Part shown: piece after piece, positions 1 through 64,000 of the stretch | How positions within the stretch are numbered: position 1 is the stretch's first letter | Layout of the letters: each line of letters begins with the position of its first letter | DNA from: an uncultured Bacteroidales bacterium | Lineage (GTDB): Bacteria > Bacteroidota > Bacteroidia > Bacteroidales > P3 | Reading direction: 5' to 3' | Length of the DNA stretch: 64,000 nucleotides | Assembly: GCA_900317955.1 (NCBI GenBank) | Contig: ONIP01000017.1 | Location: 1-64,000 of the forward strand | Made by a program: the position numbers and the translations under genes | The notes under the pieces: model-generated | Database searches by the model: none | What the model saw: only the letters and a program-made list of their open reading frames with translations | What the model was told of the DNA's origin: nothing

Positions 1-96
1 GGACATTTCTCGGACCTCAAGAACAAACTGCGAAACCACAATGGAATGTCACGAAGACGCAAGATAAAGATGATACTGGAGTATCTCAACTCGTAA
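1..96 (+). CDS. C-terminal end of a truncated gene, possibly a transposase
   Basis: The first base starts an open frame of 31 codons ending in TAA at 94-96. The peptide is basic and ends in a run rich in Arg and Lys (SRRRKIKMILEYLNS). The pattern LKNKLRNHNGMS followed by a basic helix resembles the extreme C-terminus of some DDE insertion-sequence transposases, but this is recall of a pattern on a very short piece. The 5' part lies outside the window. It could equally be the tail of an unrelated basic protein. Confidence 0.4.
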   Translation, partial: GHFSDLKNKLRNHNGMSRRRKIKMILEYLNS

Positions 97-405
97 TCCA
101 ACAATAATTGCGGCACAAAGGCCGCTTAATGGGTTTTCTGAGGCATCTGGAGGTATTACCCAAAGCAAGAAAGGCCGCCTGTAATGGCAGCCCTTGCTTT
201 GGAATAAAACCTCGTCGGATATTCCTTGAGGAGATGCTCCCCAGCAGAGCTCCTCTCCGCTTCGTCGACGGTGCAAAGAAACGACTTGTTTTTGTCCCCA
301 CTAAAATTCGACTGAAAATCAGCCTACTTTTTGTCCATTACGCCTGTCTTCTTGAAATTTGAAGTACGCTGGGGATAGTTTATTTCCTCAGTTCCTTATA
401 TTTTT
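97..405. other. Non-coding stretch after the truncated gene
   Basis: I see no convincing gene here. Two short inverted repeats are visible: GCGGC/GCCGC at 110-125, which could serve the upstream gene as a weak terminator, and GAGGAG/CTCCTC at about 229-255. If the upstream fragment is a transposase, this may include an insertion-sequence end, but no terminal inverted repeat can be paired inside the window. Confidence 0.4.
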
Positions 406-1368
406 TCAATTATCTTGTGTTGGCGTGGGAGGGTTGGAAGGGGTGGATGGTGTGGAAGGCTGTTTGGAGGGCTTTTGTTCTTGTGTTTTTGAGGTCAGGA
501 TAATGGCGTTGGCGACGCGGCGTTGGCCGTAGGTGTCGAAACGGCCGTTGTCGGAGGGATGGTTGACCACGCCTTCAGTGCCGCGGTCTTTGATGTACAT
601 GGTTGAAGAGCCGCCACCGTCGAGGTTGACGGCGTCGCAGCAGCCGAGCCAGCGCATGATGCGAGTGAGTTCGGGAAGGCTGAGACCTTCAGCTTCGCGG
701 CAGTGTCGGCCGTCGGCTACAACAAGGACTACGGTGCCGTCGGGTTTAAGACCTATGGCGGTGCGGTTGTGCCGGCCGTAGACAAAGCGGCGGTCGAGGC
801 GTTGCGGAACGTCGCTGCCTTTGTATATGAGCATGGGACCTGTGGTCATGAGGTTGCTGTCGGGCATGGCGCGCTCGGCCATGCGGTTGCTGTCGGGCAC
901 GGCGAAGCGGGGACGCCGTGTGGGGAGCAGGCGAATGGTGGCGTATTGATAGTATTTGCGGTTGATGGAGTCGTTGCGGGCGGGAGTGTTGATGCCGAGT
1001 TCTTTGCCGTCGATACGCAGGTAGCAGACCGGGATGCCGGAGCGCATGTCGAAGTATGAGCCGTTGATGGCGGCAATGGCGTTGGTGCGGGTGGCGAAAT
1101 CGGCTACAGTGGTGAGAGTTGAATCGGAGACGAATTTGAAGCGGGTGAGCGAGCCGGAGGGGACTTCTATCACACTGAAGTATTGGTTGGAGTTGAATAC
1201 TTGGCGGTGCATAAAATGGTGGTACATGAAACGGAAGCCGTCGAGGGTGTCGGAGTGCCAGTCGGCGTTGACAAAGGCGATGGAGTCGGCGGTGTAGTCG
1301 CGTTGTGCTGAAGCGGGAAGACTGAAAAATATGAGGAGAAGAGTGAGGTAGAGGGTATTATGTTTCAT
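406..1368 (-). CDS. Exported phosphodiester glycosidase (NAGPA-like) family protein
   Basis: A 320-residue protein that starts at ATG with a clear signal peptide ending ASAQ, so it is exported. The region from about residue 80 to 290 looks like the NAGPA domain (phosphodiester alpha-N-acetylglucosaminidase fold): GSYFDMR, then GRHNRTAIGLKPDG, DGRHCREAEGLSL, and the hallmark NLDGGGSSTM near the end. The family hydrolyses or binds GlcNAc-phosphodiester or related exopolysaccharide bonds; the exact substrate here is unknown. The last 30 residues are a Pro/Ser/Thr/Gln-rich low-complexity tail. It lies last in a likely tamB / lytTR / this-gene operon, 36 bp after the regulator, so it may be an envelope-remodelling enzyme. 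Confidence 0.82.
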   Translation of the reverse strand: MKHNTLYLTLLLIFFSLPASAQRDYTADSIAFVNADWHSDTLDGFRFMYHHFMHRQVFNSNQYFSVIEVPSGSLTRFKFVSDSTLTTVADFATRTNAIAAINGSYFDMRSGIPVCYLRIDGKELGINTPARNDSINRKYYQYATIRLLPTRRPRFAVPDSNRMAERAMPDSNLMTTGPMLIYKGSDVPQRLDRRFVYGRHNRTAIGLKPDGTVVLVVADGRHCREAEGLSLPELTRIMRWLGCCDAVNLDGGGSSTMYIKDRGTEGVVNHPSDNGRFDTYGQRRVANAIILTSKTQEQKPSKQPSTPSTPSNPPTPTQDN

Positions 1369-1404
1369 GTGCGGGATGAGGTTTGATGTTTAATGGTTTG
1401 GGGG

Positions 1405-2250
1405 TTAGTTGCCGAAGAGGCGGATGAGTTCGGAGGCGTAGGATTTGGAGACGGGGATGTCTTCGATGCCGGGATGGTCTATTTCGGCAAAGACGCCTTG
1501 GGTAGTACGTTTGAGGGTGCGGATGTGGGAGAGGTTGACGAAGTAGGAGCGGTGGCAGCGCACCAGTCCGTTGTTGGAGGCGATGGTTTCAAGGCCTTTG
1601 AGGGTGTTGCGGAGACTGTAGCGGACGAGTTTGCTTTCGTCGTCGTAGCAAACGGTGACGTAGTTGCCAGCGGATTCGAGACAGATGACGCGGTCGGTGC
1701 CGACAACGAGTTTTACGTTTCCTTTTTCATCGGTGAAGCGTATCATACTGCTTTCGGTGCGTTCTATTCCGCGGCTTAGGTCAAGGATTTTGGATTGCGC
1801 TTGTTGCAGGCGTAGGTCGCGGTCGGAGAGTTGCATGGTGAGCCAGTAGATGACGTAGGGGAAGACGATGAGGCCGAAGCCGGTGATGAGCATGCGGGGG
1901 AGGAGGTTGAAGAAGCGCATGTGGAAGTATAGAGCGACGAAGAGGGTGACAAAGGCGGAGGCTGACACCCATTCTGTTATTTGCCAGAGGAGCCATTCTT
2001 TGTTGGAGAGGTTGTGGCGGACGAGGGCCACGCAGAGGATGGTGCGGCTGATGGCGAGTACCAGAAAGATGATGGCGCAGATGATGGGAAGGCAGAAACT
2101 GTCGTGCTGTTCCCAGAGTTCCATGAGGTTGCCGCCGCGGTCGTAGAATTGGGGTTGGTAGCATACCATGAACAGCAGGACGAAGAGTGGTACTGCAAAG
2201 ACGAAGAGCAGATTGCTTTTAAGAGAGTAGTAATTTTCGGATATGTTCAT
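1405..2250 (-). CDS. Membrane-bound LytTR-family transcriptional regulator
   Basis: A 281-residue protein with four hydrophobic segments in the first 135 residues (about 15-33, 52-75, 85-107 and 113-135), a short charged linker that could coil, and a C-terminal LytTR DNA-binding domain (about 175-278) with the family motifs ICLESAGNYVTVCYDD, RYSLRNTLKGLE and GLVRCHRSYFVNLSHI. LytTR domains bind short direct repeats in promoters. There is no receiver domain, so a signal would have to come through the membrane part. It starts at an ATG 45 bp after tamB stops, so co-transcription is likely. The same architecture recurs at 21008-21880. Confidence 0.85.
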   Translation of the reverse strand: MNISENYYSLKSNLLFVFAVPLFVLLFMVCYQPQFYDRGGNLMELWEQHDSFCLPIICAIIFLVLAISRTILCVALVRHNLSNKEWLLWQITEWVSASAFVTLFVALYFHMRFFNLLPRMLITGFGLIVFPYVIYWLTMQLSDRDLRLQQAQSKILDLSRGIERTESSMIRFTDEKGNVKLVVGTDRVICLESAGNYVTVCYDDESKLVRYSLRNTLKGLETIASNNGLVRCHRSYFVNLSHIRTLKRTTQGVFAEIDHPGIEDIPVSKSYASELIRLFGN

Positions 2251-2295
2251 GTTTTAAGGGTGTTTTATGGGGAGGCTGATGCCTTGGGAGGGGCG

Positions 2296-5200
2296 TCAGC
2301 GTTGTTTTCCGAGCGGGGAATCGGAGGGTTTGAGCAAGGAGCGGCGGCGCAGCCAGGGGAAGAGGTCGTAGAAGCTGTCGAAGTCTTTGGTGAGTTTGAT
2401 GCCGATGCCTTGCTTGTAGGGGAGTTCGGTGCGGGTGTAGAAGCTGGTGTTGGAGCGGTGGAAGCCGTAGAAGTTGAAGGTGGGGTTGAAGCGGTAGCCT
2501 ACTTCGACATCGCCGACGAGGACGTTGCCCGAGGTGTTTTCCATCTGGGAGTTGGTGTTGCCGTAGCCGAATGTGGATTCGAAGTAGAGTTTGTTCCATT
2601 GTTTGCTGATGCCGACATCGAATTTTCCGGCAGTGGTGCCGGTGGCGGCTTGGTATTTGAAGTCGACGTCGACCACTTTGACGAGGTTGGAGACGAGGCT
2701 GCTGGCTGAGGAGGTGAGCAGATTGATGCTTCCGCCGTCGCCGAGGGGGTTGAGCGCACTCTGTTCGGTGCCGACGGGGGCAAAACGTCCCATGAGGAGG
2801 ATGGAGATGGATTGGTTGAGGAGGTCGCGTTCGTTGTTTTTGTCGATGTAGGAGAAGACTTGTTCGGAGACGCTTTGTTCGGCGTTGGGGAGACGTATGT
2901 CGAAGCGGATGGATGGTTGCTGCAGAGTGCCTGCGAGGCTTATGACGTCTTGTACTTGGACGTAGGTGTCGGTGGCGTCGGAGGTGAGGGTGGCGAGGTT
3001 GACACGCTGGTTGTAGACAGCGTTGATGTTGAAGCGGGCGTCGTTGATGTTGCCGGGGAAGTTGAGGGTGCTTCCTTCTTCGATGGCGAAGTTTTTGTTG
3101 ATGAGTTGGATGAGAGAGAGGGAGAGGTTGCCGTGGGTGAATTCGTAGTTACCGAGGATGTTGGGTTCGTTGCTTCCGCGCATGGTGACCTGGATATCGC
3201 CGCGACCGACGGCGGTGACTTGTGCGGTGAGTTGGTCAAAGTCCATTGGGAGGTGGAGGGTGACGTCGGGGGTGACGGTGACGTTGGCCTGGAGGTTGAG
3301 GCGTTGTGAGGGTAGGGCTTGACGTGATGGGGTGAGACGGCGGGGAGTGATTTGGGGCTGGATGAAGACGATGAATTCGTTTTCGCTGATTTCTTTGCGG
3401 TTGGAGATGGGGACGAAGAGTTCGCTGCCTTGCTGAGAGGTAGCCTCGACGGCTACTTGCAGACGTTGGATTGGACCGCTGACGCGGCCGTTGGCACTCG
3501 CGATAAGTTTGCCGTAGAATGATTGATCGGAGGCGGGGAGGTCGAGGATTTTTAGGCGGTCGGTGTTGAGGTTGAGGTCGAGGGTGGTGCCGTTGTTGAG
3601 GTCAATTGTACCGTTGAGGAGGGCGCGGTTCTGTTCGTTGTCGGTGATGCTAAAGTTGTTGAGTTGCAGGCCGAGTCCGTCAACTTTCACACTGTCGTTG
3701 ACGAAGTAGGTGACGCCTGTGGATTTTAGCTTGAGCCGCGACTGGAGTAGAGCGAGGTTGCCATGGAGGTGGGGTGAGTTGAGGGGGCCTTCGGCATGGA
3801 TGTGGGCTTTCAAAGTGCCCTGTAGTTCGTCGACGGCTTGCTGGAGTATGGGTTGGGCTATTTGGAGGGGAAGATGGTCAGCGTCGAGGTCGAAGTTGAT
3901 TTCGTTGTTGCGAGATGAGGTGAGGAGGTAGCCGTGGAGTTGGAGGGGTGTAAGGTTTCCGTTGACGGCTACTACGTCGGCAAGGAGTTTGGCTTGGTCG
4001 GTTTGGTATTGGGTGTTGATGTTGAGCGTACCGAGGGATTGGTGGTTGACCATGCAGTCCTCGACTTGGAGGTTGGCGTCGAGGCGGGTGTCGGATTTGA
4101 AGTCTTTTGCCTGGACGGTGCCTTGCAGGGTGCCTTGGATGGCGACAGGCTGCGAAGCGAGGAGTAGGGTGGCCAACTGGCCGATGGGGAAGTCGTCGAA
4201 ACGGGCGTCGACATGGTCATGGTCGGAGCCAGAGATAAGTGCGTTGAGGGCGACGGAGCAGGAACTGATGCTGTTAGAACCTGGGTTGGCGGTCATGCCG
4301 TAGATGCGGAGGTTGTCGAATTGCAGGCGTTGTTGGTTGAAGCGTATGCCGTCGGTGCAGACTATGCTCCATTCTTGGCCGACGACATAGAAGTGTGGCT
4401 TGGTAATCATGATGCGGTTGTCGTCGCGGGTGCTGGTGAGGAAGAACTCGAGGTCGCCTTGGTTGGCGAGGGTGGCGGCGTTGTCGTCCCACCGTAGGGC
4501 GAGAGTGGAGAGTGAAGGAGTGAGCGTGGTGGTGAGATTGAGGTTGTCGAGTATGTTGATGGGACCGCTGCGGAGGGTAGTGGCTCGAAGTATCAGACGG
4601 TAGGTTTCGCCCAAGGGAGTGGCGTCGAGGCCAAGGTCGCGGAGTTGGATGGTTCCGTAGTTGAGGGAGTCGGAGGTGAGGATGAGTTTGAGGCTTTCGG
4701 AGCCGTTGTAGTTGCCGAGGATGTGGGTGCCGTCGGCAATGAGGATGTTGGGCATGAGATCGGCGAAGGAGCCTTGGGGGTCGTTCCAGAGCATTTCGAA
4801 ATGGAAATTGTCGGGAGCGAGGGGGTTGGCGGCCTGGGCGGCAATATCGGAATTGGTGGGAGTGTCGGGGGGCTCGGGGTTGTCGAGGTAGGGGTTGATG
4901 TAGGCTGGCAGGAAGCGGCGGCAGAAGTCTTGGACCATGAGGGGAAGGTGGGTGAAGGGGAATTGTCCGTCGAGATTTAGCGTGAGCCAGTCGCATCCGG
5001 CTACGATGTGTTTGGACTGTTCCTGGCTTACAGCTTGGAGGACGATATTTTGGAGGGCGACGGAGCGTTCTCCGAGCTCGAGAAGCGTGTTGCGGAAGGA
5101 GGCATCGGCACTGAGGTTTTCGGGGTCTTGTCCGCTGAGTGTAGCCTGGAGATGGGTGGAGAGGGTGACTGGTTGGGAGGAGTGGAGCAGTCCGAGGTCG

Positions 5201-6807
5201 GAGAGACGGGCATGATTAAGGCGGGCATCGGCGTGGTAGGAAGAGTCGTTGAGATTCCCGTAGGCGTTGATGTCAAGGTCTATGAGTGAGTCTCGGATGC
5301 CAAAGTCGGCATTGAATTCACCATGGTTAATGTCGGCGGAGAGCCATGTGCGACCGATGTTGTTGCCGCGTAGGCGCGTGTTGTATAGGCGGCCTTCGAC
5401 GTTGGCGGAGAGGGCAGGGAGGGAGGTGCCTGAGCCTTGGAAAGAGAGGTGGAGACCTGTGCGTGAGACCCAGGGGTTGGGGAGGAGGGGTGCGACGCCG
5501 ATATTGCGGGAGTCGATGTCGCCAAGCCAGGTATATTGCAGAAGGGAGGTGTCGTAGAGGAGGTGTGCGTGGGTTTCGAGGTCGCCGATAAGGCTGTTGA
5601 GGTTTGCCCATGCTTCGAGGTCGTGCATGCCGCCGTGGGCTTCGGCAGAGAGGTCGATGACGGCCATGCGGCGAGTGATGTCGGGGAGGGTGAAGTGGAC
5701 GGATTCGGGCAGTTGGATGGCGGCGAGGTCGTCGTGGTTGGTGTGGAGACGGTGGAGGACGGCGTTGAGGGTGGTTTTTTCAATGAAGGGGAGACCTTTG
5801 ATGTCGGCGTCGAGTAACAGGCGGCTGCTTTCGCCGAACTGGCAGAGGAGGTTCTGCGCATTGAGGTCGGCGATGGTTCCGTAGATGTGGCCTTGGGTGG
5901 CGATTTTGACGTTGGTGCCCCACAGAACGGGAGCCCAAAAGGCAGCGTCGCGGAGATTGACTTCGGTGCCTTCTTTGATGGTGACGTCGTGGAAGACGGT
6001 GTTGCAGTAATCCGACATCTCTTCCCAACCGTTGAAGTCGAGACGGGCGTCCATGAAGACACGGCTGTCGTCGGTTTGGAGGTCGATATTGGTGGCACTG
6101 ATGCCGTTGGGGCTGACTTCGGCATCCATGGAGAGGTCGACGATGTGGAGTCCTGATTCTTCGGTGGTGGTGAGGGAGACGACACGGGTTTTGACGTGGT
6201 CGTTGGCGACATGGATGTTGCGGAGTACGCCGCTGGTGTTCCAGTAGCGCATGTGGGGGATGACTACGCCGTGGGCGTAAAGGCGGGGATGTTCGGGTTC
6301 GGGGAGGTCTTGAATGTAACTTATGTTATGGAGGCGGAGTTCATCGACATCGACAGTGAAGACTTGAGTGGCGGGTGTTGTATCAGGGGTGGAGCGAGCG
6401 GCATAGTAGTCGATGATGAAGTTGAGGTTGATGCCAGATTTGCCGTCAGGGTAGCGGAAGGTGTGGAGATGGTAGCGGCCGTTACGGAGGTAGACGGAAC
6501 GGAAATGAAGACCGGAGCCGTTGAAGGGGAATTGTTTGAAGCGGCAGGTGATCCGGTCACCGTAATAGATGGTGTCGTTGGTTGGGGAGATGAGTTCTAT
6601 TTTGTCGAGAATGACGTGGCTGAAAGGGCTTGCGTGTAGCGCGCCGATGCGGACTTTGCCACCCCATTCTTTGGAAAAGTAGTCGCTTACAACGGCACCG
6701 AGGTAGGATTGAACGATGGTGCTGTTGAGTGCGGCGACGAGGAGGTAGAGCAGCAGAAAGAAAGAGACTACCACACGCCGGATTGCATATTTGTTTGCCT
6801 TGCCCAT
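2296..6807 (-). CDS. tamB: TamB/DUF490 family inner-membrane anchored translocation and lipid-transport protein
   Basis: About 1503 residues from the ATG at 6805-6807, beginning MGKANKYAIRR. A longer frame opens at a TTG at 6840 but adds 11 unlikely residues. One N-terminal membrane anchor (about 9-29) is followed by a very long beta-rich region, then the conserved TamB C-terminal domain: LNFPGNINDARFNI, DVISLAGTLQQPSIRFDI, and the end region GKFDVGISKQWNKLYFES with YFKYQ-type strands. TamB proteins span the periplasm and act in outer-membrane protein assembly and phospholipid transport. It is divergent from tsaD, a neighbourhood common in Bacteroidota. It leads a likely operon with the LytTR regulator and NAGPA-like gene. 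Confidence 0.88.
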   Translation of the reverse strand: MGKANKYAIRRVVVSFFLLLYLLVAALNSTIVQSYLGAVVSDYFSKEWGGKVRIGALHASPFSHVILDKIELISPTNDTIYYGDRITCRFKQFPFNGSGLHFRSVYLRNGRYHLHTFRYPDGKSGINLNFIIDYYAARSTPDTTPATQVFTVDVDELRLHNISYIQDLPEPEHPRLYAHGVVIPHMRYWNTSGVLRNIHVANDHVKTRVVSLTTTEESGLHIVDLSMDAEVSPNGISATNIDLQTDDSRVFMDARLDFNGWEEMSDYCNTVFHDVTIKEGTEVNLRDAAFWAPVLWGTNVKIATQGHIYGTIADLNAQNLLCQFGESSRLLLDADIKGLPFIEKTTLNAVLHRLHTNHDDLAAIQLPESVHFTLPDITRRMAVIDLSAEAHGGMHDLEAWANLNSLIGDLETHAHLLYDTSLLQYTWLGDIDSRNIGVAPLLPNPWVSRTGLHLSFQGSGTSLPALSANVEGRLYNTRLRGNNIGRTWLSADINHGEFNADFGIRDSLIDLDINAYGNLNDSSYHADARLNHARLSDLGLLHSSQPVTLSTHLQATLSGQDPENLSADASFRNTLLELGERSVALQNIVLQAVSQEQSKHIVAGCDWLTLNLDGQFPFTHLPLMVQDFCRRFLPAYINPYLDNPEPPDTPTNSDIAAQAANPLAPDNFHFEMLWNDPQGSFADLMPNILIADGTHILGNYNGSESLKLILTSDSLNYGTIQLRDLGLDATPLGETYRLILRATTLRSGPINILDNLNLTTTLTPSLSTLALRWDDNAATLANQGDLEFFLTSTRDDNRIMITKPHFYVVGQEWSIVCTDGIRFNQQRLQFDNLRIYGMTANPGSNSISSCSVALNALISGSDHDHVDARFDDFPIGQLATLLLASQPVAIQGTLQGTVQAKDFKSDTRLDANLQVEDCMVNHQSLGTLNINTQYQTDQAKLLADVVAVNGNLTPLQLHGYLLTSSRNNEINFDLDADHLPLQIAQPILQQAVDELQGTLKAHIHAEGPLNSPHLHGNLALLQSRLKLKSTGVTYFVNDSVKVDGLGLQLNNFSITDNEQNRALLNGTIDLNNGTTLDLNLNTDRLKILDLPASDQSFYGKLIASANGRVSGPIQRLQVAVEATSQQGSELFVPISNRKEISENEFIVFIQPQITPRRLTPSRQALPSQRLNLQANVTVTPDVTLHLPMDFDQLTAQVTAVGRGDIQVTMRGSNEPNILGNYEFTHGNLSLSLIQLINKNFAIEEGSTLNFPGNINDARFNINAVYNQRVNLATLTSDATDTYVQVQDVISLAGTLQQPSIRFDIRLPNAEQSVSEQVFSYIDKNNERDLLNQSISILLMGRFAPVGTEQSALNPLGDGGSINLLTSSASSLVSNLVKVVDVDFKYQAATGTTAGKFDVGISKQWNKLYFESTFGYGNTNSQMENTSGNVLVGDVEVGYRFNPTFNFYGFHRSNTSFYTRTELPYKQGIGIKLTKDFDSFYDLFPWLRRRSLLKPSDSPLGKQR

Positions 6808-7364
6808 GAGTTGCGAAGAGGTGGGTAATGCTTCCCACAAAATATTATAACGTCACTTTTAGGGAAAAAGTATGTGACGAGTATTTTTTTATAATAAGTA
6901 GATTCTATTCACCCATTGGTTGGCAATGATAATGTTCTTTTTTAAACTTAATGTTCTTGTATTTTTGGTAATTACACGGTAATTCGTGTTTAATGTTCAG
7001 TGTTGATTATCATGAATGCCCCCTTCAGGGATAATTGATAGAGGTTACCAAAAGAGTTTGAAGGGCGTTGAGGAATGGTCGAATAGGGTTGACAGGTTGA
7101 GGGAAATAGGGTTTTGGTAGGGGGTTGACAAAGGGTTTGAAGGGAGTGGGAATGGTAGGTTTTTTATTGTTTGCGATGTTGATGTAATTAATTGGTTTAT
7201 AACAGTAATTGTGGGGTAAAGCAGGTGTGTAGAAATGTAGAGTGTTGGAGTTGAGGGGTTATTTTTTTGCTATAATCAAGAATTTATTTGTAACTTTGCA
7301 AACGGGCAGAATGTGTCCGATAAATAAAATAATTGAGCGGCAAAAGGCCGCAGGAAAGAACGAA
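6808..7364. other. Divergent intergenic region between tamB and tsaD
   Basis: About 560 bp without a convincing gene. The left half is AT-rich; 7050-7170 is G-rich and T-rich on the plus strand, with repeated GTTGACA-like words (7089, 7127) but no clear ORF. A tsaD promoter lies at 7267-7298. No good TAnnTTTG box was found for tamB. Confidence 0.6.
7267..7298 (+). promoter_or_regulatory. Bacteroidota-type promoter of tsaD
   Basis: TTG at 7267-7269 and TAACTTTG at 7291-7298, a match to the -33 TTG / -7 TAnnTTTG consensus with a 21-bp spacer. Transcription should start near 7305, which excludes any tsaD start before that point and favours the ATG at 7365. Confidence 0.7.
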
Positions 7365-8378
7365 ATGGAGAAACCAATCATATTGTCAATAGAATCGTCG
7401 TGTGACGATACATCGGCCGCAGTGCTGTGCGGTGACCGGATACTGAGCAACGTTACTGCATCGCAGAAGGTGCATGAGCAGTATGGCGGGGTGGTGCCGG
7501 AACTGGCGTCACGCGCCCATCAGCAGAATATTGTGCCGGTAGTGGATGCCGCGTTAAAGAACGCAGGAGTGCTGAGCGAGGATATACGTGCGGTGGCATT
7601 TACGAGAGGACCGGGATTGCTTGGGTCGTTGATGGTGGGAGTGTCGTTTGCGAAAGGTTTTGCGCAGTCGCTGAATATCCCGCTGATAGAGGTGAACCAT
7701 TTGCAAGCACATGTGCTGTCGCATTTTATCAAGGAGACAGACGAGAGTGTAGTTCCAGAATTCCCGTTTATATGTTTGCTGGTTAGCGGCGGGCATACAC
7801 AGATATTGTTGTTGAAGAGTCATTTTGGGATGGAAGTGCTGGGAGAAACGATTGATGATGCAGCAGGAGAGGCAATTGACAAAGCGGCAAAGATAATGGA
7901 TTTGGGCTATCCGGGAGGTCCTATCATCGACCGGCTGGCCAAAGAGGGGAATGCCGAGGTGTTCCATTTTGCCGTGCCCCATATTGAAGGGAACAACTAT
8001 AGTTTCAGCGGCATAAAGACGTCATTCCTGTATTTTTTGAGAGACCGCTTGGCAGAAGACCCTGATTTTATTGAGAAGAACAAAGCGGATTTGTGTGCAT
8101 CGATACAACAGTGCATAGTAGGCTTTTTGATGAAGAAGTTGGAACGTGCAGTGAAAGAGACGGGAGTGAAGCAGGTGGCCATAGCCGGAGGCGTATCAGC
8201 CAACAGTTTGCTGCGCAGTGAGTTGGAGCGACTGGGCAAACGGCGCAGACTGCGCGTGTTTATTCCTAAGTTCCAGTATTGTACAGACAATGCCGCCATG
8301 GTGGGCATAGTAGGATATTTCAAGTATTTAAAGGGAGATTTTGCGGATATATCGCTACCGCCTTATGCCAAGGGTTGA
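7365..8378 (+). CDS. tsaD: tRNA N6-adenosine threonylcarbamoyltransferase TsaD
   Basis: 337 residues from the ATG at 7365, preceded by AGGAAAG as ribosome binding site. The frame runs upstream to 7242, but the promoter at 7267-7298 and the normal family length (about 335-345) argue against that start. Visible signatures: SSCDDTSAAVL near the N-terminus, GGVVPELASRAH at 41-52, the metal-binding HLQAH (His112, His116), VSGGHTQ, and CTDNAAMVG near the end. TsaD transfers the threonylcarbamoyl group to A37 of ANN-decoding tRNAs together with TsaB, TsaE and TsaC in the cytoplasm. It is followed after 20 bp by the PorP-like gene. Confidence 0.97.
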   Translation: MEKPIILSIESSCDDTSAAVLCGDRILSNVTASQKVHEQYGGVVPELASRAHQQNIVPVVDAALKNAGVLSEDIRAVAFTRGPGLLGSLMVGVSFAKGFAQSLNIPLIEVNHLQAHVLSHFIKETDESVVPEFPFICLLVSGGHTQILLLKSHFGMEVLGETIDDAAGEAIDKAAKIMDLGYPGGPIIDRLAKEGNAEVFHFAVPHIEGNNYSFSGIKTSFLYFLRDRLAEDPDFIEKNKADLCASIQQCIVGFLMKKLERAVKETGVKQVAIAGGVSANSLLRSELERLGKRRRLRVFIPKFQYCTDNAAMVGIVGYFKYLKGDFADISLPPYAKG

Positions 8379-8398
8379 ATAAATCGAAATAAGACGAT

Positions 8399-9370
8399 AT
8401 GAAACGTTGGATAACAATATGGGCAACGCTGCTTGTGGCTATGGTTGGCCAGGGGCAAGACATTCACTTTTCGCAGGTGGATGCAGACCCGGTATTGCTG
8501 AATCCAGCGTATTCTGGTTTCTATGAGGGTGTAGGACGGTTTGGTATGGTGTACAGGAACCAATGGGCGAGTGTGAGTATCCCTTATCAGACGTTGGCTG
8601 TGTCGGGTGAGATGGCATTGTGGCGCGGAGCAGGACGGAAGGGGTTGAGTGTGGGGATGACTGTGTTTAACGACCATGCCGGGACGTTGCATTACGGAAC
8701 TACGTCGGGACATCTTTCGATAGCTTATTATCAGCCGTTGAACAGGGCAGGGACGAGTATTTTGTCGGTGGGTTTGGAAGGAGGCTTTGCGCAGAGCGGT
8801 TTTGATCCATCGCAGGCAGAGATGGAAGACCCGTCGGAGAGTTTCACAGTGCAGACAGTGCGATATGGTTTGTTGGCGGCAGGTGTGGCGTGGTATTGGC
8901 AGGCGATGTCGGATTTGCATGCCAAGGTTGGATTTTCAGTACGCAATATAAACAGGCCGAATATATCTTATATGCAGTTGGATGACACCCACTTGGAAAG
9001 AAGATACAGCATGTTTGCCCGTGCGGAATTTAGAAAATGGCAAAGTATATCGCTGTTGCCAGTAGTGCTGTGGCAACATCAAGGGAAGCATTCTGAGTTG
9101 GTGTATGGCGCAGATTTGAAGTGGTATATAGAAGAGGACGGAGCCAGAGAGGTTAGTTTGCGAGCAGGGTTGGCTTTTCGTCATGCAGATGCGATAATCG
9201 CCAATTTGATGATGGAGTATGGCGCATTTCTGTTTACATTCAGTTATGATGCCAATGTGTCGGGGCTTTCGGTTGCGAGCGGAGGAATAGGGGCTTTTGA
9301 GGGGGGAATGGTGTACCGATTCACATCGGGCAACAAGAAGACGAAACGGATAAAATGCCCGCAGTATTGA
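8399..9370 (+). CDS. PorP/SprF family type IX secretion-associated outer membrane protein
   Basis: 323 residues. A signal peptide (MKRWITIWATLLVAMVGQGQ) is followed by the family hallmark at the mature N-terminus, DIHFSQVDADPVLLNPAYSG, the counterpart of the usual FSQYM..INPAYAG motif. The rest alternates short amphipathic strands, as expected of a PorP/SprF outer-membrane beta-barrel, ending in GMVYRF. In T9SS bacteria such proteins sit beside PorE-type OmpA proteins and anchor or help secrete particular substrates. Here the next gene (9411) is exactly such a PD40-OmpA protein, so the two probably work together. The core T9SS genes are not in this window. Confidence 0.85.
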   Translation: MKRWITIWATLLVAMVGQGQDIHFSQVDADPVLLNPAYSGFYEGVGRFGMVYRNQWASVSIPYQTLAVSGEMALWRGAGRKGLSVGMTVFNDHAGTLHYGTTSGHLSIAYYQPLNRAGTSILSVGLEGGFAQSGFDPSQAEMEDPSESFTVQTVRYGLLAAGVAWYWQAMSDLHAKVGFSVRNINRPNISYMQLDDTHLERRYSMFARAEFRKWQSISLLPVVLWQHQGKHSELVYGADLKWYIEEDGAREVSLRAGLAFRHADAIIANLMMEYGAFLFTFSYDANVSGLSVASGGIGAFEGGMVYRFTSGNKKTKRIKCPQY

Positions 9371-9410
9371 TAAAAGAACAAATGTCAAAAAAGAATAACA
9401 ATTTAGTGAT

Positions 9411-11006
9411 ATGAAACGTTGGTTATTGTTATTGGTTGCGCTGGTGAGCATGCCGGCGGTAGAAGCTCAGACCCGGTATGAGGTGACGCATCTGCCGATG
9501 GGAATTAACACGACAGGAAGTGAGACGGGTGCAGTGATGGTAGGAGACAGCGTGTTGCTGTATACGTCGATGCAAAACCAGGATGCGAACCACCTGTATT
9601 TGATTGATTTTACACCGGTTTTGACACGTGTGATGCAGACAACTGTGAGCAGCGACGGAAGTCTCGGCGAGGGGGCGTTGAACCTGTGGGGACTGAATGC
9701 CAACGGTATGAACTGTGGGAATGTGACGTATGACGCCAAGAATGACATCATCTATTTCACACGTGGGGAGTTTGGAAAGGAAAATGTGAACAAAATATAC
9801 TACACCAAGCGGGTGAACAATCGTTGGCGCAAGGCTGTGCCGTTGGGAGGAAACGTGAATGTAGAGGGGTATACAAGTACGCATCCGGCTGTTGGGTATT
9901 TGCCTGACGGGAAGACGATATTGTATTTCAGTTCGGATCGTCCAGGAGGAATGGGCGGAATGGATATTTGGTATACGATAATCATAAGCGACGGAAAGCC
10001 TGGAAATTGCACGAATCTGGGGCAACCTGTGAACAGTGACAGCAATGACGTGACCCCGTTTTATAGTAATGAAGAGGGGGCGTTATACTTCTCGAGTAAT
10101 CGCGCAGGAGGTCAGGGAGGTTTTGATGTGTACCGTTCGGAAGGATACCGTAACAGTTGGCAGATGCCCAGGACGTTGGGGAAGGAACTGAACAGTGCCT
10201 ACGACGACCTGTTTTTTACGATGCAGCCCTGTCGTTGCCGCTGTGTGCAGGAGAGAAAGGATACGACTGAAATGGTTATTGCCTGCGGTTTCCTTTCATC
10301 GAACAGACCGGGGTCGTTGTATGAATCGGACAGCAATTGCTGCCATGATTTGTACCGTTGGCGACTGCTGCAACGTCCGGAAGGAGTTGCACCCGTTGTG
10401 AAGGAAGAGCCTGCTCCGCTACGGGCATGGGACTTGCTGCCCTTGAGCTTGTATTTCCACAACGATGAGCCGACGCCATGCACATTAGACACGGTGACAA
10501 ATCTGGATTATGCGGCTACGTACCACCGATACATGCAGATGCGCGACGAATATAAAGGGGCTCAGCCAAGTCCAGTAGACAAGCGGAAATGGGATTCGAT
10601 ACAGGGCAGTGTGGATATGTTTTTTGACTATGAAGTGAAACGTGGGTATGATCATATGATGCAGCTGTTGGAGATGTTGTACGCCGATTTGAAGTCTGGA
10701 AAGAAAGTTTGCCTGACGGTGGACGGTTTTGCCAGCCCGTTGTTTGAGAGCCAGTATAATGTGAATCTTTCAAAGCGCAGGATTGATAGTTTCAAAAACC
10801 AGTTGGTGCGTTGGAATGATGAGGTCTTGCGCCCGTATTTGAATAATGGCAGTTTGAAATTGACTACAGTGGCTCACGGTGCCCCCGACAGCAATGAGGT
10901 GGCACCTTCGGATCCGCTCCGCAATCCGAAAAGCATGAAGTCGATATACAGTATGAAAGCTGCCCATGCAAGACGGATTATGATTGTGGATTACAGTTAC
11001 TTTTGA
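9411..11006 (+). CDS. PD40 (WD40-like) repeat protein with C-terminal OmpA-like domain
   Basis: 531 residues with signal peptide ending VEAQ. The middle carries several PD40-type beta-propeller blades: YFTRGEFG...IYYTKRVNN, ILYFSSDRPGGMGGMDIWY, LYFSSNRAGGQGGFDVYRS. The C-terminal third has an OmpA-like peptidoglycan-binding segment with TVDGFASPLFESQYN and LSKRRIDSFKNQL, so it probably tethers to the cell wall. The order PorP-like then PD40-OmpA resembles PorP/PorE in the T9SS. A Cys-rich stretch at about residue 265 (PCRCRCVQ) and CCHDLYRW suggest disulfides in the periplasm. It follows the PorP-like gene by 40 bp and starts at ATG. Confidence 0.82.
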   Translation: MKRWLLLLVALVSMPAVEAQTRYEVTHLPMGINTTGSETGAVMVGDSVLLYTSMQNQDANHLYLIDFTPVLTRVMQTTVSSDGSLGEGALNLWGLNANGMNCGNVTYDAKNDIIYFTRGEFGKENVNKIYYTKRVNNRWRKAVPLGGNVNVEGYTSTHPAVGYLPDGKTILYFSSDRPGGMGGMDIWYTIIISDGKPGNCTNLGQPVNSDSNDVTPFYSNEEGALYFSSNRAGGQGGFDVYRSEGYRNSWQMPRTLGKELNSAYDDLFFTMQPCRCRCVQERKDTTEMVIACGFLSSNRPGSLYESDSNCCHDLYRWRLLQRPEGVAPVVKEEPAPLRAWDLLPLSLYFHNDEPTPCTLDTVTNLDYAATYHRYMQMRDEYKGAQPSPVDKRKWDSIQGSVDMFFDYEVKRGYDHMMQLLEMLYADLKSGKKVCLTVDGFASPLFESQYNVNLSKRRIDSFKNQLVRWNDEVLRPYLNNGSLKLTTVAHGAPDSNEVAPSDPLRNPKSMKSIYSMKAAHARRIMIVDYSYF

Positions 11007-11052
11007 TTCAGAGATAGTTGATAATTGTCCCTAAAATTAATACTTTCCTATT

Positions 11053-11688
11053 ATGAAAATATTGTGTGTGGTGAGGAATTATGCTCCCCATGCGGGTGAG
11101 ATGAAGGCCGAGGTACCCAGTGAGCCTACATTCTTTATGAAACCTGACAGCGCGTTGAATCCTAAACAGTTGCCATTGTTTTATCCGGATTTTACACAGG
11201 ATTTACAACACGAAGTAGAGGTGGTTGTTAAGATAAACCGCCTTGGAAAGTGCATTGATGCGAGATTTGCGAATCGTTACTATGATTCTATTGCGTTAGG
11301 GATTGATTTTACGGCTCGGGATTTGCAGCGGAAGGCCAAAGCGGCAGGGTTGCCGTGGTTAGTGTCGAAGGGATTTGACGGGAGTGCCGTGGTAGGTCCG
11401 TTTGTGCGTTTGGCAGACCTTGGTGAGCGGTTGGGAGTGCAAGAGGCGAGGATAGATAACCTTGATTTCGCTCTTACAAGGAACGGGAGTGTGGTGCAGA
11501 GCGGCAACACGAAGGATATGATTTTTCCGGTTGATGTGCTGATTTCTTACATTTCGCGATATATGACGTTAAGAACGGGCGATTTGATTTTTACCGGGAC
11601 ACCTGCAGGTGTAGGACCGGTAGAGATAGGCGACCGGCTTGAGGGGACGATAGGCGGTGTGCCGATGCTGCATTTAGACATTAAGTAA
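11053..11688 (+). CDS. Fumarylacetoacetate hydrolase (FAH) fold family protein
   Basis: 211 residues, complete for the short FAH family. Motifs include LQHEVEVVVKI (metal-binding acidic residue), GIDFTARDLQ, WLVSKGFDGSAVVGPF, and MIFPVDVLISYIS..TLRTGDLIFTGTPAGVGPV near the C-terminus. Members hydrolyse or decarboxylate acylpyruvate-type compounds, for example the acylpyruvase / oxaloacetate decarboxylase FAHD1. The substrate cannot be told here. Cytosolic, no signal peptide. It ends at a bidirectional terminator (11696-11730) that it shares with the convergent outer-membrane barrel gene. Confidence 0.9.
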   Translation: MKILCVVRNYAPHAGEMKAEVPSEPTFFMKPDSALNPKQLPLFYPDFTQDLQHEVEVVVKINRLGKCIDARFANRYYDSIALGIDFTARDLQRKAKAAGLPWLVSKGFDGSAVVGPFVRLADLGERLGVQEARIDNLDFALTRNGSVVQSGNTKDMIFPVDVLISYISRYMTLRTGDLIFTGTPAGVGPVEIGDRLEGTIGGVPMLHLDIK

Positions 11689-11695
11689 CAAACAG

Positions 11696-11730
11696 AAAAA
11701 AGGATGACACGTTTTGTGCCACCCTTTTTT
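11696..11730. terminator. Bidirectional intrinsic terminator
   Basis: An inverted repeat: AAAAAAGG...CCTTTTTT arms enclose TG/CA and CAC/GTG pairs. Read on the plus strand there are two A-C mismatches. Read on the minus strand the same positions are G-U wobbles, so the stem is complete for the barrel gene at 11753-12478. A-tracts and T-tracts at the two ends allow it to serve both convergent genes. Confidence 0.8.
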
Positions 11731-11752
11731 ATTCTGTTTTGAGTCACTCTGA

Positions 11753-12478
11753 TTAGAAGTGGAAACCGACGCGGAGACCCAAGGTGCCCAAAGAAGCGCG
11801 GGTACGTCCGGTGTAGGTCTCTTCGAACGGGTCGGGAGCGGACTTGGAAGTAGGCTCGATGAGATGGCTGCCAAGGCCGGTGTAGTTGAAGCTGACGCTA
11901 ACATGTTCGCCAAGATAGGTACCAAGGCCAAACATCCAAGTCAAACCTCCGTTGGGTTTGTAGTGGAAGGTGCTGCTGGGATAGCCGTTCTTGGTGATGA
12001 AGAGGAAGTCGTAGCCGATGCCCAGTTCAGCAAAAGGCTGGAGGTCGGGCATGAGTTTGTAGCGATACTTGAGACCCAGCATAACAGGAAGGTTAAGATA
12101 TTGGGGAGCAGTGGGGTACTGGTTCAGAGAATCGGCATGGCTGTCGTAGGCTTTGCGGATGGAGGGACCAGAGTTGTTCCAGAGGAAACTGATTTCGGCA
12201 AAAGGCTGGAGTTCGCCGACACCTACGTCGAACCAGAGTCCGAAGCGGGCAGTGGCACCGAGGCCACAGGCAGCACCCTTACCGATTTGGCTGCGGTCAA
12301 GAACATGGAACGAAGTTTCGTCGAATGGCACTAAGTTGACATTGTCGTTGAACTGAGCCATTGGGAGCGTTCCATTGAGGAAAATTGAAGTCTCAACTTG
12401 TTGGGCTTTTGCGGTAAAACCAGCAAACAATAATGCGAAACCCAAGCATAACGATTTGATATATCTGCTCTTAGTCAT
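11753..12478 (-). CDS. Outer-membrane beta-barrel protein of the porin/OmpW-like superfamily
   Basis: 241 residues starting at ATG with a signal peptide (LLFAGFTAKAQ). The mature part is full of alternating hydrophobic strands with Gly and aromatic girdle residues (FGLWFDVGVGELQPFAEISFLW, MLGLKYRYKLMPDLQPFAELGIGYDF) and ends in GLRVGFHF, the terminal aromatic typical of BAM substrates. Such small Bacteroidota barrels have no assigned function from sequence. It stands alone with its own promoter (12504-12534) and a shared terminator. Confidence 0.8.
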   Translation of the reverse strand: MTKSRYIKSLCLGFALLFAGFTAKAQQVETSIFLNGTLPMAQFNDNVNLVPFDETSFHVLDRSQIGKGAACGLGATARFGLWFDVGVGELQPFAEISFLWNNSGPSIRKAYDSHADSLNQYPTAPQYLNLPVMLGLKYRYKLMPDLQPFAELGIGYDFLFITKNGYPSSTFHYKPNGGLTWMFGLGTYLGEHVSVSFNYTGLGSHLIEPTSKSAPDPFEETYTGRTRASLGTLGLRVGFHF

Positions 12479-12503
12479 AATGTGATATTTTTTGTTTATG
12501 CTA

Positions 12504-12534
12504 CAAAGATAGTAAAATTATTTAATATCTTCAA
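12504..12534 (-). promoter_or_regulatory. Promoter of the outer-membrane barrel gene
   Basis: On the minus strand the -7 box is TATCTTTG (complement of CAAAGATA, 12504-12511) and the -33 box TTG (complement of CAA, 12532-12534), spacer 20 bp. It sits 26 bp before the ATG. Confidence 0.75.
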
Positions 12535-12539
12535 AAAAG

Positions 12540-14213
12540 TTACAGCGTGCAGTTTATTTCGCATTGATGTTTGGCCATTTCGGCACGGCCGAGGCGGATG
12601 ATGCGACGGCAGGAGTCGAGGAAGCGGTTGTCGCGTTCGGAATCGAGCAGGAGGAGGTAGCCCATGATGATGTATGCGAGGCTTTCGGCAAGACCGCGAA
12701 CGTTGTGTTCGAAGGCTTCGCCAGCACCCTCGGCGGTGAGCTGGGTGTGCATGGCCTGATAGTCGGCAGTCATCTGGCGAAGGACTTCGCGCAGGGGGTT
12801 GAGTTGTTCGCTTATGGGCATGGCATCATAGTCGGCGATGCGTTTGAGATAGCTGCCATTGCTAATGCCTTTGGTAGCAGCGACGACCTGCAGCTGAGAT
12901 GTACCTTCGTAGATGCTGAGGATACGAGCATCGCGGTAGAGGCGTTCACAGGTGTATTCTTTCATGAATCCGCTGCCGCCGTGGATTTGGATGCAGTCGT
13001 AGGCGCATTGGTTGGAGTATTCACTGGCCATCAGTTTGGTGAGAGGCGTGAGGCAGTCGGCATTACGCAAGGCGGCTTTCATGGCCTGACGCTCTTCGGG
13101 AGCGAGGGTGCGGATTTTGGAGAGACGGTCATAGCAGTTGGCGAGATCCACTTGACGTGCTGTCTCGTAGAGGAGCGAACGCACGGCGTCGGTTTTGGCG
13201 CGCATGGTGTGGAGGATGTCCTGGACGGGAATCATCTGGTCGATGGTTTTACCGAACTGTTCGCGGGCGGCAGCATAGTCTACGGCTTCGCGGCAGGCGG
13301 CTTCGCAGAGACCGACAGCCTGGGCACCGACGCCGAGACGGGCACCATTCATGAGGGACATGGTGTATTTGATAAGTCCCAAACGACGTTCGCCAACCAG
13401 TTGGCAGGGGGCGTTGTTGAAGACGAGTTCGGCGGTGGGGGAGCCGATGATACCCATTTTGTGTTCGATACGGCGCACGGTGAGACCACCGTCGGCACGG
13501 TCGTAGACGAAATAGGAGAGGCCACGGCCGTCGGTTGTGCCTTCTTCGGAGCGGGCAAGGACGAGGTGGATGTCGGCGTCGCCGTTGGTGATGAAACGTT
13601 TGACACCGTTGAGACGCCAGCAGTTGGCGGCCTCGTCAAAGGTTGCTTTGAGGCGTACAGACTGGAGGTCGGAACCTGCATCGGGTTCGGTGAGATCCAT
13701 GCTGCAAGTGGCACCTTCGTAGATGCGGGGGAGGTATTTGTCTTTAATGGCTTCGGAAGCGAAATCCTCGATGGTGTCGGCGCAGTCCTGGAGCATCCAG
13801 ATGGTGGCAAAGCCTACATCGGCACGGGCTACAATTTCGCCTGCCATGGTGGTGACAGTGCCAGGCATGTTGAGACCGTGGTATTTGCGGCGTTGTTTGA
13901 TGCCGTAGAGGCCTGACTGGGTGAGGGTTTGGTGGTTTTGTTGAGTGCCTTTGGCATAGACCACGCGGCCGTTGACGACAGAGGGGCCTTCGGCATCGAC
14001 ATCGGCGGCATTGGGGGCAATGACTTCGCCGGTGATTTCGCCTATGAGATCCATGGCGTTTTGGTAGCCTTCGACGGCCTCCTGGGCATTGGCGGGGGCA
14101 TCGGGGTACTGGCCAGCCTCTTCGAAATTATTTTCGCGGAGAGTGGCTATTTTTTCGATTTCGGGATGCTGAAGATAGAACTTCAGACTTTCGTTGTCGC
14201 TATAGTAATTCAT
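12540..14213 (-). CDS. Acyl-CoA dehydrogenase
   Basis: 557 residues from the ATG at 14211-14213 (MNYYSDNESL); the frame also opens at a TTG further upstream, which is less likely. Acyl-CoA dehydrogenase signatures: CSMDLTEPDAGSDLQSV, GVKRFITNGDADIHLVLAR, KMGIIGSPTAELVFNN and, near the C-terminus, QIHGGSGFMKEYTCERLYRD followed by YEGTSQLQ, whose Glu is the probable catalytic base. At about 560 residues it is longer than classical 380-residue enzymes, having an extra C-terminal helical part found in a bacterial subfamily. It oxidises an acyl-CoA and passes electrons to ETF; etfA and etfB follow upstream in the same direction, which fits. Confidence 0.92.
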   Translation of the reverse strand: MNYYSDNESLKFYLQHPEIEKIATLRENNFEEAGQYPDAPANAQEAVEGYQNAMDLIGEITGEVIAPNAADVDAEGPSVVNGRVVYAKGTQQNHQTLTQSGLYGIKQRRKYHGLNMPGTVTTMAGEIVARADVGFATIWMLQDCADTIEDFASEAIKDKYLPRIYEGATCSMDLTEPDAGSDLQSVRLKATFDEAANCWRLNGVKRFITNGDADIHLVLARSEEGTTDGRGLSYFVYDRADGGLTVRRIEHKMGIIGSPTAELVFNNAPCQLVGERRLGLIKYTMSLMNGARLGVGAQAVGLCEAACREAVDYAAAREQFGKTIDQMIPVQDILHTMRAKTDAVRSLLYETARQVDLANCYDRLSKIRTLAPEERQAMKAALRNADCLTPLTKLMASEYSNQCAYDCIQIHGGSGFMKEYTCERLYRDARILSIYEGTSQLQVVAATKGISNGSYLKRIADYDAMPISEQLNPLREVLRQMTADYQAMHTQLTAEGAGEAFEHNVRGLAESLAYIIMGYLLLLDSERDNRFLDSCRRIIRLGRAEMAKHQCEINCTL

Positions 14214-14284
14214 GGTTTGGATGCTGGGCGGGGAAAAGGGTTGCGTGGGCAACGTTGCTCCGCCTGAATTATGTTGGTACTAAA

Positions 14285-15307
14285 TTATTTTTTGCAAGAC
14301 TGGTAGGCGTTCATGAGGCGCGGGATTACTTCGCACACGTCGCCGATGATGGTGTAGTCGGCAATGGCGTTGATGGGTGCGTCGGGGTCGGTGTTGATTG
14401 AAATAATCTGGCCGGACTGTTCCATGCCCACACGATGCTGGACGGCACCAGAGATGCCGCAGGCGATGTAAAGCTTGGGACGGACGGTAACGCCGGTTTG
14501 TCCAATCTGTCTGTTGTTGTCGCAGAAACCAGCGTCAATGGCGGCGCGGCTGGCACCCACTTCGCCACCAATCATGTTGGCGAATTTGTAGAGCATGTCA
14601 AAGTTTTCGCGGCTGCCCATGCCGTAGCCACCGGCAACGATGATGGAGGCGCCTTTGATGTCAACGCCCTGGGGGTCGATTTGGCGGCTAATCACCTTGA
14701 GGCATTCGTCCTCGTTGCGGAGATATTTGGCAGCGTCGATGTTGACGAGTTGGCCTTTGCGGTTGGCGTCGATGATTTCTTTGCGCATGACGCCTTCACG
14801 TACGGTAGCCATCTGCGGGCGTGTTTCGGGGCTAACGATGGTTGCCACGATGTTGCCGCCGAAAGCGGGACGGATTTGATAGAGGATGTCGTGGTATTCC
14901 TTGCCGGATTTGAGATCGGTGTGGTCGCCGATTTCAAGGGCAGTGCAGTCAGCGGTGAGGCCGCAGCGCAGATGAGAGGCTATGCGGGGGGCGAGGTCGC
15001 GGCCGATGCTGGTGGCACCATAGAGAACCACTTCGGGTTGACGTTCGCGGATGATGCTGTCCACAATGCTGAAATGAGGCAGGGTGCGGTAAGGCGAGAG
15101 ACGGGGATCGTTGGCGTAGAGGATGGTATCGACACCATAGGGATATAATTGACCCTCGAGGTCGGCGAGATTGTTTCCGGCCACGATGGCTTCGAGTTGT
15201 CCGCCCAGACGGTCGGCCAAACGGCGGCCTTTGGAGCAAAGTTCAAGGCTCACGTCGGCGACACGGCCAGATTCATTGATTTCAATGTATACAAGTATGC
15301 TGTTCAT
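14285..15307 (-). CDS. etfA: Electron transfer flavoprotein alpha subunit
   Basis: 340 residues. The N-terminal half has an adenine-nucleotide-like fold (GATSIGRDLAPRIASHLRCGLTADCTAL), and the C-terminal FAD domain carries ASIIVAGGYGM, GEVGASRAAIDAGF, QIGQTGVTVRPKLYIACGIS and SINTDPDAPINAIADY, all ETF-alpha hallmarks. With EtfB it takes electrons from the acyl-CoA dehydrogenase encoded next to it and feeds the quinone pool or a bifurcating partner. The start is ATG; etfB ends 3 bp before it. Confidence 0.95.
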   Translation of the reverse strand: MNSILVYIEINESGRVADVSLELCSKGRRLADRLGGQLEAIVAGNNLADLEGQLYPYGVDTILYANDPRLSPYRTLPHFSIVDSIIRERQPEVVLYGATSIGRDLAPRIASHLRCGLTADCTALEIGDHTDLKSGKEYHDILYQIRPAFGGNIVATIVSPETRPQMATVREGVMRKEIIDANRKGQLVNIDAAKYLRNEDECLKVISRQIDPQGVDIKGASIIVAGGYGMGSRENFDMLYKFANMIGGEVGASRAAIDAGFCDNNRQIGQTGVTVRPKLYIACGISGAVQHRVGMEQSGQIISINTDPDAPINAIADYTIIGDVCEVIPRLMNAYQSCKK

Positions 15308-15310
15308 GAT

Positions 15311-16114
15311 TTATCCGATGATGTGGTTGGTGACAAGATTTGATATGAGACTGTTGAGTGACTCCTGGTTGTTTTCGACGCGAACGTTGTCTTTTTGAGT
15401 CAGCACCACGCTGTCCACGTTCTTCACTTTGGTGGGAGAACCGGAGAGGCCGAGGCGTTCGAAATCGGGGTTTACGTCGTCGGCAGTCCAAACGGGAATC
15501 TGGAGATGGCGGTTTTGGAGAACCAGATGAGCATGGCGGAAACGGGGTCTGGGAGCACTGCCGCAAACGGTCACAAGTACTGGGAGGGGAGACTCGACCA
15601 CCTCGGTGCCGTTGCTGATGCGACGTTTGATGCGGATGGACTTTTCGTTGACCTCCAGCAGTTCCTCGGCATAGGTGATTTGGGGAATGTCCATTTTCTC
15701 TGCCACTTGGGGACCAACCTGAGCGGTGTCACCGTCGATAGCCTGACGGCCGCCAAAAACGAGGTCGACATGTCCCAGTTTTTTTACAGCGCAAGAGATA
15801 GCGTAGGAGGTTGCCAGGGTGTCGGCACCTGCAAAGCGGCGGTCGGACAGCACAAAGCCGTCGTCGGCACCACGGTAGATGGCCTCACGAATGATTTCTT
15901 CGGCGCGAGGAGGCCCCATAGTCACCACGGTGATGGTGGAGCCTGGCATCATTTCTTTGACGCGGAGAGCCATTTCAAGGGCGTTGAGATCTTCGGGGTT
16001 GTACACGGCAGGGAGGGCTGAACGGTTGATGGTGCCCTCTGGTGTCATGGCCTCTGGACCGACGTTGCGTGTGTCGGGAACCTGTTTGGCCAGTACTACG
16101 ATTTTTATACTCAT
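15311..16114 (-). CDS. etfB: Electron transfer flavoprotein beta subunit
   Basis: 267 residues from the ATG at 16112-16114 (MSIKIVVLAKQVPDT); an earlier in-frame TTG would add 23 basic residues not typical of the family. Motifs: VLAKQVPDTRNV, NPEDLNALEMALRV, GADDGFVLSDRRFAGADTLATSYAI and GRQAIDGDTAQVGPQVAE. It binds AMP/FAD and pairs with EtfA. It lies 3 bp before etfA, so the pair is co-translated. Confidence 0.95.
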   Translation of the reverse strand: MSIKIVVLAKQVPDTRNVGPEAMTPEGTINRSALPAVYNPEDLNALEMALRVKEMMPGSTITVVTMGPPRAEEIIREAIYRGADDGFVLSDRRFAGADTLATSYAISCAVKKLGHVDLVFGGRQAIDGDTAQVGPQVAEKMDIPQITYAEELLEVNEKSIRIKRRISNGTEVVESPLPVLVTVCGSAPRPRFRHAHLVLQNRHLQIPVWTADDVNPDFERLGLSGSPTKVKNVDSVVLTQKDNVRVENNQESLNSLISNLVTNHIIG

Positions 16115-16198
16115 GTCTTTATTATTATATTTTCGTTTTTGAGGATTGTGGTTTGTTTGGCTGGAGGGGCGACGATGTGGCACCGTATAGCCAGTTGC

Positions 16199-17083
16199 TT
16201 AGCATGCCGAGTGGGCGTCGGTTTCGGGGCTGATGCGTTTCACCATGCCTTGGAGAGCGGTGCCGGGGCCAACCTCGATGAATTCGGTTGCACCGTTGGC
16301 AATCATGTTCTGCACGGTAGCGGTCCAGCGGACGGGGGAGGTGAGTTGTGCAACCAGATTGCGTTTTATCTGGTCGGGGTTGTCGACAGGGGTGGCGCAA
16401 ACATTCTGATAGCATGGGCAGATGGGTGTGTGGAACTGGGTGCGTTCGATGGCTTCGGCCAGTTCGACGCGAGCAGGTTCCATGAGAGGGCTGTGGAAAG
16501 CTCCGCCTACTGCCAGGGGAACAGCGCGTCCTTTCAGCTCTTTCAGTTTCTCGCAGGCTTGGGCAACGCCTTCCATGGTTCCGCTGATGACGAGTTGTCC
16601 GGGGGTGTTATAGTTGGCGGCGACTACCACTTGGCCTGCTGCTGTAACCTCGGCGCAAACATCTTCGACGATTTTGTCGTCGAGTTTTAGGATAGCAGCC
16701 ATAGTAGATGGGTGCATCTCACAGCAGCGTTGCATGGCGTTGGCACGGGCAATGACCAGACGGAGGCCGTCTTCAAAGTCCATGGCACCTGTTGCAACGA
16801 GGGCACTGAATTCGCCCAAGGAGTGGCCGCCTACCATGTCGGGCATGAATTCGCTGCCCATATAAGTTGCCAGAATCACAGAGTGGAGAAATATGGCGGG
16901 CTGGGTGACCTTGGTTTGTTTTAGGTCTTCGGGTGTGCCGGCAAACATCAAGTCGGTAATTCGGAACCCGATAATCTCGTTGGCCCGTTCAAACAGGTCG
17001 CGACAATGCTCATTGTTGTCGTATAGGTCTTTGCCCATGCCGACAAACTGAGCTCCCTGTCCGGGGAATACGTATGCTTTCAT
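16199..17083 (-). CDS. fabD: Malonyl-CoA:ACP transacylase
   Basis: 294 residues, normal FabD length. Starts MKAYVFPGQGAQFVGMG; active-site serine in GHSLGE (about Ser88); GGAFHSPLM carries the catalytic His. It loads malonyl groups from CoA onto ACP for type II fatty acid synthesis in the cytoplasm. First transferase of the fab cluster fabD-fabG-fabZ-fabF-fabH, all leftwards. Confidence 0.95.
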   Translation of the reverse strand: MKAYVFPGQGAQFVGMGKDLYDNNEHCRDLFERANEIIGFRITDLMFAGTPEDLKQTKVTQPAIFLHSVILATYMGSEFMPDMVGGHSLGEFSALVATGAMDFEDGLRLVIARANAMQRCCEMHPSTMAAILKLDDKIVEDVCAEVTAAGQVVVAANYNTPGQLVISGTMEGVAQACEKLKELKGRAVPLAVGGAFHSPLMEPARVELAEAIERTQFHTPICPCYQNVCATPVDNPDQIKRNLVAQLTSPVRWTATVQNMIANGATEFIEVGPGTALQGMVKRISPETDAHSAC

Positions 17084-17174
17084 TATATGTTTTCGTTGTT
17101 ATATCTGCCACTCGACAGACTAACGTTCCGTCGGTGTGGCAGAAAGGGTTGATAGTTTTTTGTTTGTTAGTTCA

Positions 17175-17921
17175 TTACAGGCTGATACCGCCGTCGATAC
17201 AAATCACCTGGCCGGTGACATATTCGGAAAGGTCGGAAGCGAGGAAGAGGCTTACGCGAGCCACATCCAGTTCGGTGCCAGCACGGCGCATGGGGATGTC
17301 GTCGAGCCATTTCTGGCGGGCGTCGTCGGGGATGGCGTCGGTCATAGCAGTCTGGATGAAACCGGGAGCAATGGCGTTGCAGCGAATGTTGCGGGAACCG
17401 AATTCCTGGGCAAAGGATTTTGTGAAGCCGATAATACCGGCTTTTGCAGCGGAATAGTTGCACTGTCCACCGTTTCCGTTCACGCCTACTACCGAGCTGG
17501 TATTGATGATACTGCCGTTGCGTTTCTTCATCATGTAGGGGATGAAGGCTTTGCAGTAGTTGAATACTGAACGTAGGTTGATCTGGATGACTAAATCCCA
17601 ATCTTCAGGAGTCATGCGGAGCAGGAGGTTGTCACGGGTGATACCGGCATTGTTGACGATGGCGTCGACGCGGCCGAAGGTGTCAATTACAGTTTTGGCG
17701 AGAGCCTCAGTCTGCGACCAGTCGGCGGCATTGGCGGTATAGAAAGCACATTTGGGGTTGATGGCTTGCAATTTCTGCATTAATTCCTGACTGCTTTCAG
17801 TTTCTTTCAGGTCGGTGACGATTACCGTTGCGCCTTCCTCGGCAAAGAGTTCGGCGGTGCGACGGCCGATGCCGCGCGCTGCACCCGTGATGAGGGCTAT
17901 TTTGTTCTCTAAAAGGTTCAT
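17175..17921 (-). CDS. fabG: 3-oxoacyl-ACP reductase
   Basis: 248 residues, a classic short-chain dehydrogenase. Cofactor-binding ITGAARGIGRRTAELF at the N-terminus, NNAG at about 90, catalytic Ser-Tyr-Lys in INTSSVVG and CNYSAAKAG, and the C-terminal GQVICIDGGISL. It reduces beta-ketoacyl-ACP with NADPH, and its place in the fab cluster makes this role more likely than a stray SDR function. Starts at ATG, 91 bp before fabD. Confidence 0.95.
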   Translation of the reverse strand: MNLLENKIALITGAARGIGRRTAELFAEEGATVIVTDLKETESSQELMQKLQAINPKCAFYTANAADWSQTEALAKTVIDTFGRVDAIVNNAGITRDNLLLRMTPEDWDLVIQINLRSVFNYCKAFIPYMMKKRNGSIINTSSVVGVNGNGGQCNYSAAKAGIIGFTKSFAQEFGSRNIRCNAIAPGFIQTAMTDAIPDDARQKWLDDIPMRRAGTELDVARVSLFLASDLSEYVTGQVICIDGGISL

Positions 17922-18045
17922 GTTCTGTGTGTCTTTAAAATAGTTAATAACACTTTCTGCATTATGTTACTGGGTGCTGAAACGCGACCCAAGTTAAAAT
18001 AACATAACGCGCAAATACTTGTTTTATTGCCTGACTTCAAAAAAA

Positions 18046-18471
18046 TCATGCTTTGTCTTTGTCCACCAACACAAACGACAGTTTGCCTTTGCAGGCCACT
18101 TTGTCGTCCACGTAAGCCGTAGCATCGATGAAGAAGATAAGGCCTTTGCGGGCAGTGATGTGGGCTTTGACAGTGATGGTGTCACCAGGACGGACGGGTT
18201 GGCGGAAACGCACATCGTTCAGTCCACTGTATAGGGTGAGGCGGTTCTTTAGTTCTTCGAGTACCAGAATGGCTGACGACTGCCCCATGATTTCGCATAA
18301 TATCACACCGGGCACAATAGGATTGCCGGGGAAATGTCCTTGCAGGAAAAATTCGTCACCGCGTACGTGGTAATGAGACACGGCGGTGTCGCCCTGCATT
18401 TCCATGTCGTCCACAAGCAGCATGGGTTCGCGGTGGGGCAGAAAATTCTTAATTTCTTCTCTTGTCATCAT
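18046..18471 (-). CDS. fabZ: 3-hydroxyacyl-ACP dehydratase, FabZ-type
   Basis: 141 residues. The hot-dog fold signatures are FLPHREPMLLVDDM, GHFPGNPIVPGVILCEIMGQ and TVKAHITARKGLIFF. The His and Glu in these two motifs are the catalytic pair. It dehydrates 3-hydroxyacyl-ACP to the trans-2-enoyl form. Two adjacent ATG codons could start it (18469 or 18466). It is placed between fabG and fabF in the cluster, 98 bp from fabF; that gap holds hairpins at 18489-18506 and 18537-18560. Confidence 0.93.
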   Translation of the reverse strand: MMTREEIKNFLPHREPMLLVDDMEMQGDTAVSHYHVRGDEFFLQGHFPGNPIVPGVILCEIMGQSSAILVLEELKNRLTLYSGLNDVRFRQPVRPGDTITVKAHITARKGLIFFIDATAYVDDKVACKGKLSFVLVDKDKA

Positions 18472-18569
18472 AATTTTGAACTTTTAATAGCGGAGTATTC
18501 TCCGCTGGTGCCCAGTAGGAGGGCAGGTTATAATATGGGGCGGACACGGAGGCTCGCCCCTTAGTGTTT

Positions 18570-19811
18570 CTATTTGACACGGCGCAATGCCACACATGCG
18601 TTTTGTCCGCCGAAGCCGAACGAGTTGGACAATGTGATGTCAACTTCGCTTTTGCGGGCAGTGTTGGGGATATAATCCAGATCGCAGGCGGGGTCGGGTT
18701 CTTTGTAACCGATGGTCGGAGGCAGCATGCCGTTCTTGATAGCGAGTGCGCAGATAATCAGTTCTACAGCACCGGCAGCACCGAGCATGTGGCCCAGCAT
18801 TGATTTGGTAGAGCTGATTTCGACCTTGCGGGCGATGTCTTCGCCCAAAGCCTTCTTGATGGCCATAGTTTCGCTGGCATCGTTGAGGGGAGTACTGGTG
18901 CCGTGGGCGTTGATGTACATCTTCTCGTTTGGCTGGAAACCGGCTTCTTCGGCGGCCAGACGGATGGCCTCGGCGGCGTTGCGGCCTTCGGGGTGGGGGG
19001 CAGTATAGTGGTGTGCGTCGCAGGTGTTGCCGTATCCGCTCACCTCTGCATATATCTTAGCACCGCGTTTGCGAGCGCATTCTTCGCTTTCGAGAATCAG
19101 GATACCTGCACCTTCGCCCATAACGAAGCCTTTGCGGCGGGCGTCGAAAGGAACAGAAGCCGACAGCGGGTCGGAGTTCTGTGTAAGGGCTTTCATATTG
19201 TTGAATCCTGCCAAAGCGATGTCGCAGATGGCACTCTCGGCACCGCCGCAAATCATGGCGTCGGCACGTCCTTCGCGAATCAGGCGGTAGGCCTCGCCCA
19301 CGGCATGAGTGCCAGTGGCGCAAGCCGTTACTACAGGCAGGTTGGGACCTTGGCAGTTATACTTGATGGCCACATTGGCCGAGCCAATGTTGGCAATCAT
19401 CATGGGGATGAAGTGGGGCGAAACGCGGCGGGTGCCTTCTTCCATGAGCTTGGTGTGCTCGGTGTTGAAGGTCTTGATGCCGCCAATACCTGAACCCACT
19501 GCACAGCCAATGCGCATGGGGTCGACATCGGTGCCTACTTGCAGACCGCTATCAGTCATGGCTTGATGTGCGGCAGCCAATGCAAAGAGCGTGTACATGT
19601 CGTTGCGACGTACAGTACCCTTGTCAATGTCAAACTCTTCAGGGTTGAAATCTTTCACCTCTGCGGCCACATGAATGGGCAATGTGTCGCTGTGAGGGGC
19701 GGCGATGGGGGCGATGCCGCAGCGGCCTGCCATCAGGCCTTCCCATAAACTCTCGATGTTGTTGCCAAGAGGTGTGACGCACCCCAGGCCAGTGATATAT
19801 ACCTTATTCAT
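18570..19811 (-). CDS. fabF: 3-oxoacyl-ACP synthase II (KAS II)
   Basis: 413 residues from the ATG at 19809-19811 (MNKVYITGLGCVTPLG). Active-site Cys in TACATGTHAVGEAY; the two catalytic His are in NAHGTSTPLND and GHMLGAAGAVE; NSFGFGGQNA ends the protein. It elongates acyl-ACP by decarboxylative condensation with malonyl-ACP. A TTG two codons upstream is possible but the ATG is the normal start. Confidence 0.96.
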   Translation of the reverse strand: MNKVYITGLGCVTPLGNNIESLWEGLMAGRCGIAPIAAPHSDTLPIHVAAEVKDFNPEEFDIDKGTVRRNDMYTLFALAAAHQAMTDSGLQVGTDVDPMRIGCAVGSGIGGIKTFNTEHTKLMEEGTRRVSPHFIPMMIANIGSANVAIKYNCQGPNLPVVTACATGTHAVGEAYRLIREGRADAMICGGAESAICDIALAGFNNMKALTQNSDPLSASVPFDARRKGFVMGEGAGILILESEECARKRGAKIYAEVSGYGNTCDAHHYTAPHPEGRNAAEAIRLAAEEAGFQPNEKMYINAHGTSTPLNDASETMAIKKALGEDIARKVEISSTKSMLGHMLGAAGAVELIICALAIKNGMLPPTIGYKEPDPACDLDYIPNTARKSEVDITLSNSFGFGGQNACVALRRVK

Positions 19812-19863
19812 AATCAAATTATTCTTGTTGGTTTATAACTGTGGGCCGTGGCCCTCATTCATT

Positions 19864-20814
19864 TTAATATTTCATCAGCAGCGAACCTGTAGTGAATCCA
19901 GATCCGAAACCGCTCATCACAATCAAGTCGCCACGATCAATGGCGTTTGCACGTACTTGTTCGTCCAGGAGTATGGCAATGCTGGCAGACGATGTGTTTC
20001 CGTACTTTTGCACGGTGGTTGGATACTGCTCGTCGGTTCCGCCAAGGTACTGTTCAATACCTTTGATAATGCGCATGTTGGCTTGATGGAGCAAGAAGTA
20101 TTTCACATCCGAAACCTTATGACCGGTTTCTTCCAACAGGTAACTGATTTCTTTTGAGCAACTTGATACAGCCATGCGGAACACTTCGCGTCCCTGCATT
20201 ACCATGGGATGGTCTACGTATACGCCTTCTACTTCAAATGGGGTGGGTTCCAGTCGATTGCGTTGGAACAAAACCTCGGTGTTGCTGATGGTAGTCATGC
20301 GGGCACCTAAGTATTCCCCGCCTTCTGTAACAACTGCCGCACCTGCACCGTCGCCAAACAGCACACTTGTTTCGCGTTGTTTCCAATGACAGAAACGTGT
20401 GGGTTCTTCGGCTGCCAGCACCAGTATTTTGTGTGCACGTCCTGTTTGCAGGAACGATTCGGCTATGTCCATGGCATAGACAAACCCTGCACAGGCGATT
20501 CTGATGTCGAAGCAAGGACAGGTGGCTCCGATGGCTCCCTGAACCATGCAGCTCATAGAGGGGTAAACGTAGTTGTTGTTCACATTTGAACAAATGATGT
20601 AATCGAGTTCTTCAGCCTTGAGTCCAGCAGCATCGAGGGCGCGTTGTGAGGCAGAGATTGCTAAGTCAAGTAAGCTTTCGTCTGTGAGAATGCGACGGGT
20701 TTCAATCCCGGTGCGGGTGCGAATCCATTCGTCGCTGGTGTCGAAGAACTCAGTCAACATGTCGTTTGTTACGACTTTTTTTGGCAGAGCGCTTCCGGTT
20801 CCAATTATTTTCAT
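19864..20814 (-). CDS. fabH: 3-oxoacyl-ACP synthase III (KAS III)
   Basis: 316 residues, beginning MKIIGTGSALPKKVVTND. The catalytic triad is visible: Cys in IRIACAGFVYAM, His in FLLHQANMRI and Asn in KYGNTSSASI, and the end GFGSGFTTGSLLMKY is typical. It makes the first condensation of acyl-CoA with malonyl-ACP and so primes fatty acid synthesis. It is the first gene of the leftward fab cluster; a perfect inverted repeat lies 20 bp before its ATG and may be regulatory. Confidence 0.96.
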   Translation of the reverse strand: MKIIGTGSALPKKVVTNDMLTEFFDTSDEWIRTRTGIETRRILTDESLLDLAISASQRALDAAGLKAEELDYIICSNVNNNYVYPSMSCMVQGAIGATCPCFDIRIACAGFVYAMDIAESFLQTGRAHKILVLAAEEPTRFCHWKQRETSVLFGDGAGAAVVTEGGEYLGARMTTISNTEVLFQRNRLEPTPFEVEGVYVDHPMVMQGREVFRMAVSSCSKEISYLLEETGHKVSDVKYFLLHQANMRIIKGIEQYLGGTDEQYPTTVQKYGNTSSASIAILLDEQVRANAIDRGDLIVMSGFGSGFTTGSLLMKY

Positions 20815-20833
20815 ATAATAGTTCTTTAGTTCT

Positions 20834-20859
20834 TAATAAGGGCATTTTTACCCTTATTA
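20834..20859. promoter_or_regulatory. Perfect 9-bp inverted repeat upstream of fabH
   Basis: TAATAAGGG at 20834-20842 and CCCTTATTA at 20851-20859, loop of 8. It lies 20 bp before the fabH start on the minus strand. It could be an operator for a fatty-acid regulator or a small terminator/attenuator; no long U-tract follows on the minus strand, so an operator is more plausible. Confidence 0.45.
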
Positions 20860-20952
20860 TATTTTAAAAATCAAATTGCAAAGAAACGACGAAAGTTTCA
20901 TACTGAAATGTTAAATTTAGCGTTTTGCATAATATTGTTGGTAAAATAGCGT

Positions 20953-20986
20953 TATTTTGGGCGAAAATCGCCTATTTTGGGCGAAA
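20953..20986 (+). promoter_or_regulatory. Tandem 14-bp direct repeats before the second LytTR gene
   Basis: TATTTTGGGCGAAA occurs at 20953-20966 and again at 20973-20986, exactly 20 bp apart, about two helical turns. LytTR-domain proteins bind direct repeats; these lie just before the membrane LytTR gene and may be its autoregulatory site or that of a second regulator. Confidence 0.5.
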
Positions 20987-21007
20987 TTTGTTAAAATATT
21001 GCGCAAA

Positions 21008-21880
21008 ATGAGTATTGTTGATCAGTTAAAATTATATATTCCGAAGCTCCTCACTCAAAAAAGGATAGTTATTTTATTCTTTGCTTTAGTGTTGCTGTTC
21101 TGCATCTTTTTTGTTGTTGTTTACAGGCCGATAGGTTTGCTTCAACCACAAGGTATACTTTCCTCTCTTGATTACAGGCTCTATTCTATCATTCTTGTGC
21201 TTCTTGGACTTGTAGTGTTCAGTGTGAGCCGACGCTCCCTTTATTTGGTCCAGCGACATGTCAAGATGTCGTTAGGAGCCTATTTTATTTGGATTGGATG
21301 CGAGTTTCTTGTGTTAATGGTACTGCTTACAGTTGCCGCTTGGTATCTTAATGAAAACCCCAATGTTTCGTGGCTTGAGTTGGCGGGGCGCGTTATTATA
21401 GACATAGTTGCCTTGCTTACGATGCCCTATATCGTTACAGTCCTTGTCTTTCTATTGCAGCAAAAGCGTCTTGAAATAGCCACGCTTACCGACCAATTGC
21501 AAGAAAGTAAGGCTGTAGGCAGTAGTGATAGTCGCGATGAGGTTATTCAGTTCTATGACAAAGGAGATAAATTAGTTTTTGTCACCAAACGTAGTAATGT
21601 TCTCTATATCGAGGCTGCTGACAACTACACCATTATTCACTATCTTAGTGGCGACAAGGAAGATACTCTTATCCTCCACAATTCGCTAAAGAATATAGCC
21701 GAAACATTCTCCTCACAGGGCATGGTGCGTTGCCATCGAGGCTTCCTTGTGAACCTTGAGAATGTTAAGTACCTGCGGAAAGAGAAGGATGGGCTTGTGC
21801 TCGAGATTGCCTCGTGCGAACGTCTCATCCCTGTCTCCAAAACTTACGCCGAGGACGTAGTTAAGCAGTTTGCTAAATAA
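21008..21880 (+). CDS. Membrane-bound LytTR-family transcriptional regulator
   Basis: 290 residues from the ATG at 21008 (MSIVDQLKLYI). The open frame extends upstream through the repeats, but the ATG fits better. Four membrane segments lie in the first 160 residues, followed by a short coiled linker (QKRLEIATLTDQLQESK) and a LytTR domain: VLYIEAADNYTIIHYL, LHNSLKNIAETF, GMVRCHRGFLVNLENV and LIPVSKTYAEDV. It has no receiver domain, so it is a one-component sensor-regulator like 1405-2250. It is monocistronic and convergent with the lipoprotein genes at 22113. Confidence 0.85.
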   Translation: MSIVDQLKLYIPKLLTQKRIVILFFALVLLFCIFFVVVYRPIGLLQPQGILSSLDYRLYSIILVLLGLVVFSVSRRSLYLVQRHVKMSLGAYFIWIGCEFLVLMVLLTVAAWYLNENPNVSWLELAGRVIIDIVALLTMPYIVTVLVFLLQQKRLEIATLTDQLQESKAVGSSDSRDEVIQFYDKGDKLVFVTKRSNVLYIEAADNYTIIHYLSGDKEDTLILHNSLKNIAETFSSQGMVRCHRGFLVNLENVKYLRKEKDGLVLEIASCERLIPVSKTYAEDVVKQFAK

Positions 21881-22112
21881 CTACTACAATTTCCCTATGT
21901 AGAACTATTGATTGATGGTAAATAGCGGTTATGCAATTGTTTCTATATTGGGGATGATCCAGTATTAATATTGTTGAGCCTGTTTGTTATGGCTGGTGGG
22001 AATCATTAATTCAGTACAGACGGGAAGTGACAGGTTTTGACCAATACTACGTTACTTGCCTTGTGAGTTTGTAGTTGGTTTTGGGAATTGAGGGAGGCGG
22101 TGATTTAGCGGG

Positions 22113-23018
22113 CTATTCTACGTTATAGTAGGAGAATGAGCGGACTTCTATGCGGGTGGGAGTCTGGAGGCTGGCGGTGGTGCGGCGAATCCAGTTGTTG
22201 TGGTCGTCGTATTCGTAAGTGGCTATAATGAGGGCGGAACTGTTGGAAGAGGCTTTTCCTACCACCTCTTCGACTACGCGGCCAAGGCTGTCGACCCGCG
22301 AAGCTGGTGGGCGTGCTATATACCAAGTGTATACACCGTTGCGGTCGATTTTTGATTTCATTTCTCCATCACTGTTGTATTCATACCGCTCGAACGAGGC
22401 ATCGGGCCAGGTGAGGCGGACGAGGTGTCCGGCGGTGTCGTAGTCGTAGCTGAAGCGCGAACCGTCGGGATAGATAAAACGGGTGAGACGACCTTGCGGA
22501 TGTGCCGACGACTTGTTCTTGTCGAAATGCAGGCGGAAGGTATATTGCTTGCCATCGGGATCTGTGATACGCGCCTTGCATCTGCGTCCTTTTCGGGAAT
22601 AGCTGTAAGTGGTATGTGTATAGGGCATGTTGATGTTGTCGAACGAGGTGCCTGTTGTGTCGACAAAAGTGTGCTCTTCTACACGCCGTCCCAAGCTGTC
22701 GTAAGTGAAAGATAGGCGTTGGCAAGTTTCTGCATTGCGGTAATAGAGGTTGAGGCATCGGCCTGCCGTGTCGAAACTGGCTATTTGCTGCGAGACGATT
22801 GCATTGTGAAATTCATCGAAAGTCTCGGAGGTGAACATGGCAACAGGACCTTTCATCTCGTCAGCAAAGGTGGTGGAAAGGTTGAAGTCGGTCGGAATGT
22901 TTGGCACATAGGGGAACGGTACTTCCTCTTGCTTACAAGAGACAAAAAGCAGCACAGCCAACCACGGAAGCCAGCTGGACTGTTTTCCACAACAAACGGG
23001 AAGGGACGAAGGCCGCAT
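22113..23018 (-). CDS. Lipoprotein with RHS/YD-like repeats
   Basis: 301 residues from ATG. The N-terminus is a lipoprotein signal (WLAVLLFVSCKQ, lipobox Cys about residue 29). The rest contains YD-type short repeats: SFTYDSLGRRVEEH, FSYDYDTAGHLVRLTW, FERYEYNSDGEMKSKID, VATYEYDDHNNWIRR. Such Bacteroidota lipoproteins carry RHS-like beta-strand repeats at the outer membrane and have no known activity. It starts 4 bp after the stop of the preceding gene (23023-23520), so they are co-transcribed. Confidence 0.65.
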   Translation of the reverse strand: MRPSSLPVCCGKQSSWLPWLAVLLFVSCKQEEVPFPYVPNIPTDFNLSTTFADEMKGPVAMFTSETFDEFHNAIVSQQIASFDTAGRCLNLYYRNAETCQRLSFTYDSLGRRVEEHTFVDTTGTSFDNINMPYTHTTYSYSRKGRRCKARITDPDGKQYTFRLHFDKNKSSAHPQGRLTRFIYPDGSRFSYDYDTAGHLVRLTWPDASFERYEYNSDGEMKSKIDRNGVYTWYIARPPASRVDSLGRVVEEVVGKASSNSSALIIATYEYDDHNNWIRRTTASLQTPTRIEVRSFSYYNVE

Positions 23019-23022
23019 GCGG

Positions 23023-23520
23023 TTACTTCACAAGGGCTTTGGATACCATGGTGGCGAGTTCGCCTTTTTTCTGTACCTTGAGCAGCTTTTCGCAGAGACG
23101 GCTTTTGCCCACGCTTGATTTGAAACTTTCGTAGAAACGCAGCATTTCTTCGACAGCGACGTTGGCGCAGAGCAACTGTGAAGCGTCTTTGTACTGGAGG
23201 GAGTGGCGTGTCCAGGCGGCGATATAGGCGAGCAGCAGATGCGAGTTGTTGGGATCGGTGAGTTCGGGGGAGATAATTAGCTGAACCTGCGGAGCACCAC
23301 TGAGCCATCGGATGAGGAAGGAGGAGCACTCTTCGTGTTTTGGTTGGTTGAATGCAGGGTCGGCGGTTAGGAGGTAGTTGCAGCAGTTGAGGATGTCGGT
23401 CTCGTAGTTGGCATATTCCGACGGCCACATCTTTTCGGGTAGGATAGGGAGGGAGAATTGTTGTGCCATGAGGGCCTGGCCCATAAGGAGTACTGCGAGG
23501 AACGGAAGGATTCTTTTCAT
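23023..23520 (-). CDS. Hypothetical exported protein
   Basis: 165 residues from the ATG at 23518-23520 (MKRILPFLAVLLMGQALMAQ), a clear signal peptide. The frame also runs further upstream, but that part does not look like protein. The mature region is helical and charged, with several Cys (NCCNYLL, ECSSFL, LLCANV, RLCEKLL). I do not recognise the family. It is translationally close to the YD-like lipoprotein (4 bp), so they likely form an envelope pair. Confidence 0.6.
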   Translation of the reverse strand: MKRILPFLAVLLMGQALMAQQFSLPILPEKMWPSEYANYETDILNCCNYLLTADPAFNQPKHEECSSFLIRWLSGAPQVQLIISPELTDPNNSHLLLAYIAAWTRHSLQYKDASQLLCANVAVEEMLRFYESFKSSVGKSRLCEKLLKVQKKGELATMVSKALVK

Positions 23521-23590
23521 GATGGGTTGATTTTTATTGTTCTCTGATATTATTGTTTTTAATTGTGATAATGAATTCAAGTGATGGGTG

Positions 23591-24781
23591 CTACTCGTCA
23601 ACGGCGAGGCCGCCGAGAGCGGTTTCTTTGTACAGGCTTGGGAGGTCGTGGCCGGTGCGTCGCATGGTGCGAACCACCTTGTCGAAAGAGATGATGTGTT
23701 TGCCGTCGCTCATCATGGCGTAAATGTTGATGTCGAGGGCACGGAGGGCAGCCATGGCGTTGCGTTCTATGCAAGGAATCTGGACGAGTCCGCACATAGG
23801 GTCGCAGGTGAGACCGAGATTATGCTCCATGGCCATTTCGGCGGCATATTCTATCTGTTGCGGACTGCCTCCAAAGAGCTGGTTGGCAGCCACGGCAGCC
23901 ATGACACAGGCACTGCCCACTTCGCCTTGGCAGCCGACTTCGGCACCGGAGATAGAGGCGTTGTGCTTGATTACGTTGGCGAAAAGACCTGCCGTAGCCA
24001 TGGCGCGGAGGATTTCGGTATCGGAGAAGTCGTGTGCTTTCTTGAGGTGATAGAGCACGGCGGGGAGTACGCCCGAGGAACCACATGTGGGGGCGGTGAC
24101 GATGTATCCACCGGCGGCATTGCGCTCGGAGGTGGCCAAGGCATAAGCAATGACGAGGGCACGGCTCTGGAGGCTGGGCTTGTAGGAGGAGGCACGTACG
24201 TAGTACTGACGGGCTTTGCTGCGCAGATGAAGACCGCCCGGGATGACACCTTCGGCTTGGAGTCCGGCACGGATGGTTTCTTGCATGACGTTCCACATGT
24301 CCTGGAGGTAATCCCAGATGTCGGGGGACTCGCACTGCTGCACGTATTCCCAGTAGTTCATGCCTTCATGTTCGATATACGGCAGAATCTCGGCAAGGGT
24401 GGACATATTGTAAACGTGCTCTTCAGAGATACTTGTGGTTTCGTTGGCAAGGGCTCCTCCACCGACGCTATAGATGGTCCAGTCGCCAGTGGTGTTGCCG
24501 TTAGTGTCGAGGGCCTCGAAATGCATTCCGTTGGTATGGAAAGGGAGAACTACATCAGGTTTCCAGACAATGTCGATGGGTATGGGGGCTGCGCCGTCGA
24601 GGAGAGCTTTGTCGGTATGGTGACCGCGGCCGGTGGCGGCAAGACTGCCATAAAGGGTGACGCGGATGGTGTGGGCGTCGGGATGGTCGGTCTTGAACTG
24701 TAAAGCTGCAGCATGGGGACCCATGGTGTGGCTGCTTGAGGGACCATAGCCTTTGCGGTATATCTTCTTGATGGATTCCAT
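23591..24781 (-). CDS. sdaA: L-serine ammonia-lyase, iron-sulfur dependent, single-chain form
   Basis: 396 residues from ATG (MESIKKIYRKGYGPSSSHTMGP). The N-terminal beta domain has GPSSSHTMGPHAA; the catalytic alpha domain has TAPTCGSSGVLPAVLYH, KHNASISGAEVGCQGEVGSACVMAA and GLTCDPMCGLVQIPCIERNA, with the Cys residues that ligate the 4Fe-4S cluster. It deaminates serine to pyruvate in the cytoplasm. Its divergent promoter is shared with the thiamine pyrophosphokinase gene. Confidence 0.95.
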   Translation of the reverse strand: MESIKKIYRKGYGPSSSHTMGPHAAALQFKTDHPDAHTIRVTLYGSLAATGRGHHTDKALLDGAAPIPIDIVWKPDVVLPFHTNGMHFEALDTNGNTTGDWTIYSVGGGALANETTSISEEHVYNMSTLAEILPYIEHEGMNYWEYVQQCESPDIWDYLQDMWNVMQETIRAGLQAEGVIPGGLHLRSKARQYYVRASSYKPSLQSRALVIAYALATSERNAAGGYIVTAPTCGSSGVLPAVLYHLKKAHDFSDTEILRAMATAGLFANVIKHNASISGAEVGCQGEVGSACVMAAVAANQLFGGSPQQIEYAAEMAMEHNLGLTCDPMCGLVQIPCIERNAMAALRALDINIYAMMSDGKHIISFDKVVRTMRRTGHDLPSLYKETALGGLAVDE

Positions 24782-24792
24782 TATTGGGATGT

Positions 24793-24840
24793 GTTAATTC
24801 GTGAATGCGTTAATGCGTTAGTTGGGTTGATTCATTGCTT
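24793..24840. repeat. Foldback repeat of phased 8-bp units, copy 1
   Basis: Units of the type TGCGTTAA occur head to tail, followed by GTTAGTTGGGTTGATTCA. One arm is long and the other short. See the finding on this dispersed family. Confidence 0.6.
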
Positions 24841-24853
24841 ACTATTGAGTGTG

Positions 24854-24900
24854 CAAAATTACGATTATTTTTCGACATTGGAAATTATTTTGTATTTTTG
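24854..24900. promoter_or_regulatory. Divergent promoter region of sdaA and the thiamine pyrophosphokinase gene
   Basis: Minus-strand -7 box TAATTTTG (complement of 24854-24861) points to sdaA; plus-strand -7 box TATTTTTG (24893-24900) points to 24937. Neither has a textbook -33 TTG at the right distance, so the boxes are of moderate quality. A foldback repeat lies at 24793-24840. Confidence 0.5.
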
Positions 24901-24936
24901 TAGAGGAACATCGTTCCGAATAATTGATTTATAAAG

Positions 24937-25617
24937 ATGAATATCATAATAATAGCCAATGGTTTATTCCCATCTGGAGAGTGGGTTGACGGGCTGTTGA
25001 GACAGGCCGACAGGATAGTATGCTGCGATGGAGCACTGGAAAAATATCTTGGCTGGCATTGCCGACAAACAGAATTCCCCTCCACAACAATAGACGTTGT
25101 GGGCGACGGTGACAGCTTAGATACCACCCTCTTCGGGAAGGCAGAGCGAGCGGGCATTGTGGTTCGTCACCACTTGGTTTCAGAACAGGAATATAATGAT
25201 TTGACTAAGGCCACACGGTATGCCCTGGCGTCGGCTCTTGAGGCAGGATATACTTACAAGGAGATTGTGATAGACTATATCGGTGCCACTGGATTGAGAG
25301 AAGACCATACGTTAGGAAATATCAGCTTAATGTCCTGGTATATGGAACAATATCAAGGTGTGAGAATACGCATGTTATCCGACTATGGTGTGTTTGTTCC
25401 AGTACATGGGCATGGGGTGCTCGCCACAAAGGAAGGGCAGCAGGTGTCGTTATTCTCGCTTACGCCCGAAGTGCCTGTGACGGTGAAAGGGTTACGGTGG
25501 CCTATAGAAAACCGCAGAATTTCTTGGTGGTGGGAAGCCTCGCTAAACGAGGCTTTAGGTGACAGTTTTGAGGTGTGGGGCGGTCAAGTTGTAGTCTATT
25601 TGGTGTCCAAAGCCTGA
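24937..25617 (+). CDS. thiN: Thiamine pyrophosphokinase
   Basis: 226 residues from ATG, the usual TPK length. Signatures: IANGLFPSGEWVD at the start, the DGA element VCCDGALEKYL, VVGDGDSLD for nucleotide and metal binding, and ATGLREDHTLGNISLM. It transfers pyrophosphate from ATP to thiamine to give TPP. Its 3' end overlaps the convergent TSCPD gene by 22 bp. Confidence 0.92.
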   Translation: MNIIIIANGLFPSGEWVDGLLRQADRIVCCDGALEKYLGWHCRQTEFPSTTIDVVGDGDSLDTTLFGKAERAGIVVRHHLVSEQEYNDLTKATRYALASALEAGYTYKEIVIDYIGATGLREDHTLGNISLMSWYMEQYQGVRIRMLSDYGVFVPVHGHGVLATKEGQQVSLFSLTPEVPVTVKGLRWPIENRRISWWWEASLNEALGDSFEVWGGQVVVYLVSKA

Positions 25618-25847
25618 CGGATGGCACGGCATAGTTGATCGGGACACGAGGTGTCTTTCCAACCGCAACGGATTCCTTCGAGACGGTCGATGACCTGAGA
25701 CACATCCATTCCTTCTACCAATCGGGAAACGCCTTGGAGATTACCGTGGCAGCCACCCAAGAAGGAAACGTTATGCAGCTTGCCATCAACGATGTCGAAG
25801 TCAATTTGTTCGCTACAGGTTTGTTCGGTTTGATAGGTGTAGTGCAT
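25596..25847 (-). CDS. TSCPD domain protein
   Basis: 83 residues from ATG. It contains the characteristic Cys-rich small domain: SFLGGCHGNLQGVSRLVEGM and IRCGWKDTSCPDQLCRAI, with the TSCPD motif. The domain is also found in ribonucleotide reductase-associated proteins; the free-standing form has no settled function. It ends within the convergent TPK gene. Confidence 0.85.
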   Translation of the reverse strand: MHYTYQTEQTCSEQIDFDIVDGKLHNVSFLGGCHGNLQGVSRLVEGMDVSQVIDRLEGIRCGWKDTSCPDQLCRAIRQALDTK

Positions 25848-25902
25848 TTTTTGAATTCATTAATTCTTTAATTAGTCAATCATTTTTCGCATTATCATGT
25901 TC

Positions 25903-27264
25903 TTATGCGAAGAGGTTGCGGAAAGCTTCTTCTATTACGCTGACTTCCACAATTTGTATGCGGTATTTGTTTTTTTCAAAATTCCGGGAGTCATATTTTG
26001 AGATGAATATTTTCTCAAATCCTAAGCGGTCGGCTTCACTGACACGGTTTTCGATGCGGCTAACGGGTCGCACTTCACCACTGAGGCCGACCTCGGCAGC
26101 GAAGCAATAGCGGGGCGGGACGGGAATGTCGACATTGCTTGAAAGAATGCTGCAAGCCACGGCAAGGTCGAGGGCAGGGTCGCTGACGCGCATGCCTCCG
26201 GCCATGTTGAGGAAGACATCTTTGGCACCGAGTTTGAATCCACAACGTTTTTCAAGCACTGCAAGCAACATGTTCATACGACGCATGTCGAAGCCATTGG
26301 CATTACGCTGAGGGGTGCCGTAGACGGCACTGCTGACGAGGGACTGGACTTCGACGAACATGGGGCGGGCACCTTCGAGCGTCGCGGCCACAGCAGTGCC
26401 ACTAAGTTCTTCGTCGCGGTGCGAAAGGAGTAGTGCGGAAGGGTTGGAAACCTCTCGGAGGCCGCTGCCACGCATTTCGAAAATGCCTATTTCGGCTGTG
26501 GAACCGAAACGATTCTTCAAAGCCCTGAGGATGCGGAAACCGTAGTTACGGTCGCCTTCAAACTGGAGTACTGCGTCTACGATATGTTCCATGACCTTGG
26601 GGCCGGCAAGGGTGCCGTCTTTGGTGATGTGACCGATGAGGAGGACAGGGACACCCGTGGTTTTTGCATAGTGCTGGAACTCGGTGGTACACTGCCGGAT
26701 TTGACTGACACTTCCAGCGGGAGAATCAACATCTTCGGTGGTGACGGTCTGGATAGAATCGACTATGAGGAGGTCTGGCTGCACGGCATCGATATGTTCG
26801 AATATACGCTGAGTGACGGTTTCGCTTACAACATAGCAACTTTCAGATGCTATGCCAATACGGTCGGCTCTCATCCTAATCTGCTGTTCACTTTCCTCTC
26901 CACTGACGTATAGCAGTTTGCGGTCGTTAATGGCAAGGGCTGTCTGCAAGAGGAGGGTGCTTTTTCCAATGCCCGGCTCGCCACCCAGAAGGAGCAGGCT
27001 GCCGGGAACTATGCCGCCTCCCAGCACCCTGTCGAATTCGGTGCAGTGGGTTGGGATGCGCTTGGTTTCGCTGTAGGTTACCTCTTGAATGCGTACAGGT
27101 GTGGACTTGCCAATAGCAGAGCCGGTCTTTCGCTTGGTGCTCTCGGCTTTCACAACCTCCTCTACAAAGCTGTTCCATTTGCCGCATTCGGGGCAACGAC
27201 CCAACCATGACGACGACTGGTAGCCGCACTCCTGACAGAAATAGTATGTTCTTGCTTTAGCCAT
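25903..27264 (-). CDS. radA: DNA repair protein RadA
   Basis: 453 residues from the ATG at 27262-27264 (MAKARTYYFCQECG). An N-terminal zinc finger CQEC..CPECGKW is followed by a RecA-like core with Walker A GGEPGIGKSTLLLQ, the RadA KNRFGS motif (LKNRFGSTAEIG), and a C-terminal Lon-like domain ending around VRPVSRIENRVSEADRLGF. It helps branch migration in recombinational repair. Its start is 55 bp before the ThrE-type gene's stop. Confidence 0.96.
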   Translation of the reverse strand: MAKARTYYFCQECGYQSSSWLGRCPECGKWNSFVEEVVKAESTKRKTGSAIGKSTPVRIQEVTYSETKRIPTHCTEFDRVLGGGIVPGSLLLLGGEPGIGKSTLLLQTALAINDRKLLYVSGEESEQQIRMRADRIGIASESCYVVSETVTQRIFEHIDAVQPDLLIVDSIQTVTTEDVDSPAGSVSQIRQCTTEFQHYAKTTGVPVLLIGHITKDGTLAGPKVMEHIVDAVLQFEGDRNYGFRILRALKNRFGSTAEIGIFEMRGSGLREVSNPSALLLSHRDEELSGTAVAATLEGARPMFVEVQSLVSSAVYGTPQRNANGFDMRRMNMLLAVLEKRCGFKLGAKDVFLNMAGGMRVSDPALDLAVACSILSSNVDIPVPPRYCFAAEVGLSGEVRPVSRIENRVSEADRLGFEKIFISKYDSRNFEKNKYRIQIVEVSVIEEAFRNLFA

Positions 27265-27302
27265 CTTCTGAATGAGTTTTATGTTGATATGTTGCGAATC
27301 GT

Positions 27303-27345
27303 ATAAACTTATCAACGATTTAACGAATTAACGAGTTCAAATGAC
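27303..27345. repeat. Single arm of the 8-bp-unit repeat family
   Basis: Units in the TTAACGAA/TTAACGAG orientation (AACGAATTAACGAGTTCA) between radA and the ThrE-type gene, running into the end of the latter. Confidence 0.5.
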
Positions 27346-28639
27346 ATCTGTTGATGATTCCCGAGGCCAAAATGATGCCTCCGGCGATTGCGATAGTGAC
27401 CTTCAAGGCAACGAAACCTGTCTCGGCAGCCAAGCGCAGCTGGTCGGTGACGAGATAGTAGGCCGTCCAGAAGATGCCGCCTCCCGGCACCAAGGGGATG
27501 ATTCCACAGATGAGGAAGACCGTGACAGGGCAGTGTCTCAACCGAGCCATGACGTGGCTGATGGCTGCCACGGTGAGTGCGGCAAAAAAGGCTGCGCCCA
27601 CTACCGAATGGCCTGTAGACACAAACAGGTAAACCGCCCAGCCAGCCACACCCGCCAAACCGCAATAAAGGTAAAAACGGCGGGGTGCACCAAAGAGAGC
27701 AGAGAAACCTACCGTGCCCACGAAGGCAGCAACCAACTGGATTGCCCAGTGGGCAGCCACAGGATCCTTGACCGGGGCACCTAGCTGGACTATTCCTCCA
27801 GTAGCGACACCATCGATGATAAAAGCCAGAGCAACGCCTAACGCTATACAAAGGAACACCAAAAAGGCGTCGGTGAGACGGGTGGTGCCTGCAATGTAGT
27901 CTTCGTTTGCAAGGTCGCGCATTCCATTAGTAAAAGGAACGCCCGGCACCAAGGCTATAATCGTGCCGATAATCATGTTGGCCAAATGCAGCTGCGGCAA
28001 GCCATCAATGCCCATCGCCAGCCTGAAGAGCAGGATACAAAGGATTCCACCCACTAATCCGCCGGCCACATTGCCCACAAGGCGCGATAGGTGAGGGCTG
28101 ACAAAGGTCATGAACAACCCTAAGAGAACACCCGCAACAAGTGTTGCCACGGCATCGACAAGACTGCCGCCAAAGAGAATGCTGAACGACGACACCCCGA
28201 GGGCAATGCCCAGCGTCATCTCCCACCAAACCTTGCCGGGCATGTTGCGGATGGCCTGAATCCTTTGTCTGAGGGTTTCCACGGACATCGGTTTGAACGT
28301 GTTAACTTGTGGATTCGTGAATTCGTTAGTCTGATTACCACATTCGCACGTTAACTCATTCCCACATTCACCGGCGGTCACATCGCGGCTGAGCTGGTTC
28401 ACCTCCACCACTTTGGCCAGTTGGGTGCCCTTGATGGGGATGAACTCGGCACGGGCATAGTGCTGCCCAGTGGCGATGATGCCGTTGCTCAGCACAAAGA
28501 AACTCTCGTCCTCCACACCGTAAGCCGAGGCAATGCGGGTCATGGTCTCCTCCACACGGCTTATTTCCGCGCCGTTTTCGAGGAGAATGTGTCCCGCTTC
28601 GGTGGCCAGTTGCAAGGCCTGTTCCTGTTCTGTCGTCAT
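27320..28639 (-). CDS. Threonine/serine exporter ThrE-family protein, with a foreign repeat segment
   Basis: 439 residues from ATG. The soluble N-terminal domain (about 1-130) has HILLENGAEISRVEETM, FVLSNGIIAT and FIPIKGTQLAKVVEVNQLSRDV; it is followed by about ten membrane segments covering the fused ThrE halves (MTLGIALGVSSFSILFG..., GIIPLVPGGGIFWTAYYL). This family exports threonine and serine. Residues about 90-117 (CGNELTCECGNQTNEF then TNPQVNTFKP) do not look like the family. Those codons lie at 28291-28378, which is a copy of the dispersed foldback repeat. The frame remains open, so the protein may still be made. It ends 55 bp after the radA start. Confidence 0.88.
   Translation of the reverse strand: MTTEQEQALQLATEAGHILLENGAEISRVEETMTRIASAYGVEDESFFVLSNGIIATGQHYARAEFIPIKGTQLAKVVEVNQLSRDVTAGECGNELTCECGNQTNEFTNPQVNTFKPMSVETLRQRIQAIRNMPGKVWWEMTLGIALGVSSFSILFGGSLVDAVATLVAGVLLGLFMTFVSPHLSRLVGNVAGGLVGGILCILLFRLAMGIDGLPQLHLANMIIGTIIALVPGVPFTNGMRDLANEDYIAGTTRLTDAFLVFLCIALGVALAFIIDGVATGGIVQLGAPVKDPVAAHWAIQLVAAFVGTVGFSALFGAPRRFYLYCGLAGVAGWAVYLFVSTGHSVVGAAFFAALTVAAISHVMARLRHCPVTVFLICGIIPLVPGGGIFWTAYYLVTDQLRLAAETGFVALKVTIAIAGGIILASGIINRCHLNSLIR
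28291..28378. repeat. Foldback repeat copy inside the ThrE-family reading frame
   Basis: Phased 8-bp units in both orientations around a GTTAGTCTGATTACC centre. It is in frame and adds about 27 codons between residues that look contiguous in the family. Confidence 0.6.
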
Positions 28640-28645
28640 AGGCTA

Positions 28646-29182
28646 TCAACCTTTCTTGTATTCTTTCAGTCTTTGATCCAGCAGGTCACACAACGCCTGT
28701 GGTTTCATCGTCAGGGCAGAAGCACCGATGGACTCCTGCGAACCCGAGAGCCTTGTGTTGAACCGTCTTATGGCACGCGCCCACTTTGAAGCATCCTGCA
28801 ACTTCCGCTCTGACACCTGCTTGTAAAAGTGGATGGCGACAAACTCCTGGCTTGTCCGACCCAAGTCCATCCTGTAGTACCTAAACCCTTCAACGTCGGC
28901 AAAGCGGTATATGTGGGTTTTCCAAAGTGCATGGCATATAATCCTGTCCTGCAAGACTGTCACGGCAGGACGACGTGTCAACCTCTCCCACAGAGCAACA
29001 AAGGGAAAGAAAAGCCCCATGATGCCGGTGGCAATCAGACAGAACCATATTACCCCAGGGTTACTAACAAAAGGGGCATCCACCATAACCCATACGAAAA
29101 CGCCAAAAAGCACCAGCATTACCAAGATTGCCCACCAGGCTTTGCCCCCGTATGGGGCGTGATATATGCGCACTTCGTCCAT
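28646..29182 (-). CDS. Two-TM membrane protein with PH-like domain (STM3941-like)
   Basis: 178 residues from ATG. Two membrane segments (about 15-34 and 43-66) are followed by a soluble domain starting RRPAVTVLQDRIICHALWKTHIYRFADVEGFRYYRM, the look of YcxB/STM3941-type PH-like proteins. I infer the family only from this arrangement. It follows the small genes at 29186 and 29716 by 3 bp and runs 6 bp before the ThrE gene start. Confidence 0.6.
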   Translation of the reverse strand: MDEVRIYHAPYGGKAWWAILVMLVLFGVFVWVMVDAPFVSNPGVIWFCLIATGIMGLFFPFVALWERLTRRPAVTVLQDRIICHALWKTHIYRFADVEGFRYYRMDLGRTSQEFVAIHFYKQVSERKLQDASKWARAIRRFNTRLSGSQESIGASALTMKPQALCDLLDQRLKEYKKG

Positions 29183-29185
29183 ATG

Positions 29186-29707
29186 TTATTCGAAATAAGG
29201 ATAGAGTTGGATGAACCTCTCTTGAATCTGGTATTCGAGGTTTGGATTCTCTTTCATCGCCTTTCGACGCAGCAAAATATACGTACTCTTTTTAATATTA
29301 AACCGATGCTCGAAGTGTTCCTCGGACACATAGGTTGCCATAATGCGACGGTAGACCCTGAATCTTTTTGTGTTGATTGTCGTTTCTTGAAGCATACTTG
29401 CTCCGATGAAACCAAAAGAGGACAATTCATCCCTGTTGGCAATATCCAGCATTATCCGGATGCATGTGTTTATAACAGGCCTGGCCTCACCCAGTCCCGT
29501 CATCACGCTGTATCGGTCCTTATTATTCTTATCCTTGCGAAGGTGAAATTTTATTGCATAAAAATGGTGCTCATACTCTTCTACCCATACCATATATCCT
29601 TGGTGCGAGCGAGGAGAATTAAAAGTATATAAAGTCTTCTGGGCGTATGGGTCATCAACTCCGCCCTTATAATTCATAACAAAACGATAGGGATAATAAC
29701 TCATCAT
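29186..29707 (-). CDS. Hypothetical protein
   Basis: 173 residues, two ATG codons at the start. Rich in aromatic residues and Arg/Lys: YHHFYAIKFHLRKD, RYSVMTGLGEARPVINTCIRIMLDIA, SSFGFIGASML, NTKRFRVYRRIMATYVSEEHFEHR. I have seen similar short Bacteroidota proteins, but none with a named function. No signal peptide or membrane segment. It is preceded by a 61-residue gene at 29716 with its own promoter, so the two likely form an operon with the downstream gene. Confidence 0.6.
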   Translation of the reverse strand: MMSYYPYRFVMNYKGGVDDPYAQKTLYTFNSPRSHQGYMVWVEEYEHHFYAIKFHLRKDKNNKDRYSVMTGLGEARPVINTCIRIMLDIANRDELSSFGFIGASMLQETTINTKRFRVYRRIMATYVSEEHFEHRFNIKKSTYILLRRKAMKENPNLEYQIQERFIQLYPYFE

Positions 29708-29715
29708 GTAGTCCG

Positions 29716-29901
29716 CTACATGAGGTATGGGTATGCATCCACACGCAGACGTTTTAATTCTGCGGAAGGAACAGTTACAAACTCATCGCCCTTCTCTATC
29801 TTTTCATGTTCTTCCTGCGAAAGGCCGACACACAAAAAACAATATGAAGGATTCATAACAGACTCCTTGTCAGCTTTTTCTATAAAAAGATTCAACCCCA
29901 T
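29716..29901 (-). CDS. Small hypothetical protein
   Basis: 61 residues, MGLNLFIEKADKESVMNPSY then an acidic helical part (LSQEEHEKIEKGDEF) and a basic end. It stands first in a short operon after the promoter at 29921-29950. Its size and the following larger basic partner (29186) recall toxin-antitoxin pairs, but I see no family motif, so this is only a suggestion. Confidence 0.55.
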   Translation of the reverse strand: MGLNLFIEKADKESVMNPSYCFLCVGLSQEEHEKIEKGDEFVTVPSAELKRLRVDAYPYLM

Positions 29902-29920
29902 TTGAAACTATTTATTTTTG

Positions 29921-29950
29921 CAAAGATACAACTTTTATTTCGATTGGCAA
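29921..29950 (-). promoter_or_regulatory. Promoter of the small-gene operon
   Basis: -7 box TATCTTTG (complement of 29921-29928) and -33 TTG (complement of 29948-29950) with a 19-bp spacer: a good Bacteroidota promoter on the minus strand, 20 bp before the 29901 ATG. Confidence 0.75.
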
Positions 29951-30003
29951 AATAATTGTACGGCTTTGGTGTTTCAGGTTAGTGCTCCTACAAAAGTTCA
30001 CAA

Positions 30004-31296
30004 TCAAAACTCGTCAACTACTTTGTCCACGCGGTAGAGTTTGTCGCCGCGGTGCAGCATCTCGGTGGTCTTGACGCTGAACACGTCGCCTTGATGCACT
30101 TCCGGCACAGGCTTGGCAGTGTCGCCAAGGCGCAGCTCCTCCACCGTGGCACGGTAAACGCCAGTGGTCTGCCCGATGACCATAAGGTCGTCGCCCTGTT
30201 TCAGGCTTTCGGCAGTCTCGATGCGCATCTCGGCCACCTGCGGACGGTTGTAGTAGTTGGTTACCTTGCCTAAATAGACCTTGTTCTCGGTGGCTTGTGA
30301 GCCGTACCTTTCGCTCCACTCGCCCATCTTGCGTCCCAGATAGTAGCCGTCCCAGAAGCCGCGGTTGAACACCGTGCGGAGCCGCTCGGTCCAGGCGGCT
30401 ATCCTCTCTTGTGTGTAGGTGCCGTCGTTGACGGCTTGCACCGCCTCTTTGTAGCACTCCACCACCGTCTTCACATAGTCGGCCGAGCGGCCGCGCCCCT
30501 CAATCTTCAGCACCCTTACGCCTGCATGGATAATCTTGTCGATGAAACCGATGGTACACAAGTCTTTCGGTGACATGATATATTTGCCACTCACCAACAG
30601 CTCTGTGTCGCTCTCCACGTCCTTCACCAGATACTCCCTGCGGCACAGTTGCAGACAGGCGCCGCGGTTGGCACTGTAGTTGTACTCGTCGAGGCTCAGG
30701 TAGCACTTGCCACTCACACTCATGCACAATGCCCCGTGGGCAAAAACTTCCACCTGTACCAGTTCACCCTTGGGACCGCGGATGTCGTTGTCTTTGATAT
30801 ACTGGGTAATCTCTGCCACCTGCCTGAGGGGTAGCTCGCGCGCTGTCACCACCACGTCGGCAAACTGGGCGAAGAAACGCACTGCCTCCACATTCGAGAT
30901 ATTGCACTGGGTGGAGATATGCACCTCCACGCCGATGCTGTTGGCGTATGTTATCACTGCCATGTCGCTGGCGATGATGGCCGTGATGCCCGCCTCCTTG
31001 GCAGCCTGCACCAACGTGTGCATCTCCTCAATCTCGTCGTTGTAGATGATCGTGTTCACCGTGAGGTAGGTGCGCACACCGTGCTGCTGCGCTGTCTCGG
31101 CGATGCGGCGAAGATCCTCCACCGAGAAATTGGCCGCCGAGCGCGACCGCATATTCAAGTTCCCTACACCGAAATAGACGGCATCGGCCCCCGCCTGGAT
31201 GGCGGCGCTGAGGCTCTCGTAGCTCCCCACGGGAGCCATAATCTCTATATGTTGCTGGGCGGCAACGCCACTGCCAGCCTGTTGATATGTTTCCAT
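30004..31296 (-). CDS. U32 family peptidase-like protein (RlhA/TrhP-like)
   Basis: 430 residues from ATG. U32 signatures: QAGADAVYFGVG, RTYLTVNTIIYNDE, VEVHISTQCNISNVEAVRFF, VTARELPLRQVAEI, and the Cys-rich VFAHGALCMSVSGKCYLS and NRGACLQLCRREY. In E. coli related proteins hydroxylate rRNA (RlhA) or tRNA (TrhP), not peptides; which role applies here is unknown. The C-terminal domain is about 100 residues of beta-type. Its -7 box may be TACCTTTG at 31348-31355. Confidence 0.85.
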   Translation of the reverse strand: METYQQAGSGVAAQQHIEIMAPVGSYESLSAAIQAGADAVYFGVGNLNMRSRSAANFSVEDLRRIAETAQQHGVRTYLTVNTIIYNDEIEEMHTLVQAAKEAGITAIIASDMAVITYANSIGVEVHISTQCNISNVEAVRFFAQFADVVVTARELPLRQVAEITQYIKDNDIRGPKGELVQVEVFAHGALCMSVSGKCYLSLDEYNYSANRGACLQLCRREYLVKDVESDTELLVSGKYIMSPKDLCTIGFIDKIIHAGVRVLKIEGRGRSADYVKTVVECYKEAVQAVNDGTYTQERIAAWTERLRTVFNRGFWDGYYLGRKMGEWSERYGSQATENKVYLGKVTNYYNRPQVAEMRIETAESLKQGDDLMVIGQTTGVYRATVEELRLGDTAKPVPEVHQGDVFSVKTTEMLHRGDKLYRVDKVVDEF

Positions 31297-31347
31297 TATA
31301 CAAAAATCTAATTAGTTACGGCACCCGTCATACCGAGTACCCGATTG

Positions 31348-31355
31348 CAAAGGTA
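31348..31355 (-). promoter_or_regulatory. Possible -7 box of the U32 gene
   Basis: TACCTTTG on the minus strand matches TAnnTTTG, 51 bp before the ATG, but no good -33 TTG is seen at the right distance. Confidence 0.45.
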
Positions 31356-31385
31356 CGATTTTTTTTCAAATCATAAACCCCGTTC

Positions 31386-31462
31386 AAGAATCCGTTAATT
31401 CGTTGATCTTTGACGCAACAAGGACTAACACATTAACACATTCACACGTTAACACATTCATT
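31386..31462. repeat. Foldback repeat of phased 8-bp units
   Basis: A left arm TTAATTCGTT and a right arm of TTAACACA units enclose a core around GATCTTTGACGCAACAAGG. The core is the reverse complement of one at 43142-43167, which shows that the copies are related. Confidence 0.6.
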
Positions 31463-31477
31463 GTCATCGGCAGCCTG

Positions 31478-32794
31478 CTACAAAAACATGATATAATAGA
31501 TGGGCAGGTATGTTGTTGCGTTCTCGGTGTGGGCATCTCCTTCATTGGACAAGACCAAGGCCGACTGCACCCTATAGTCTGGGTTGGCTATGAAACGGTC
31601 AAGTGCACGGTGGATGGAGTAGTCTTTGCCCGACTTCACCTCGATAGGCAAAACAGTCAGGTTGTCGTAATCGTCTATCAAGAAATCCACCTCGCCCTTT
31701 TGTTTGTTGTCGTAATAAAATAGCCTATGCCCATGAGCCATCAACTCGGTGGCAACAACGGTCTCATACACCGAGCCGAGATTGATGCTGAGCTGGTCGT
31801 CTTTGATAGCGGTAACGTTGTTTCTGAACAGGACATACGTCAACAGCCCTACGTCATTCAGATATAGTTTCAGCAGATTCTTCTTGGCGGAACTTACCAA
31901 TGGAAATGTGGGATTGGCTATTGCCCGCACCTCGAGAGCGACGCCTGCACTGATAAGGTACTCTATGTCGTCTGCATAATCACGTGCCGCTTTGCCCCGT
32001 TTTTCTTCAACATCATTGAAATGGAGACGCTTCTTGCGGTTCTCCATATAGGAAGGTATCATGTCATAGATACGTCGTATTTGCAGCTTCTCTTGCATAC
32101 TGTACTGCGAGGCATCTTCTTTGTATAGGCTGAATATTTCTTCGTGAATCTTGCGGACACGGTAGATATTCTGCGAGTCGAGATAGGTGTTTACCGCCTG
32201 AGGCAGACCGCCTACCAAGAGATATGTCTTGAACAGCTCCAACATACGACGGTGCAATCCATCGTTAAAACTCTCCTTATTTTTAAACCTCTTCCTGATG
32301 CTGTCAATCATCTCTTTGCCGATGCCATTTGCCCAAAGGAACTCCTCAAAATCGAGGGGATACATGTGCTCTACCTGTATCCGACCTCCAGGTATGGACA
32401 GCGTTTTGTGCATAGGCACACCCAAGAGGGATCCACTGACAATGTATGTGAACCGTCCTTCGTCACACAGAAACTTCAGCAAGGTGAGCATGGAGGGGTA
32501 GGCCTGTATCTCATCTAAGAAAACCAACGTATTGTCTTTCGTCCCCAGCCGCCTACCGGCAACAGCACTTAAGCGTACATAAAAGTCTTCCGTTCCTTTC
32601 ACATCGGCAAAAACACGTGCTCCATCCCTGTCGTCAATCATATTTACCTCAATAAAGTTGGGGAAGTTGGCGCGTCCTTCGTGTCGAATAATGTACGACT
32701 TCCCAACCTGACGTGCACCATCAATAATGAGAATCTTATCTCTATTAGAGTTAAAATACTCGTTAAGTGTTTGTTGTATCTTTCTATTTAGCAT
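31478..32794 (-). CDS. AAA ATPase with C-terminal DUF4143, copy 1
   Basis: 438 residues from the ATG at 32792-32794 (MLNRKIQQTLNEYF). Walker A DGARQVGKS, Walker B VFLDEIQAYP, SGSLLGV sensor, then the helical middle (VGGLPQAVNTYLD) and a C-terminal nuclease-like fold with GEVDFLIDD and LPIEVKSGK. DUF4143 proteins occur in many copies in Bacteroidota; their role is not known. The Glu/Asp..EVKSGK arrangement resembles PD-(D/E)XK nucleases. A 32-bp tandem repeat array lies just upstream (32823-32950). Related copies are at 39240 and 62231. Confidence 0.9.
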   Translation of the reverse strand: MLNRKIQQTLNEYFNSNRDKILIIDGARQVGKSYIIRHEGRANFPNFIEVNMIDDRDGARVFADVKGTEDFYVRLSAVAGRRLGTKDNTLVFLDEIQAYPSMLTLLKFLCDEGRFTYIVSGSLLGVPMHKTLSIPGGRIQVEHMYPLDFEEFLWANGIGKEMIDSIRKRFKNKESFNDGLHRRMLELFKTYLLVGGLPQAVNTYLDSQNIYRVRKIHEEIFSLYKEDASQYSMQEKLQIRRIYDMIPSYMENRKKRLHFNDVEEKRGKAARDYADDIEYLISAGVALEVRAIANPTFPLVSSAKKNLLKLYLNDVGLLTYVLFRNNVTAIKDDQLSINLGSVYETVVATELMAHGHRLFYYDNKQKGEVDFLIDDYDNLTVLPIEVKSGKDYSIHRALDRFIANPDYRVQSALVLSNEGDAHTENATTYLPIYYIMFL

Positions 32795-32822
32795 AGCGCG
32801 ACTGTATTTGACAATGCAAAAA

Positions 32823-32950
32823 TACAACTTTTTCCAATTTTATCACCTCTTTTTTACAACTTTTTCCATTTTTTCAAGGCTGATTTTACAACTTTTTCCA
32901 TTTTTCCAAGGCCGATTTCACAACTTTTTCCATTTTTCAGCACAGTTTGT
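32823..32950. repeat. Four-copy 32-bp tandem repeat upstream of ATPase copy 1
   Basis: Units beginning TACAAC or CACAAC with ACAACTTTTTCCA start at 32823, 32855, 32887 and 32919: a strict 32-bp period, about three helical turns. Position just before the ATPase ATG suggests operator sites. Confidence 0.7.
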
Positions 32951-33027
32951 ACCAGCCTAATAAAATAGACTTGAACCTCCTGTGGCGACTTCTTACACCC
33001 TTTCTGTGCCATGAGTTGACACAATTC

Positions 33028-36000
33028 CTACATCACTACCACCCTCTTCGTAATTCGGTTGTCAATGCGAACTATGTAGACACCGGTAGGCAATTGTTCG
33101 GCTGTAGAGTGTCTGCGGCCAGTGAGGTCATATATCTGCACTCGCTTTGTCTCCACGCCTTCCACCACTATATGCCCATGCTCTGCATACACCTTGTATG
33201 TCTCGCCTTCCACATCTTCTATTCCCACGTTGGCTTCAAACTGGGCGGTGTAGGTGGCATCGGCTGTCACCGTCACCGTGCGCTGTCCGTCCTGAACGCC
33301 GTCGTCCCAGCCCACAAAACGGTAGCCCCCGAAGGCGCGGGCCTCTATCGTCACTGTGCTGCCGTAAGCGTAGCTGCCGCTGCCCGCCACCTGTCCCATG
33401 GCGTAGTCGTTGGCAGCCACCGTCAGGGTGTACATCACCGGCTCGAACACTGCCGTATAGGTGGCATCGCCTGTCACCGTCACCACCCTCGGATTGGAGG
33501 TCACGCCGTCGCTCCACTGCTCGAAGTAGTAATGCTCGTTGGCTGTGGCGGCAATGGCCACGGCCTCGCCGAGATAATACTGCCCGCCACCTGCCACACT
33601 GCCACGCGTGGAATCGTTGGCGGTGACCACAATCTGGTACTGCTGGTCTCTTTCAAACAGAGCGGTGAACACCGTGTCGCATGTCAGCGTCAGCAGACGT
33701 GGGTTGGTGGTGTTGCCGTCGCTCCACTGCACAAAATGGCAGTGCTGTGCCGCCGTGGCACTGATGGTCACTTGCGATAGGTAGTCATAATCGCCGCTCC
33801 CCTGCACACTGCCCAACGTGCTGTCGTTGCTGCCCAGCGTGACGTGGTAGCTGTTCACGGCAAAGTGGGCCGTCATCGTGGTGTCCTGTGTCAGGGTGAC
33901 GGTGCGTGGGTTCTGTGTGTTGCCGTCCTGCCACTGCACAAAGTGATAGCCGTAGTTAGGTGTAGCGGTCACAATCTCCACCAGGTTCGCCGTCTTGGTG
34001 TGTGTGGCTGTCCCCATCGTGATGTCGTCCACGTTGGCGGTGAGTCCGACGAAGATGGCGGTCAGTGCGGTGTCCTGAGTCAGGGTGAAGGTAATGGGGT
34101 TGTCGGTGCTGCCGTTGCTCCATCGCAGAAAGTGGTAGTGGGCATTGGGGACGGCGGTGAAGGTAACCGAAGTAAGGTAGTTGTAACTACCCCCTGCCGA
34201 GGCGACGGAGCCTCTGCTGTTGTCATTCGCCATGCAGGTAGCGGTGTATTGGTTCGGGGCGAAGCTGGCTGTAAATACCGTGTCCTGCGACACCACCACA
34301 CGGCGCGGGTTGCTGCTGTTGCCGTCGTTCCATTGGGAAAAATGGTAGCCGTAGTTGGGTGTGGCGCTTATCCATACCGCTGTGTTATAGTCCACCGTGC
34401 TGCTCCCGGTAGCGGTGCCTTGGGTGGCGTTGGAGGTGTTGACCCCTATGGTGTGGCGGTCGATGGCGAAATGGGCTGTCAGCGTCGTGTCGCGCGTCAC
34501 GGTGATGGTACGTGGGTTGTCCTCGATGCTGTCGTTCCACATCGAAAAATGGTGGTGTGGTGCGGGCACTGCCGTCAAAGCCACCTGCGACAGGTAGTTG
34601 TACGAGCCGCCTCCGGTAGCTGTGCCCAGCGTTACGTTGCTGCTCAGCGCGGTGACAAGGTAGCTGTTATAGTCGAACTGCGCCGTGTATTGAGCCGAGT
34701 CGGTCACCACCACCGTGCGAGGGTTCTGTGTGTTGCCGTCCTGCCACTGCACAAAGTGATAGCCGTAGTAAGGCGTGGCGGTCAGCGTGGCTGTGCTGTT
34801 GTGGTTGTAGGTGCCGCTGCCGCTCACGTAGCCCATAGTTGAGTTGTTGCTGGTCACGCCCACAGCATAGCTGTTGATGGCGAACTGGGCGGAATAGGTG
34901 GCGTTGGCGGTGACGCTTATCAGTCGAGGATTGGAGGTGTTGCCGTCGCTCCACTGCGTAAAGTGATAGCCCGCGTTGGGCAGTGCGGTGATGTTCACCG
35001 GTGTGAGGTAGTTATACGAGCCGCTTCCGCTGGTAGTGCCGATGGCTGGATTGCTGCTCTGCACGGTGATGATATAGCTGTTTATCTCAAACTGGGCGGT
35101 ATAGGTGGCGTTGTTCAGCACCGTCACCGTGCGTGGGTTGTCTGTCACCGCGTCGCTCCACTGCGTAAAATGGTAGCCGTAGTTGGGTACTGCTGTCAGC
35201 GTGGCGGTGGTGTTGTAGTTGTAGCTGCCCGCCCCATAGGCACTGCCCATGGTGGCATCGTTGGGGGCTACGGTCAGCGTGTAGCTGTTGGCGGCAAATT
35301 GGGCGGTGAAGGCCGAGTCACGTGTCACCGTCAGGGTACGTGGGTTGTCGGTCACGCCGTCGTTCCACTGTACAAAGTGGTAGCCGTAGGCGGGTGTGGC
35401 GGTCATGCTCATCTCATGCAGGTAGGTGTACTGCCCGCCGCCACTCACGCTGCCCATGGTGGTGCTGTTGCTCGTTGCTACGATGCTGTAGGTGTTCAGG
35501 GCGAAGAAGGCGGTAAAGGCCGAGTCCTGACTCACAAGGATGGTGCGCGGGTTCTGAGTGTTGCCGTCGTTCCACTGCACGAAGTGGTAGCCGTAGTTGG
35601 CGGTGGCGGTGAGGCTCACCAGGTTCTGGTAGTAATAGACGCCGCTGCCGCCCACATTGCCCATGTCGGGGTTGGCGTTGGCGACGGTGATGGTGCTCAC
35701 GTTACTCACGAAGATGGCGGTAAACGAGCTGTCGCGCACGGCGGCAAGGTAACGCGGATTCTGTGTGTTGCCGTCGCTCCACCGCAAGAAGTGGTAGCCG
35801 CTGTAGGGCGTGGCGGTCAAAGTCACAGGCGCATTATAGCCGTAAAGGCCGGTGCCGCCCACACTGCCCATGGTCGAGTCGTTGGCATGTACGGTGATAT
35901 AGCTGTTGTTCACCACGAAGATGGCGGTGAAGGTGCTGTCCTGTGTCATGGGGATGCTGCGTGGGTTGGCGGTGATGCCGTCGTTCCATTGCAGGAAGTG

Positions 36001-38229
36001 GTAGCCCGTCTGTGCCACGGCATAGATGGTGGCGTTGTGGTTGCTACAGGTGGTCTGCTGTGTCACCGTGGCGCTGCCCATCACCTCGTTGTTGCTCTGC
36101 ACCATCAGGCGGTAAGGCGGAGCCTCCACGATATTGGGGAAGTTCTCCCAGTAGTCGGTGATATAGTAGTTCAGCACCGCGCCGCAAGGCACGCTGACGG
36201 TCACCAAGCTGTCCACCGCTGCAAAGGTATGGGCGTGGATGGTCGGTGGTGTGCTGCCCTTCATCTCAATCTCCGTGATATTGCCAACGCCGCTATAGGC
36301 GTAGTCGCCGATATGTGTGATAGAGGCCGGGAAGGTCAGCTTGCCGTTGATGTCCCCACAGCCGTCGAACGCCCTTGTCCCGATAGTGGTAAGGCTGTTG
36401 GGCAGTTCCGGTTTAATCAATCGGATGCACCCGCCGAAAGCGCTGTCCCCAATAGAGGTAATGCCCTCTCCCAGCGAGACATTGTTCAGCCGGAAGCATC
36501 CCCTGAACGCCCCGCTGCCAAGAGTCTGCACACTGTCACCTAATGTTACAGACACTAAGCGGTCGCAGTTGGCATATGCATTGCTGCCGATACTTTGGGA
36601 ATTAGCATTAACAGTAAGCAAACTATCGCAGTCAGCAAAGGCTCTAGTCCCTATACTTTGGGCATTCGTGTTGACTGATAGCAGATTGTCGCAGTCAAAG
36701 AAAGCACTGTCCCCAATCATTTGTACACTATCACCCAGTATCAGTTGTGACAATCTGTCGCAGTCGGCAAAAGCTGATTGACCGATGTTTCTGGCATTTA
36801 TAGATATTGAAGTAATGCTATCACGGTTGGCAAAAGCACTATCGCCGATAATCTGCACACTATCACCTAATATCACCTGTGACAACCTGTCACAGCCAGC
36901 GAAGGCAAATTTCCCGATGTTTCTAGCATTGATAGATATGGATATGATTCTAACACAATTATGAAAGGCAGAGTCTCCAATATATCGTGCGTTGGTATGT
37001 ATTGAAGATAAACTACCACAACTTTCAAATGCCATGTTTCCAATACTGTCACCACCAACAAATTCCTGAAGGTTGATGCAGTCATTGAATGCTTTTGCCA
37101 TGATAATTGAGTTGTCAGGGACAGTAACAGATTGAATATTATAGCATCTTGAAAACGCTGATTGACCAATTGTTTTTACACTATCCCCAATATTTAGGCT
37201 ATCAACATTAGAACATCCATAAAAAGCCCCATTCCCTATAAAATGAGCATTAATATCAACCTTTTGCAAATTGTCACAAATAGCAAAAGCAAAATTACCA
37301 ATATGATTTGTTTCTGTCAATATGAGTGTGGACAGACTATCAACATTATAGAAAGCATAATTTCCTATATGGTAAGCATTAGTAAGTATTTTGGCTATTC
37401 TACTACAATTTTGGAATGCACTATCCCCGATACTATCACAGCCAGTAATTTCTCTAATATTATTACAACCATAAAAAGCACGACTGCCTATCTTTGTCAT
37501 CTCTGGAAGATATATGGACTGAATATTCGAACAGCCAGAAAATGCTCCAGAACCAATTGATAATAACCCATTACCGAAATGAACACTGTCAATACTAATC
37601 ATATTTACAAAAGCTCCGTCAGAAATATTTCTCACAGAGTCTCCAAAAACAAGTGTATTAATTGGGCAATACCTAATGGCAGATAAATTACTAGGGATTG
37701 TCCTAGTATTGAAATAAACATAATGCAATGCACATCCGCTGAACACGCTCCAATTATCCATTAACGGACAATTTTCACAAAAAATAAGACTATCCAAACC
37801 CAGGCAATCTTCAAATGCATACGCTCCAATTTCCATAACGCTATTTGGAATAATCACTTTAGTTAACCCTGTATTACGAAAGGCACAGTAACCAATAGAT
37901 GTTACTCGAAACACACTATCTCCGTTAGTAACACTATCTGGGATACATAGTATTCCAGATGGCTCAGGGAAGCAACTAACCAAACGGTAATAAGTATATG
38001 GATGGCTCCAAATACAATACGCGCTGAGCAAATAGGTTGGTCCATAAAATCCTGGGTCATTTGATTGATACGTTCTTGGATAATTACCAGGATATGTAAT
38101 CGAAACTGTTGAATCACTTGTAATATTATAATATAAAGTCTGTCCCGTGCTGCAAACAGCAGAGAAATCATATGCGTATATTTGACTAATTATCGCTAAA
38201 TAGCAAACAACAGCTAATAACTTTTTCAT
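33028..38229 (-). CDS. Large surface protein: BspA-type leucine-rich repeats, 14 InlB B-repeats, T9SS-like C-terminal signal
   Basis: 1733 residues from ATG. Signal peptide MKKLLAVVCYLAIISQIYA; then from about 85 to 640 BspA/LRR_5 repeats (units like GDSVQTIGDSAFANCDRL); then 14 units of a Listeria/Bacteroides InlB B-repeat, each with YGYHFVQWNDGNTQNPRTV and FTAQF, between about 650 and 1640. The end, from about 1665, reads KVYAEHGHIVVEG..VQIYDLTGRR..LPTGVYIVRIDN..KRVVV, the pattern of a type A T9SS sorting domain. It is probably secreted by T9SS and attached to the surface, where such repeats serve adhesion to host or other cells. It lies between the two ATPase genes, with a short gap to the hypothetical protein at 38235. 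Confidence 0.88.
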   Translation of the reverse strand: MKKLLAVVCYLAIISQIYAYDFSAVCSTGQTLYYNITSDSTVSITYPGNYPRTYQSNDPGFYGPTYLLSAYCIWSHPYTYYRLVSCFPEPSGILCIPDSVTNGDSVFRVTSIGYCAFRNTGLTKVIIPNSVMEIGAYAFEDCLGLDSLIFCENCPLMDNWSVFSGCALHYVYFNTRTIPSNLSAIRYCPINTLVFGDSVRNISDGAFVNMISIDSVHFGNGLLSIGSGAFSGCSNIQSIYLPEMTKIGSRAFYGCNNIREITGCDSIGDSAFQNCSRIAKILTNAYHIGNYAFYNVDSLSTLILTETNHIGNFAFAICDNLQKVDINAHFIGNGAFYGCSNVDSLNIGDSVKTIGQSAFSRCYNIQSVTVPDNSIIMAKAFNDCINLQEFVGGDSIGNMAFESCGSLSSIHTNARYIGDSAFHNCVRIISISINARNIGKFAFAGCDRLSQVILGDSVQIIGDSAFANRDSITSISINARNIGQSAFADCDRLSQLILGDSVQMIGDSAFFDCDNLLSVNTNAQSIGTRAFADCDSLLTVNANSQSIGSNAYANCDRLVSVTLGDSVQTLGSGAFRGCFRLNNVSLGEGITSIGDSAFGGCIRLIKPELPNSLTTIGTRAFDGCGDINGKLTFPASITHIGDYAYSGVGNITEIEMKGSTPPTIHAHTFAAVDSLVTVSVPCGAVLNYYITDYWENFPNIVEAPPYRLMVQSNNEVMGSATVTQQTTCSNHNATIYAVAQTGYHFLQWNDGITANPRSIPMTQDSTFTAIFVVNNSYITVHANDSTMGSVGGTGLYGYNAPVTLTATPYSGYHFLRWSDGNTQNPRYLAAVRDSSFTAIFVSNVSTITVANANPDMGNVGGSGVYYYQNLVSLTATANYGYHFVQWNDGNTQNPRTILVSQDSAFTAFFALNTYSIVATSNSTTMGSVSGGGQYTYLHEMSMTATPAYGYHFVQWNDGVTDNPRTLTVTRDSAFTAQFAANSYTLTVAPNDATMGSAYGAGSYNYNTTATLTAVPNYGYHFTQWSDAVTDNPRTVTVLNNATYTAQFEINSYIITVQSSNPAIGTTSGSGSYNYLTPVNITALPNAGYHFTQWSDGNTSNPRLISVTANATYSAQFAINSYAVGVTSNNSTMGYVSGSGTYNHNSTATLTATPYYGYHFVQWQDGNTQNPRTVVVTDSAQYTAQFDYNSYLVTALSSNVTLGTATGGGSYNYLSQVALTAVPAPHHHFSMWNDSIEDNPRTITVTRDTTLTAHFAIDRHTIGVNTSNATQGTATGSSTVDYNTAVWISATPNYGYHFSQWNDGNSSNPRRVVVSQDTVFTASFAPNQYTATCMANDNSRGSVASAGGSYNYLTSVTFTAVPNAHYHFLRWSNGSTDNPITFTLTQDTALTAIFVGLTANVDDITMGTATHTKTANLVEIVTATPNYGYHFVQWQDGNTQNPRTVTLTQDTTMTAHFAVNSYHVTLGSNDSTLGSVQGSGDYDYLSQVTISATAAQHCHFVQWSDGNTTNPRLLTLTCDTVFTALFERDQQYQIVVTANDSTRGSVAGGGQYYLGEAVAIAATANEHYYFEQWSDGVTSNPRVVTVTGDATYTAVFEPVMYTLTVAANDYAMGQVAGSGSYAYGSTVTIEARAFGGYRFVGWDDGVQDGQRTVTVTADATYTAQFEANVGIEDVEGETYKVYAEHGHIVVEGVETKRVQIYDLTGRRHSTAEQLPTGVYIVRIDNRITKRVVVM

Positions 38230-38234
38230 TTTTA

Positions 38235-38939
38235 TTATTTATTATCATATTCAACATCCAAAATGCAGGATAGTATTTTAAAATCCTTTTGGTTGCATTC
38301 ATTCCTGTACCATTTCTCAATCATACCTATTAAAGATGATGTTACATTAACAAATTCTCCCCATGTACAATTAAGGCCAATATAGTTTTCCTTATTTTCT
38401 TCAACATATGGTTCTCTTCCAGTATTTAGAATAGTCACATGACTACCATTACTTATATTGTTTGTTGCACCATCAACAAACTTCAGAAAATTATTTATTT
38501 CTGTAGACACATCTGGGGGTAAGTATGAATTACCCCAATAATAAGAGAATGAATGTAGAGGAGATATTCCAATGTAAGACAAGTTTTCGTCTCTGAATTT
38601 TGCAAAATCACCTCTTTCATTCAATGCAGTCTTCATTCCTTTGAAATTCATTCTTTTGTTTATCACACCTCCAAATTTGATGTGAAATATCGTTGTATTG
38701 AGAGTATAGACTAGTGATGACATTGCTTCTTGTTGTTTTTCCTTATACTTCTGTAAGGCAACTTCTTTATGGACTCTAATGGTGGCGCGTATCGCCACTA
38801 AAGATAGGACGATACTCAAAAAGCCGAACAATAATCCAGCAGCAGCAATATAAGAATCTGCATTGTTGGAAATGCATTCACATATTTGACAGCTATTATT
38901 GCTCATCAAAGTGTCTTGATATGGATGTTCTATAAGCAT
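38235..38939 (-). CDS. Hypothetical single-pass membrane protein
   Basis: 234 residues from the first ATG; a second ATG 11 codons later (MSNNSC) is possible. One membrane segment, about residues 32-52 (AAAGLLFGFLSIVLSLVAI), follows a Cys-rich N-terminus (CQICECISNN). The rest is a soluble domain of unknown family containing coiled-coil-like VHKEVALQKYKEKQQEAMS. It ends 5 bp before the start of the BspA-like gene, so they are probably co-transcribed; it might hold or help that surface protein, but this is an inference. Confidence 0.55.
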   Translation of the reverse strand: MLIEHPYQDTLMSNNSCQICECISNNADSYIAAAGLLFGFLSIVLSLVAIRATIRVHKEVALQKYKEKQQEAMSSLVYTLNTTIFHIKFGGVINKRMNFKGMKTALNERGDFAKFRDENLSYIGISPLHSFSYYWGNSYLPPDVSTEINNFLKFVDGATNNISNGSHVTILNTGREPYVEENKENYIGLNCTWGEFVNVTSSLIGMIEKWYRNECNQKDFKILSCILDVEYDNK

Positions 38940-39239
38940 ATTATATATTCTTTGTGTTAATCTTTCTTTCTGGGTTCTTCAATCCTTCTTCCTGTCGGCT
39001 CTTTTTCTCTTGTATTCATATCATCATTTTTCTGTTTTCATGTTTTCTCTTTCTCTGTAGCGCGGGCGGTGCCGCATCCTTTTCTTCTCATAACCATATA
39101 GGGTTTTGCCACCCCAAATCTATCATCGGCCATTGAAAAAAATTGATAGTTGAAAATTGAATGTGTTAATGCGTTAACGTGTTAGTCGATTTAAGAATTA
39201 AGTGTCTACTTTTCAAGGTTCAACATTCAGAGCAATCAC
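38940..39239. other. Intergenic region with repeat arm and copy of a 24-bp direct repeat
   Basis: About 300 bp with no convincing gene. It is T-rich to 39060. It contains an arm of the 8-bp repeat at 39162-39200 and one of two near-identical 24-bp sequences (39202-39225), the other being at 40681-40704, that flank ATPase copy 2. Confidence 0.6.
39202..39225. repeat. Direct repeat flanking ATPase copy 2, left copy
   Basis: GTGTCTACTTTTCA followed by AGGTTCAACA; the right copy at 40681-40704 differs in 2 of 24 positions. Confidence 0.7.
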
Positions 39240-40589
39240 CTACTCGATTCCGCTCATATCAACCGAGTACAGAATATCACCTATGGTTTCTTTTACAAGA
39301 AAAGAAACCATATATATTGGATAGTAACATACATTGCCATCATCCTTTACATTGTCATGACAAAAGACAAATGCCTGTGGTATGGCATATTCGGTATTTG
39401 CCATCACATTCGATAATGCATTGTGGCGCTGGTAGTCTTTGCCTGATTTTACCTCGATAGGCATAACGCGCCCGTGGCACTCAATGACAAAGTCCAATTC
39501 TCCCTGCTTTTTGCTGTTGAAATAATACAGGTCATAGCCATGGGCGTGTAGCTCCTGTGCCACCACATTCTCGAAGATGGCTCCATAGTTGATGCTCTTT
39601 TCGTCGTTTATTATGCGCAGCTGGATGCCTTCTGCATATTGGCTTGCCAACAAGCCTATGTCATTTTGGAACAATTTGAATAGATTCCTGCTACGAGACA
39701 GTTTCAACGGAGCCACTGGCTCTTCCACATTGTAAGTTGGCAGAGCCACACCTGCGTTCTTTAGCCAGAGAAAACTATTCTCATATCGAGTAAACTTCAT
39801 ATTTTCATTCAGGTCCTTCAGAATGAATCGTTTGTTTTTGGCATTCAGCTCTGACGGTATCAAATCGAATATTTCCTCCAGGTATAGTTTGTGGTTTCTG
39901 TCATACTTTGCTATGTCGCGTTTGTACAGACGGATTATGGCTTGCTGCTCGGCCATCACCTCACGCAGGTTGTGTGTGTCGACATATTTCTGTACGGCAG
40001 CGGGCATACCCCCCACTATAAGGTAAAGCCTGAATAATTCCATCATCTTGGAATGAACAAAACCGTCAACTGGCTGCTTATTGTTATAAGACAACCTTAA
40101 ACTCTCCATTACCTGTTCCGACACCCCCATAGCCATAAAGAATTCTTCAAGGTCAAGTGGGAACATCTCTTTCACATCCATATATCCCACCGGTTCTGAA
40201 CGCAAGTCGTTCAACTCGACACCAAGCAGTGACCCACTCATCACATACCGATAGCTACCTTCTTCCACAAGAAATTTTATGGCCGTCACTATCTCAGGAC
40301 ACTCTTGCACCTCGTCGAAAAAGATAAGGGTCTTCCCTTTCACAAGAGGAGTATCGGTCAGCAGAGATAGTCTGACAATGATGTCCTGACTGTTTTTAGC
40401 CCCTTTTAATGCATCTGTAGCTTCTGGCTGGTTGATAAAATTAATCTCCACAAAATGCTCGAAATGGGTCTTTCCAAACTGACGAATCGAGTAGGACTTT
40501 CCCGTTTGCCTGGCTCCAGTAAGAAGCAATGACTTATTGGTACTTTTGTAAAATCTACTTAAATAGCTATCAATCTTCCTTTTAAGCAT
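39240..40589 (-). CDS. AAA ATPase with C-terminal DUF4143, copy 2
   Basis: 449 residues from ATG (MLKRKIDSYLSR). Walker A TGARQTGKS, Walker B IFFDEVQECP, SGSLLGVEL, middle VGGMPAAVQKYVD, and C-terminal GELDFVIECHGRVMPIEVKSGK, as in copy 1, with which it shares size and order. Role unknown; the C-terminal Glu/Asp-EVKSGK motif is PD-(D/E)XK-like. It is flanked by a 24-bp direct repeat, and three operator-like repeats with 32-33 bp period lie just upstream, with a good promoter at 40613-40642. Confidence 0.9.
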   Translation of the reverse strand: MLKRKIDSYLSRFYKSTNKSLLLTGARQTGKSYSIRQFGKTHFEHFVEINFINQPEATDALKGAKNSQDIIVRLSLLTDTPLVKGKTLIFFDEVQECPEIVTAIKFLVEEGSYRYVMSGSLLGVELNDLRSEPVGYMDVKEMFPLDLEEFFMAMGVSEQVMESLRLSYNNKQPVDGFVHSKMMELFRLYLIVGGMPAAVQKYVDTHNLREVMAEQQAIIRLYKRDIAKYDRNHKLYLEEIFDLIPSELNAKNKRFILKDLNENMKFTRYENSFLWLKNAGVALPTYNVEEPVAPLKLSRSRNLFKLFQNDIGLLASQYAEGIQLRIINDEKSINYGAIFENVVAQELHAHGYDLYYFNSKKQGELDFVIECHGRVMPIEVKSGKDYQRHNALSNVMANTEYAIPQAFVFCHDNVKDDGNVCYYPIYMVSFLVKETIGDILYSVDMSGIE

Positions 40590-40597
40590 AATCTTGT

Positions 40598-40642
40598 CCG
40601 ATTTTCCAATTGCAAATATACAAAAAATACCCGATTTTCCAA
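40598..40642 (-). promoter_or_regulatory. Promoter of ATPase copy 2 within operator-like repeats
   Basis: -7 box TATATTTG (complement of 40613-40620) and -33 TTG (complement of 40640-40642) with a 19-bp spacer. CCGATTTTCCAA occurs at 40598-40609 and 40631-40642 (33-bp period), and a related word starts at 40663. The -33 box falls inside the second copy, so a protein bound there could block transcription. Confidence 0.65.
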
Positions 40643-40705
40643 CATTATTTTTGTCAAAACATCACTTTTTCCACCTCTCCGTGTCTACTTTTCATGGTGC
40701 AACAG

Positions 40706-40925
40706 TCTGATTGCTTGATTGTCTGATTGCTTGATTGTCTGATTGCTTGATTGTTTGAGTATTTTTCACTCAAGCATTTACACAATTAAGCATTCAAGCA
40801 ATAACTCAAGCATTAACACAATTAAGCATTCAAGCAATAACTCAAGCATTTACACAATTAAGCATTCAAGCAATAACTCAAGCATTTACACAATCAAACA
40901 ATCAAGCAATAATTCAAGCATTAAC
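40706..40925. repeat. 16-bp and 36-bp tandem repeat arrays
   Basis: First, TCTGATTGCTTGATTG starts at 40706, 40722 and 40738. Then four to five units beginning CTCAAGCATT with ACACAATTAAGCATTCAAG start at 40769, 40805, 40841, 40877 and (degenerate) about 40913: a strict 36-bp period. The 36-bp unit is four 8-bp blocks plus 4 bp. Confidence 0.7.
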
Positions 40926-40945
40926 ACGTTCACACATTCAAGAAT

Positions 40946-42214
40946 TCAACTGGTTGTCACAAAACTCCGCTCCTCACCATACACCGTGCCTGTGGCGTTG
41001 GTGGCGTAGGCGCGGTAGTGGTAGGTGGTGTTGGGGGTGAGATTGGTGAGGTTGCTGACGAAGCTGCCCGTGCCGCTGCCGTCGGTGGTGTGAGGGCTGG
41101 CGGTAGTGGGGCTTGGCGTGGTGCTGTAGCAGACTCCCCGTTGGATGACGGTATAGCCCCCATCGGCGGTGACATTGCCGCCACATATCGCACTTGTGGC
41201 GGTGACAGCGGTGACTGTTGCCGTGACAACTGTCGGGAGCCCGGTAGGCGTGGTGACGGTGCGCTGCTCACCATAGACGGTGCCGTTGGCATTGGTGGCG
41301 TAGGCACGTACATAGTAGGTGGTTGAGGAGTGCAGCCCTGTGATAGTGCTCACGAAAGTGCCCGTACCACTGCCGTCAACAGTATGCAGGTTGCTCACCG
41401 TAGGCTCAGGCGACACACTCCAGCACACGCCACGGGCGGTGACGGAGAAGCCTCCGTCGCCTGTGACGGTGCCACCACTTTGCGCCGTGCCGCTCCCCAA
41501 GAGCGTGACCTCGGCGGCGGTCTGCACGCTGGGTAGCCCGCTGAAGGTGGTAAACATTTGCTGCTCGCCGTATGCCGTGCCGACACCGTTGGTGGCGTAT
41601 GCCCGCACATAGTAGGTGGTGGTAGGCTGCAGCCCTCCTGCGGTGGCGGTGAAATCGCCCACTGTGCCACCCACCGAGACACTGCCGTCGGCAAGCGTGG
41701 GATACTGCAAGGTGCTATATACAAAGCCCCGGCTGGTGATGGTGGAACGGCCTGCCTCCGTCACACTGCCTGAGAAGGTGGCGGTGGTGGCACCAACGGC
41801 ATCGGAGGCAACAGCATGGGTATGCACCACAGGCAGCCCCGGGCCATCGACGTACAACACACCAAGGTCATACTCCTTTTGTCCGAAGCCTCGGTCTGGC
41901 ACCTCCACGGTGCATCCGATATAGAGCGAGTCGGCACTTACTATCACTTGGCAGCCGTGTGACTGCCGTTCGGCGGTGAGCGGGAGACGGAATGTGCCAT
42001 CGGTAGCGGTGGTTGTGGTGGCGAGGGTGGCGTCATTACAGGCCAACTGCACCGTCAACCCTCCCACAGGCTGCTGAGAGGTACGCTCCAGCACAAGTCC
42101 CTTCACAATGCTCTCGGTATAGATGCCTTCCTGCTCCAAGTCGCGAACACAAGAGGAGAAGAGAACAATTAGAGTGAAAATTGAAAAGAGTAAAATGAAT
42201 AGTTGTTTCCTCAT
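40946..42214 (-). CDS. Lipoprotein with three FN3-like domains
   Basis: 422 residues from ATG, lipobox LIVLFSSCVRD (Cys about 22). A short carboxypeptidase-regulatory-like domain follows (GLVLERTSQQPVGGLTVQLA...TATDGTFRLPL), then three tandem FN3-like repeats, each with ATFSGSVTEAG, RGVCWS..PEPT, and TTYYVRAYATN..GTVYGEQ. A surface or outer-membrane lipoprotein likely binding something in the envelope. It starts 4 bp after the stop of 42219-43034, so it belongs to the same operon as the LPP20-type genes. Confidence 0.75.
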   Translation of the reverse strand: MRKQLFILLFSIFTLIVLFSSCVRDLEQEGIYTESIVKGLVLERTSQQPVGGLTVQLACNDATLATTTTATDGTFRLPLTAERQSHGCQVIVSADSLYIGCTVEVPDRGFGQKEYDLGVLYVDGPGLPVVHTHAVASDAVGATTATFSGSVTEAGRSTITSRGFVYSTLQYPTLADGSVSVGGTVGDFTATAGGLQPTTTYYVRAYATNGVGTAYGEQQMFTTFSGLPSVQTAAEVTLLGSGTAQSGGTVTGDGGFSVTARGVCWSVSPEPTVSNLHTVDGSGTGTFVSTITGLHSSTTYYVRAYATNANGTVYGEQRTVTTPTGLPTVVTATVTAVTATSAICGGNVTADGGYTVIQRGVCYSTTPSPTTASPHTTDGSGTGSFVSNLTNLTPNTTYHYRAYATNATGTVYGEERSFVTTS

Positions 42215-42218
42215 GGTC

Positions 42219-43034
42219 TCAAAAGTTTAGGGTCAGCGATAGCGAAGGGGTGAAACCTCTCTCGGTTGGCATCACTGAGAGGGCAAGGGCGAGTCCCGTG
42301 GTGCGTCGGGGCTGCATGGAATAGGCACGGTAGAGGTTGAACAGATACAGCACAGCTGCGCTGCCCCATGCAATATAAGAGGCAGTGCGGAAGGTATTGT
42401 ATTTGTTTTGGGCTGCATGCCAGTCGGCATACGGGGTGGTGGCATTGCGCATCACCTCCAACTGTTGCTGTGCCGTATAATAGCTGTAAGCCCCACCGCC
42501 CACAAAGAGCAGTTCGCCCGTCAGGGTGAGCCAACCCTCGGCATAATAGCCTTTGCCCATCTGTCCGAGACCCGGCACCACGGCACTCTTGACCAACGAA
42601 GTCCAGTTGCTCACCTCGCCATACCGACGCAGCTCCTCCCATTGCGGCTGTATATTGCCGCTGACCGCCACCTGGCAGAGCAGCCAGACTCGGTAGGTGC
42701 CGTCGCGCAGCCGCTCGTCGTACTGGTCCACCTTGTTGATGGGGATGTTGTACTGGCTGCTGAGTGTCTGGTAGTCGCTGCCACCGGCAAGGGCTTTGTC
42801 GACTGCCTGTGCATCAAACGGCCTCCCGATACGGTTAGCCGTGCTCTGCATCACACGCAACAATGCCTGGTTGTGAGCCTCGGTGAGGGTTGCCCCTTCG
42901 CCTGCCTCGCGCACATACATGTAGGTGCTGTTGCCCGGACGGGGCAGCTCGTTCATCCACGGTGGCAGCCGCTTGGCTCCCCAAGCGGCCACACTCACCA
43001 GCAGTAATATGAAGATGAATAAAGTATGTTTCAT
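42219..43034 (-). CDS. LPP20-like/DUF5683-type envelope protein
   Basis: 271 residues from ATG with signal peptide (MKHTLFIFILLLVSVAAWGA). The N-terminal half resembles LPP20-like domains (PPWMNELPRPGNSTYMYVREAGEGATLTEAHNQALLRVMQS); the C-terminal half has hydrophobic segments (SAVVPGLGQMGKGYYAEGW) of the DUF5683 type. Function unknown. It follows a repeat-filled gap after 43317-43886 and leads into the FN3 lipoprotein. Confidence 0.65.
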   Translation of the reverse strand: MKHTLFIFILLLVSVAAWGAKRLPPWMNELPRPGNSTYMYVREAGEGATLTEAHNQALLRVMQSTANRIGRPFDAQAVDKALAGGSDYQTLSSQYNIPINKVDQYDERLRDGTYRVWLLCQVAVSGNIQPQWEELRRYGEVSNWTSLVKSAVVPGLGQMGKGYYAEGWLTLTGELLFVGGGAYSYYTAQQQLEVMRNATTPYADWHAAQNKYNTFRTASYIAWGSAAVLYLFNLYRAYSMQPRRTTGLALALSVMPTERGFTPSLSLTLNF

Positions 43035-43316
43035 CTCTTGAATGCGTTAATGCTTGAATGTGTTAATGTGTTAATGTGTTAATGTGTTAATGCGTTAATG
43101 TGTTAATGCGTTAATGTGTTAATGCGTTAATGTGTTAATGTGTTAGTCCTTGGCGCATCATAGATTCACAAATTAACGAGTTCAGAATATGTTAGTCTAT
43201 GGTACATCAAAGACTCACGAATTAACGAGTTCAGAATATGTTAGTCTATGGTACATCAAAGACTCACGATGGTACATCAAAGACTCACGAATTAACGAAT
43301 TAACACATTAACGAAT
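43035..43316. repeat. Large copy of the 8-bp foldback repeat family
   Basis: The left half (about 43045-43145) is a run of TGTGTTAA/TGCGTTAA units; the right half has TTAACGAG/TTAACACA units in the opposite sense, with centres like GTTAGTCCTTGG and GTTAGTCTATGG. Within it a unit of about 49 bp beginning GAATATGTTAGTC is repeated at 43185 and 43234. The whole 282-bp gap between two minus-strand genes is repeat. Confidence 0.75.
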
Positions 43317-43886
43317 TCACTTCCCGTTATATTGCTTCAAGTATTCCTCAGCCCATTTGCGGAACTGATCGCGGTGGAACATGCCCTCCAGCTTCTGGTC
43401 GCCACTGAGGGCTGTGGCCATATTCTCAGCCATCTCTTTCTTGGATATGCGGATGGCGATATGGCTCTGATAGGTGCCGTTGGGTGTCTGGTACATCTTT
43501 TCGCATACCTGCTCGGCGTCGTTGAGCAGACGCTCTATCACGTTCACCACCTCGCGCTCGGCGATACGCTGCACGTCGTCCATCTGGGCACCACCTGCCT
43601 GGGTGCGTACATAGTCGGAGGCCAGACCACGAGCCAGACCGCCCAGTTTGGCGTTAATCATGCTCTTGGCAGCGTTGAGGGCTGCCAGACGTGCATTCTG
43701 CATATTGACATTCTCGCCCACGCCCATGCCACCAAAATAATCCTCACTGTCCTGTCCAAAGACGGCACAAGGAAGTTCCACTTCGCGGTTGCCCAGCTGT
43801 TCCTGGGTCACCACATTCTTGTTGCTGCGGCAGGCTCCCAAGACAAGCGTTGCCGCTACGGCCAAAATAATAACTGTACGTTTCAT
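43317..43886 (-). CDS. LPP20 family lipoprotein
   Basis: 189 residues from ATG. Lipobox VAATLVLGACRSN. The LPP20-like domain is seen in NMQNARLAALNAAKSMINAKLGG, YVRTQAGG and ERLLNDAEQVCEKMYQ; it is a small outer-membrane lipoprotein family first named in Helicobacter. Role not known. It follows the transglutaminase-like gene (4-bp gap) in the sigma-factor operon. Confidence 0.8.
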   Translation of the reverse strand: MKRTVIILAVAATLVLGACRSNKNVVTQEQLGNREVELPCAVFGQDSEDYFGGMGVGENVNMQNARLAALNAAKSMINAKLGGLARGLASDYVRTQAGGAQMDDVQRIAEREVVNVIERLLNDAEQVCEKMYQTPNGTYQSHIAIRISKKEMAENMATALSGDQKLEGMFHRDQFRKWAEEYLKQYNGK

Positions 43887-43890
43887 GGTT

Positions 43891-45357
43891 TTATCTGTTT
43901 ATTAATATTATGTTTGCTTTTTTGTTACGGTATTTGCTACTGAGGTCGCCCACAACTGCCCCGATGCAGGTGGGGTCACAAACTGTGTACCGCTTTCCGT
44001 GAATGTCGAAGTAATAGCCTCCCACTTTGCCATCCGGGACATGCACAGCCGCTGCCACATGGTCATCATATTCCAACAACGCGGCGTCGTAGCCAAACAG
44101 GACTTGCACGATGCGGGCAAAGAGGATGGCACGGTCTTCGCAGTCGTTGGCAGGGTAGTAGAAATTCTCCTCGCAAAAGAAGTTCTTTTCGTGTCCAAAC
44201 TGTTTGGTGTCGGTTTGATACTTGAACTCTTGCTGCATGAATAGAAGCAGCGTGTTCAGCGCATCACTTGCTTTCTTTCCCTTAACGAGAGGGCGAAACT
44301 CACGCTCTATCGAAGCTGCAAACGCCTCTTCCAAAGCCGCTGTAGCGTATATGGACAATTCTGTTGGCGGGTAGTTGGAATAAAAATCCATCAACGGCTG
44401 GTTGACGAGAACCGCTATTGTATGGCCTGCAAGAGAACTGCTGAATGATTTGGCAGACAAGGCACCACCCAGGCGGGGTGAGTGGGTCAGGTGCATATCA
44501 ATTGGACGGTCGGCCCGCGACATCTGGCGGTCATAGGTGTAAAGACGACCCTTGCGCTGCATATCCCCAAAGACATAGTACCGGGCACCGTCAATCTCCA
44601 CATAGTTGGTTTCATAGAGCAGGCTGCCCGTATTTATCAGCATGACGAGACGGTCGTCCAATCGTCCTACACGGGCATCATAATGCAGGGCATCCAACAA
44701 GAACACCGAGAGCACCGCCTGCTCATTCGCACGGTTAGGATAGACCGTTGCGGAGAAATGGCGTATCAAGTCGAAGAAACCCCAATCGTTGAGGTAAAGA
44801 TCACGGCGTTGCCGGTCGAGGGATGCGACGCATCGGTCAACATGGCTTTCCAAAAGACGCTTCCAATAGTGCGCCACCTGACGCTCACCGATTCCTGAGA
44901 GTGTTATGCCCGCCACCTTGGCAGGGAAAGCAACGCTCAGCCGCCGCCCATAGAACGGTATAGAGTAGTCTCGCATCTGTGTGTTGCCGATAGCAGACGG
45001 ATGGGCGATAACAGGCTCTTCAACTTCTTGCATCGTGCCAATCTCCTCGTACTGCATAAGTCGGTCGGTCTTGAGTGTGTCCTCGTTATGATAGGATGTG
45101 TCAATATGTGGTTGTGTGACAGGCTTGTTGTCGAGCGGGAACAACTCCCCTTCGAAAAGTTGGTATTCTGTCCATAAATGTTCTAAATAGCGTACGAATT
45201 CATCATGTATGGAATCGGTGAATTGAAGCATCTCCACCTGCTTCTGCTTGCGGTAGCTGTCCGGAACTACCTGAGCCTTGGCTGTATTGAGCGTCGGGAA
45301 TTGAAGTGCAAGAATCAGTACGGCGCAAACTATTATGTAATGCAATCTTCTTTTCAT
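43891..45357 (-). CDS. Exported protein with a transglutaminase-like domain
   Basis: 488 residues from ATG with signal peptide (IIVCAVLILALQFPTLNTAKAQ). The C-terminal third looks like a transglutaminase-like Cys protease fold: FFCEENFYYPANDCEDRAILFARIVQVLFG, with the Cys in the NDCEDRA motif, and HVAAAVHVPDGKVGGYYFDIHG that may supply the His/Asp. The rest is a helical charged region without known family. It overlaps the anti-sigma gene by 4 bp, so expression is coupled to the sigma operon. Confidence 0.72.
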   Translation of the reverse strand: MKRRLHYIIVCAVLILALQFPTLNTAKAQVVPDSYRKQKQVEMLQFTDSIHDEFVRYLEHLWTEYQLFEGELFPLDNKPVTQPHIDTSYHNEDTLKTDRLMQYEEIGTMQEVEEPVIAHPSAIGNTQMRDYSIPFYGRRLSVAFPAKVAGITLSGIGERQVAHYWKRLLESHVDRCVASLDRQRRDLYLNDWGFFDLIRHFSATVYPNRANEQAVLSVFLLDALHYDARVGRLDDRLVMLINTGSLLYETNYVEIDGARYYVFGDMQRKGRLYTYDRQMSRADRPIDMHLTHSPRLGGALSAKSFSSSLAGHTIAVLVNQPLMDFYSNYPPTELSIYATAALEEAFAASIEREFRPLVKGKKASDALNTLLLFMQQEFKYQTDTKQFGHEKNFFCEENFYYPANDCEDRAILFARIVQVLFGYDAALLEYDDHVAAAVHVPDGKVGGYYFDIHGKRYTVCDPTCIGAVVGDLSSKYRNKKANIILINR

Positions 45358-45701
45358 ACGGTTTCCTCCATGTTTATTGCCGTAATACTGTCCTGTTCGG
45401 CGTAGGTGGGTGCAGGTGTAACGCCCATATTGTTTCCTGCCATGTCATGATGCCAAAAGGCAATGCCGACGCCAAGCAGCAGGGCCACACAGGCAGCTGC
45501 CGAGATGGCTGGCCAAAGTGGACGGATGCGTTTCTTCTGCTTGACCCCTTCATTTTGTTCAATTGCTGCAGTTATGGCAAGAAGGTCGTCAAGGCGGTTG
45601 TCATTCTCAGACATATAGTCGAGTACTGCCGCTTCTTCATCGGGAGAGGCCACCCCGCTAAGATAGCGGGCAATCATCTCGTCTGTCACGTTAGTTTGCA
45701 T
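45354..45701 (-). CDS. Single-pass membrane anti-sigma factor-like protein
   Basis: 115 residues from ATG. The N-terminal part MQTNVTDEMIARYLSGVASPDEEAAVLDYMSEND is typical of Bacteroidota anti-sigma factors (zinc-less ASD-like); one membrane helix at about 64-82 (WPAISAAACVALLLGVGIAFW), then a periplasmic tail. It overlaps the sigma gene stop by 11 bp, the classic coupling of sigma and anti-sigma. Confidence 0.82.
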   Translation of the reverse strand: MQTNVTDEMIARYLSGVASPDEEAAVLDYMSENDNRLDDLLAITAAIEQNEGVKQKKRIRPLWPAISAAACVALLLGVGIAFWHHDMAGNNMGVTPAPTYAEQDSITAINMEETV

Positions 45702-46269
45702 ATCCCTTCAAATGTTTTTGAATCAACTTTGCCAGTGCGCGCCGTTTGATATTGTAGAGGTTGTCGACTGTCACATGGAATCGTTCGGCAACTGCCTGCG
45801 GCTCTTCGTCCCGAAGGATAAGGGAGGTCAGTATCTCCCGGTCGCGTTGCGGTTCCAATTTGGCCAACCCATTCTGTATATCCATCATGATATGGTTCAT
45901 CTGCGTTGTTCCTGCGTTAAACAATTCTTGGTCTTCTAAATGGGTAATAGGGATTTGGCGACGGGAATCTATCATGCGAAGGGAATAATCTTTAAAGAAC
46001 CGATAGGAAACCACTGACAGCCAACGGTCAAAAGGCAAGGAAGAATCGTACCGGCGCAGACGAGCCCAGTCGTCGGCACTAAGGTATAGGTATAATTCCT
46101 GCACCAAGTCGTCGACAGGTACATTGGGGGCAGCCTTCATGGCATTGAAACGCAAAAGTCGTCGGAAACGGTCGTATAGCAAACACTCCAAAGCCTTTTC
46201 ATTGTTGGCAAGGAGATCGGTGACAAACTGCTGGTCGGAGATATAGCGATATTTGGCAAAGAGTTTCAT
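45691..46269 (-). CDS. RNA polymerase sigma factor, sigma-70 (ECF-like) family
   Basis: 192 residues from the ATG at 46267-46269 (MKLFAKYRYISDQQ); a TTG at 46341 would add 24 residues. Sigma2 region ECLLYDRFRRLLRFNAMKA..VDDLVQELYLYL and sigma4 region ILRDEEPQAVAERFHVTVDNLYNIKRRALAKLIQKHL, with linker RRIPITHLED. An ECF-type sigma that with the overlapping anti-sigma gene responds to an envelope signal and probably controls the operon downstream (transglutaminase-like, LPP20, DUF5683, FN3 genes). A structured foldback sequence lies before it (46315-46441). Confidence 0.85.
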   Translation of the reverse strand: MKLFAKYRYISDQQFVTDLLANNEKALECLLYDRFRRLLRFNAMKAAPNVPVDDLVQELYLYLSADDWARLRRYDSSLPFDRWLSVVSYRFFKDYSLRMIDSRRQIPITHLEDQELFNAGTTQMNHIMMDIQNGLAKLEPQRDREILTSLILRDEEPQAVAERFHVTVDNLYNIKRRALAKLIQKHLKGYAN

Positions 46270-46314
46270 CGGAAGTGAAGTGCAAAAAGAATAGCGTGGA
46301 ACGTATCTCTGTCT

Positions 46315-46441
46315 GACTACCAGGGTTTCCACGCCCTCCAATGCAAACTAAGTCATTCCACGCCGATGCACGGCGCTTCGTCGACCTATTCTTGCATTGT
46401 TGTATCCTCTTAAATGAGGACAAGGTGGAAATTTGGTAGTC
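46315..46441. other. Nested foldback (127 bp) upstream of the sigma factor gene
   Basis: Three nested inverted repeats: GACTACCA...TTTCCAC at 46315-46332 pairs with GTGGAAA...TGGTAGTC at 46425-46441; CAATGCAA at 46339-46346 pairs with TTGCATTG at 46392-46399; and CGCCG/CGGCG at 46361-46375 forms a central hairpin. It may be a structured RNA leader, a foldback mobile element, or a regulator site. Confidence 0.6.
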
Positions 46442-46543
46442 AAGAATAGCACGAATCGCTATTATGTATGTTTGTCTTTTATTGTCTGTTACATATTAAT
46501 TCCTTTTTTATTATCAACTGCAAATATACACTTTTTTTTCGAA

Positions 46544-47251
46544 TCAGAGGCTCAACAGCCATGCGGACTTGTAGCGTGGGGTTGCGGAGGGATATACTTG
46601 GACGGTTTTGGGGCTTGTCTGGACGGTGTCGTAGCCGTGGGCGGAAAGGAAGGAAAAGAGCTCGTTGTCGGTGCTGAGAATCGACTCCATCCAGCCGTCG
46701 AGCCATTCTCCCAGCGTGGTCTCCCCAACACTGTCGGCCATCAGTTCTTTCGGGATGTCTATATTGTACGGCTTTGCCCCGTAGCTCATTTTCTCGCCAT
46801 AGTCGGCAAGAAGGGTTCCCTTCCGCACAACAGCGAGGTGGTGCCAGCGGATGGTGTCAATCTTGATATATCCCCAGTCACGGAGTTGTGCAAGGGCGGC
46901 ACTGCAATTGCTGTCGTGGTTACTCTCAGCATGGTGTATCAGTTCCAGTCTCAGCACATAATTCCCTTTGCCATGGTACCGTTCACTATAAGAATAGGTG
47001 CCATGCGAAAGCTCTTCCAGCCGCAAGGCAACAGAAGTCACATCATCATTCAACCGCACCGTGTCGCCGAACCACCGTGCCGTATCCCTCGGCACGGCAG
47101 CCACCTGCTTTTTCGACAGCAGCCGTTGTCCGCTCACGGTGAGTTTATAGCCATCGGTCTCAATACTGTGGCGCGTCGTCCTCATTTCACGGTGACAACC
47201 TGCCAACAGCAATACGACTGCAAGAACTATCAACAAACGCATCTGCATCAT
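46544..47251 (-). CDS. Hypothetical lipoprotein
   Basis: 235 residues from ATG. Lipobox LIVLAVVLLLAGCHRE (Cys about 19). The mature part is a mixed protein with no motif I recognise (SVALRLEELSHGTYSYSERYHGKGNYVLRLELI). It is oriented away from the transporter gene at 47499 and stands before the sigma gene by 274 bp. The -7 box TAATTTTG at 47271-47278 (minus) may drive it. Confidence 0.65.
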   Translation of the reverse strand: MMQMRLLIVLAVVLLLAGCHREMRTTRHSIETDGYKLTVSGQRLLSKKQVAAVPRDTARWFGDTVRLNDDVTSVALRLEELSHGTYSYSERYHGKGNYVLRLELIHHAESNHDSNCSAALAQLRDWGYIKIDTIRWHHLAVVRKGTLLADYGEKMSYGAKPYNIDIPKELMADSVGETTLGEWLDGWMESILSTDNELFSFLSAHGYDTVQTSPKTVQVYPSATPRYKSAWLLSL

Positions 47252-47270
47252 TCCAGAATAAATCTTTTTG

Positions 47271-47278
47271 CAAAATTA
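47271..47278 (-). promoter_or_regulatory. Possible -7 box of the lipoprotein gene at 46544
   Basis: TAATTTTG on the minus strand, 20 bp before the ATG. No clear -33 box. Confidence 0.5.
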
Positions 47279-47349
47279 CTATTATTTCCCCACCTTTCGA
47301 AAGTTTTTTGCTCCCCTATAACAATATTTAAGAAAAAAGGCCGTTACTT

Positions 47350-47480
47350 TTGAAATTCGTTAATGAGTTAACGTGTTAATGTGTGAATCAGACTTGCGAA
47401 TTAACACATTAACGAATTAACACATTCAAGATTGACGAATTAACGCATTAACGCATTAACACATTCAAAATTGACCCTTT
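47350..47480. repeat. Foldback repeat of phased 8-bp units
   Basis: Left arm AATTCGTTAATGAGTTAACG and right arm of TTAACACATTAACGAA units around a CAGACTTG centre, between divergent genes 46544 and 47499. Confidence 0.65.
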
Positions 47481-47498
47481 AACGATTTTACCACCGCC

Positions 47499-48665
47499 AT
47501 GAACATAAAAAAACTTGGTATTCTGCCCAAAATTCTTATCGCCATTGCCTTAGGTATTGGCTGCTCTTTCTTCATGCCGGGATGGGCTGTGCGCGTGTTC
47601 CTCACGTTCAACTCCATCTTTAGCAACTTCCTCGGCATGTTCATCCCGCTACTTATCATCGGCCTTGTAGCCCCCGGCATTGCCGACCTTGGCAAGGGTG
47701 CGGGCAAGTTGCTGCTCATTACGGTGGTTCTTGCCTACAGTTCCACCGTCCTTTCGGGTGCCTTTGCCTACGGCTCCTGCGCACTTGCCTATCCCTACAT
47801 TCTCGGCGACGGCCTCACTGCGCTCGGTAGCATGGACATGAGCAATTCGCTTGCTCCCTATTTCACCATCGAAATGCCGGCATTCATCTCGGTCACCACC
47901 GCCTTGGTTCTTGCATTTATCTTGGGACTTACCACCGCCTCCATCAGCGGCACCACCATGAAAGGGTTCCTTGTCGACTTCCGCGACATCATCACCCGTG
48001 TCATCACCACGGTTATCATCCCCTGCCTGCCTCTCTATATCTTCGGCATCTTCCTGCAAATGGGAGCCGAAGGCCATGTAGGCGCCGTGCTGAGCGCATT
48101 CCTCAAGATTGTCGGTTTCATCTTCCTGCTCCACGCCACCGAACTGGTGTTTCTCTTCCTTGTGGCCGGAGCCGTGACACGCCGAGACCCCTTCCACGCC
48201 CTCATCACCATGCTGCCCGCCTACGTCACCGCCCTCGGCACTGCATCGAGTGCCGCCACCATCCCTGTAACCCTTCAGCAGGCCATCAAGAACGGTGTGC
48301 GCCCCGAAACGGCAGGCTTCACCGTGCCCCTCTGCGCCACCATCCACATGCCTTGCAGCATACTTAAAATCACCGCTGTGGCCTACGCCATCTCTCTCAG
48401 CATGGGGCTTCCCTGCGATTTCGGCACCTATATCGGCTTCATCATGATGCTGGCCATCACCATGGTTGCCGCCCCTGGTGTGCCTGGCGGCGCTATCATG
48501 GCCGCCCTCGGACTGCTGGGCAGCATGCTCGGTTTTGATGCCAACCTGCAAGGACTCATGATAGCCATCTACATTGCCATGGACAGCTTCGGTACCGCTG
48601 GCAACGTGACCGGCGACGGAGCCATAGCCCTTATTGTCGACCACATACGCGGCGACAAAGCATAA
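47499..48665 (+). CDS. Dicarboxylate/amino acid:cation symporter (DAACS/SLC1-like)
   Basis: 388 residues from ATG. About eight membrane segments with re-entrant-loop signatures: FLGMFIPLLIIGLVAPG, ITMLPAYVTALGTASSAATIPVTLQQAIKNGVRPETAGFTVPLCATIHM (the SSAAT/PxxAT loop), AAPGVPGGAIMAALGLLG and IAMDSFGTAGNVTGDG. This family imports C4-dicarboxylates or acidic/neutral amino acids with Na+ or H+. Substrate unknown. Its transcript ends at a strong terminator (48683-48726). Confidence 0.9.
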   Translation: MNIKKLGILPKILIAIALGIGCSFFMPGWAVRVFLTFNSIFSNFLGMFIPLLIIGLVAPGIADLGKGAGKLLLITVVLAYSSTVLSGAFAYGSCALAYPYILGDGLTALGSMDMSNSLAPYFTIEMPAFISVTTALVLAFILGLTTASISGTTMKGFLVDFRDIITRVITTVIIPCLPLYIFGIFLQMGAEGHVGAVLSAFLKIVGFIFLLHATELVFLFLVAGAVTRRDPFHALITMLPAYVTALGTASSAATIPVTLQQAIKNGVRPETAGFTVPLCATIHMPCSILKITAVAYAISLSMGLPCDFGTYIGFIMMLAITMVAAPGVPGGAIMAALGLLGSMLGFDANLQGLMIAIYIAMDSFGTAGNVTGDGAIALIVDHIRGDKA

Positions 48666-48682
48666 CCCCTCTAAAAACTAAA

Positions 48683-48726
48683 CAGCCTGCAACGTCCTTA
48701 TCCGGTTCGTTGCAGGCTGCTGTTTT
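48683..48726 (+). terminator. Intrinsic terminator of the symporter gene
   Basis: Perfect 12-bp stem CAGCCTGCAACG / CGTTGCAGGCTG (48683-48694 and 48708-48719) followed by CTGTTTT. Confidence 0.85.
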
Positions 48727-48923
48727 AACCCAAATCGGTCGATAGGATTTGTGACAGATTAGTATTTGTTTCGAACAGATTGGTCGCATCGCTGGCGAAG
48801 GCGTAGCGGGCTACGTCAAGACAGGGATGTGGCCAAGATGCCGAAAGAAATGCTGAGATGTCATAAATAGACCTAAAAAAAATTAGAATGATTGAACAGT
48901 CGGCCTAATGACCGATTTGGGTT
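48727..48923. mobile_element. MITE-like element with 20-bp imperfect terminal inverted repeats
   Basis: AACCCAAATCGGTC at 48727-48740 and GACCGATTTGGGTT at 48910-48923 are perfect inverted repeats; adding six bases inward with two mismatches gives 20-bp ends for a 197-bp element. No transposase lies within. A target site duplication is not evident. The internal sequence includes GGCGTAGC/GCTACGTC pairing. Confidence 0.5.
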
Positions 48924-48947
48924 TATGCACCTTGTCAGGCAGTGGGG

Positions 48948-49355
48948 TTAGTACTCCACGCGGGGCTCCATCTCTTTGGCCTGTGCCACCATCTTCTCAA
49001 TCTCCTTGACGGAGGGGACGCGGTTCACCAGATTCTTCTGTGCGTTCACCTCTTCCATCTTGGCGGCAAGGTTGGCCGGAACACGGTGGCGGAACTCCTT
49101 GATGGTGTCGACACCGGCAGCCTCGAGCAACTCGGCAAACTGACCCGCAACACCTTTGATGCGGAACAGGTCGGCATGATTGGTCCAGCGGAGTATGAGT
49201 TTCTCGCTGATGCCTGTGGCCTCGGCCATTTTGCGGCGGCCGGCACGTGTGGCGCACTGGTTAAGAAGGTCGTCGGTAGTCTTGATACCGGCTTCATTCA
49301 ACTTGGCGGCATAAACGTCGCCGATTCCTTCAATGTCTACAATTTTGTATGCCAT
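48948..49355 (-). CDS. DUF4332 family helix-hairpin-helix protein
   Basis: 135 residues from ATG. The opening IVDIEGIGDVYAAKLNEAGIKTTDDLLNQCATRAGRRKMAEATGI is an HhH pattern typical of DUF4332, with a second partial unit (GVAGQFAELLEAAGVDTIKEFRHR). These small proteins are thought to bind DNA or nucleotide-like ligands; the role is unknown. It stands alone, beside the MITE-like element. Confidence 0.85.
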   Translation of the reverse strand: MAYKIVDIEGIGDVYAAKLNEAGIKTTDDLLNQCATRAGRRKMAEATGISEKLILRWTNHADLFRIKGVAGQFAELLEAAGVDTIKEFRHRVPANLAAKMEEVNAQKNLVNRVPSVKEIEKMVAQAKEMEPRVEY

Positions 49356-49621
49356 AGTAGTATTTTGTTTTAAGATTTCCTCATTAACGGCACAAATCCG
49401 TTTTTATTGTGCTGATGGCATGACTCTTTGCAGTTTTTCTCTCCAGAAGGCTGAGAACCGTTGGTTCCCCTGCAGGCCGGCAACAGTTCTACAGTTGTTT
49501 TACACTTTTGTGGTTTTATACTATTTTAGACCAATTGCTCTCCAACAGTCGGACGAAGGGAGGAGGAAAGCAGCATTGACGCGCTGCGGCATACGCTTGG
49601 AAGGGTAGGGGAGCAGGGCGG

Positions 49622-50617
49622 TCAGATGAAGAAAAGGCTGACGCCCGCAACGCTGATGACGGCGCCGACAATTTCGCGCGGGGTGACACGCTGATGGAAA
49701 AGCCAGGCGGCCGGGGCAATGATGAGTATGGGCGTGAGGGCGAAGAGCGTCTGGGCGATGCCGGTGGAGGTGTACATGGTGGCAAGGAGCGACATGCTAA
49801 CTCCCACAAAGGGGCCGAAGATGGTGGCTCCGAAGACGCACCACATGGCTTTGCGGTCGCTAACGGCATGGCGCAACTTTTCGACGGCGTCTTTGTTGAA
49901 AAGGAAGAGCAGCAGGGTGAAGCCTGCAAGCCCCATGGCGGCACGTATCATGGTGGAGGCAAAGGGGACGCTGATGTAGAGGGGCATCGGAATTAGGGCG
50001 TCGGCCAACGGGGCGTGGAGGTCGAGACCTTCGGCCAAGAGGGCGGCATTGTAGTGCTCAAGTCCTATTTTGCTCAGCACCAACCCAAAGCCTTGGCATA
50101 TTCCAGCCATACTGGCGTAGGCAATTCCTTTTTTGGGGAGGCTGAGCTTGAGATGGGGTGTGTGGTCGGCGGAACCTGCCACGGGGTCGCGTTTGGAGAG
50201 GATGGACATGCCTATGCCCGTAAGGGTGACACACATGCCCAGAATGGCCAGTGAACTCATCTGCTCGCCTATAAGGAGACGTCCCATGATGGCTGCGGTG
50301 GGGGCGGAGAGGGTCATAAAAAGCTGGCCGAAGCGCGAGCCTATATAGATGTAGCCCTGCATGAGGCAGTAGTCGCCTATCACATAGCCCACCACGCCCG
50401 ACAGGAGGAGCCAGAGCCAAGTCGGCCCGTCGGCAAAACGAGGCCACGGCACCCCCATGACAAGCCAAAGTGTGAGGACAAGCAGAGTGAGGGACATGAC
50501 CATGCGCACCACATTGAGCGGCAGGGAGCCCATGCGTTTGGACGCCACCTCGGCAAAAAGGGCGGTGACAGTCCACGAGAGGGCCACAAAGAGAGATATG
50601 ATTTCGCCTATAAACAA
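49622..50617 (-). CDS. EamA/DMT-family transporter
   Basis: 331 residues with ten membrane segments in two EamA halves: MFIGEIISLFVALSWTVTALF...YVIGDYCLMQGYIY, GRLLIGEQMSSLAILGMCVTLTGI, then ALTPILIIAPAAWLFHQRVTPREIVGAVISVAGV. The start is unusual: the only initiator in the frame is the TTG at 50615-50617, directly after an in-frame stop; there is no ATG before residue 29. It is thus either a TTG start or a frame shortened by mutation. Family exports metabolites such as amino acids. It lies downstream of the DUF2589 operon but is set off by the hairpin at 50639-50669. Confidence 0.82.
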   Translation of the reverse strand: MFIGEIISLFVALSWTVTALFAEVASKRMGSLPLNVVRMVMSLTLLVLTLWLVMGVPWPRFADGPTWLWLLLSGVVGYVIGDYCLMQGYIYIGSRFGQLFMTLSAPTAAIMGRLLIGEQMSSLAILGMCVTLTGIGMSILSKRDPVAGSADHTPHLKLSLPKKGIAYASMAGICQGFGLVLSKIGLEHYNAALLAEGLDLHAPLADALIPMPLYISVPFASTMIRAAMGLAGFTLLLFLFNKDAVEKLRHAVSDRKAMWCVFGATIFGPFVGVSMSLLATMYTSTGIAQTLFALTPILIIAPAAWLFHQRVTPREIVGAVISVAGVSLFFI

Positions 50618-50638
50618 CTATTGTATCAACACACGAAT

Positions 50639-50669
50639 AAAGTGACTGCCAAACAGGTGCAGTCACTTT
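50639..50669. terminator. Probable terminator of the DUF2589 operon
   Basis: Perfect inverted repeat AAAGTGACTGC (50639-50649) and GCAGTCACTTT (50659-50669). Minus-strand RNA continues in CUUUAUU, a modest U-tract; a good T-run follows on the plus strand. It lies between the last DUF2589 gene and the EamA gene. Confidence 0.65.
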
Positions 50670-50701
50670 TAAATCAAATACAACTCTTAGCCTAAAACAA
50701 A

Positions 50702-51280
50702 CTACTCGTTTTTCTTAACCGATATAGCCTGATTGAGCATTTCCAACACTTTGGCGAGACCACCAGGCATAGACTCTTGGCGGGCTATAACGTTGATATC
50801 GATATTGGCCTCGATACTATAGGCGGAATGCTGGGTGGCTACCGAATCTTTCTTTGTTGATACGGAGCCTCTCATAACGGTTTTCTGTATTTGCGCCGAT
50901 TTCAGATAGCTACCAATTCCAAGGTACTTGGAATTAGTGCTGTCATAGGAACTTTCTCTGTCCGCATCAATAGCGTCTTCAGTATTGATACTTTTCAAGG
51001 CGGCCTTGAAACTAATATTCACCGTGTCGATGGAGATGAACGGTATCGGAACAATCGTGAGCAGCGGAACACTCAATACCACATCCTCTCCGTCACGTCT
51101 ATACTTGAAATCAACATTTATTACATGACCCGGATTCTGGGGGTCGAAACCCACTCGGTCGATGAAGTTAACCGATGAGACAGCCGCTTGTTCTTGTGCA
51201 TCAATACAAGCGGATAGAGGTCCTCCAATCATACGGTCGAAGGGCATTGACGACAGATCATTCACTAATTCGTTTGGCAT
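50702..51280 (-). CDS. DUF2589 family protein, copy 7 (last gene of operon)
   Basis: 192 residues from ATG. DUF2589 blocks in order: MIGGPLSACIDAQEQAAVSSVNFIDRV (A), VPLLTIVPIPFISIDTVNISFKA (B), SVSTKKDSVATQHSAYSIE (C) and MPGGLAKVLEMLNQAISV (D). No signal peptide or membrane segment, so cytosolic. This is the short form without an extra C-terminal domain. Function unknown. Last of nine leftward genes from the promoter at 58912-58941. Confidence 0.9.
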   Translation of the reverse strand: MPNELVNDLSSMPFDRMIGGPLSACIDAQEQAAVSSVNFIDRVGFDPQNPGHVINVDFKYRRDGEDVVLSVPLLTIVPIPFISIDTVNISFKAALKSINTEDAIDADRESSYDSTNSKYLGIGSYLKSAQIQKTVMRGSVSTKKDSVATQHSAYSIEANIDINVIARQESMPGGLAKVLEMLNQAISVKKNE

Positions 51281-51303
51281 AATTATATACTTTTATTTGA
51301 TTA

Positions 51304-52962
51304 TTAATTCTTATATTTTAAAAGAAGATTTCTGACTTTGGGAGAAAAATTATTTTCGCCACAGCGGGAGATAATAGCATTTGACAATGCTTCACACAGT
51401 TTGGTTCCAGACTTACTATTGTGGCGGGCTTCGTCCTTGCCACCCCAAATGTGGGTAAACGATGGATTATTGTCAGAAGGCGATGTCAAAAACGTACCCA
51501 CATTAATTCTTTTGAGTTTGGCACACATTCCAAAAATACGTTGCTCGGCAAATACCATCTGGGACACCATCTCCATTGGACGCTCCATGTTCCCCCGCAT
51601 AAAGTCTATGGCTTTGTCGGTATAGTATTCTAAGAAATTTCTGTCATTGAAATAAGTCAAGGCAGTGTTGTATGGATTCTGATTCCAATCCCAATTCGGA
51701 TCAGGTGTATAGCCCTTGCGTTTTTTCAGGAAACGATAATCTAAATAACAGGATTTCAATTGCTCGAGATTCTCCGAATGGTATGCCATTAGTTTTTGGC
51801 CTGCCACGATGTCGTGGATACAAGACCACACCAACAAGTCAGTGTCCATCATCACAAAAGGTTTGTTCTGTGCCTTGATTGCATAGAGCTTGCCTCCTGC
51901 CCAGAAAATATCGGCGGAAATGTCGTTGGGAATACTCTCGAGAACATCCACATCCACACCACCATCCCACAAATCCAATAGCCCCCATGAATCATAGAAA
52001 TTGTAACCGATATTATCCGTATACATCTTGATAGGTCCATTGTGTTTACGCCACAGGCATGCGGAAAGAATTGTCGAGAGTATTTCGAAATCGGCAATTT
52101 CATAGCTTTCCACAGAACTTCTCTCCATAGACGGCTTGGTCCAGTTCACATGCAGAGCCAATAGTCCCCTATCCGTTTGATAATCGGGAACCAGTGATTC
52201 GGGACTGCTCATATTCAGTCGGTTGAGGATAAAACTATCTATATCGTCCGACGTGGAACCCAAGCCGAGGACAGCCGATAACTCGGAATCAGAATACCCT
52301 AAAATGGAATCTTTAACATCCGTTGATTCATCTACTATATGACCTTTTTCGCTGTCAGACCCCGGATTGTCGTTGTCATTTTTCGTTTCATAATGGTCGT
52401 TCACGGCATCGATAATCTCATCGATTGACTTGTTTCCCGATACAGGAGGTTGTTCTCGAGGAATATCTTCCACCACCACACCTCCGTTCATCCAATCGAG
52501 CAAAGTGGCCAATCCTGCCGGCATGTCGACAGTCCCCGCGTCGATGTCTATGTGCATATTGGCTTCGCTTTTCGCCGTCTGCAATACCTCGCCTTCGTGT
52601 GTGCTGGAGTTGTTGACCTGCATTACAAACTGGTTAGAGTATTCATTATTCACTTTCACATTGGCGTCGAAGTCGATTTTTATACTCTCCAACTTGATAA
52701 AAGGCAGCGGAACTATGGTTATGAGCGGCACCGCAATGCGTTTCACCGATGACCCGTCCATAAAAGAGAAAACGACAGGAGCTTCGTGAGAAAGAACTTG
52801 CTGGACATAGTCCCACGCCGCTGTAGAGGCAGACTCCTGGGCATCGACACAAGCAGAAAGAATTTTTCCTATAAAAGTACCGAAGGGAATCCTGCCCAAG
52901 TCGTCAAAAGACTGGCCGAGGTCGTGGGCTTTCAAAGACTGTATGGTCGAGTTTTTAGTCAT
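51304..52962 (-). CDS. DUF2589 fused to a DUF6734/glycosyltransferase-A-like domain, copy 6
   Basis: 552 residues. Residues about 1-170 carry DUF2589 blocks (FIGKILSACVDAQESAST, AVPLITIVPLPFIKLESIKIDF, MPAGLATLLDWMNGG), followed by an acidic linker (170-260, Asp/Ser-rich). From about 270 the chain is of another kind: GLLALHVNWTKPS..., GPIKMYTDNIGYNF, WAGGKLYAIKAQNKPFVMMD TD (an Asp-x-Asp-like DTD metal motif), YNTALTYFNDRNFLEYY. This matches the look of DUF6734 / GT-A glycosyltransferases. I infer a sugar-transferring activity; no substrate can be named. Fusion of these two domains in one protein is unusual. It starts 179 bp after 53142's stop. Confidence 0.8.
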   Translation of the reverse strand: MTKNSTIQSLKAHDLGQSFDDLGRIPFGTFIGKILSACVDAQESASTAAWDYVQQVLSHEAPVVFSFMDGSSVKRIAVPLITIVPLPFIKLESIKIDFDANVKVNNEYSNQFVMQVNNSSTHEGEVLQTAKSEANMHIDIDAGTVDMPAGLATLLDWMNGGVVVEDIPREQPPVSGNKSIDEIIDAVNDHYETKNDNDNPGSDSEKGHIVDESTDVKDSILGYSDSELSAVLGLGSTSDDIDSFILNRLNMSSPESLVPDYQTDRGLLALHVNWTKPSMERSSVESYEIADFEILSTILSACLWRKHNGPIKMYTDNIGYNFYDSWGLLDLWDGGVDVDVLESIPNDISADIFWAGGKLYAIKAQNKPFVMMDTDLLVWSCIHDIVAGQKLMAYHSENLEQLKSCYLDYRFLKKRKGYTPDPNWDWNQNPYNTALTYFNDRNFLEYYTDKAIDFMRGNMERPMEMVSQMVFAEQRIFGMCAKLKRINVGTFLTSPSDNNPSFTHIWGGKDEARHNSKSGTKLCEALSNAIISRCGENNFSPKVRNLLLKYKN

Positions 52963-53014
52963 TATAAAGGGCCTTCAATTTTTCTTTTTTTCCAAATACA
53001 AACTCCACTGATTC

Positions 53015-53080
53015 GAACTCTTTAATTCGTAAATGTGTTAATACGTTAGTCAAAGTCTCACACATTAAAACATTCTTTCA
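53015..53080. repeat. 8-bp-unit repeat copy inside the DUF2589 operon
   Basis: ATTCGTAAATGTGTTAATACG, then GTTAGTCAAAGTCTCACAC, then ATTAAAACATT, between 51304 and 53142. Another copy lies at 53734-53780. Confidence 0.6.
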
Positions 53081-53141
53081 TACAAGTAATTTGTGTTATT
53101 CGTTCTTTTAGTGGTTGTTTAAATTAATATATATTATCATT

Positions 53142-53705
53142 TTAGTCTTGTGTGGACTGCTCGGTGCTGTTGTCTTCAGGCTCTATTTCCTTCTGTTGGA
53201 TAAACTGCTGCATGACCTGCAAAAGCTTGGCTACCCCCATGGGCATATCGGACGATGTAGCCACTACTTTAACATCCACTTTGATATCGTTTGAGTACTG
53301 CGTTTTACCCGTTTCCTGCTGCGAAGATGAGGTTCGTCCTGAGGCAGAATAATTGTCTGTCGACACCTTGGCCATCAGTTGCTGCCCGTCGGCCACCGAA
53401 ACATCGGCGGCAAAATGCAGATTCACATTATGGATTTGCAAAAATGGGATGGGCATTACCGACGCCAACGGAAGAGTGATGCGTTTGTCTCCATCCTCAG
53501 TCGAATAGCCAAACGAAACCGTTACGGTCTCGTAGGTTTCGGTCTCAGGATTATACTTGAAACACACGCGGTCCAAATAGTCTGTCGTGGCATAGGCCGC
53601 CTGCATCTGGGCATCGACACATGCCTGCAACGGAGCACCAAGAAGGGAGCCAAAGTCAGTGTGCTCCAGTGCATCAACCGATGTTTTCAAATCAAATTCG
53701 CCCAT
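53142..53705 (-). CDS. DUF2589 family protein, copy 5
   Basis: 187 residues from ATG. Block A: FGSLLGAPLQACVDAQMQAA; block B: LPLASVMPIPFLQIHNVNLHFAADVS; block C: QETGKTQYSNDIKV (the usual KKDS..S motif is absent); block D: MPMGVAKLLQVMQQFI. It is a divergent short member with no extra C-terminal domain and a Glu/Gln-rich end. Cytosolic. Part of the operon; it starts 87 bp before 53793's stop. Confidence 0.85.
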   Translation of the reverse strand: MGEFDLKTSVDALEHTDFGSLLGAPLQACVDAQMQAAYATTDYLDRVCFKYNPETETYETVTVSFGYSTEDGDKRITLPLASVMPIPFLQIHNVNLHFAADVSVADGQQLMAKVSTDNYSASGRTSSSQQETGKTQYSNDIKVDVKVVATSSDMPMGVAKLLQVMQQFIQQKEIEPEDNSTEQSTQD

Positions 53706-53733
53706 ATCCGTTTATTATCATTTTTTGAATTCG

Positions 53734-53780
53734 TTAGTCAGGTACTCACGCATTAACACGTTAACAAATTAACACATTCT
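53734..53780. repeat. 8-bp-unit repeat copy inside the DUF2589 operon
   Basis: AATTCGTTAGTCAGG, then TACTCACGCATTAACACGTT, then AACAAATTAACACATT, just upstream of 53142. Confidence 0.6.
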
Positions 53781-53792
53781 CAAACGCATGTC

Positions 53793-54011
53793 CTATCCAT
53801 TAAACTTACTTGCTTTCTCAAGGTTTTTCGAAGCAGTGTCCACTTCCTTAAGTATGTCCATTGCCTGCTTCGACTCTTCACGGTTGATTGACAATTTCAG
53901 TCCGCAATGGGGACACACCAAAGCCGAAGCATTGAGTAATTCGGAAATAGTGGTGGGTATAAATTGACCGCATTGTGGGCACTTTAGTCCTGGGGTTTGT
54001 TGTTGTGGCAT
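53793..54011 (-). CDS. Small zinc-ribbon protein
   Basis: 72 residues from ATG. Two CxxC pairs, CPQCGQF and CPHCGLK, separated by about 20 residues, indicate a zinc ribbon; the C-terminal third is a charged helix (AMDILKEVDTASKNLEKASKF). No signal peptide. It is embedded in the DUF2589 operon between copies 4 and 5 and could be a metal-binding adaptor or DNA/RNA binder. No known family recognised beyond the ribbon. Confidence 0.75.
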   Translation of the reverse strand: MPQQQTPGLKCPQCGQFIPTTISELLNASALVCPHCGLKLSINREESKQAMDILKEVDTASKNLEKASKFNG

Positions 54012-54049
54012 ATTTCAAAAGTATAAGTAGAGTTGTGTATATTTTTTTA

Positions 54050-54925
54050 TTAGTTTTTATCGTTATCTTTAGGAGTTGCTGCAACTTGCAGACTGTTTGC
54101 TGCGGACTGTAACAGGAGCTTGATGCCGTCCGGAAGTTCGGCCTGTTTCATTTTTACAACCACTTGCAGATTGGTCGTTGCCTTTGTTTCATCTTCGTCT
54201 TGTTGTGATACCATAAACGAAGAGTTGGACCCGATAACCGCGTCGGCTACAGTTTGAGCCTTGTACAGCAACTGCAACTGTTCCTGAGTAGTCAAATAGC
54301 TTGTGCTGCTGCCCGAACTGTATACCCTTATTTGACGATTTCCGAAACCCATTCTCACCTGGGTCTGGAGATAGTCTATGATATCGGGAATGGTACGTCT
54401 TCCGGTGGTTCGATAATAGTAATCCTTAATATAATCGACATACATCTGCTCCTCCGAATCAAGGGTTTCGGTCTTCTCTACCAGATTCACTGAGAGGGCG
54501 AGATCAAATGTTGCCTCCGTTACATGAAGCAACGGAAGAGGAATCATGGTGATTTGGGGGATTGACACCTCTTGGGTGCTTCCATCCGGGCTCCTCATCG
54601 TGAATTTTGCCATGGCCAGACTTCTCTCATCTTCCTCTTCGCCATACTCATCGGCAGTATTAGTGTTTGTAGGAGTTCCACCTTTCATCCCGGCAGTATT
54701 GTTGCCAATACTATCTATGGCATTGTTCAGCAGCAATTTGCTTCCAAAAGATCCACTCGAAGACTGCTCCTCTTCTGAAGTAGAGAAGCCATAGGCATAC
54801 TGCTTGATCATCTCGTAGGACTTTTTCGAAGCATTGGTGTCAGCCATCACGGCAGCTTCCATCAGCTCAGACAATGCATCGGATATGCCGTAGCTCTTTG
54901 ATTTCATTGAATTTTGATTGCCCAT
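54050..54925 (-). CDS. DUF2589-related divergent protein, copy 4
   Basis: 291 residues from ATG. Only part of the DUF2589 pattern is clear: EVSIPQITMIPLPLLHVTEATFDLALSVNL (block B) and LPDGIKLLLQSAANSLQ (block D); block C is missing. The N-terminal half is different from the others: Ser/Glu-rich low complexity and a helix starting SELMEAAVMADTNASKKS. I call it a divergent member on these two blocks. It lies 11 bp before 54937's stop. Confidence 0.72.
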   Translation of the reverse strand: MGNQNSMKSKSYGISDALSELMEAAVMADTNASKKSYEMIKQYAYGFSTSEEEQSSSGSFGSKLLLNNAIDSIGNNTAGMKGGTPTNTNTADEYGEEEDERSLAMAKFTMRSPDGSTQEVSIPQITMIPLPLLHVTEATFDLALSVNLVEKTETLDSEEQMYVDYIKDYYYRTTGRRTIPDIIDYLQTQVRMGFGNRQIRVYSSGSSTSYLTTQEQLQLLYKAQTVADAVIGSNSSFMVSQQDEDETKATTNLQVVVKMKQAELPDGIKLLLQSAANSLQVAATPKDNDKN

Positions 54926-54936
54926 GGATCTCTTTT

Positions 54937-55722
54937 TTACTTGTTGTCTTTAAGGTCAATTGCCTGTGTTGCCGGATTGATGGTGATTGTCATGGTATGG
55001 ACGCTCTCAGGGGGCAGTTGAGCCAGCTGCTCATCACCTATTTCAACCTTCAGCGAACCATACCGCTGAATACGGTGGAATGAATTGACTGTGCTTTCGC
55101 GAAGCACATCGTCCAACTCCTTCACCATCACCCTTTCAAAATCCTGATAGATAAAGTCTTTGAGCCCAGTGGCATCCTGTTGCACAAACAAGCCACGAAT
55201 ATCCTCATGGTCAAGCAAATACTCCACTGCGGCAGGTAGCAGAATCTTACGGATGCTTTCCTCCTTCATCTCGCCTTGATTGTCAAGAAGAGATTCTCGC
55301 TCCTCCGACAACAAAGCAAAAAAGCGACGGCGTATATGTTTCAGAAACTCCGTGTTGCTTGGAAGGGTGTCTACAAACGAGTAGTTTGTTTTGTAGTCGA
55401 CTGGCGAATGCTGTATGACGTTCACCATTGTCTTGATAAGCAGCTCTCCCATCTCGTTGCACACATAACGCAGAATTTTGTCCACGCCCTTCTCGTTCAC
55501 GTCCTTCTCTTCTTCAGAAACAATCCCGTCCACAATAGCATAGTTAAGCGAAAGGGATAGATTGCCTATCATAGCCGAGGGCATTTGCATGCCGGCCATA
55601 CTGCCGTCAGCAGCATAACGCTCGGAAAGCCTTGATGTGCGCATATTTGATTCGTGCTGTGCACGAACCACATCTGACAAAATTGTTCCCAGCAGATCTT
55701 TTAATGTCAATGTAGATGCCAT
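54937..55722 (-). CDS. Accessory protein of the DUF2589 operon, unrecognised
   Basis: 261 residues from ATG. Starts LTLKDLLGTILSDVVRAQHESNMRTSRLSERYA, a helix that recalls block A of the DUF2589 genes, and has IGNLSLSLNYAIVDGIV where they have VPLLTIVPIP. From residue 90 it is helical and charged, with a beta-type end (SVHTMTITINPATQAIDL). I cannot name the family; it may be a remote relative. It sits in mid-operon, 18 bp before 55741's stop. Confidence 0.6.
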   Translation of the reverse strand: MASTLTLKDLLGTILSDVVRAQHESNMRTSRLSERYAADGSMAGMQMPSAMIGNLSLSLNYAIVDGIVSEEEKDVNEKGVDKILRYVCNEMGELLIKTMVNVIQHSPVDYKTNYSFVDTLPSNTEFLKHIRRRFFALLSEERESLLDNQGEMKEESIRKILLPAAVEYLLDHEDIRGLFVQQDATGLKDFIYQDFERVMVKELDDVLRESTVNSFHRIQRYGSLKVEIGDEQLAQLPPESVHTMTITINPATQAIDLKDNK

Positions 55723-55740
55723 AATTCTATAGTAATTGAG

Positions 55741-57066
55741 TTATTTAGTTGCCTCTTTCTGCACGATGACTGCACTCTTCAGGTTTTCGGCTATAACCAT
55801 ATAGGGACCCGGTGCATTGAAAAGCAGCTGCACGCCGTCTCCCGTGTTAAGCACTGTCACCTTGGGGGCATCCTTCTCCGTTCCCTCATATTTGCAAGAA
55901 ATCTTGTCCGGTGCAGAGTTCCCCTCGCCGTCAAGATAGGTTGCATTTATCACTGCATAGCCATCCGCCAACTGCACAAGACTTGATGAGACATTAAGCT
56001 CTCCTTTAGGATTATACACACTGATGGCGTCGTTGAGAATCTGGAGCATTTTGGAGATGCCGCCGGGCAAATTATCGTCCGAAACCACCGTGATGCCGAT
56101 ATCCATACTCGATTCTACACTGTATTTCGAATCCTGGGTGGCTTTGGAGTCCTTCTTGGAAGAGAACGAAGCCCCGAAAGTGGGTTCCGCCCTGACGGAA
56201 TTTTTCACTGCGTCAGCCACAGCGGTACTGCTGGGTTTCTGAGCAGCGGGAGCGGGAGTTGTTGCAGTGTCTGTACTGTTGGTCTGGCCACCTGTATTTT
56301 CACCTTTCTGTTGGGGCTTGGCCGCATTGGGGTCAGTGGCGTTTTCTTCACCGGCCTTTTTCTTCGACGGATTCTGTTCGTCCTTTATGGCTGCGCCATA
56401 GGAAAACGTGCTCTCAGCACCAGTAGTGAGGTTAATAGAGGTATCGGCAGTAAACTTAATCTTGAAATCATAAGTCATCTCCTTGATACGCATTGCCGTG
56501 ATTGGGACAAGCGTGAGCAAGGGAATCGTCATTTTGGCCATCTTCCCATTTTTGAAGAACGAGAAGGTAACCACAGCCACTGTACCGTCTTTTACTCCAA
56601 TGTCATTGATGCAGCCAAGCATTTTCTTGGCCGCATTATAGTGAGCCTCCACTGCGGCATTGATGGGTGCGCCAATCAGCTTAGACATATCAAGAGATTC
56701 CATTTGATGGATTGATTCCTCGCCCAGCTTGGACGGTGCACTGACCTCTTTAAGCGTCAGGGTTACATCCTGCATCTTTAAGGCGTCACCTACTGTTTGG
56801 ACTCCAGGCATGATTTCTTTGGTAGCATTTACAACTTCTGTAACGTTACTTGTTACAGACTGTGTATTGTCATCACTGGGAGTGTGAGTATCTGCATTCG
56901 GAGTATCAGTGGAATCGATATTCTCTTGTGGCTCGGTAGAATCGCTATCACTGTCAGGATTCTTGGCAGGTGTTGGGTCAACTGGATTGGAAGCTTCGGG
57001 TTCAACTTTTGGGGACTGCAGAGTGTCACCATCAGGTTGATTATTGTTTGTATTATTTTTTTCCAT
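55741..57066 (-). CDS. DUF2589 family protein with long acidic N-terminus and C-terminal beta domain, copy 3
   Basis: 441 residues from the ATG at 57064-57066 (MEKNNTNNNQ). The first 90 residues are low-complexity and acidic/Pro-rich. Block A: MSKLIGAPINAAVEAHYNAAKKM; block B: IPLLTLVPITAMRIKEMTYDF; block C: SSKKDSKATQDSKYSVE; block D: LPGGISKMLQILNDAISV. An extra beta-type domain of about 85 residues closes the protein (GDGVQLLFNAPGPYMVIAEN). Cytosolic. Two like it are copies 1 and 2. Confidence 0.88.
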   Translation of the reverse strand: MEKNNTNNNQPDGDTLQSPKVEPEASNPVDPTPAKNPDSDSDSTEPQENIDSTDTPNADTHTPSDDNTQSVTSNVTEVVNATKEIMPGVQTVGDALKMQDVTLTLKEVSAPSKLGEESIHQMESLDMSKLIGAPINAAVEAHYNAAKKMLGCINDIGVKDGTVAVVTFSFFKNGKMAKMTIPLLTLVPITAMRIKEMTYDFKIKFTADTSINLTTGAESTFSYGAAIKDEQNPSKKKAGEENATDPNAAKPQQKGENTGGQTNSTDTATTPAPAAQKPSSTAVADAVKNSVRAEPTFGASFSSKKDSKATQDSKYSVESSMDIGITVVSDDNLPGGISKMLQILNDAISVYNPKGELNVSSSLVQLADGYAVINATYLDGEGNSAPDKISCKYEGTEKDAPKVTVLNTGDGVQLLFNAPGPYMVIAENLKSAVIVQKEATK

Positions 57067-57094
57067 AATAATTGCTATTACAGGATTATACAAA

Positions 57095-57973
57095 TCATAT
57101 CACTTGCACTTGAGCCGAACGTTCTCCAGCCTTGATAAGATACTGTCCGGCAGTACTAAAGGTACAAATAATGCCAGGTTCGTCTTTTGTCATCTGATAA
57201 TCATCATTGCCGGCGGGAGTGGGGTTCTTGTTCCCATCATTGTATTTTTGTATTTCAATCTTTTTGAGGTCGTTGCAGAAATAGCCGTCCTCATCCTTGT
57301 AGGTGATATAAACGCCCTTCATGCCATTGCTTTCGCTGTTTATATTAACCACATGCGATGACACGTGAAGCTCTCCACCCTTTTCAACGGTGTCAATGGA
57401 TTCATTGAGCATTTCGAGCACCTTGGCCATGCCCGCAGGCATATCGTCCTGACCGGCTTTTACGGCAACATCCATTGTGTACTCGACCGAGTATTTTGAA
57501 TCGCGCGTGGAAGTGGAGTCCTTCTTGCTTGACACCCCCACATTCATCTCTATCGAACCCTTTGCGATAAGGAAGTTGCATGAGGCCTTCGTGTTCATGT
57601 TAAAGTCCACATTCAGGCTCTCGTGCTGCTGTGTGGATGTAGAGGCGGCGGCAGAGATGTTGGCCTTGAAGGCTATGTCGATATCGCGGATGGCGAGGTA
57701 CGGAATGGGAACGATCGTGAGCAACGGCACATTGAGCGTAGCGTCGCGGCCGTTTTTGCGGTATAGAAAACTAACGTATGTGGCTTTCTTCTCGCCATCC
57801 TCACCCTCAGTCAAACCCACTTCCCTGATAAATTTCCAAGTGGCCTGGGCTGCATTTGTCTGTGCCTCGACACAGGCCTGCAGCGGACCTCCTATAATAG
57901 TGCCAAACGGCAGTGCCTGTAGGGCAGACATTGCCACTGTCGACGGGGTTGTGTCTATATTGTTCTTTGCCAT
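57095..57973 (-). CDS. DUF2589 family protein with C-terminal beta domain, copy 2
   Basis: 292 residues from ATG. Block A: IIGGPLQACVEAQTNAAQAT; block B: VPLLTIVPIPYLAIRDIDIAFKA; block C: SSKKDSTSTRDSKYSVE; block D: MPAGMAKVLEMLNESIDT. The extra C-terminal domain has GIICTFSTAGQYLIKAGER. Cytosolic; paired with copy 1 and 3. No catalytic motif is evident. Confidence 0.9.
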   Translation of the reverse strand: MAKNNIDTTPSTVAMSALQALPFGTIIGGPLQACVEAQTNAAQATWKFIREVGLTEGEDGEKKATYVSFLYRKNGRDATLNVPLLTIVPIPYLAIRDIDIAFKANISAAASTSTQQHESLNVDFNMNTKASCNFLIAKGSIEMNVGVSSKKDSTSTRDSKYSVEYTMDVAVKAGQDDMPAGMAKVLEMLNESIDTVEKGGELHVSSHVVNINSESNGMKGVYITYKDEDGYFCNDLKKIEIQKYNDGNKNPTPAGNDDYQMTKDEPGIICTFSTAGQYLIKAGERSAQVQVI

Positions 57974-58017
57974 GGATTATTCCCTTTCATTCGGTTGATT
58001 GATGATTCGTTTTTTGA

Positions 58018-58866
58018 CTAAGAATTCGAGTTAAACTCGAGCTTTCTTTCTATCAACACTGTGCCGCCCTCTTTGGCAAGAGCCTTTACGGTGGCCTCCT
58101 TGGTTGATTTTTCAAAGGTGAACTTCACCCCTTCGCCAAGGTATGAATTGTCTTTGGTTCCTGAGCAGTCGATACTCTCGGGTGCAAACTCCCCAAAGGG
58201 ATTCTTGTAGGTGATAATAATATAGATTTTATCTTCACCCTGCTGATAAGGACCGTCAATCGTAAGGTCGCCCTTTTCGGGCACCACGTCGATGGCCTCG
58301 CTCAGCATGCCCAGTATCTTGGCCATGCCAGAAGGCATAGACTCCTGTCCAGCCTGGACATGTACATCCATCGTGGCCTCGATGCTAAAACGGGAATCTT
58401 GTGTGGACTTTGAGTCTCTTTTCGATGAAATACTGGTCTTCATCTTGGAGGTCTTACGCTTTGTAAGCCATCCACCGCCTTTCTTGCTCGACGTTTCTTT
58501 TTCAAAATTCGACTCGACAGAGGTGCCGTCTTCAAGACTTGACTCTTCGGTTCCATTGATGGCAACCTTGAAATCAATCTCAATATTGTTGATGGCGATA
58601 TAAGGTATCGGGACAATCGTCAGCAAGGGGACGCTGATATTGGCTCGCCGACCGTTCTGAAGATATGAGAACACAACATACACAGCTTCTTTTGTGTTGT
58701 TCTCACCTTGCTGCAGGCCGACTGCTTCGATGAAATTCACTGTGGACACTGCGGCTTCAGCCTGTGCTTTGATGCACGCTGACAAAGGTCCACCGATAAT
58801 ACTTTCAAACGGTATACCGGTCAAGGCTCCTACCGTTTTGTTGGCTACACTATCTTCCGGAGGCAT
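58018..58866 (-). CDS. DUF2589 family protein with C-terminal beta domain, copy 1 (first gene of the operon)
   Basis: 282 residues from ATG. Block A: IIGGPLSACIKAQAEAAVST; block B: VPLLTIVPIPYIAINNIEIDFKV; block C: SSKRDSKSTQDSRFSIE; block D: MPSGMAKILGMLSEAIDV; extra C-terminal beta domain (KFTFEKSTKEATVKAL). No signal peptide. First of nine leftward genes after the strong promoter at 58912-58941. The proteins look like a set of diverged paralogues, suggesting a multi-subunit assembly; this is an inference. Confidence 0.9.
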   Translation of the reverse strand: MPPEDSVANKTVGALTGIPFESIIGGPLSACIKAQAEAAVSTVNFIEAVGLQQGENNTKEAVYVVFSYLQNGRRANISVPLLTIVPIPYIAINNIEIDFKVAINGTEESSLEDGTSVESNFEKETSSKKGGGWLTKRKTSKMKTSISSKRDSKSTQDSRFSIEATMDVHVQAGQESMPSGMAKILGMLSEAIDVVPEKGDLTIDGPYQQGEDKIYIIITYKNPFGEFAPESIDCSGTKDNSYLGEGVKFTFEKSTKEATVKALAKEGGTVLIERKLEFNSNS

Positions 58867-58911
58867 AACAGGAGTTTTTTGTGGTTAATAAATAAAGATT
58901 AAAATACGATG

Positions 58912-58941
58912 CAAATATAAGCAAAAAAAAACATAAAACAA
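58912..58941 (-). promoter_or_regulatory. Promoter of the DUF2589 operon
   Basis: -7 box TATATTTG (complement of 58912-58919) and -33 TTG (complement of 58939-58941), spacer 19 bp: one of the best promoter matches in the window. It lies in an A/T-rich tract (58905-58985) before a nine-gene operon of about 8.2 kb. Confidence 0.8.
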
Positions 58942-59067
58942 CTTTTTTTATTAAAAAAAATTAATAAAAACCACAAATACTTAATATCGAATAGGTTAAA
59001 AAATGTATCCGGAAGTTATAACAATTGTGTTTTCATTCATTTACATATCCGATTCTGATTTATTTTG

Positions 59068-59075
59068 TATATTTG
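59068..59075 (+). promoter_or_regulatory. -7 box of the DUF5686 gene
   Basis: TATATTTG on the plus strand; no clear -33. If used, transcription starts near 59082 and so the translational start must be later, agreeing with 59148. Confidence 0.55.
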
Positions 59076-59147
59076 CATCGCAATTTGTATTTGAATTCAA
59101 TTTATAGAAAGATTATTTACAAAACATTACATATAATCCTACCTTGT

Positions 59148-61709
59148 GTGCGGCAGTCAATTTGGCGCGGAGTAGCTTTGGCGCTGCTTGTTGCGGTAAT
59201 GGGTTCCACCGCATGGGGGCAGATGCGTTCTCCGATATCGGGCACGGTGTACGACCAGAATACGGGCGAGCCGTTGTCGTTTGTGCAGGTGGCCATTCCG
59301 GGCACACGATACGGGACGGTGACGGACATGGAGGGCCGTTTTGACCTGAGCGTGACGGCCGACGACACGGTGCTGAGTTTCCGGCTGGTGGGTTACCGGC
59401 CAAGGACAGTTGCGCTGAAAGGAAGTTCGTGGCGCCGCATGAAGGTGACCATGGAGCCCGAGGTGACCGTTTTGCAGGCGGTGAGCGTTACTGCCAAACG
59501 GGGCAAAGGCGACCGCTACCGCCGAAAGAACATCCCCGCCGTGGCGTTGGTGAAACGCGTGATAGACCACAAAGAGGAGAACCATGTGATGGCCAACGAA
59601 CAGTTCAGCCGCAGGGTGTTCGAGAAGTTGAACATGTGTATTGACCAGTTCCACCCCGATTTTGAAGGGAATGCTTTTTGGCGGCATTTTCAGTTTGTAG
59701 AGAAATATATTGACCGCGCACCGTTCGACAATGCCGAAATATTGCATTTCTCGATACACGAACGCATGCAGACTCAGAACTATAAGCACGGCGGGTTGCG
59801 TACACTGACCACGGCAAACCGCGCCGACGGTGTGGATGCCAACGTGACGCAGGAGGGTTTCGACGACGATCTCGACGCCCTGTTCCCAACCATTGACATT
59901 TTCGACAACGAGATAGCCCTGATGTCGATACGTTTTGTAAGTCCGCTCTCTTCCGTTCTGGCCAATGCTTATTACCATTATTATATCACCGACACAGTGA
60001 TGATAGACAGCCTGAAGTGCATAGAGCTTTCGTTTGTGCCGTCGAGCAAAGGGAATTTCGGCTTTGTGGGGTCGATGTACATTGTTGCCGACAGTACCTA
60101 TGCCGTGAAACGGTATAATCTCCGTGTGCCGGAAGCGGTGGATTTGAATTTTGTGCGCGACCTGAATGTGTTGCAGACGTTTGAACGCGACAGTGCGGGA
60201 CGCTATATGCCCATCCGAACCGACACTTACGGGCGGTTTTATGTGGGCAAACGATTGAGGCAAATCTATGCGCACAAGCTGCAACTGTACTATGACTATT
60301 CTTTTGACACCCTTATACCTCAGCCCGACAGTCTGTTTACGCCGATGTCGTCGTATGCCGAACTGCCCAACTCCCACCGAGTGTTCCGCAAAGAGTGGAA
60401 TGCCCGCCGCCCGATAGAGTTGACCCTGTCCGAGACATTTTTGGACAGTATGCGCTTTGAATTGATGCGCATTCCGTCGGTGAGATTCACCATCAAGACA
60501 ATCGAGACCCTGTTTATAGGCTACATCCCGACAAGTTCCTCGCGCGACTCAAGTCGGTTCGACCTCGGTTCCATTTACAATTTTGTGAGTCACAATGGCA
60601 CCGAAGGACTGAGGCTGAGGATGGGCGGCATGTCGACTGCGTGCCTCAACAAGCGCAATTTCGTCGACGGTTTTTTGGCATACGGATTTAGGGACAAGCA
60701 GTTTAAATTCAATCTGAATCTAATTCACACCTTTGCCGACAAGCGTCGGTTCCCCAAGGAGTACCCACAGGGATTTGTCTGTCTGCATGCCGGCTACGAC
60801 ATTGAGTCGCCCGGTCTTTCGTTCGACCGCTATGATAGGGATAATATCATGCAATGGACCGACAAGGCTGTGCCGGCCATGTATGTAGCCGATGTGCAGC
60901 TGAGGTTGCGCAAGCAATGGCCCAGTTTCATCGATATAGACACCTGGGTAGGGGCGCAGCACCTGCGTCCTACAGACCTGCTGAGTTATTACCGTATCAC
61001 TGACGTGGGCACGGAGCGGGTGGATGAGTTCTATTATGCACAGTGGGCGCTGAGCGTGGGCTTTTCGCCCAATGTGGCGACACGGAGCGGGCGCACTGGC
61101 GAGACTTCGCTGCTTAACCTGCTGGGCTCGGGTACTTCAATTACGCTGAGCCACGAGATGGGGTTGCTTGACGGGTTTTACTACAACCGCTCCACATTCA
61201 GCATTATCAGTAGGTTGTGGTCCGCCGCTTTCGGCTATCTCGACACGCGGGTGCACGGAGGAATAGTGTGGAGCCAGGTGCCGATGCCCAAGCTGTTTGT
61301 TCCCAACGGGAATATCAGCTATATGCTTTCGGAGAACGCGTTCAACACCATGGTGCCCATGGAATTCATGATGGACCGGTACGTGTCGCTCTATGCCACC
61401 TACCACATGAAAGGTCTGATCCTCAACCGTCTCCCGCTCATTAAACGTCTGAAATTGCGCGAGGTGCTGGGATTCAATATACTATATGGCGGCATGTCGG
61501 ACATGAACAATCCCGCCAACGGACACAAAGGGCTTTACCTGCTGCCCGCACAAACCGAATTCCTGACCGCCACACCGTATATGGAGTACAGCATTGGTAT
61601 AGAGAACATCCTGAAGTTGATACGCATAGACTATGTGCGACGTATTACATACCTAAAGGACGGAATTTCCCCCTGGGCGATAAAGATCTGCCTGCAATTC
61701 ACGATGTAG
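59148..61709 (+). CDS. DUF5686 family outer-membrane protein with carboxypeptidase-like regulatory domain
   Basis: Start chosen at the GTG at 59148 (853 residues). The frame is open from a TTG at 59025, but the -7 box at 59068 and the signal peptide (RQSIWRGVALALLVAVMGSTAWGQ) begin after it; no ATG is available before the signal peptide ends. Next a carboxypeptidase-regulatory-like domain (ISGTVYDQNTGEPLSFVQVAIPGT...SFRLVGY), then the DUF5686 region with KNIPAVALVKRVIDHKEEN and a long C-terminal outer-membrane beta-barrel ending IKICLQFTM. The family is found in Bacteroidota outer membranes, with no defined activity. The absence of an ATG is noteworthy. Confidence 0.85.
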   Translation: MRQSIWRGVALALLVAVMGSTAWGQMRSPISGTVYDQNTGEPLSFVQVAIPGTRYGTVTDMEGRFDLSVTADDTVLSFRLVGYRPRTVALKGSSWRRMKVTMEPEVTVLQAVSVTAKRGKGDRYRRKNIPAVALVKRVIDHKEENHVMANEQFSRRVFEKLNMCIDQFHPDFEGNAFWRHFQFVEKYIDRAPFDNAEILHFSIHERMQTQNYKHGGLRTLTTANRADGVDANVTQEGFDDDLDALFPTIDIFDNEIALMSIRFVSPLSSVLANAYYHYYITDTVMIDSLKCIELSFVPSSKGNFGFVGSMYIVADSTYAVKRYNLRVPEAVDLNFVRDLNVLQTFERDSAGRYMPIRTDTYGRFYVGKRLRQIYAHKLQLYYDYSFDTLIPQPDSLFTPMSSYAELPNSHRVFRKEWNARRPIELTLSETFLDSMRFELMRIPSVRFTIKTIETLFIGYIPTSSSRDSSRFDLGSIYNFVSHNGTEGLRLRMGGMSTACLNKRNFVDGFLAYGFRDKQFKFNLNLIHTFADKRRFPKEYPQGFVCLHAGYDIESPGLSFDRYDRDNIMQWTDKAVPAMYVADVQLRLRKQWPSFIDIDTWVGAQHLRPTDLLSYYRITDVGTERVDEFYYAQWALSVGFSPNVATRSGRTGETSLLNLLGSGTSITLSHEMGLLDGFYYNRSTFSIISRLWSAAFGYLDTRVHGGIVWSQVPMPKLFVPNGNISYMLSENAFNTMVPMEFMMDRYVSLYATYHMKGLILNRLPLIKRLKLREVLGFNILYGGMSDMNNPANGHKGLYLLPAQTEFLTATPYMEYSIGIENILKLIRIDYVRRITYLKDGISPWAIKICLQFTM

Positions 61710-61713
61710 AGAA

Positions 61714-61732
61714 TGTGTTAATTCGTTAATTT
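61714..61732. repeat. Short arm of the 8-bp-unit repeat family
   Basis: GTGTTAATTCGTTAATTTTG directly after the DUF5686 stop codon. Confidence 0.5.
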
Positions 61733-61747
61733 TGTCCTTTTATGCTT

Positions 61748-61984
61748 TCAGTTGTCGGTATCGTTATCCGTTTCCGGCAGCAAAGATACGCATACTTTTA
61801 CATTCAGGTACTTGTCTAACCACCCTTACAGTCCTACCGTGCTGCTGATGTGGTACTTGGCAATTATCTCCTATACCGGGCATCTGCGCTCGTGCAACTC
61901 CCGCGCTATCGCAATCTTGTCAGTCTCATCGAAAACACTCCTGTCCGTCTCGACCTCTTTCCCCTCATAACATGAGTTCTTCAT
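61748..61984 (-). pseudogene. Decayed transposase OrfA-like gene with two in-frame stops
   Basis: On the minus strand from the ATG at 61982-61984 (after AAAGGAG, a good ribosome binding site) reads MKNSCYEGKEVETDRS, then DKIAIARELHERRCPV, TAG, EIIAKYHISSTVGL, TAA, GWLDKYLN and an end at 61748. The order helix - stop - IIAKYHIS (helix-turn-helix) - stop - WLDKYLN resembles an IS3-type OrfA. Two stops make it nonfunctional. Upstream, 61985-62200, there is AT-mixed sequence that may be the rest of the element's left end. Confidence 0.6.
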
Positions 61985-62230
61985 TGTACTCCTTTTGGGT
62001 ATATGTCTTTAGTCTCATTTTTACTTTTGGTATTGCTCCCAAAAGAGTCAACTTTTTTCGGGTTAAGACAGCCCTCGCTTTTCGAAAGATTAATACAGCT
62101 CGGCAGGGCTCGAACAAGTTCGGCTCTGCTCTCGGCTTCCGCAACGTTATTAATAGTCTCACCTCTTCGTACGAAAAAGTCCAATGAATTGTCCCTTTAT
62201 GGGAAAGAAAAACAAAAAATGTTGGTGCCG
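61985..62230. other. Possible remains of the insertion element, no gene seen
   Basis: Several overlapping short frames lie here on the minus strand but none looks real. It leads into the OrfA-like fragment and holds its ribosome binding site. Confidence 0.4.
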
Positions 62231-63406
62231 TCAATACAGTAATCCGAACGTCCATAAAGGAATGGCTATGCCGTAGCCGTATTCTATATCGTCTTTGACG
62301 ATATGGCCGTTGGGGATGTCCTCTATCTGTTTGGCACCCTTTTTCTTACCTCCTACTTCAAAGGTGTGGTCTTCGATAACAAAGTCGGACACTTTGGATG
62401 AGATTACATCGCTGACTACGCGTGTTTGATTATAGAAGAAGGTCTCACGGAGATTGCCAGTGTTGGTGCTGTCAGCTCCAAGCACATACATGATATTGGT
62501 GTTGTCCAGGTAGATCTTTTCCACTTTTCCAAGGCTTCGTAGGCCACCCGTCTCATCACGTAGCTGCCCTATCATGCCAGCACGCTCCATATAGAGGAAG
62601 TGGTCGGGCAACACGTTGCGGCTGACACCTATGGCATTGGCAAGGCTGGAATAGTCGGGCTTGAAGGGCGCACTCTGTGCCACAATACCCATCAGCCGGC
62701 GCAGCTTGCGTCCCGTGGAAACAGACAGGCGGGCGTATTGCGGAATGTCGGTCTCTAGGGTTTGAGTGATAATCTGGTCGAGACGTGATTTGTATGCACC
62801 TTCCTTGCTGAAAGGGTAGTAGCCGTCGTGCAGATATTGGCGGAAAAGGGGGAGGGGGTGTGGTAGGATAGAGTCGTCCACTTTGTTGTTGATGACCTCT
62901 TCCAATGTGTATTTTGGCATCTTGATGCTGTGAAACATTTCTAAGTATTCGCGGAACGAGAGCCCCTGCATGGTGTACATCACCGCACGACGGCTTAGGT
63001 CGGCCTGCCCTTTAAGCAGATCAAGCACGGAGGAACCAGTAAAGACCACATAGAGGGTTGGGTGACCGTCGTAAATGTTCTTCAATTCGGTAGACCAGTT
63101 TTCATATTTGTGAATCTCGTCGATGTATAGGTGAGTGCCACCTTCCTTAATCCAAGACGATGCCACATCCGCCAACGTATGCTGGGCAAAATAACTGTGG
63201 TCGGCTGAGATGTATAGTGCCTTTTGGCGTTCTTTTTCAAAAATAATGTGTTGTTTTATAAGGGTTGTTTTCCCAACTCCACGTGGGCCTATAAGCCCAA
63301 ACATCCGTAGTGACCAATCAATTTCGGAATGCGTATGGCGCACAAAATCAACGCTTGTTATCGCCAGTTGCTCGCGCATGAACTCTATTAAGACATTGTC
63401 AATCAT
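62231..63406 (-). CDS. AAA ATPase with C-terminal DUF4143-like domain, copy 3
   Basis: 391 residues from ATG (MIDNVLIEFMREQL). Walker A GPRGVGKTTLIKQ, Walker B TLYVVFTGSSVL / LYIDEIHKYE, then GKKKGAKQIED near the C-terminus. The C-terminal domain differs from copies 1 and 2 (VSDFVIEDHTFEVGGKKKG), where the EVKSGK motif is replaced by EVGGKKKG. Role unknown. Paired inverted repeats TGCACT...AGTGCA and TGCACA...TGTGCA lie just upstream with 33-bp spacing. Confidence 0.85.
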   Translation of the reverse strand: MIDNVLIEFMREQLAITSVDFVRHTHSEIDWSLRMFGLIGPRGVGKTTLIKQHIIFEKERQKALYISADHSYFAQHTLADVASSWIKEGGTHLYIDEIHKYENWSTELKNIYDGHPTLYVVFTGSSVLDLLKGQADLSRRAVMYTMQGLSFREYLEMFHSIKMPKYTLEEVINNKVDDSILPHPLPLFRQYLHDGYYPFSKEGAYKSRLDQIITQTLETDIPQYARLSVSTGRKLRRLMGIVAQSAPFKPDYSSLANAIGVSRNVLPDHFLYMERAGMIGQLRDETGGLRSLGKVEKIYLDNTNIMYVLGADSTNTGNLRETFFYNQTRVVSDVISSKVSDFVIEDHTFEVGGKKKGAKQIEDIPNGHIVKDDIEYGYGIAIPLWTFGLLY

Positions 63407-63436
63407 CAGGACTATTGTATTTATGTTTGCGGCTGC

Positions 63437-63444
63437 AAAGATAC
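63437..63444 (-). promoter_or_regulatory. -7 box of ATPase copy 3
   Basis: TATCTTTG (complement of CAAAGATA), 30 bp before the ATG. The putative -33 region overlaps the first palindrome at 63461-63478. Confidence 0.55.
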
Positions 63445-63460
63445 GAAATAATTCTGACGT

Positions 63461-63511
63461 GCACTAAAAAAAGTGCAGTTATTGTGAAAAACTGCACAAA
63501 AAAATGTGCAT
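63461..63511. promoter_or_regulatory. Two palindromic operator-like sites before ATPase copy 3
   Basis: TGCACT(N6)AGTGCA at 63461-63478 and TGCACA(N6)TGTGCA at 63494-63511, starts 33 bp apart, overlapping the -33 position of the promoter at 63437. They are likely repressor sites. Confidence 0.6.
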
Positions 63512-63591
63512 ATTGTGCCATCTTGTTACAATGTCTTGGGAATCTGTGTGCTTCGTTTTTGGCTCATGAATTGGCTAAAAAGCACAACGAA

Positions 63592-63632
63592 AAACGCTGC
63601 AAAACAGTTTGGAATACTATTTTGCAGCGTTT
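63592..63632 (-). terminator. Terminator of tRNA-Ser
   Basis: Perfect 13-bp stem AAACGCTGCAAAA (63592-63604) and TTTTGCAGCGTTT (63620-63632) just downstream of the tRNA 3' end on the minus strand. Confidence 0.8.
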
Positions 63633-63638
63633 CTTCAG

Positions 63639-63723
63639 CGGAAAGAGAGGGATTCGAACCCCCGGACCCTCGCAGGTCAACGGTTTTCAAGACCGCCGCA
63701 TTCGACCGCTCTGCCATCTTTCC
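63639..63723 (-). tRNA. tRNA-Ser (anticodon UGA)
   Basis: 85 nt on the minus strand beginning GGAAAGATGGC and ending TCTTTCCG. Acceptor stem GGAAAGA/TCTTTCC, long variable arm of class II type, T-loop GGTTCGAATCC, and anticodon loop CTTGAAA with UGA at 63687-63689. No CCA in the DNA. Promoter region at 63744-63776, terminator at 63592-63632. Confidence 0.97.
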
Positions 63724-63730
63724 ATTTGCG

Positions 63731-63776
63731 AAACAGGAAGTTACAAAGATAATATGCTTCCTGTTTGGTTTTGCAA
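63731..63776 (-). promoter_or_regulatory. tRNA-Ser promoter flanked by an inverted repeat
   Basis: -7 boxes TATCTTTG (63744-63751) and TATATTTG (63774-63781) on the minus strand. AAACAGGAAG (63731-63740) and CTTCCTGTTT (63757-63766) form a perfect 10-bp inverted repeat with the first box in its loop. Confidence 0.55.
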
Positions 63777-63863
63777 ATATACGAAGAATGTCTGACATGG
63801 CAAAAAAAAGTTTGTTTTCGTTTAAAAATGAGAATTCAATCACAACAATTAGTTTTTTTTTTG

Positions 63864-63871
63864 TATATTTG
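63864..63871 (+). promoter_or_regulatory. -7 box of the terminal partial gene
   Basis: TATATTTG followed by an ATG at 63926; no good -33 seen. Confidence 0.55.
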
Positions 63872-63925
63872 CACGGTTGAAAAGAATAGGCCATATTGGT
63901 CTGATTATTATATAAAAGTATAATA

Positions 63926-64000
63926 ATGAGAAAGATTTGGATACAGCTGGTAAAGCTGTGGGGCTGGCAGTTTGAGATTCCCGACTTGAAAGACAGGCCG
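63926..64000 (+). CDS. Start of an unidentified gene, possibly a glycerol acyltransferase
   Basis: 25 codons, MRKIWIQLVKLWGWQFEIPD, cut off by the window's end. The start resembles 1-acyl-glycerol-3-phosphate acyltransferases of Bacteroidota (short helix then GW..PD), but the fragment is too short to decide. Confidence 0.45.
   Translation, partial: MRKIWIQLVKLWGWQFEIPDLKDRP

Follow-up and report, generated by a model that had tools for sequence, protein, structure and literature searches.

A conserved, ordered set of DUF2589 subunits in a nine-gene operon of a Bacteroidales bacterium, a possible chassis for exchangeable envelope-attacking enzymes

The subunits encoded by a nine-gene operon rich in DUF2589 proteins are distinct, ordered and conserved. 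The operon is located in a 64,000-nucleotide stretch of DNA from an uncultured Bacteroidales bacterium (hereafter, the window); our tentative reading is that it encodes a chassis of a new kind, hetero-oligomeric and cytoplasmic, which may carry exchangeable envelope-attacking enzymes, a possibility that falls somewhat short of probable. The analysis goes beyond the first-pass annotation of this DNA in four respects: a wider compact core, linked cell-wall hydrolases, LytTR regulators and an empty site in sister species.

The operon spans positions 50702–58866 of the minus strand and, as annotated earlier, consists of nine closely spaced ORFs on one strand, with gaps of 11–179 bp. It encodes seven DUF2589 proteins, one zinc ribbon protein (g6) and g4, which belongs to no Pfam family. 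In profile searches with each protein, seven of the nine are members of PF11655 (DUF2589), exceeding its 23-bit cut-off with E-values of 8e-28 to 1.7e-8; g4 and g6 are below it. A genome-wide search returned exactly these seven copies and none besides.

All nine genes are on the minus strand. The first three DUF2589 genes occupy positions A1–A3: g1 (58018–58866, 282 residues; PF11655 E 8.5e-24) carries a C-terminal tail of ∼100 residues, g2 (57095–57973, 292 residues) carries a C-terminal domain that is predicted to be Ig-like (residues 198–292), and g3 (55741–57066, 441 residues; E 6.8e-12 with the first Met omitted) contains a low-complexity N-terminus, a long insert before block C of the DUF2589 domain and a C-terminal tail; the ATG at 57066 is the best placement of its start. 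Next is g4 (54937–55722, 261 residues), member of a conserved partner family with a helix, strands, a large helical insert and C-terminal strands. Between g4 and the zinc ribbon is g5 (54050–54925, 291 residues; E 1.7e-8), a divergent DUF2589 protein at position B. The zinc ribbon protein g6 (53793–54011, 72 residues) contains two CxxC motifs and matches Zn_ribbon_3 with 27.4 bits (cut-off 27); its homologues occupy the same place in other loci. The last three genes, at positions P1–P3, encode g7 (53142–53705, 187 residues; E 3.1e-21), g8 (51304–52962, 552 residues; E 3.7e-15), in which DUF2589 is fused to a glycosyltransferase-like DUF6734 domain (PF20508, E 7e-17) with a conserved DTD motif, and g9 (50702–51280, 192 residues; E 6.2e-25), which is DUF2589 alone. 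The zinc ribbon, unrecognised protein and glycosyltransferase-like fusion noticed at first pass are therefore present as g6, g4 and g8.

Script scanning placed one candidate promoter before g1 (58912–58941, minus strand); it contains the Bacteroidetes-type −7 box TATATTTG (58919 to 58912) and a TTG 22 bp upstream (58941 to 58939), following the −7 box/TTG consensus of Bacteroidetes promoters. A second −7-like box, without a TTG partner, is present at 54023. None of the nine proteins has a signal-like N-terminus; the maximal 12-residue hydropathy within the first 40 residues is 1.5, compared to 2.6–3.7 for exported-looking neighbours by the same measure, in line with the earlier view that all products are cytosolic.

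The four sequence blocks (A–D) said to be shared by all seven DUF2589 proteins are only partly so. Every one of the seven has recognisable blocks A, B and D, but these come near the motifs as first quoted only in g1, g2 and g9; they are degenerate in g3, g7 and g8, and most so in g5. Block C, however, is clear only in g1, g2, g3 and g9 in the alignment, and is blurred or lost in g5, g7 and g8. Blocks and tails were also scored across loci, with 38 of the 182 proteins giving no score; the ∼100-residue tail is found in g1–g3 and their orthologues, and the spacing from block B to block D is longer in the A3 copies. As for the varied C-terminal domains claimed earlier, the extensions do differ in form, from the tails of g1–g3, Ig-like in the g2 model, to the DUF6734 domain of g8. 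Other DUF2589 fusions carry Big_1, or Big_2 together with DUF6734.

The structural match covering g2 concerns the Ig-like tail only. For the DUF2589 core, part of which has pLDDT below 50, the best PDB structural match has an E-value of 0.012; Foldseek and VIA gave no firm fold match for this core or for g4, and weak phage tail-tube rows in the DUF2589 structure searches were not significant. PDB profile searches gave nothing convincing for DUF2589 or DUF6734, with no PDB match for the latter, and four weak matches for g4 (E 0.24–0.8). Aligned by hhalign, g4 and DUF2589 gave a probability of 12 and an E-value of 0.0025 over 68 columns, with weak N-terminal similarity, which suggests that the two may be of common ancestry.

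The same core order (DUF2589, g4, DUF2589, zinc ribbon) is met again in Bacteroidetes, Akkermansia, cyanobacteria, SAR324, a planctomycete and Acetivibrio; Parabacteroides chinchillae, for instance, has a compact core of this kind. Of 75 loci from named genomes, 44 combine two or more DUF2589 genes with g4 and a zinc ribbon gene; in several expanded (window-type) loci only a short g4, or none, was found. A tree built from 125 DUF2589 domains of 29 loci groups the copies mainly by operon position: position labels change 28 times on the tree, compared to 94.6 times when shuffled. The A3 copies form one side of a branch with support 95, and the closest rows to g1 are the A1 copies of other loci. 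Grouping is less clean (3–4 changes for the larger P groups) for the P-position copies, which sit on long branches; g9 groups with A1-type copies, and the expanded-B and compact-B copies form no single group; g5 falls in a B group, a weak placement because its row fills only 12% of the tree columns. Recent tandem duplication of the copies was ruled out by their grouping with the same position in other loci. The refuting case named at first pass, recent duplicates with no conserved operon, is excluded. The suggestion of a system not yet described, in which the DUF2589 paralogues are separate parts, holds up: the order is kept across genera and phyla, the copies are largely positional orthologues, and the family barely appears in the open literature. 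The paralogues may form one assembly, with the tails as putative specificity parts.

The distribution of the operon is patchy. It was found in one of 41 genomes (its own included) and in 28 of 395 genomes of a phylum sample; a g4 profile search of the order matched seven of 393 genomes, again including its own, with L206 and L207 taken as L128 and L092 from gene layout and not counted as new. In the window the operon is flanked by an EamA transporter gene (49622–50617, minus strand), with no further minus-strand gene between it and g9, and by a DUF5686/CarbopepD_reg_2 gene (59025–61709, plus strand). Four congeners have these two genes side by side without the operon; DNA homology to them stops at the start of the EamA gene (50616) and restarts at 59022–59059 in three and at 59228 in the fourth. 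Because the four congeners keep both flanking genes, the operon is accessory, a block that has been acquired or lost whole at a single chromosomal position. Such patchy, block-wise gain and loss, together with exchangeable enzymes that look like effector swapping, would suit an anti-phage defence operon, in which the complex senses infection and the hydrolase or glycosyltransferase linked to it halts the infected cell. However, Pfam recognises no sensor domain, and the sole match to PADLOC models is a weak one of the zinc ribbon protein g6 to PDC-M14A (2.2e-5); we consider this explanation quite improbable.

A phage-type cell-wall hydrolase, from one of several unrelated enzyme families, lies within 4 kb in 27 of 74 related loci, where a LytTR regulator often precedes the operon; no match to the five hydrolase profiles was found within 4 kb in 47 of the 74, some of them on short contigs. 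These profiles gave 27 matches within 4 kb of the operon versus one farther out, a count biased because the profiles were seeded from operon-near genes, and taken from loci related to each other. Among the neighbours scanned (97 of 108 listed downstream and 68 of 75 upstream), the PF11860 muramidase was matched by 17 of the 97 and LytTR by 22 of the 68. At single loci Pfam recognises PF11860, GH108, GH19 with M15, phage lysozyme PF00959 with M15, VanY/M15 and a pesticin-type lysozyme; the "GH19-M15" profile also caught phage lysozyme plus M15 proteins (L130 and L132), and the 24 muramidase-profile matches include one protein that is only PG_binding_1 by Pfam (L055) and one contig-end fragment (L109). 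The single PF11860 neighbour compared with PHROGs has endolysins as its matches (E 7.7e-86). An export signal was seen in none of the linked hydrolases; N-terminal hydropathy is below 2.0 in 23 of the 24 muramidase-profile matches and 2.02 in one. Among distant control genes, of which 97 of 196 eligible were scanned, the hydrolase, LytTR and DUF6734 families are absent from the 25 of 139 families listed.

Phage-type hydrolases adjoining the core, LytTR in nearly a third of upstream genes, and the gene after the zinc ribbon, which often has a basic N-terminal stretch (judged by eye) that could bind membranes, are also what a self-directed machine would show. Under this main rival, the complex would direct cell-wall hydrolases, and in the window a glycosyltransferase, to the envelope of the producing cell itself, with LytTR controlling the programmed lysis or wall remodelling that they bring about. 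The patchy distribution, however, is unlike housekeeping wall growth, toxin/immunity-like neighbours occur in two genomes, and most window-type operons lack a hydrolase match: among 19 expanded loci the five profiles found a hydrolase in L075 only. We regard the self-directed machine as rather unlikely. The chassis reading, too, has results against it: besides the 47 loci without a hydrolase match and the single one among expanded loci, the window region has no match to these profiles, and PF11860 was not found in the window genome, in a search in which no control matched either. No LytTR is among the scanned flanking genes of the window.

Window-type operons mostly carry the glycosyltransferase-like DUF6734, fused to a DUF2589 subunit or adjacent. 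It is present, fused or free, in 12 of the 19 expanded loci, as well as in L071, L086 and the window. In an alignment of 11 fused and stand-alone sequences, the last D of the DTD motif is invariant and the first D and the T are at least 90% conserved. With its PF20508 match and conserved DxD, the C-terminus of g8 is a candidate GT-A-type glycosyltransferase, predicted to transfer sugar. The frequency of DUF6734 in window-type operons could also reflect a cytoplasmic complex for glycan modification or storage, with DUF2589 subunits as a scaffold for the enzyme in the producer's own metabolism, and in Archaeoglobus fulgidus the DUF2589-related genes AF0414–AF0417 rise on lactate, according to PMC3949148. 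This reading is very improbable, as compact operons with the same core adjoin muramidases and other hydrolases instead. In the open-licence PMC literature, DUF2589 appears only in passing, in that same paper, which is also the only relevant source for AF0414–0417; nothing was found there on PF11655, DUF6734 or DUF3876.

Short versions of g4 lie, in two other genomes of the order, beside proteins that have a common N-terminal part and different C-termini, either lambda-lysozyme-like (a relative has E 4e-7) or with HExxH-type motifs, and beside ORFs with signal-like N-termini. Both lysozyme-like domains are followed by a homologous signal-bearing ORF, and the two ORFs are 55% identical. Pfam gives nothing for most of these proteins; on the G595 contig only g4, and no DUF2589 gene, was seen beside them, and when 395 genomes were searched, a single one gave a match to one such protein, in its lysozyme part. 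Much as in polymorphic toxin-immunity systems, these two loci have variable putative enzymes adjoined by signal-bearing ORFs, which may be toxin-immunity pairs, and the DUF2589 domain is joined to different C-termini, as in the g8 fusion to DUF6734 with its predicted activity. Different from those systems, the operon in the window keeps several paralogous subunits as a chassis, no known trafficking domain was recognised, and no immunity-like exported gene was seen, none of the nine products having a signal-like start.

The likeness to contractile injection and type VI secretion would lie only in the working, with a multi-subunit carrier and exchangeable wall-cutting cargo. In the window genome neither TssC (PF17541; the named controls were also without match) nor Baseplate_J (PF04865; three of 14 named controls matched) was found. 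Among ten carrier genomes, TssC is present in one and Baseplate_J in three; seven, the window's among them, have neither. The linked enzymes are homologous to phage endolysins and lysozymes, like those of phage lysis cassettes, but the chassis proteins g2, g4, g8 and g9 have no match to PHROGs at E 0.01, which led us to reject a phage origin of the core; g6 gave weak zinc-ribbon matches. A small phage protein family in viral_contigs has a stretch in common with block B only, and this likeness is not relied on because the eight-residue pattern is expected there by chance, by our own estimate. None of the 13 candidates from a scan of viral sequences with g2 alone was confirmed. The viral model A0A516MP19 matches g2 (E 2.4e-6, 28% identity).

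For the chassis reading, we envisage that g4 and the zinc ribbon assemble with several DUF2589 subunits into a cytoplasmic hetero-oligomer, with the DUF2589 domain as docking part and the C-terminal Ig-like tails as outward-facing binding parts. LytTR regulators would switch on the compact operons. Cargo, in the window the DUF6734 enzyme, would be loaded by fusion, as in g8, or by binding; the loaded particle may reach other cells through producer lysis or another release step, and the enzymes carried would be turned on cell envelopes. A bolder version, which we think unlikely, is that DUF2589, g4 and the zinc ribbon together make a self-contained particle or delivery apparatus of a new type, which has no relation to phage tails or type VI secretion and occurs in Bacteroidetes, Akkermansia, cyanobacteria and other phyla. 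Its interchangeable cargo of cell-wall hydrolases, glycosyltransferases and proteases would be brought into competitors; the position-specific DUF2589 paralogues would make up separate rings or faces, and the Ig-like tails the surface that binds the target.

DUF2589 is widespread and has no assigned function in its PF11655 entry, which holds neither the g4 and zinc ribbon partners nor the positional subunits or the enzyme link. The family now gains a set of conserved partners, subunits specific to their position and a recurrent association with wall-cutting enzymes, for which no exit route from the cell is visible. The compact four-gene core with its muramidase is a directly testable form of the system. 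If the chassis carries these enzymes, it would explain how they exit or act, and would give Bacteroidetes, Akkermansia and cyanobacteria a new type of carrier.

The operon in the window runs on the minus strand from 58866 down to 50702; it contains nine genes (g1–g9), with gaps of 11–179 bp between the ORFs. As the first-pass annotation had proposed for these closely spaced genes, seven encode DUF2589 paralogues: g1, g2, g3, g5, g7, g8 and g9 all passed the Pfam cut-off for PF11655. The other components were also recovered as described there; g4 is the unrecognised protein, for which the Pfam scan found no family, g6 is the zinc ribbon, and g8 is the glycosyltransferase-like fusion, with DUF6734 added to DUF2589. 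The genome (2.8 Mb, 98% complete) has no DUF2589 copies other than these seven. Four sequence blocks had been ascribed to all seven paralogues. Blocks A, B and D are indeed found in each of them, in degenerate form in four; block C is indistinct or missing in g5, g7 and g8. A single Bacteroidetes-like box upstream of g1 is a candidate promoter. Elsewhere in the window, positions 33028–38229 of the minus strand encode one protein of 1733 residues, likely a surface protein, in which BspA-type leucine-rich repeats are accompanied by 14 InlB B-repeat stretches.

With genes called mechanically and profiles from our own scripts, we mapped 75 loci of named genomes, drawn from the best 80 of 135 confirmed matches. 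The core order DUF2589, g4, DUF2589, zinc ribbon recurs, and 44 of the 75 loci hold at least two DUF2589 genes, g4 and the zinc ribbon. The zinc ribbon is missing in seven loci, g4 in seven and both in one; in another 16, at most one DUF2589 gene was called, and some of these loci lie at the end of a contig or come from GC-rich genomes with poor ORF picking. By titles and layouts, the full core is present in Bacteroides fragilis, Parabacteroides, Segatella copri, Akkermansia, Dolichospermum, Anabaena, Crocosphaera, SAR324, a planctomycete and Acetivibrio, the record of the last being marked contamination-unverified. In 17 loci of the phylum, one helical-looking protein of ~185 residues lies beside g4 in place of the zinc ribbon. 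The operon is conserved and multi-subunit, with position-specific DUF2589 paralogues.

Several loci showed further features. In cyanobacteria (L117, L123, L126, L130 and L132), two g4-family genes flank DUF2589-B and the zinc ribbon, one on each side; in L064 and L069, a different small zinc-ribbon protein (67–68 aa) lies between the DUF2589 genes of arrays. GGGYTSAP-like glycine-rich repeats are located within the DUF2589 domain (L041, L042) or in the tail (L123). In L139 (about 15000–19700), repeated short ORF pieces that lie downstream of the Acetivibrio core look like a CRISPR array. Of two long ORFs at DUF2589-g4-helical trios, we take the 1398-residue one after the trio of L042 (2622–6818) to resemble an SpvB/Tc-type protein, and the 1649-residue one near that of L058 (2472–7421) a phage tail fibre. 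Four related small phage proteins on viral contigs (L145–L148, about 9750–10250) carry (K)VPLLTIVPIPYI or a near form, which is DUF2589 block B, besides a second VPALNIVPI copy; the block B form there could be chance or docking-motif mimicry.

The operon is accessory. DUF2589 was found in one of 41 genomes (own, 24 congeners and 16 of the order), the own one, and in 28 of 395 genomes of a phylum sample, own included. EamA and DUF5686, the flanking genes, were matched in 24 and 20 of 31 genomes, respectively. They lie side by side in four congeners (G017, G018, G021 and G437); in the rest of the 31, they are separated, lie on two different contigs, or were not found. The 41-genome search found no DUF2589 in G017, G018 and G021. 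DNA homology to the window ends at 50616 in all four; it resumes at 59228 in G018 and at 59022–59059 in the other three. Hence the operon was gained or lost as one block. That this block is a defence operon seems improbable to us.

The window operon is of the expanded type, defined by at least five DUF2589 genes and represented by 19 of the 75 loci; all nine of its genes, and both genes that flank it, recur in L070, a locus of an uncultured Bacteroidetes bacterium. DUF6734 is present in 12 of the 19, and also in L071, L086 and the window. Since it is fused to DUF2589 in some loci and stands alone beside it in others, there is good evidence that the two act jointly. With the five hydrolase profiles, only one of the 19 has a hydrolase nearby (L075, GH108). 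We consider a metabolic scaffold very improbable.

We scanned 97 of the 108 listed downstream neighbours and 68 of the 75 listed upstream ones. Downstream, PF11860 muramidase occurs in 17, PG_binding_1 in 15, DUF6734 in six, papain-type peptidase in four and pesticin-type lysozyme in one; upstream, LytTR occurs in 22, DUF3876 in four, patatin in two and GH108 in one. For 97 distant genes on the same contigs, the 25 listed of 139 families included none of the neighbour-linked ones. All 24 muramidase-profile ORFs lie at most 3.2 kb from a DUF2589 operon; for that of L055, Pfam gives the PG-binding part only. The five profiles gave 27 hits within 4 kb of an operon (509 kb of sequence) versus one beyond (446 kb), counts that overstate independence, as near genes served as seeds for the profiles and the loci are related. 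The near hits, with a hydrolase within 4 kb in 27 of 74 loci, are 22 muramidases, three M15-linked lysozymes or chitinases, one GH108 and one pesticin-type enzyme; VanY hits in L052 and L058 lie outside this set. Pfam confirmed PF11860 in L134, L090, L127, L141, L117 (cyanobacterium) and L037 (deltaproteobacterial plasmid), phage lysozyme with M15 in Crocosphaera (L130, L132), GH19 with M15 in L123, GH108 in L075, VanY/M15 in L052 and L058, and pesticin-type lysozyme in the Rhodospirillales locus L084. The enzymes are linked to the operon and exchangeable between loci.

By N-terminal hydropathy, 23 of the 24 muramidase-profile ORFs have no signal-like start, and L094 is at the threshold (2.02). 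In many compact loci, the zinc ribbon is followed by the gene of a protein family with 21 members; most of these begin with a basic stretch, as seen by eye, and five have a hydrophobic start; in L091 and L140, both forms lie around the muramidase. Self-directed lysis or remodelling by such enzymes is a doubtful reading. Among ten carrier genomes, TssC was matched in one (G348), with no named control matched, and Baseplate_J in three (G348, G410 and G595); neither was found in the window genome. Judged by TssC and Baseplate_J, seven of the ten have no known injector that would account for the linked enzymes.

The g4 profile matched seven of 393 genomes of the order, own included. Toxin-like proteins are adjoined in G684 (L211) by a pair of DUF2589 genes and a short g4, and in G595 (L208, a 3.2-kb contig) by a short g4 without DUF2589 there. 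These proteins share the N-terminal part (29–36% identity over 112–148 residues) and differ in their ends, which are lambda-lysozyme-like or contain HEFKH or HEFLGH; HELVH is carried by another ORF, which has the shared N-terminus in part. No confident Pfam domain was found in them, and one matched in one of 395 genomes, by its lysozyme part only. One stand-alone relative of the lysozyme-like domain on L208 matches 1am7 and 3d3d (E 4e-7). The toxin-like proteins are followed by ORFs with signal-like N-termini (hydropathy 2.9–3.7), and the two after lysozyme-like domains are 55% identical. In G595 and G684, L208–L211 contain a putative family of polymorphic toxins, whose ends resemble lysozymes or metalloproteases and whose partner ORFs bear signals, next to short g4 genes; by analogy, these loci may follow toxin-immunity logic.

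We tentatively regard the operon as a chassis that carries enzymes for use against cell envelopes, which is possible rather than probable. The DUF2589-based subunits would assemble, cargo enzymes would be loaded onto the assembly and then released, and the operon may thereby serve an antagonistic role.
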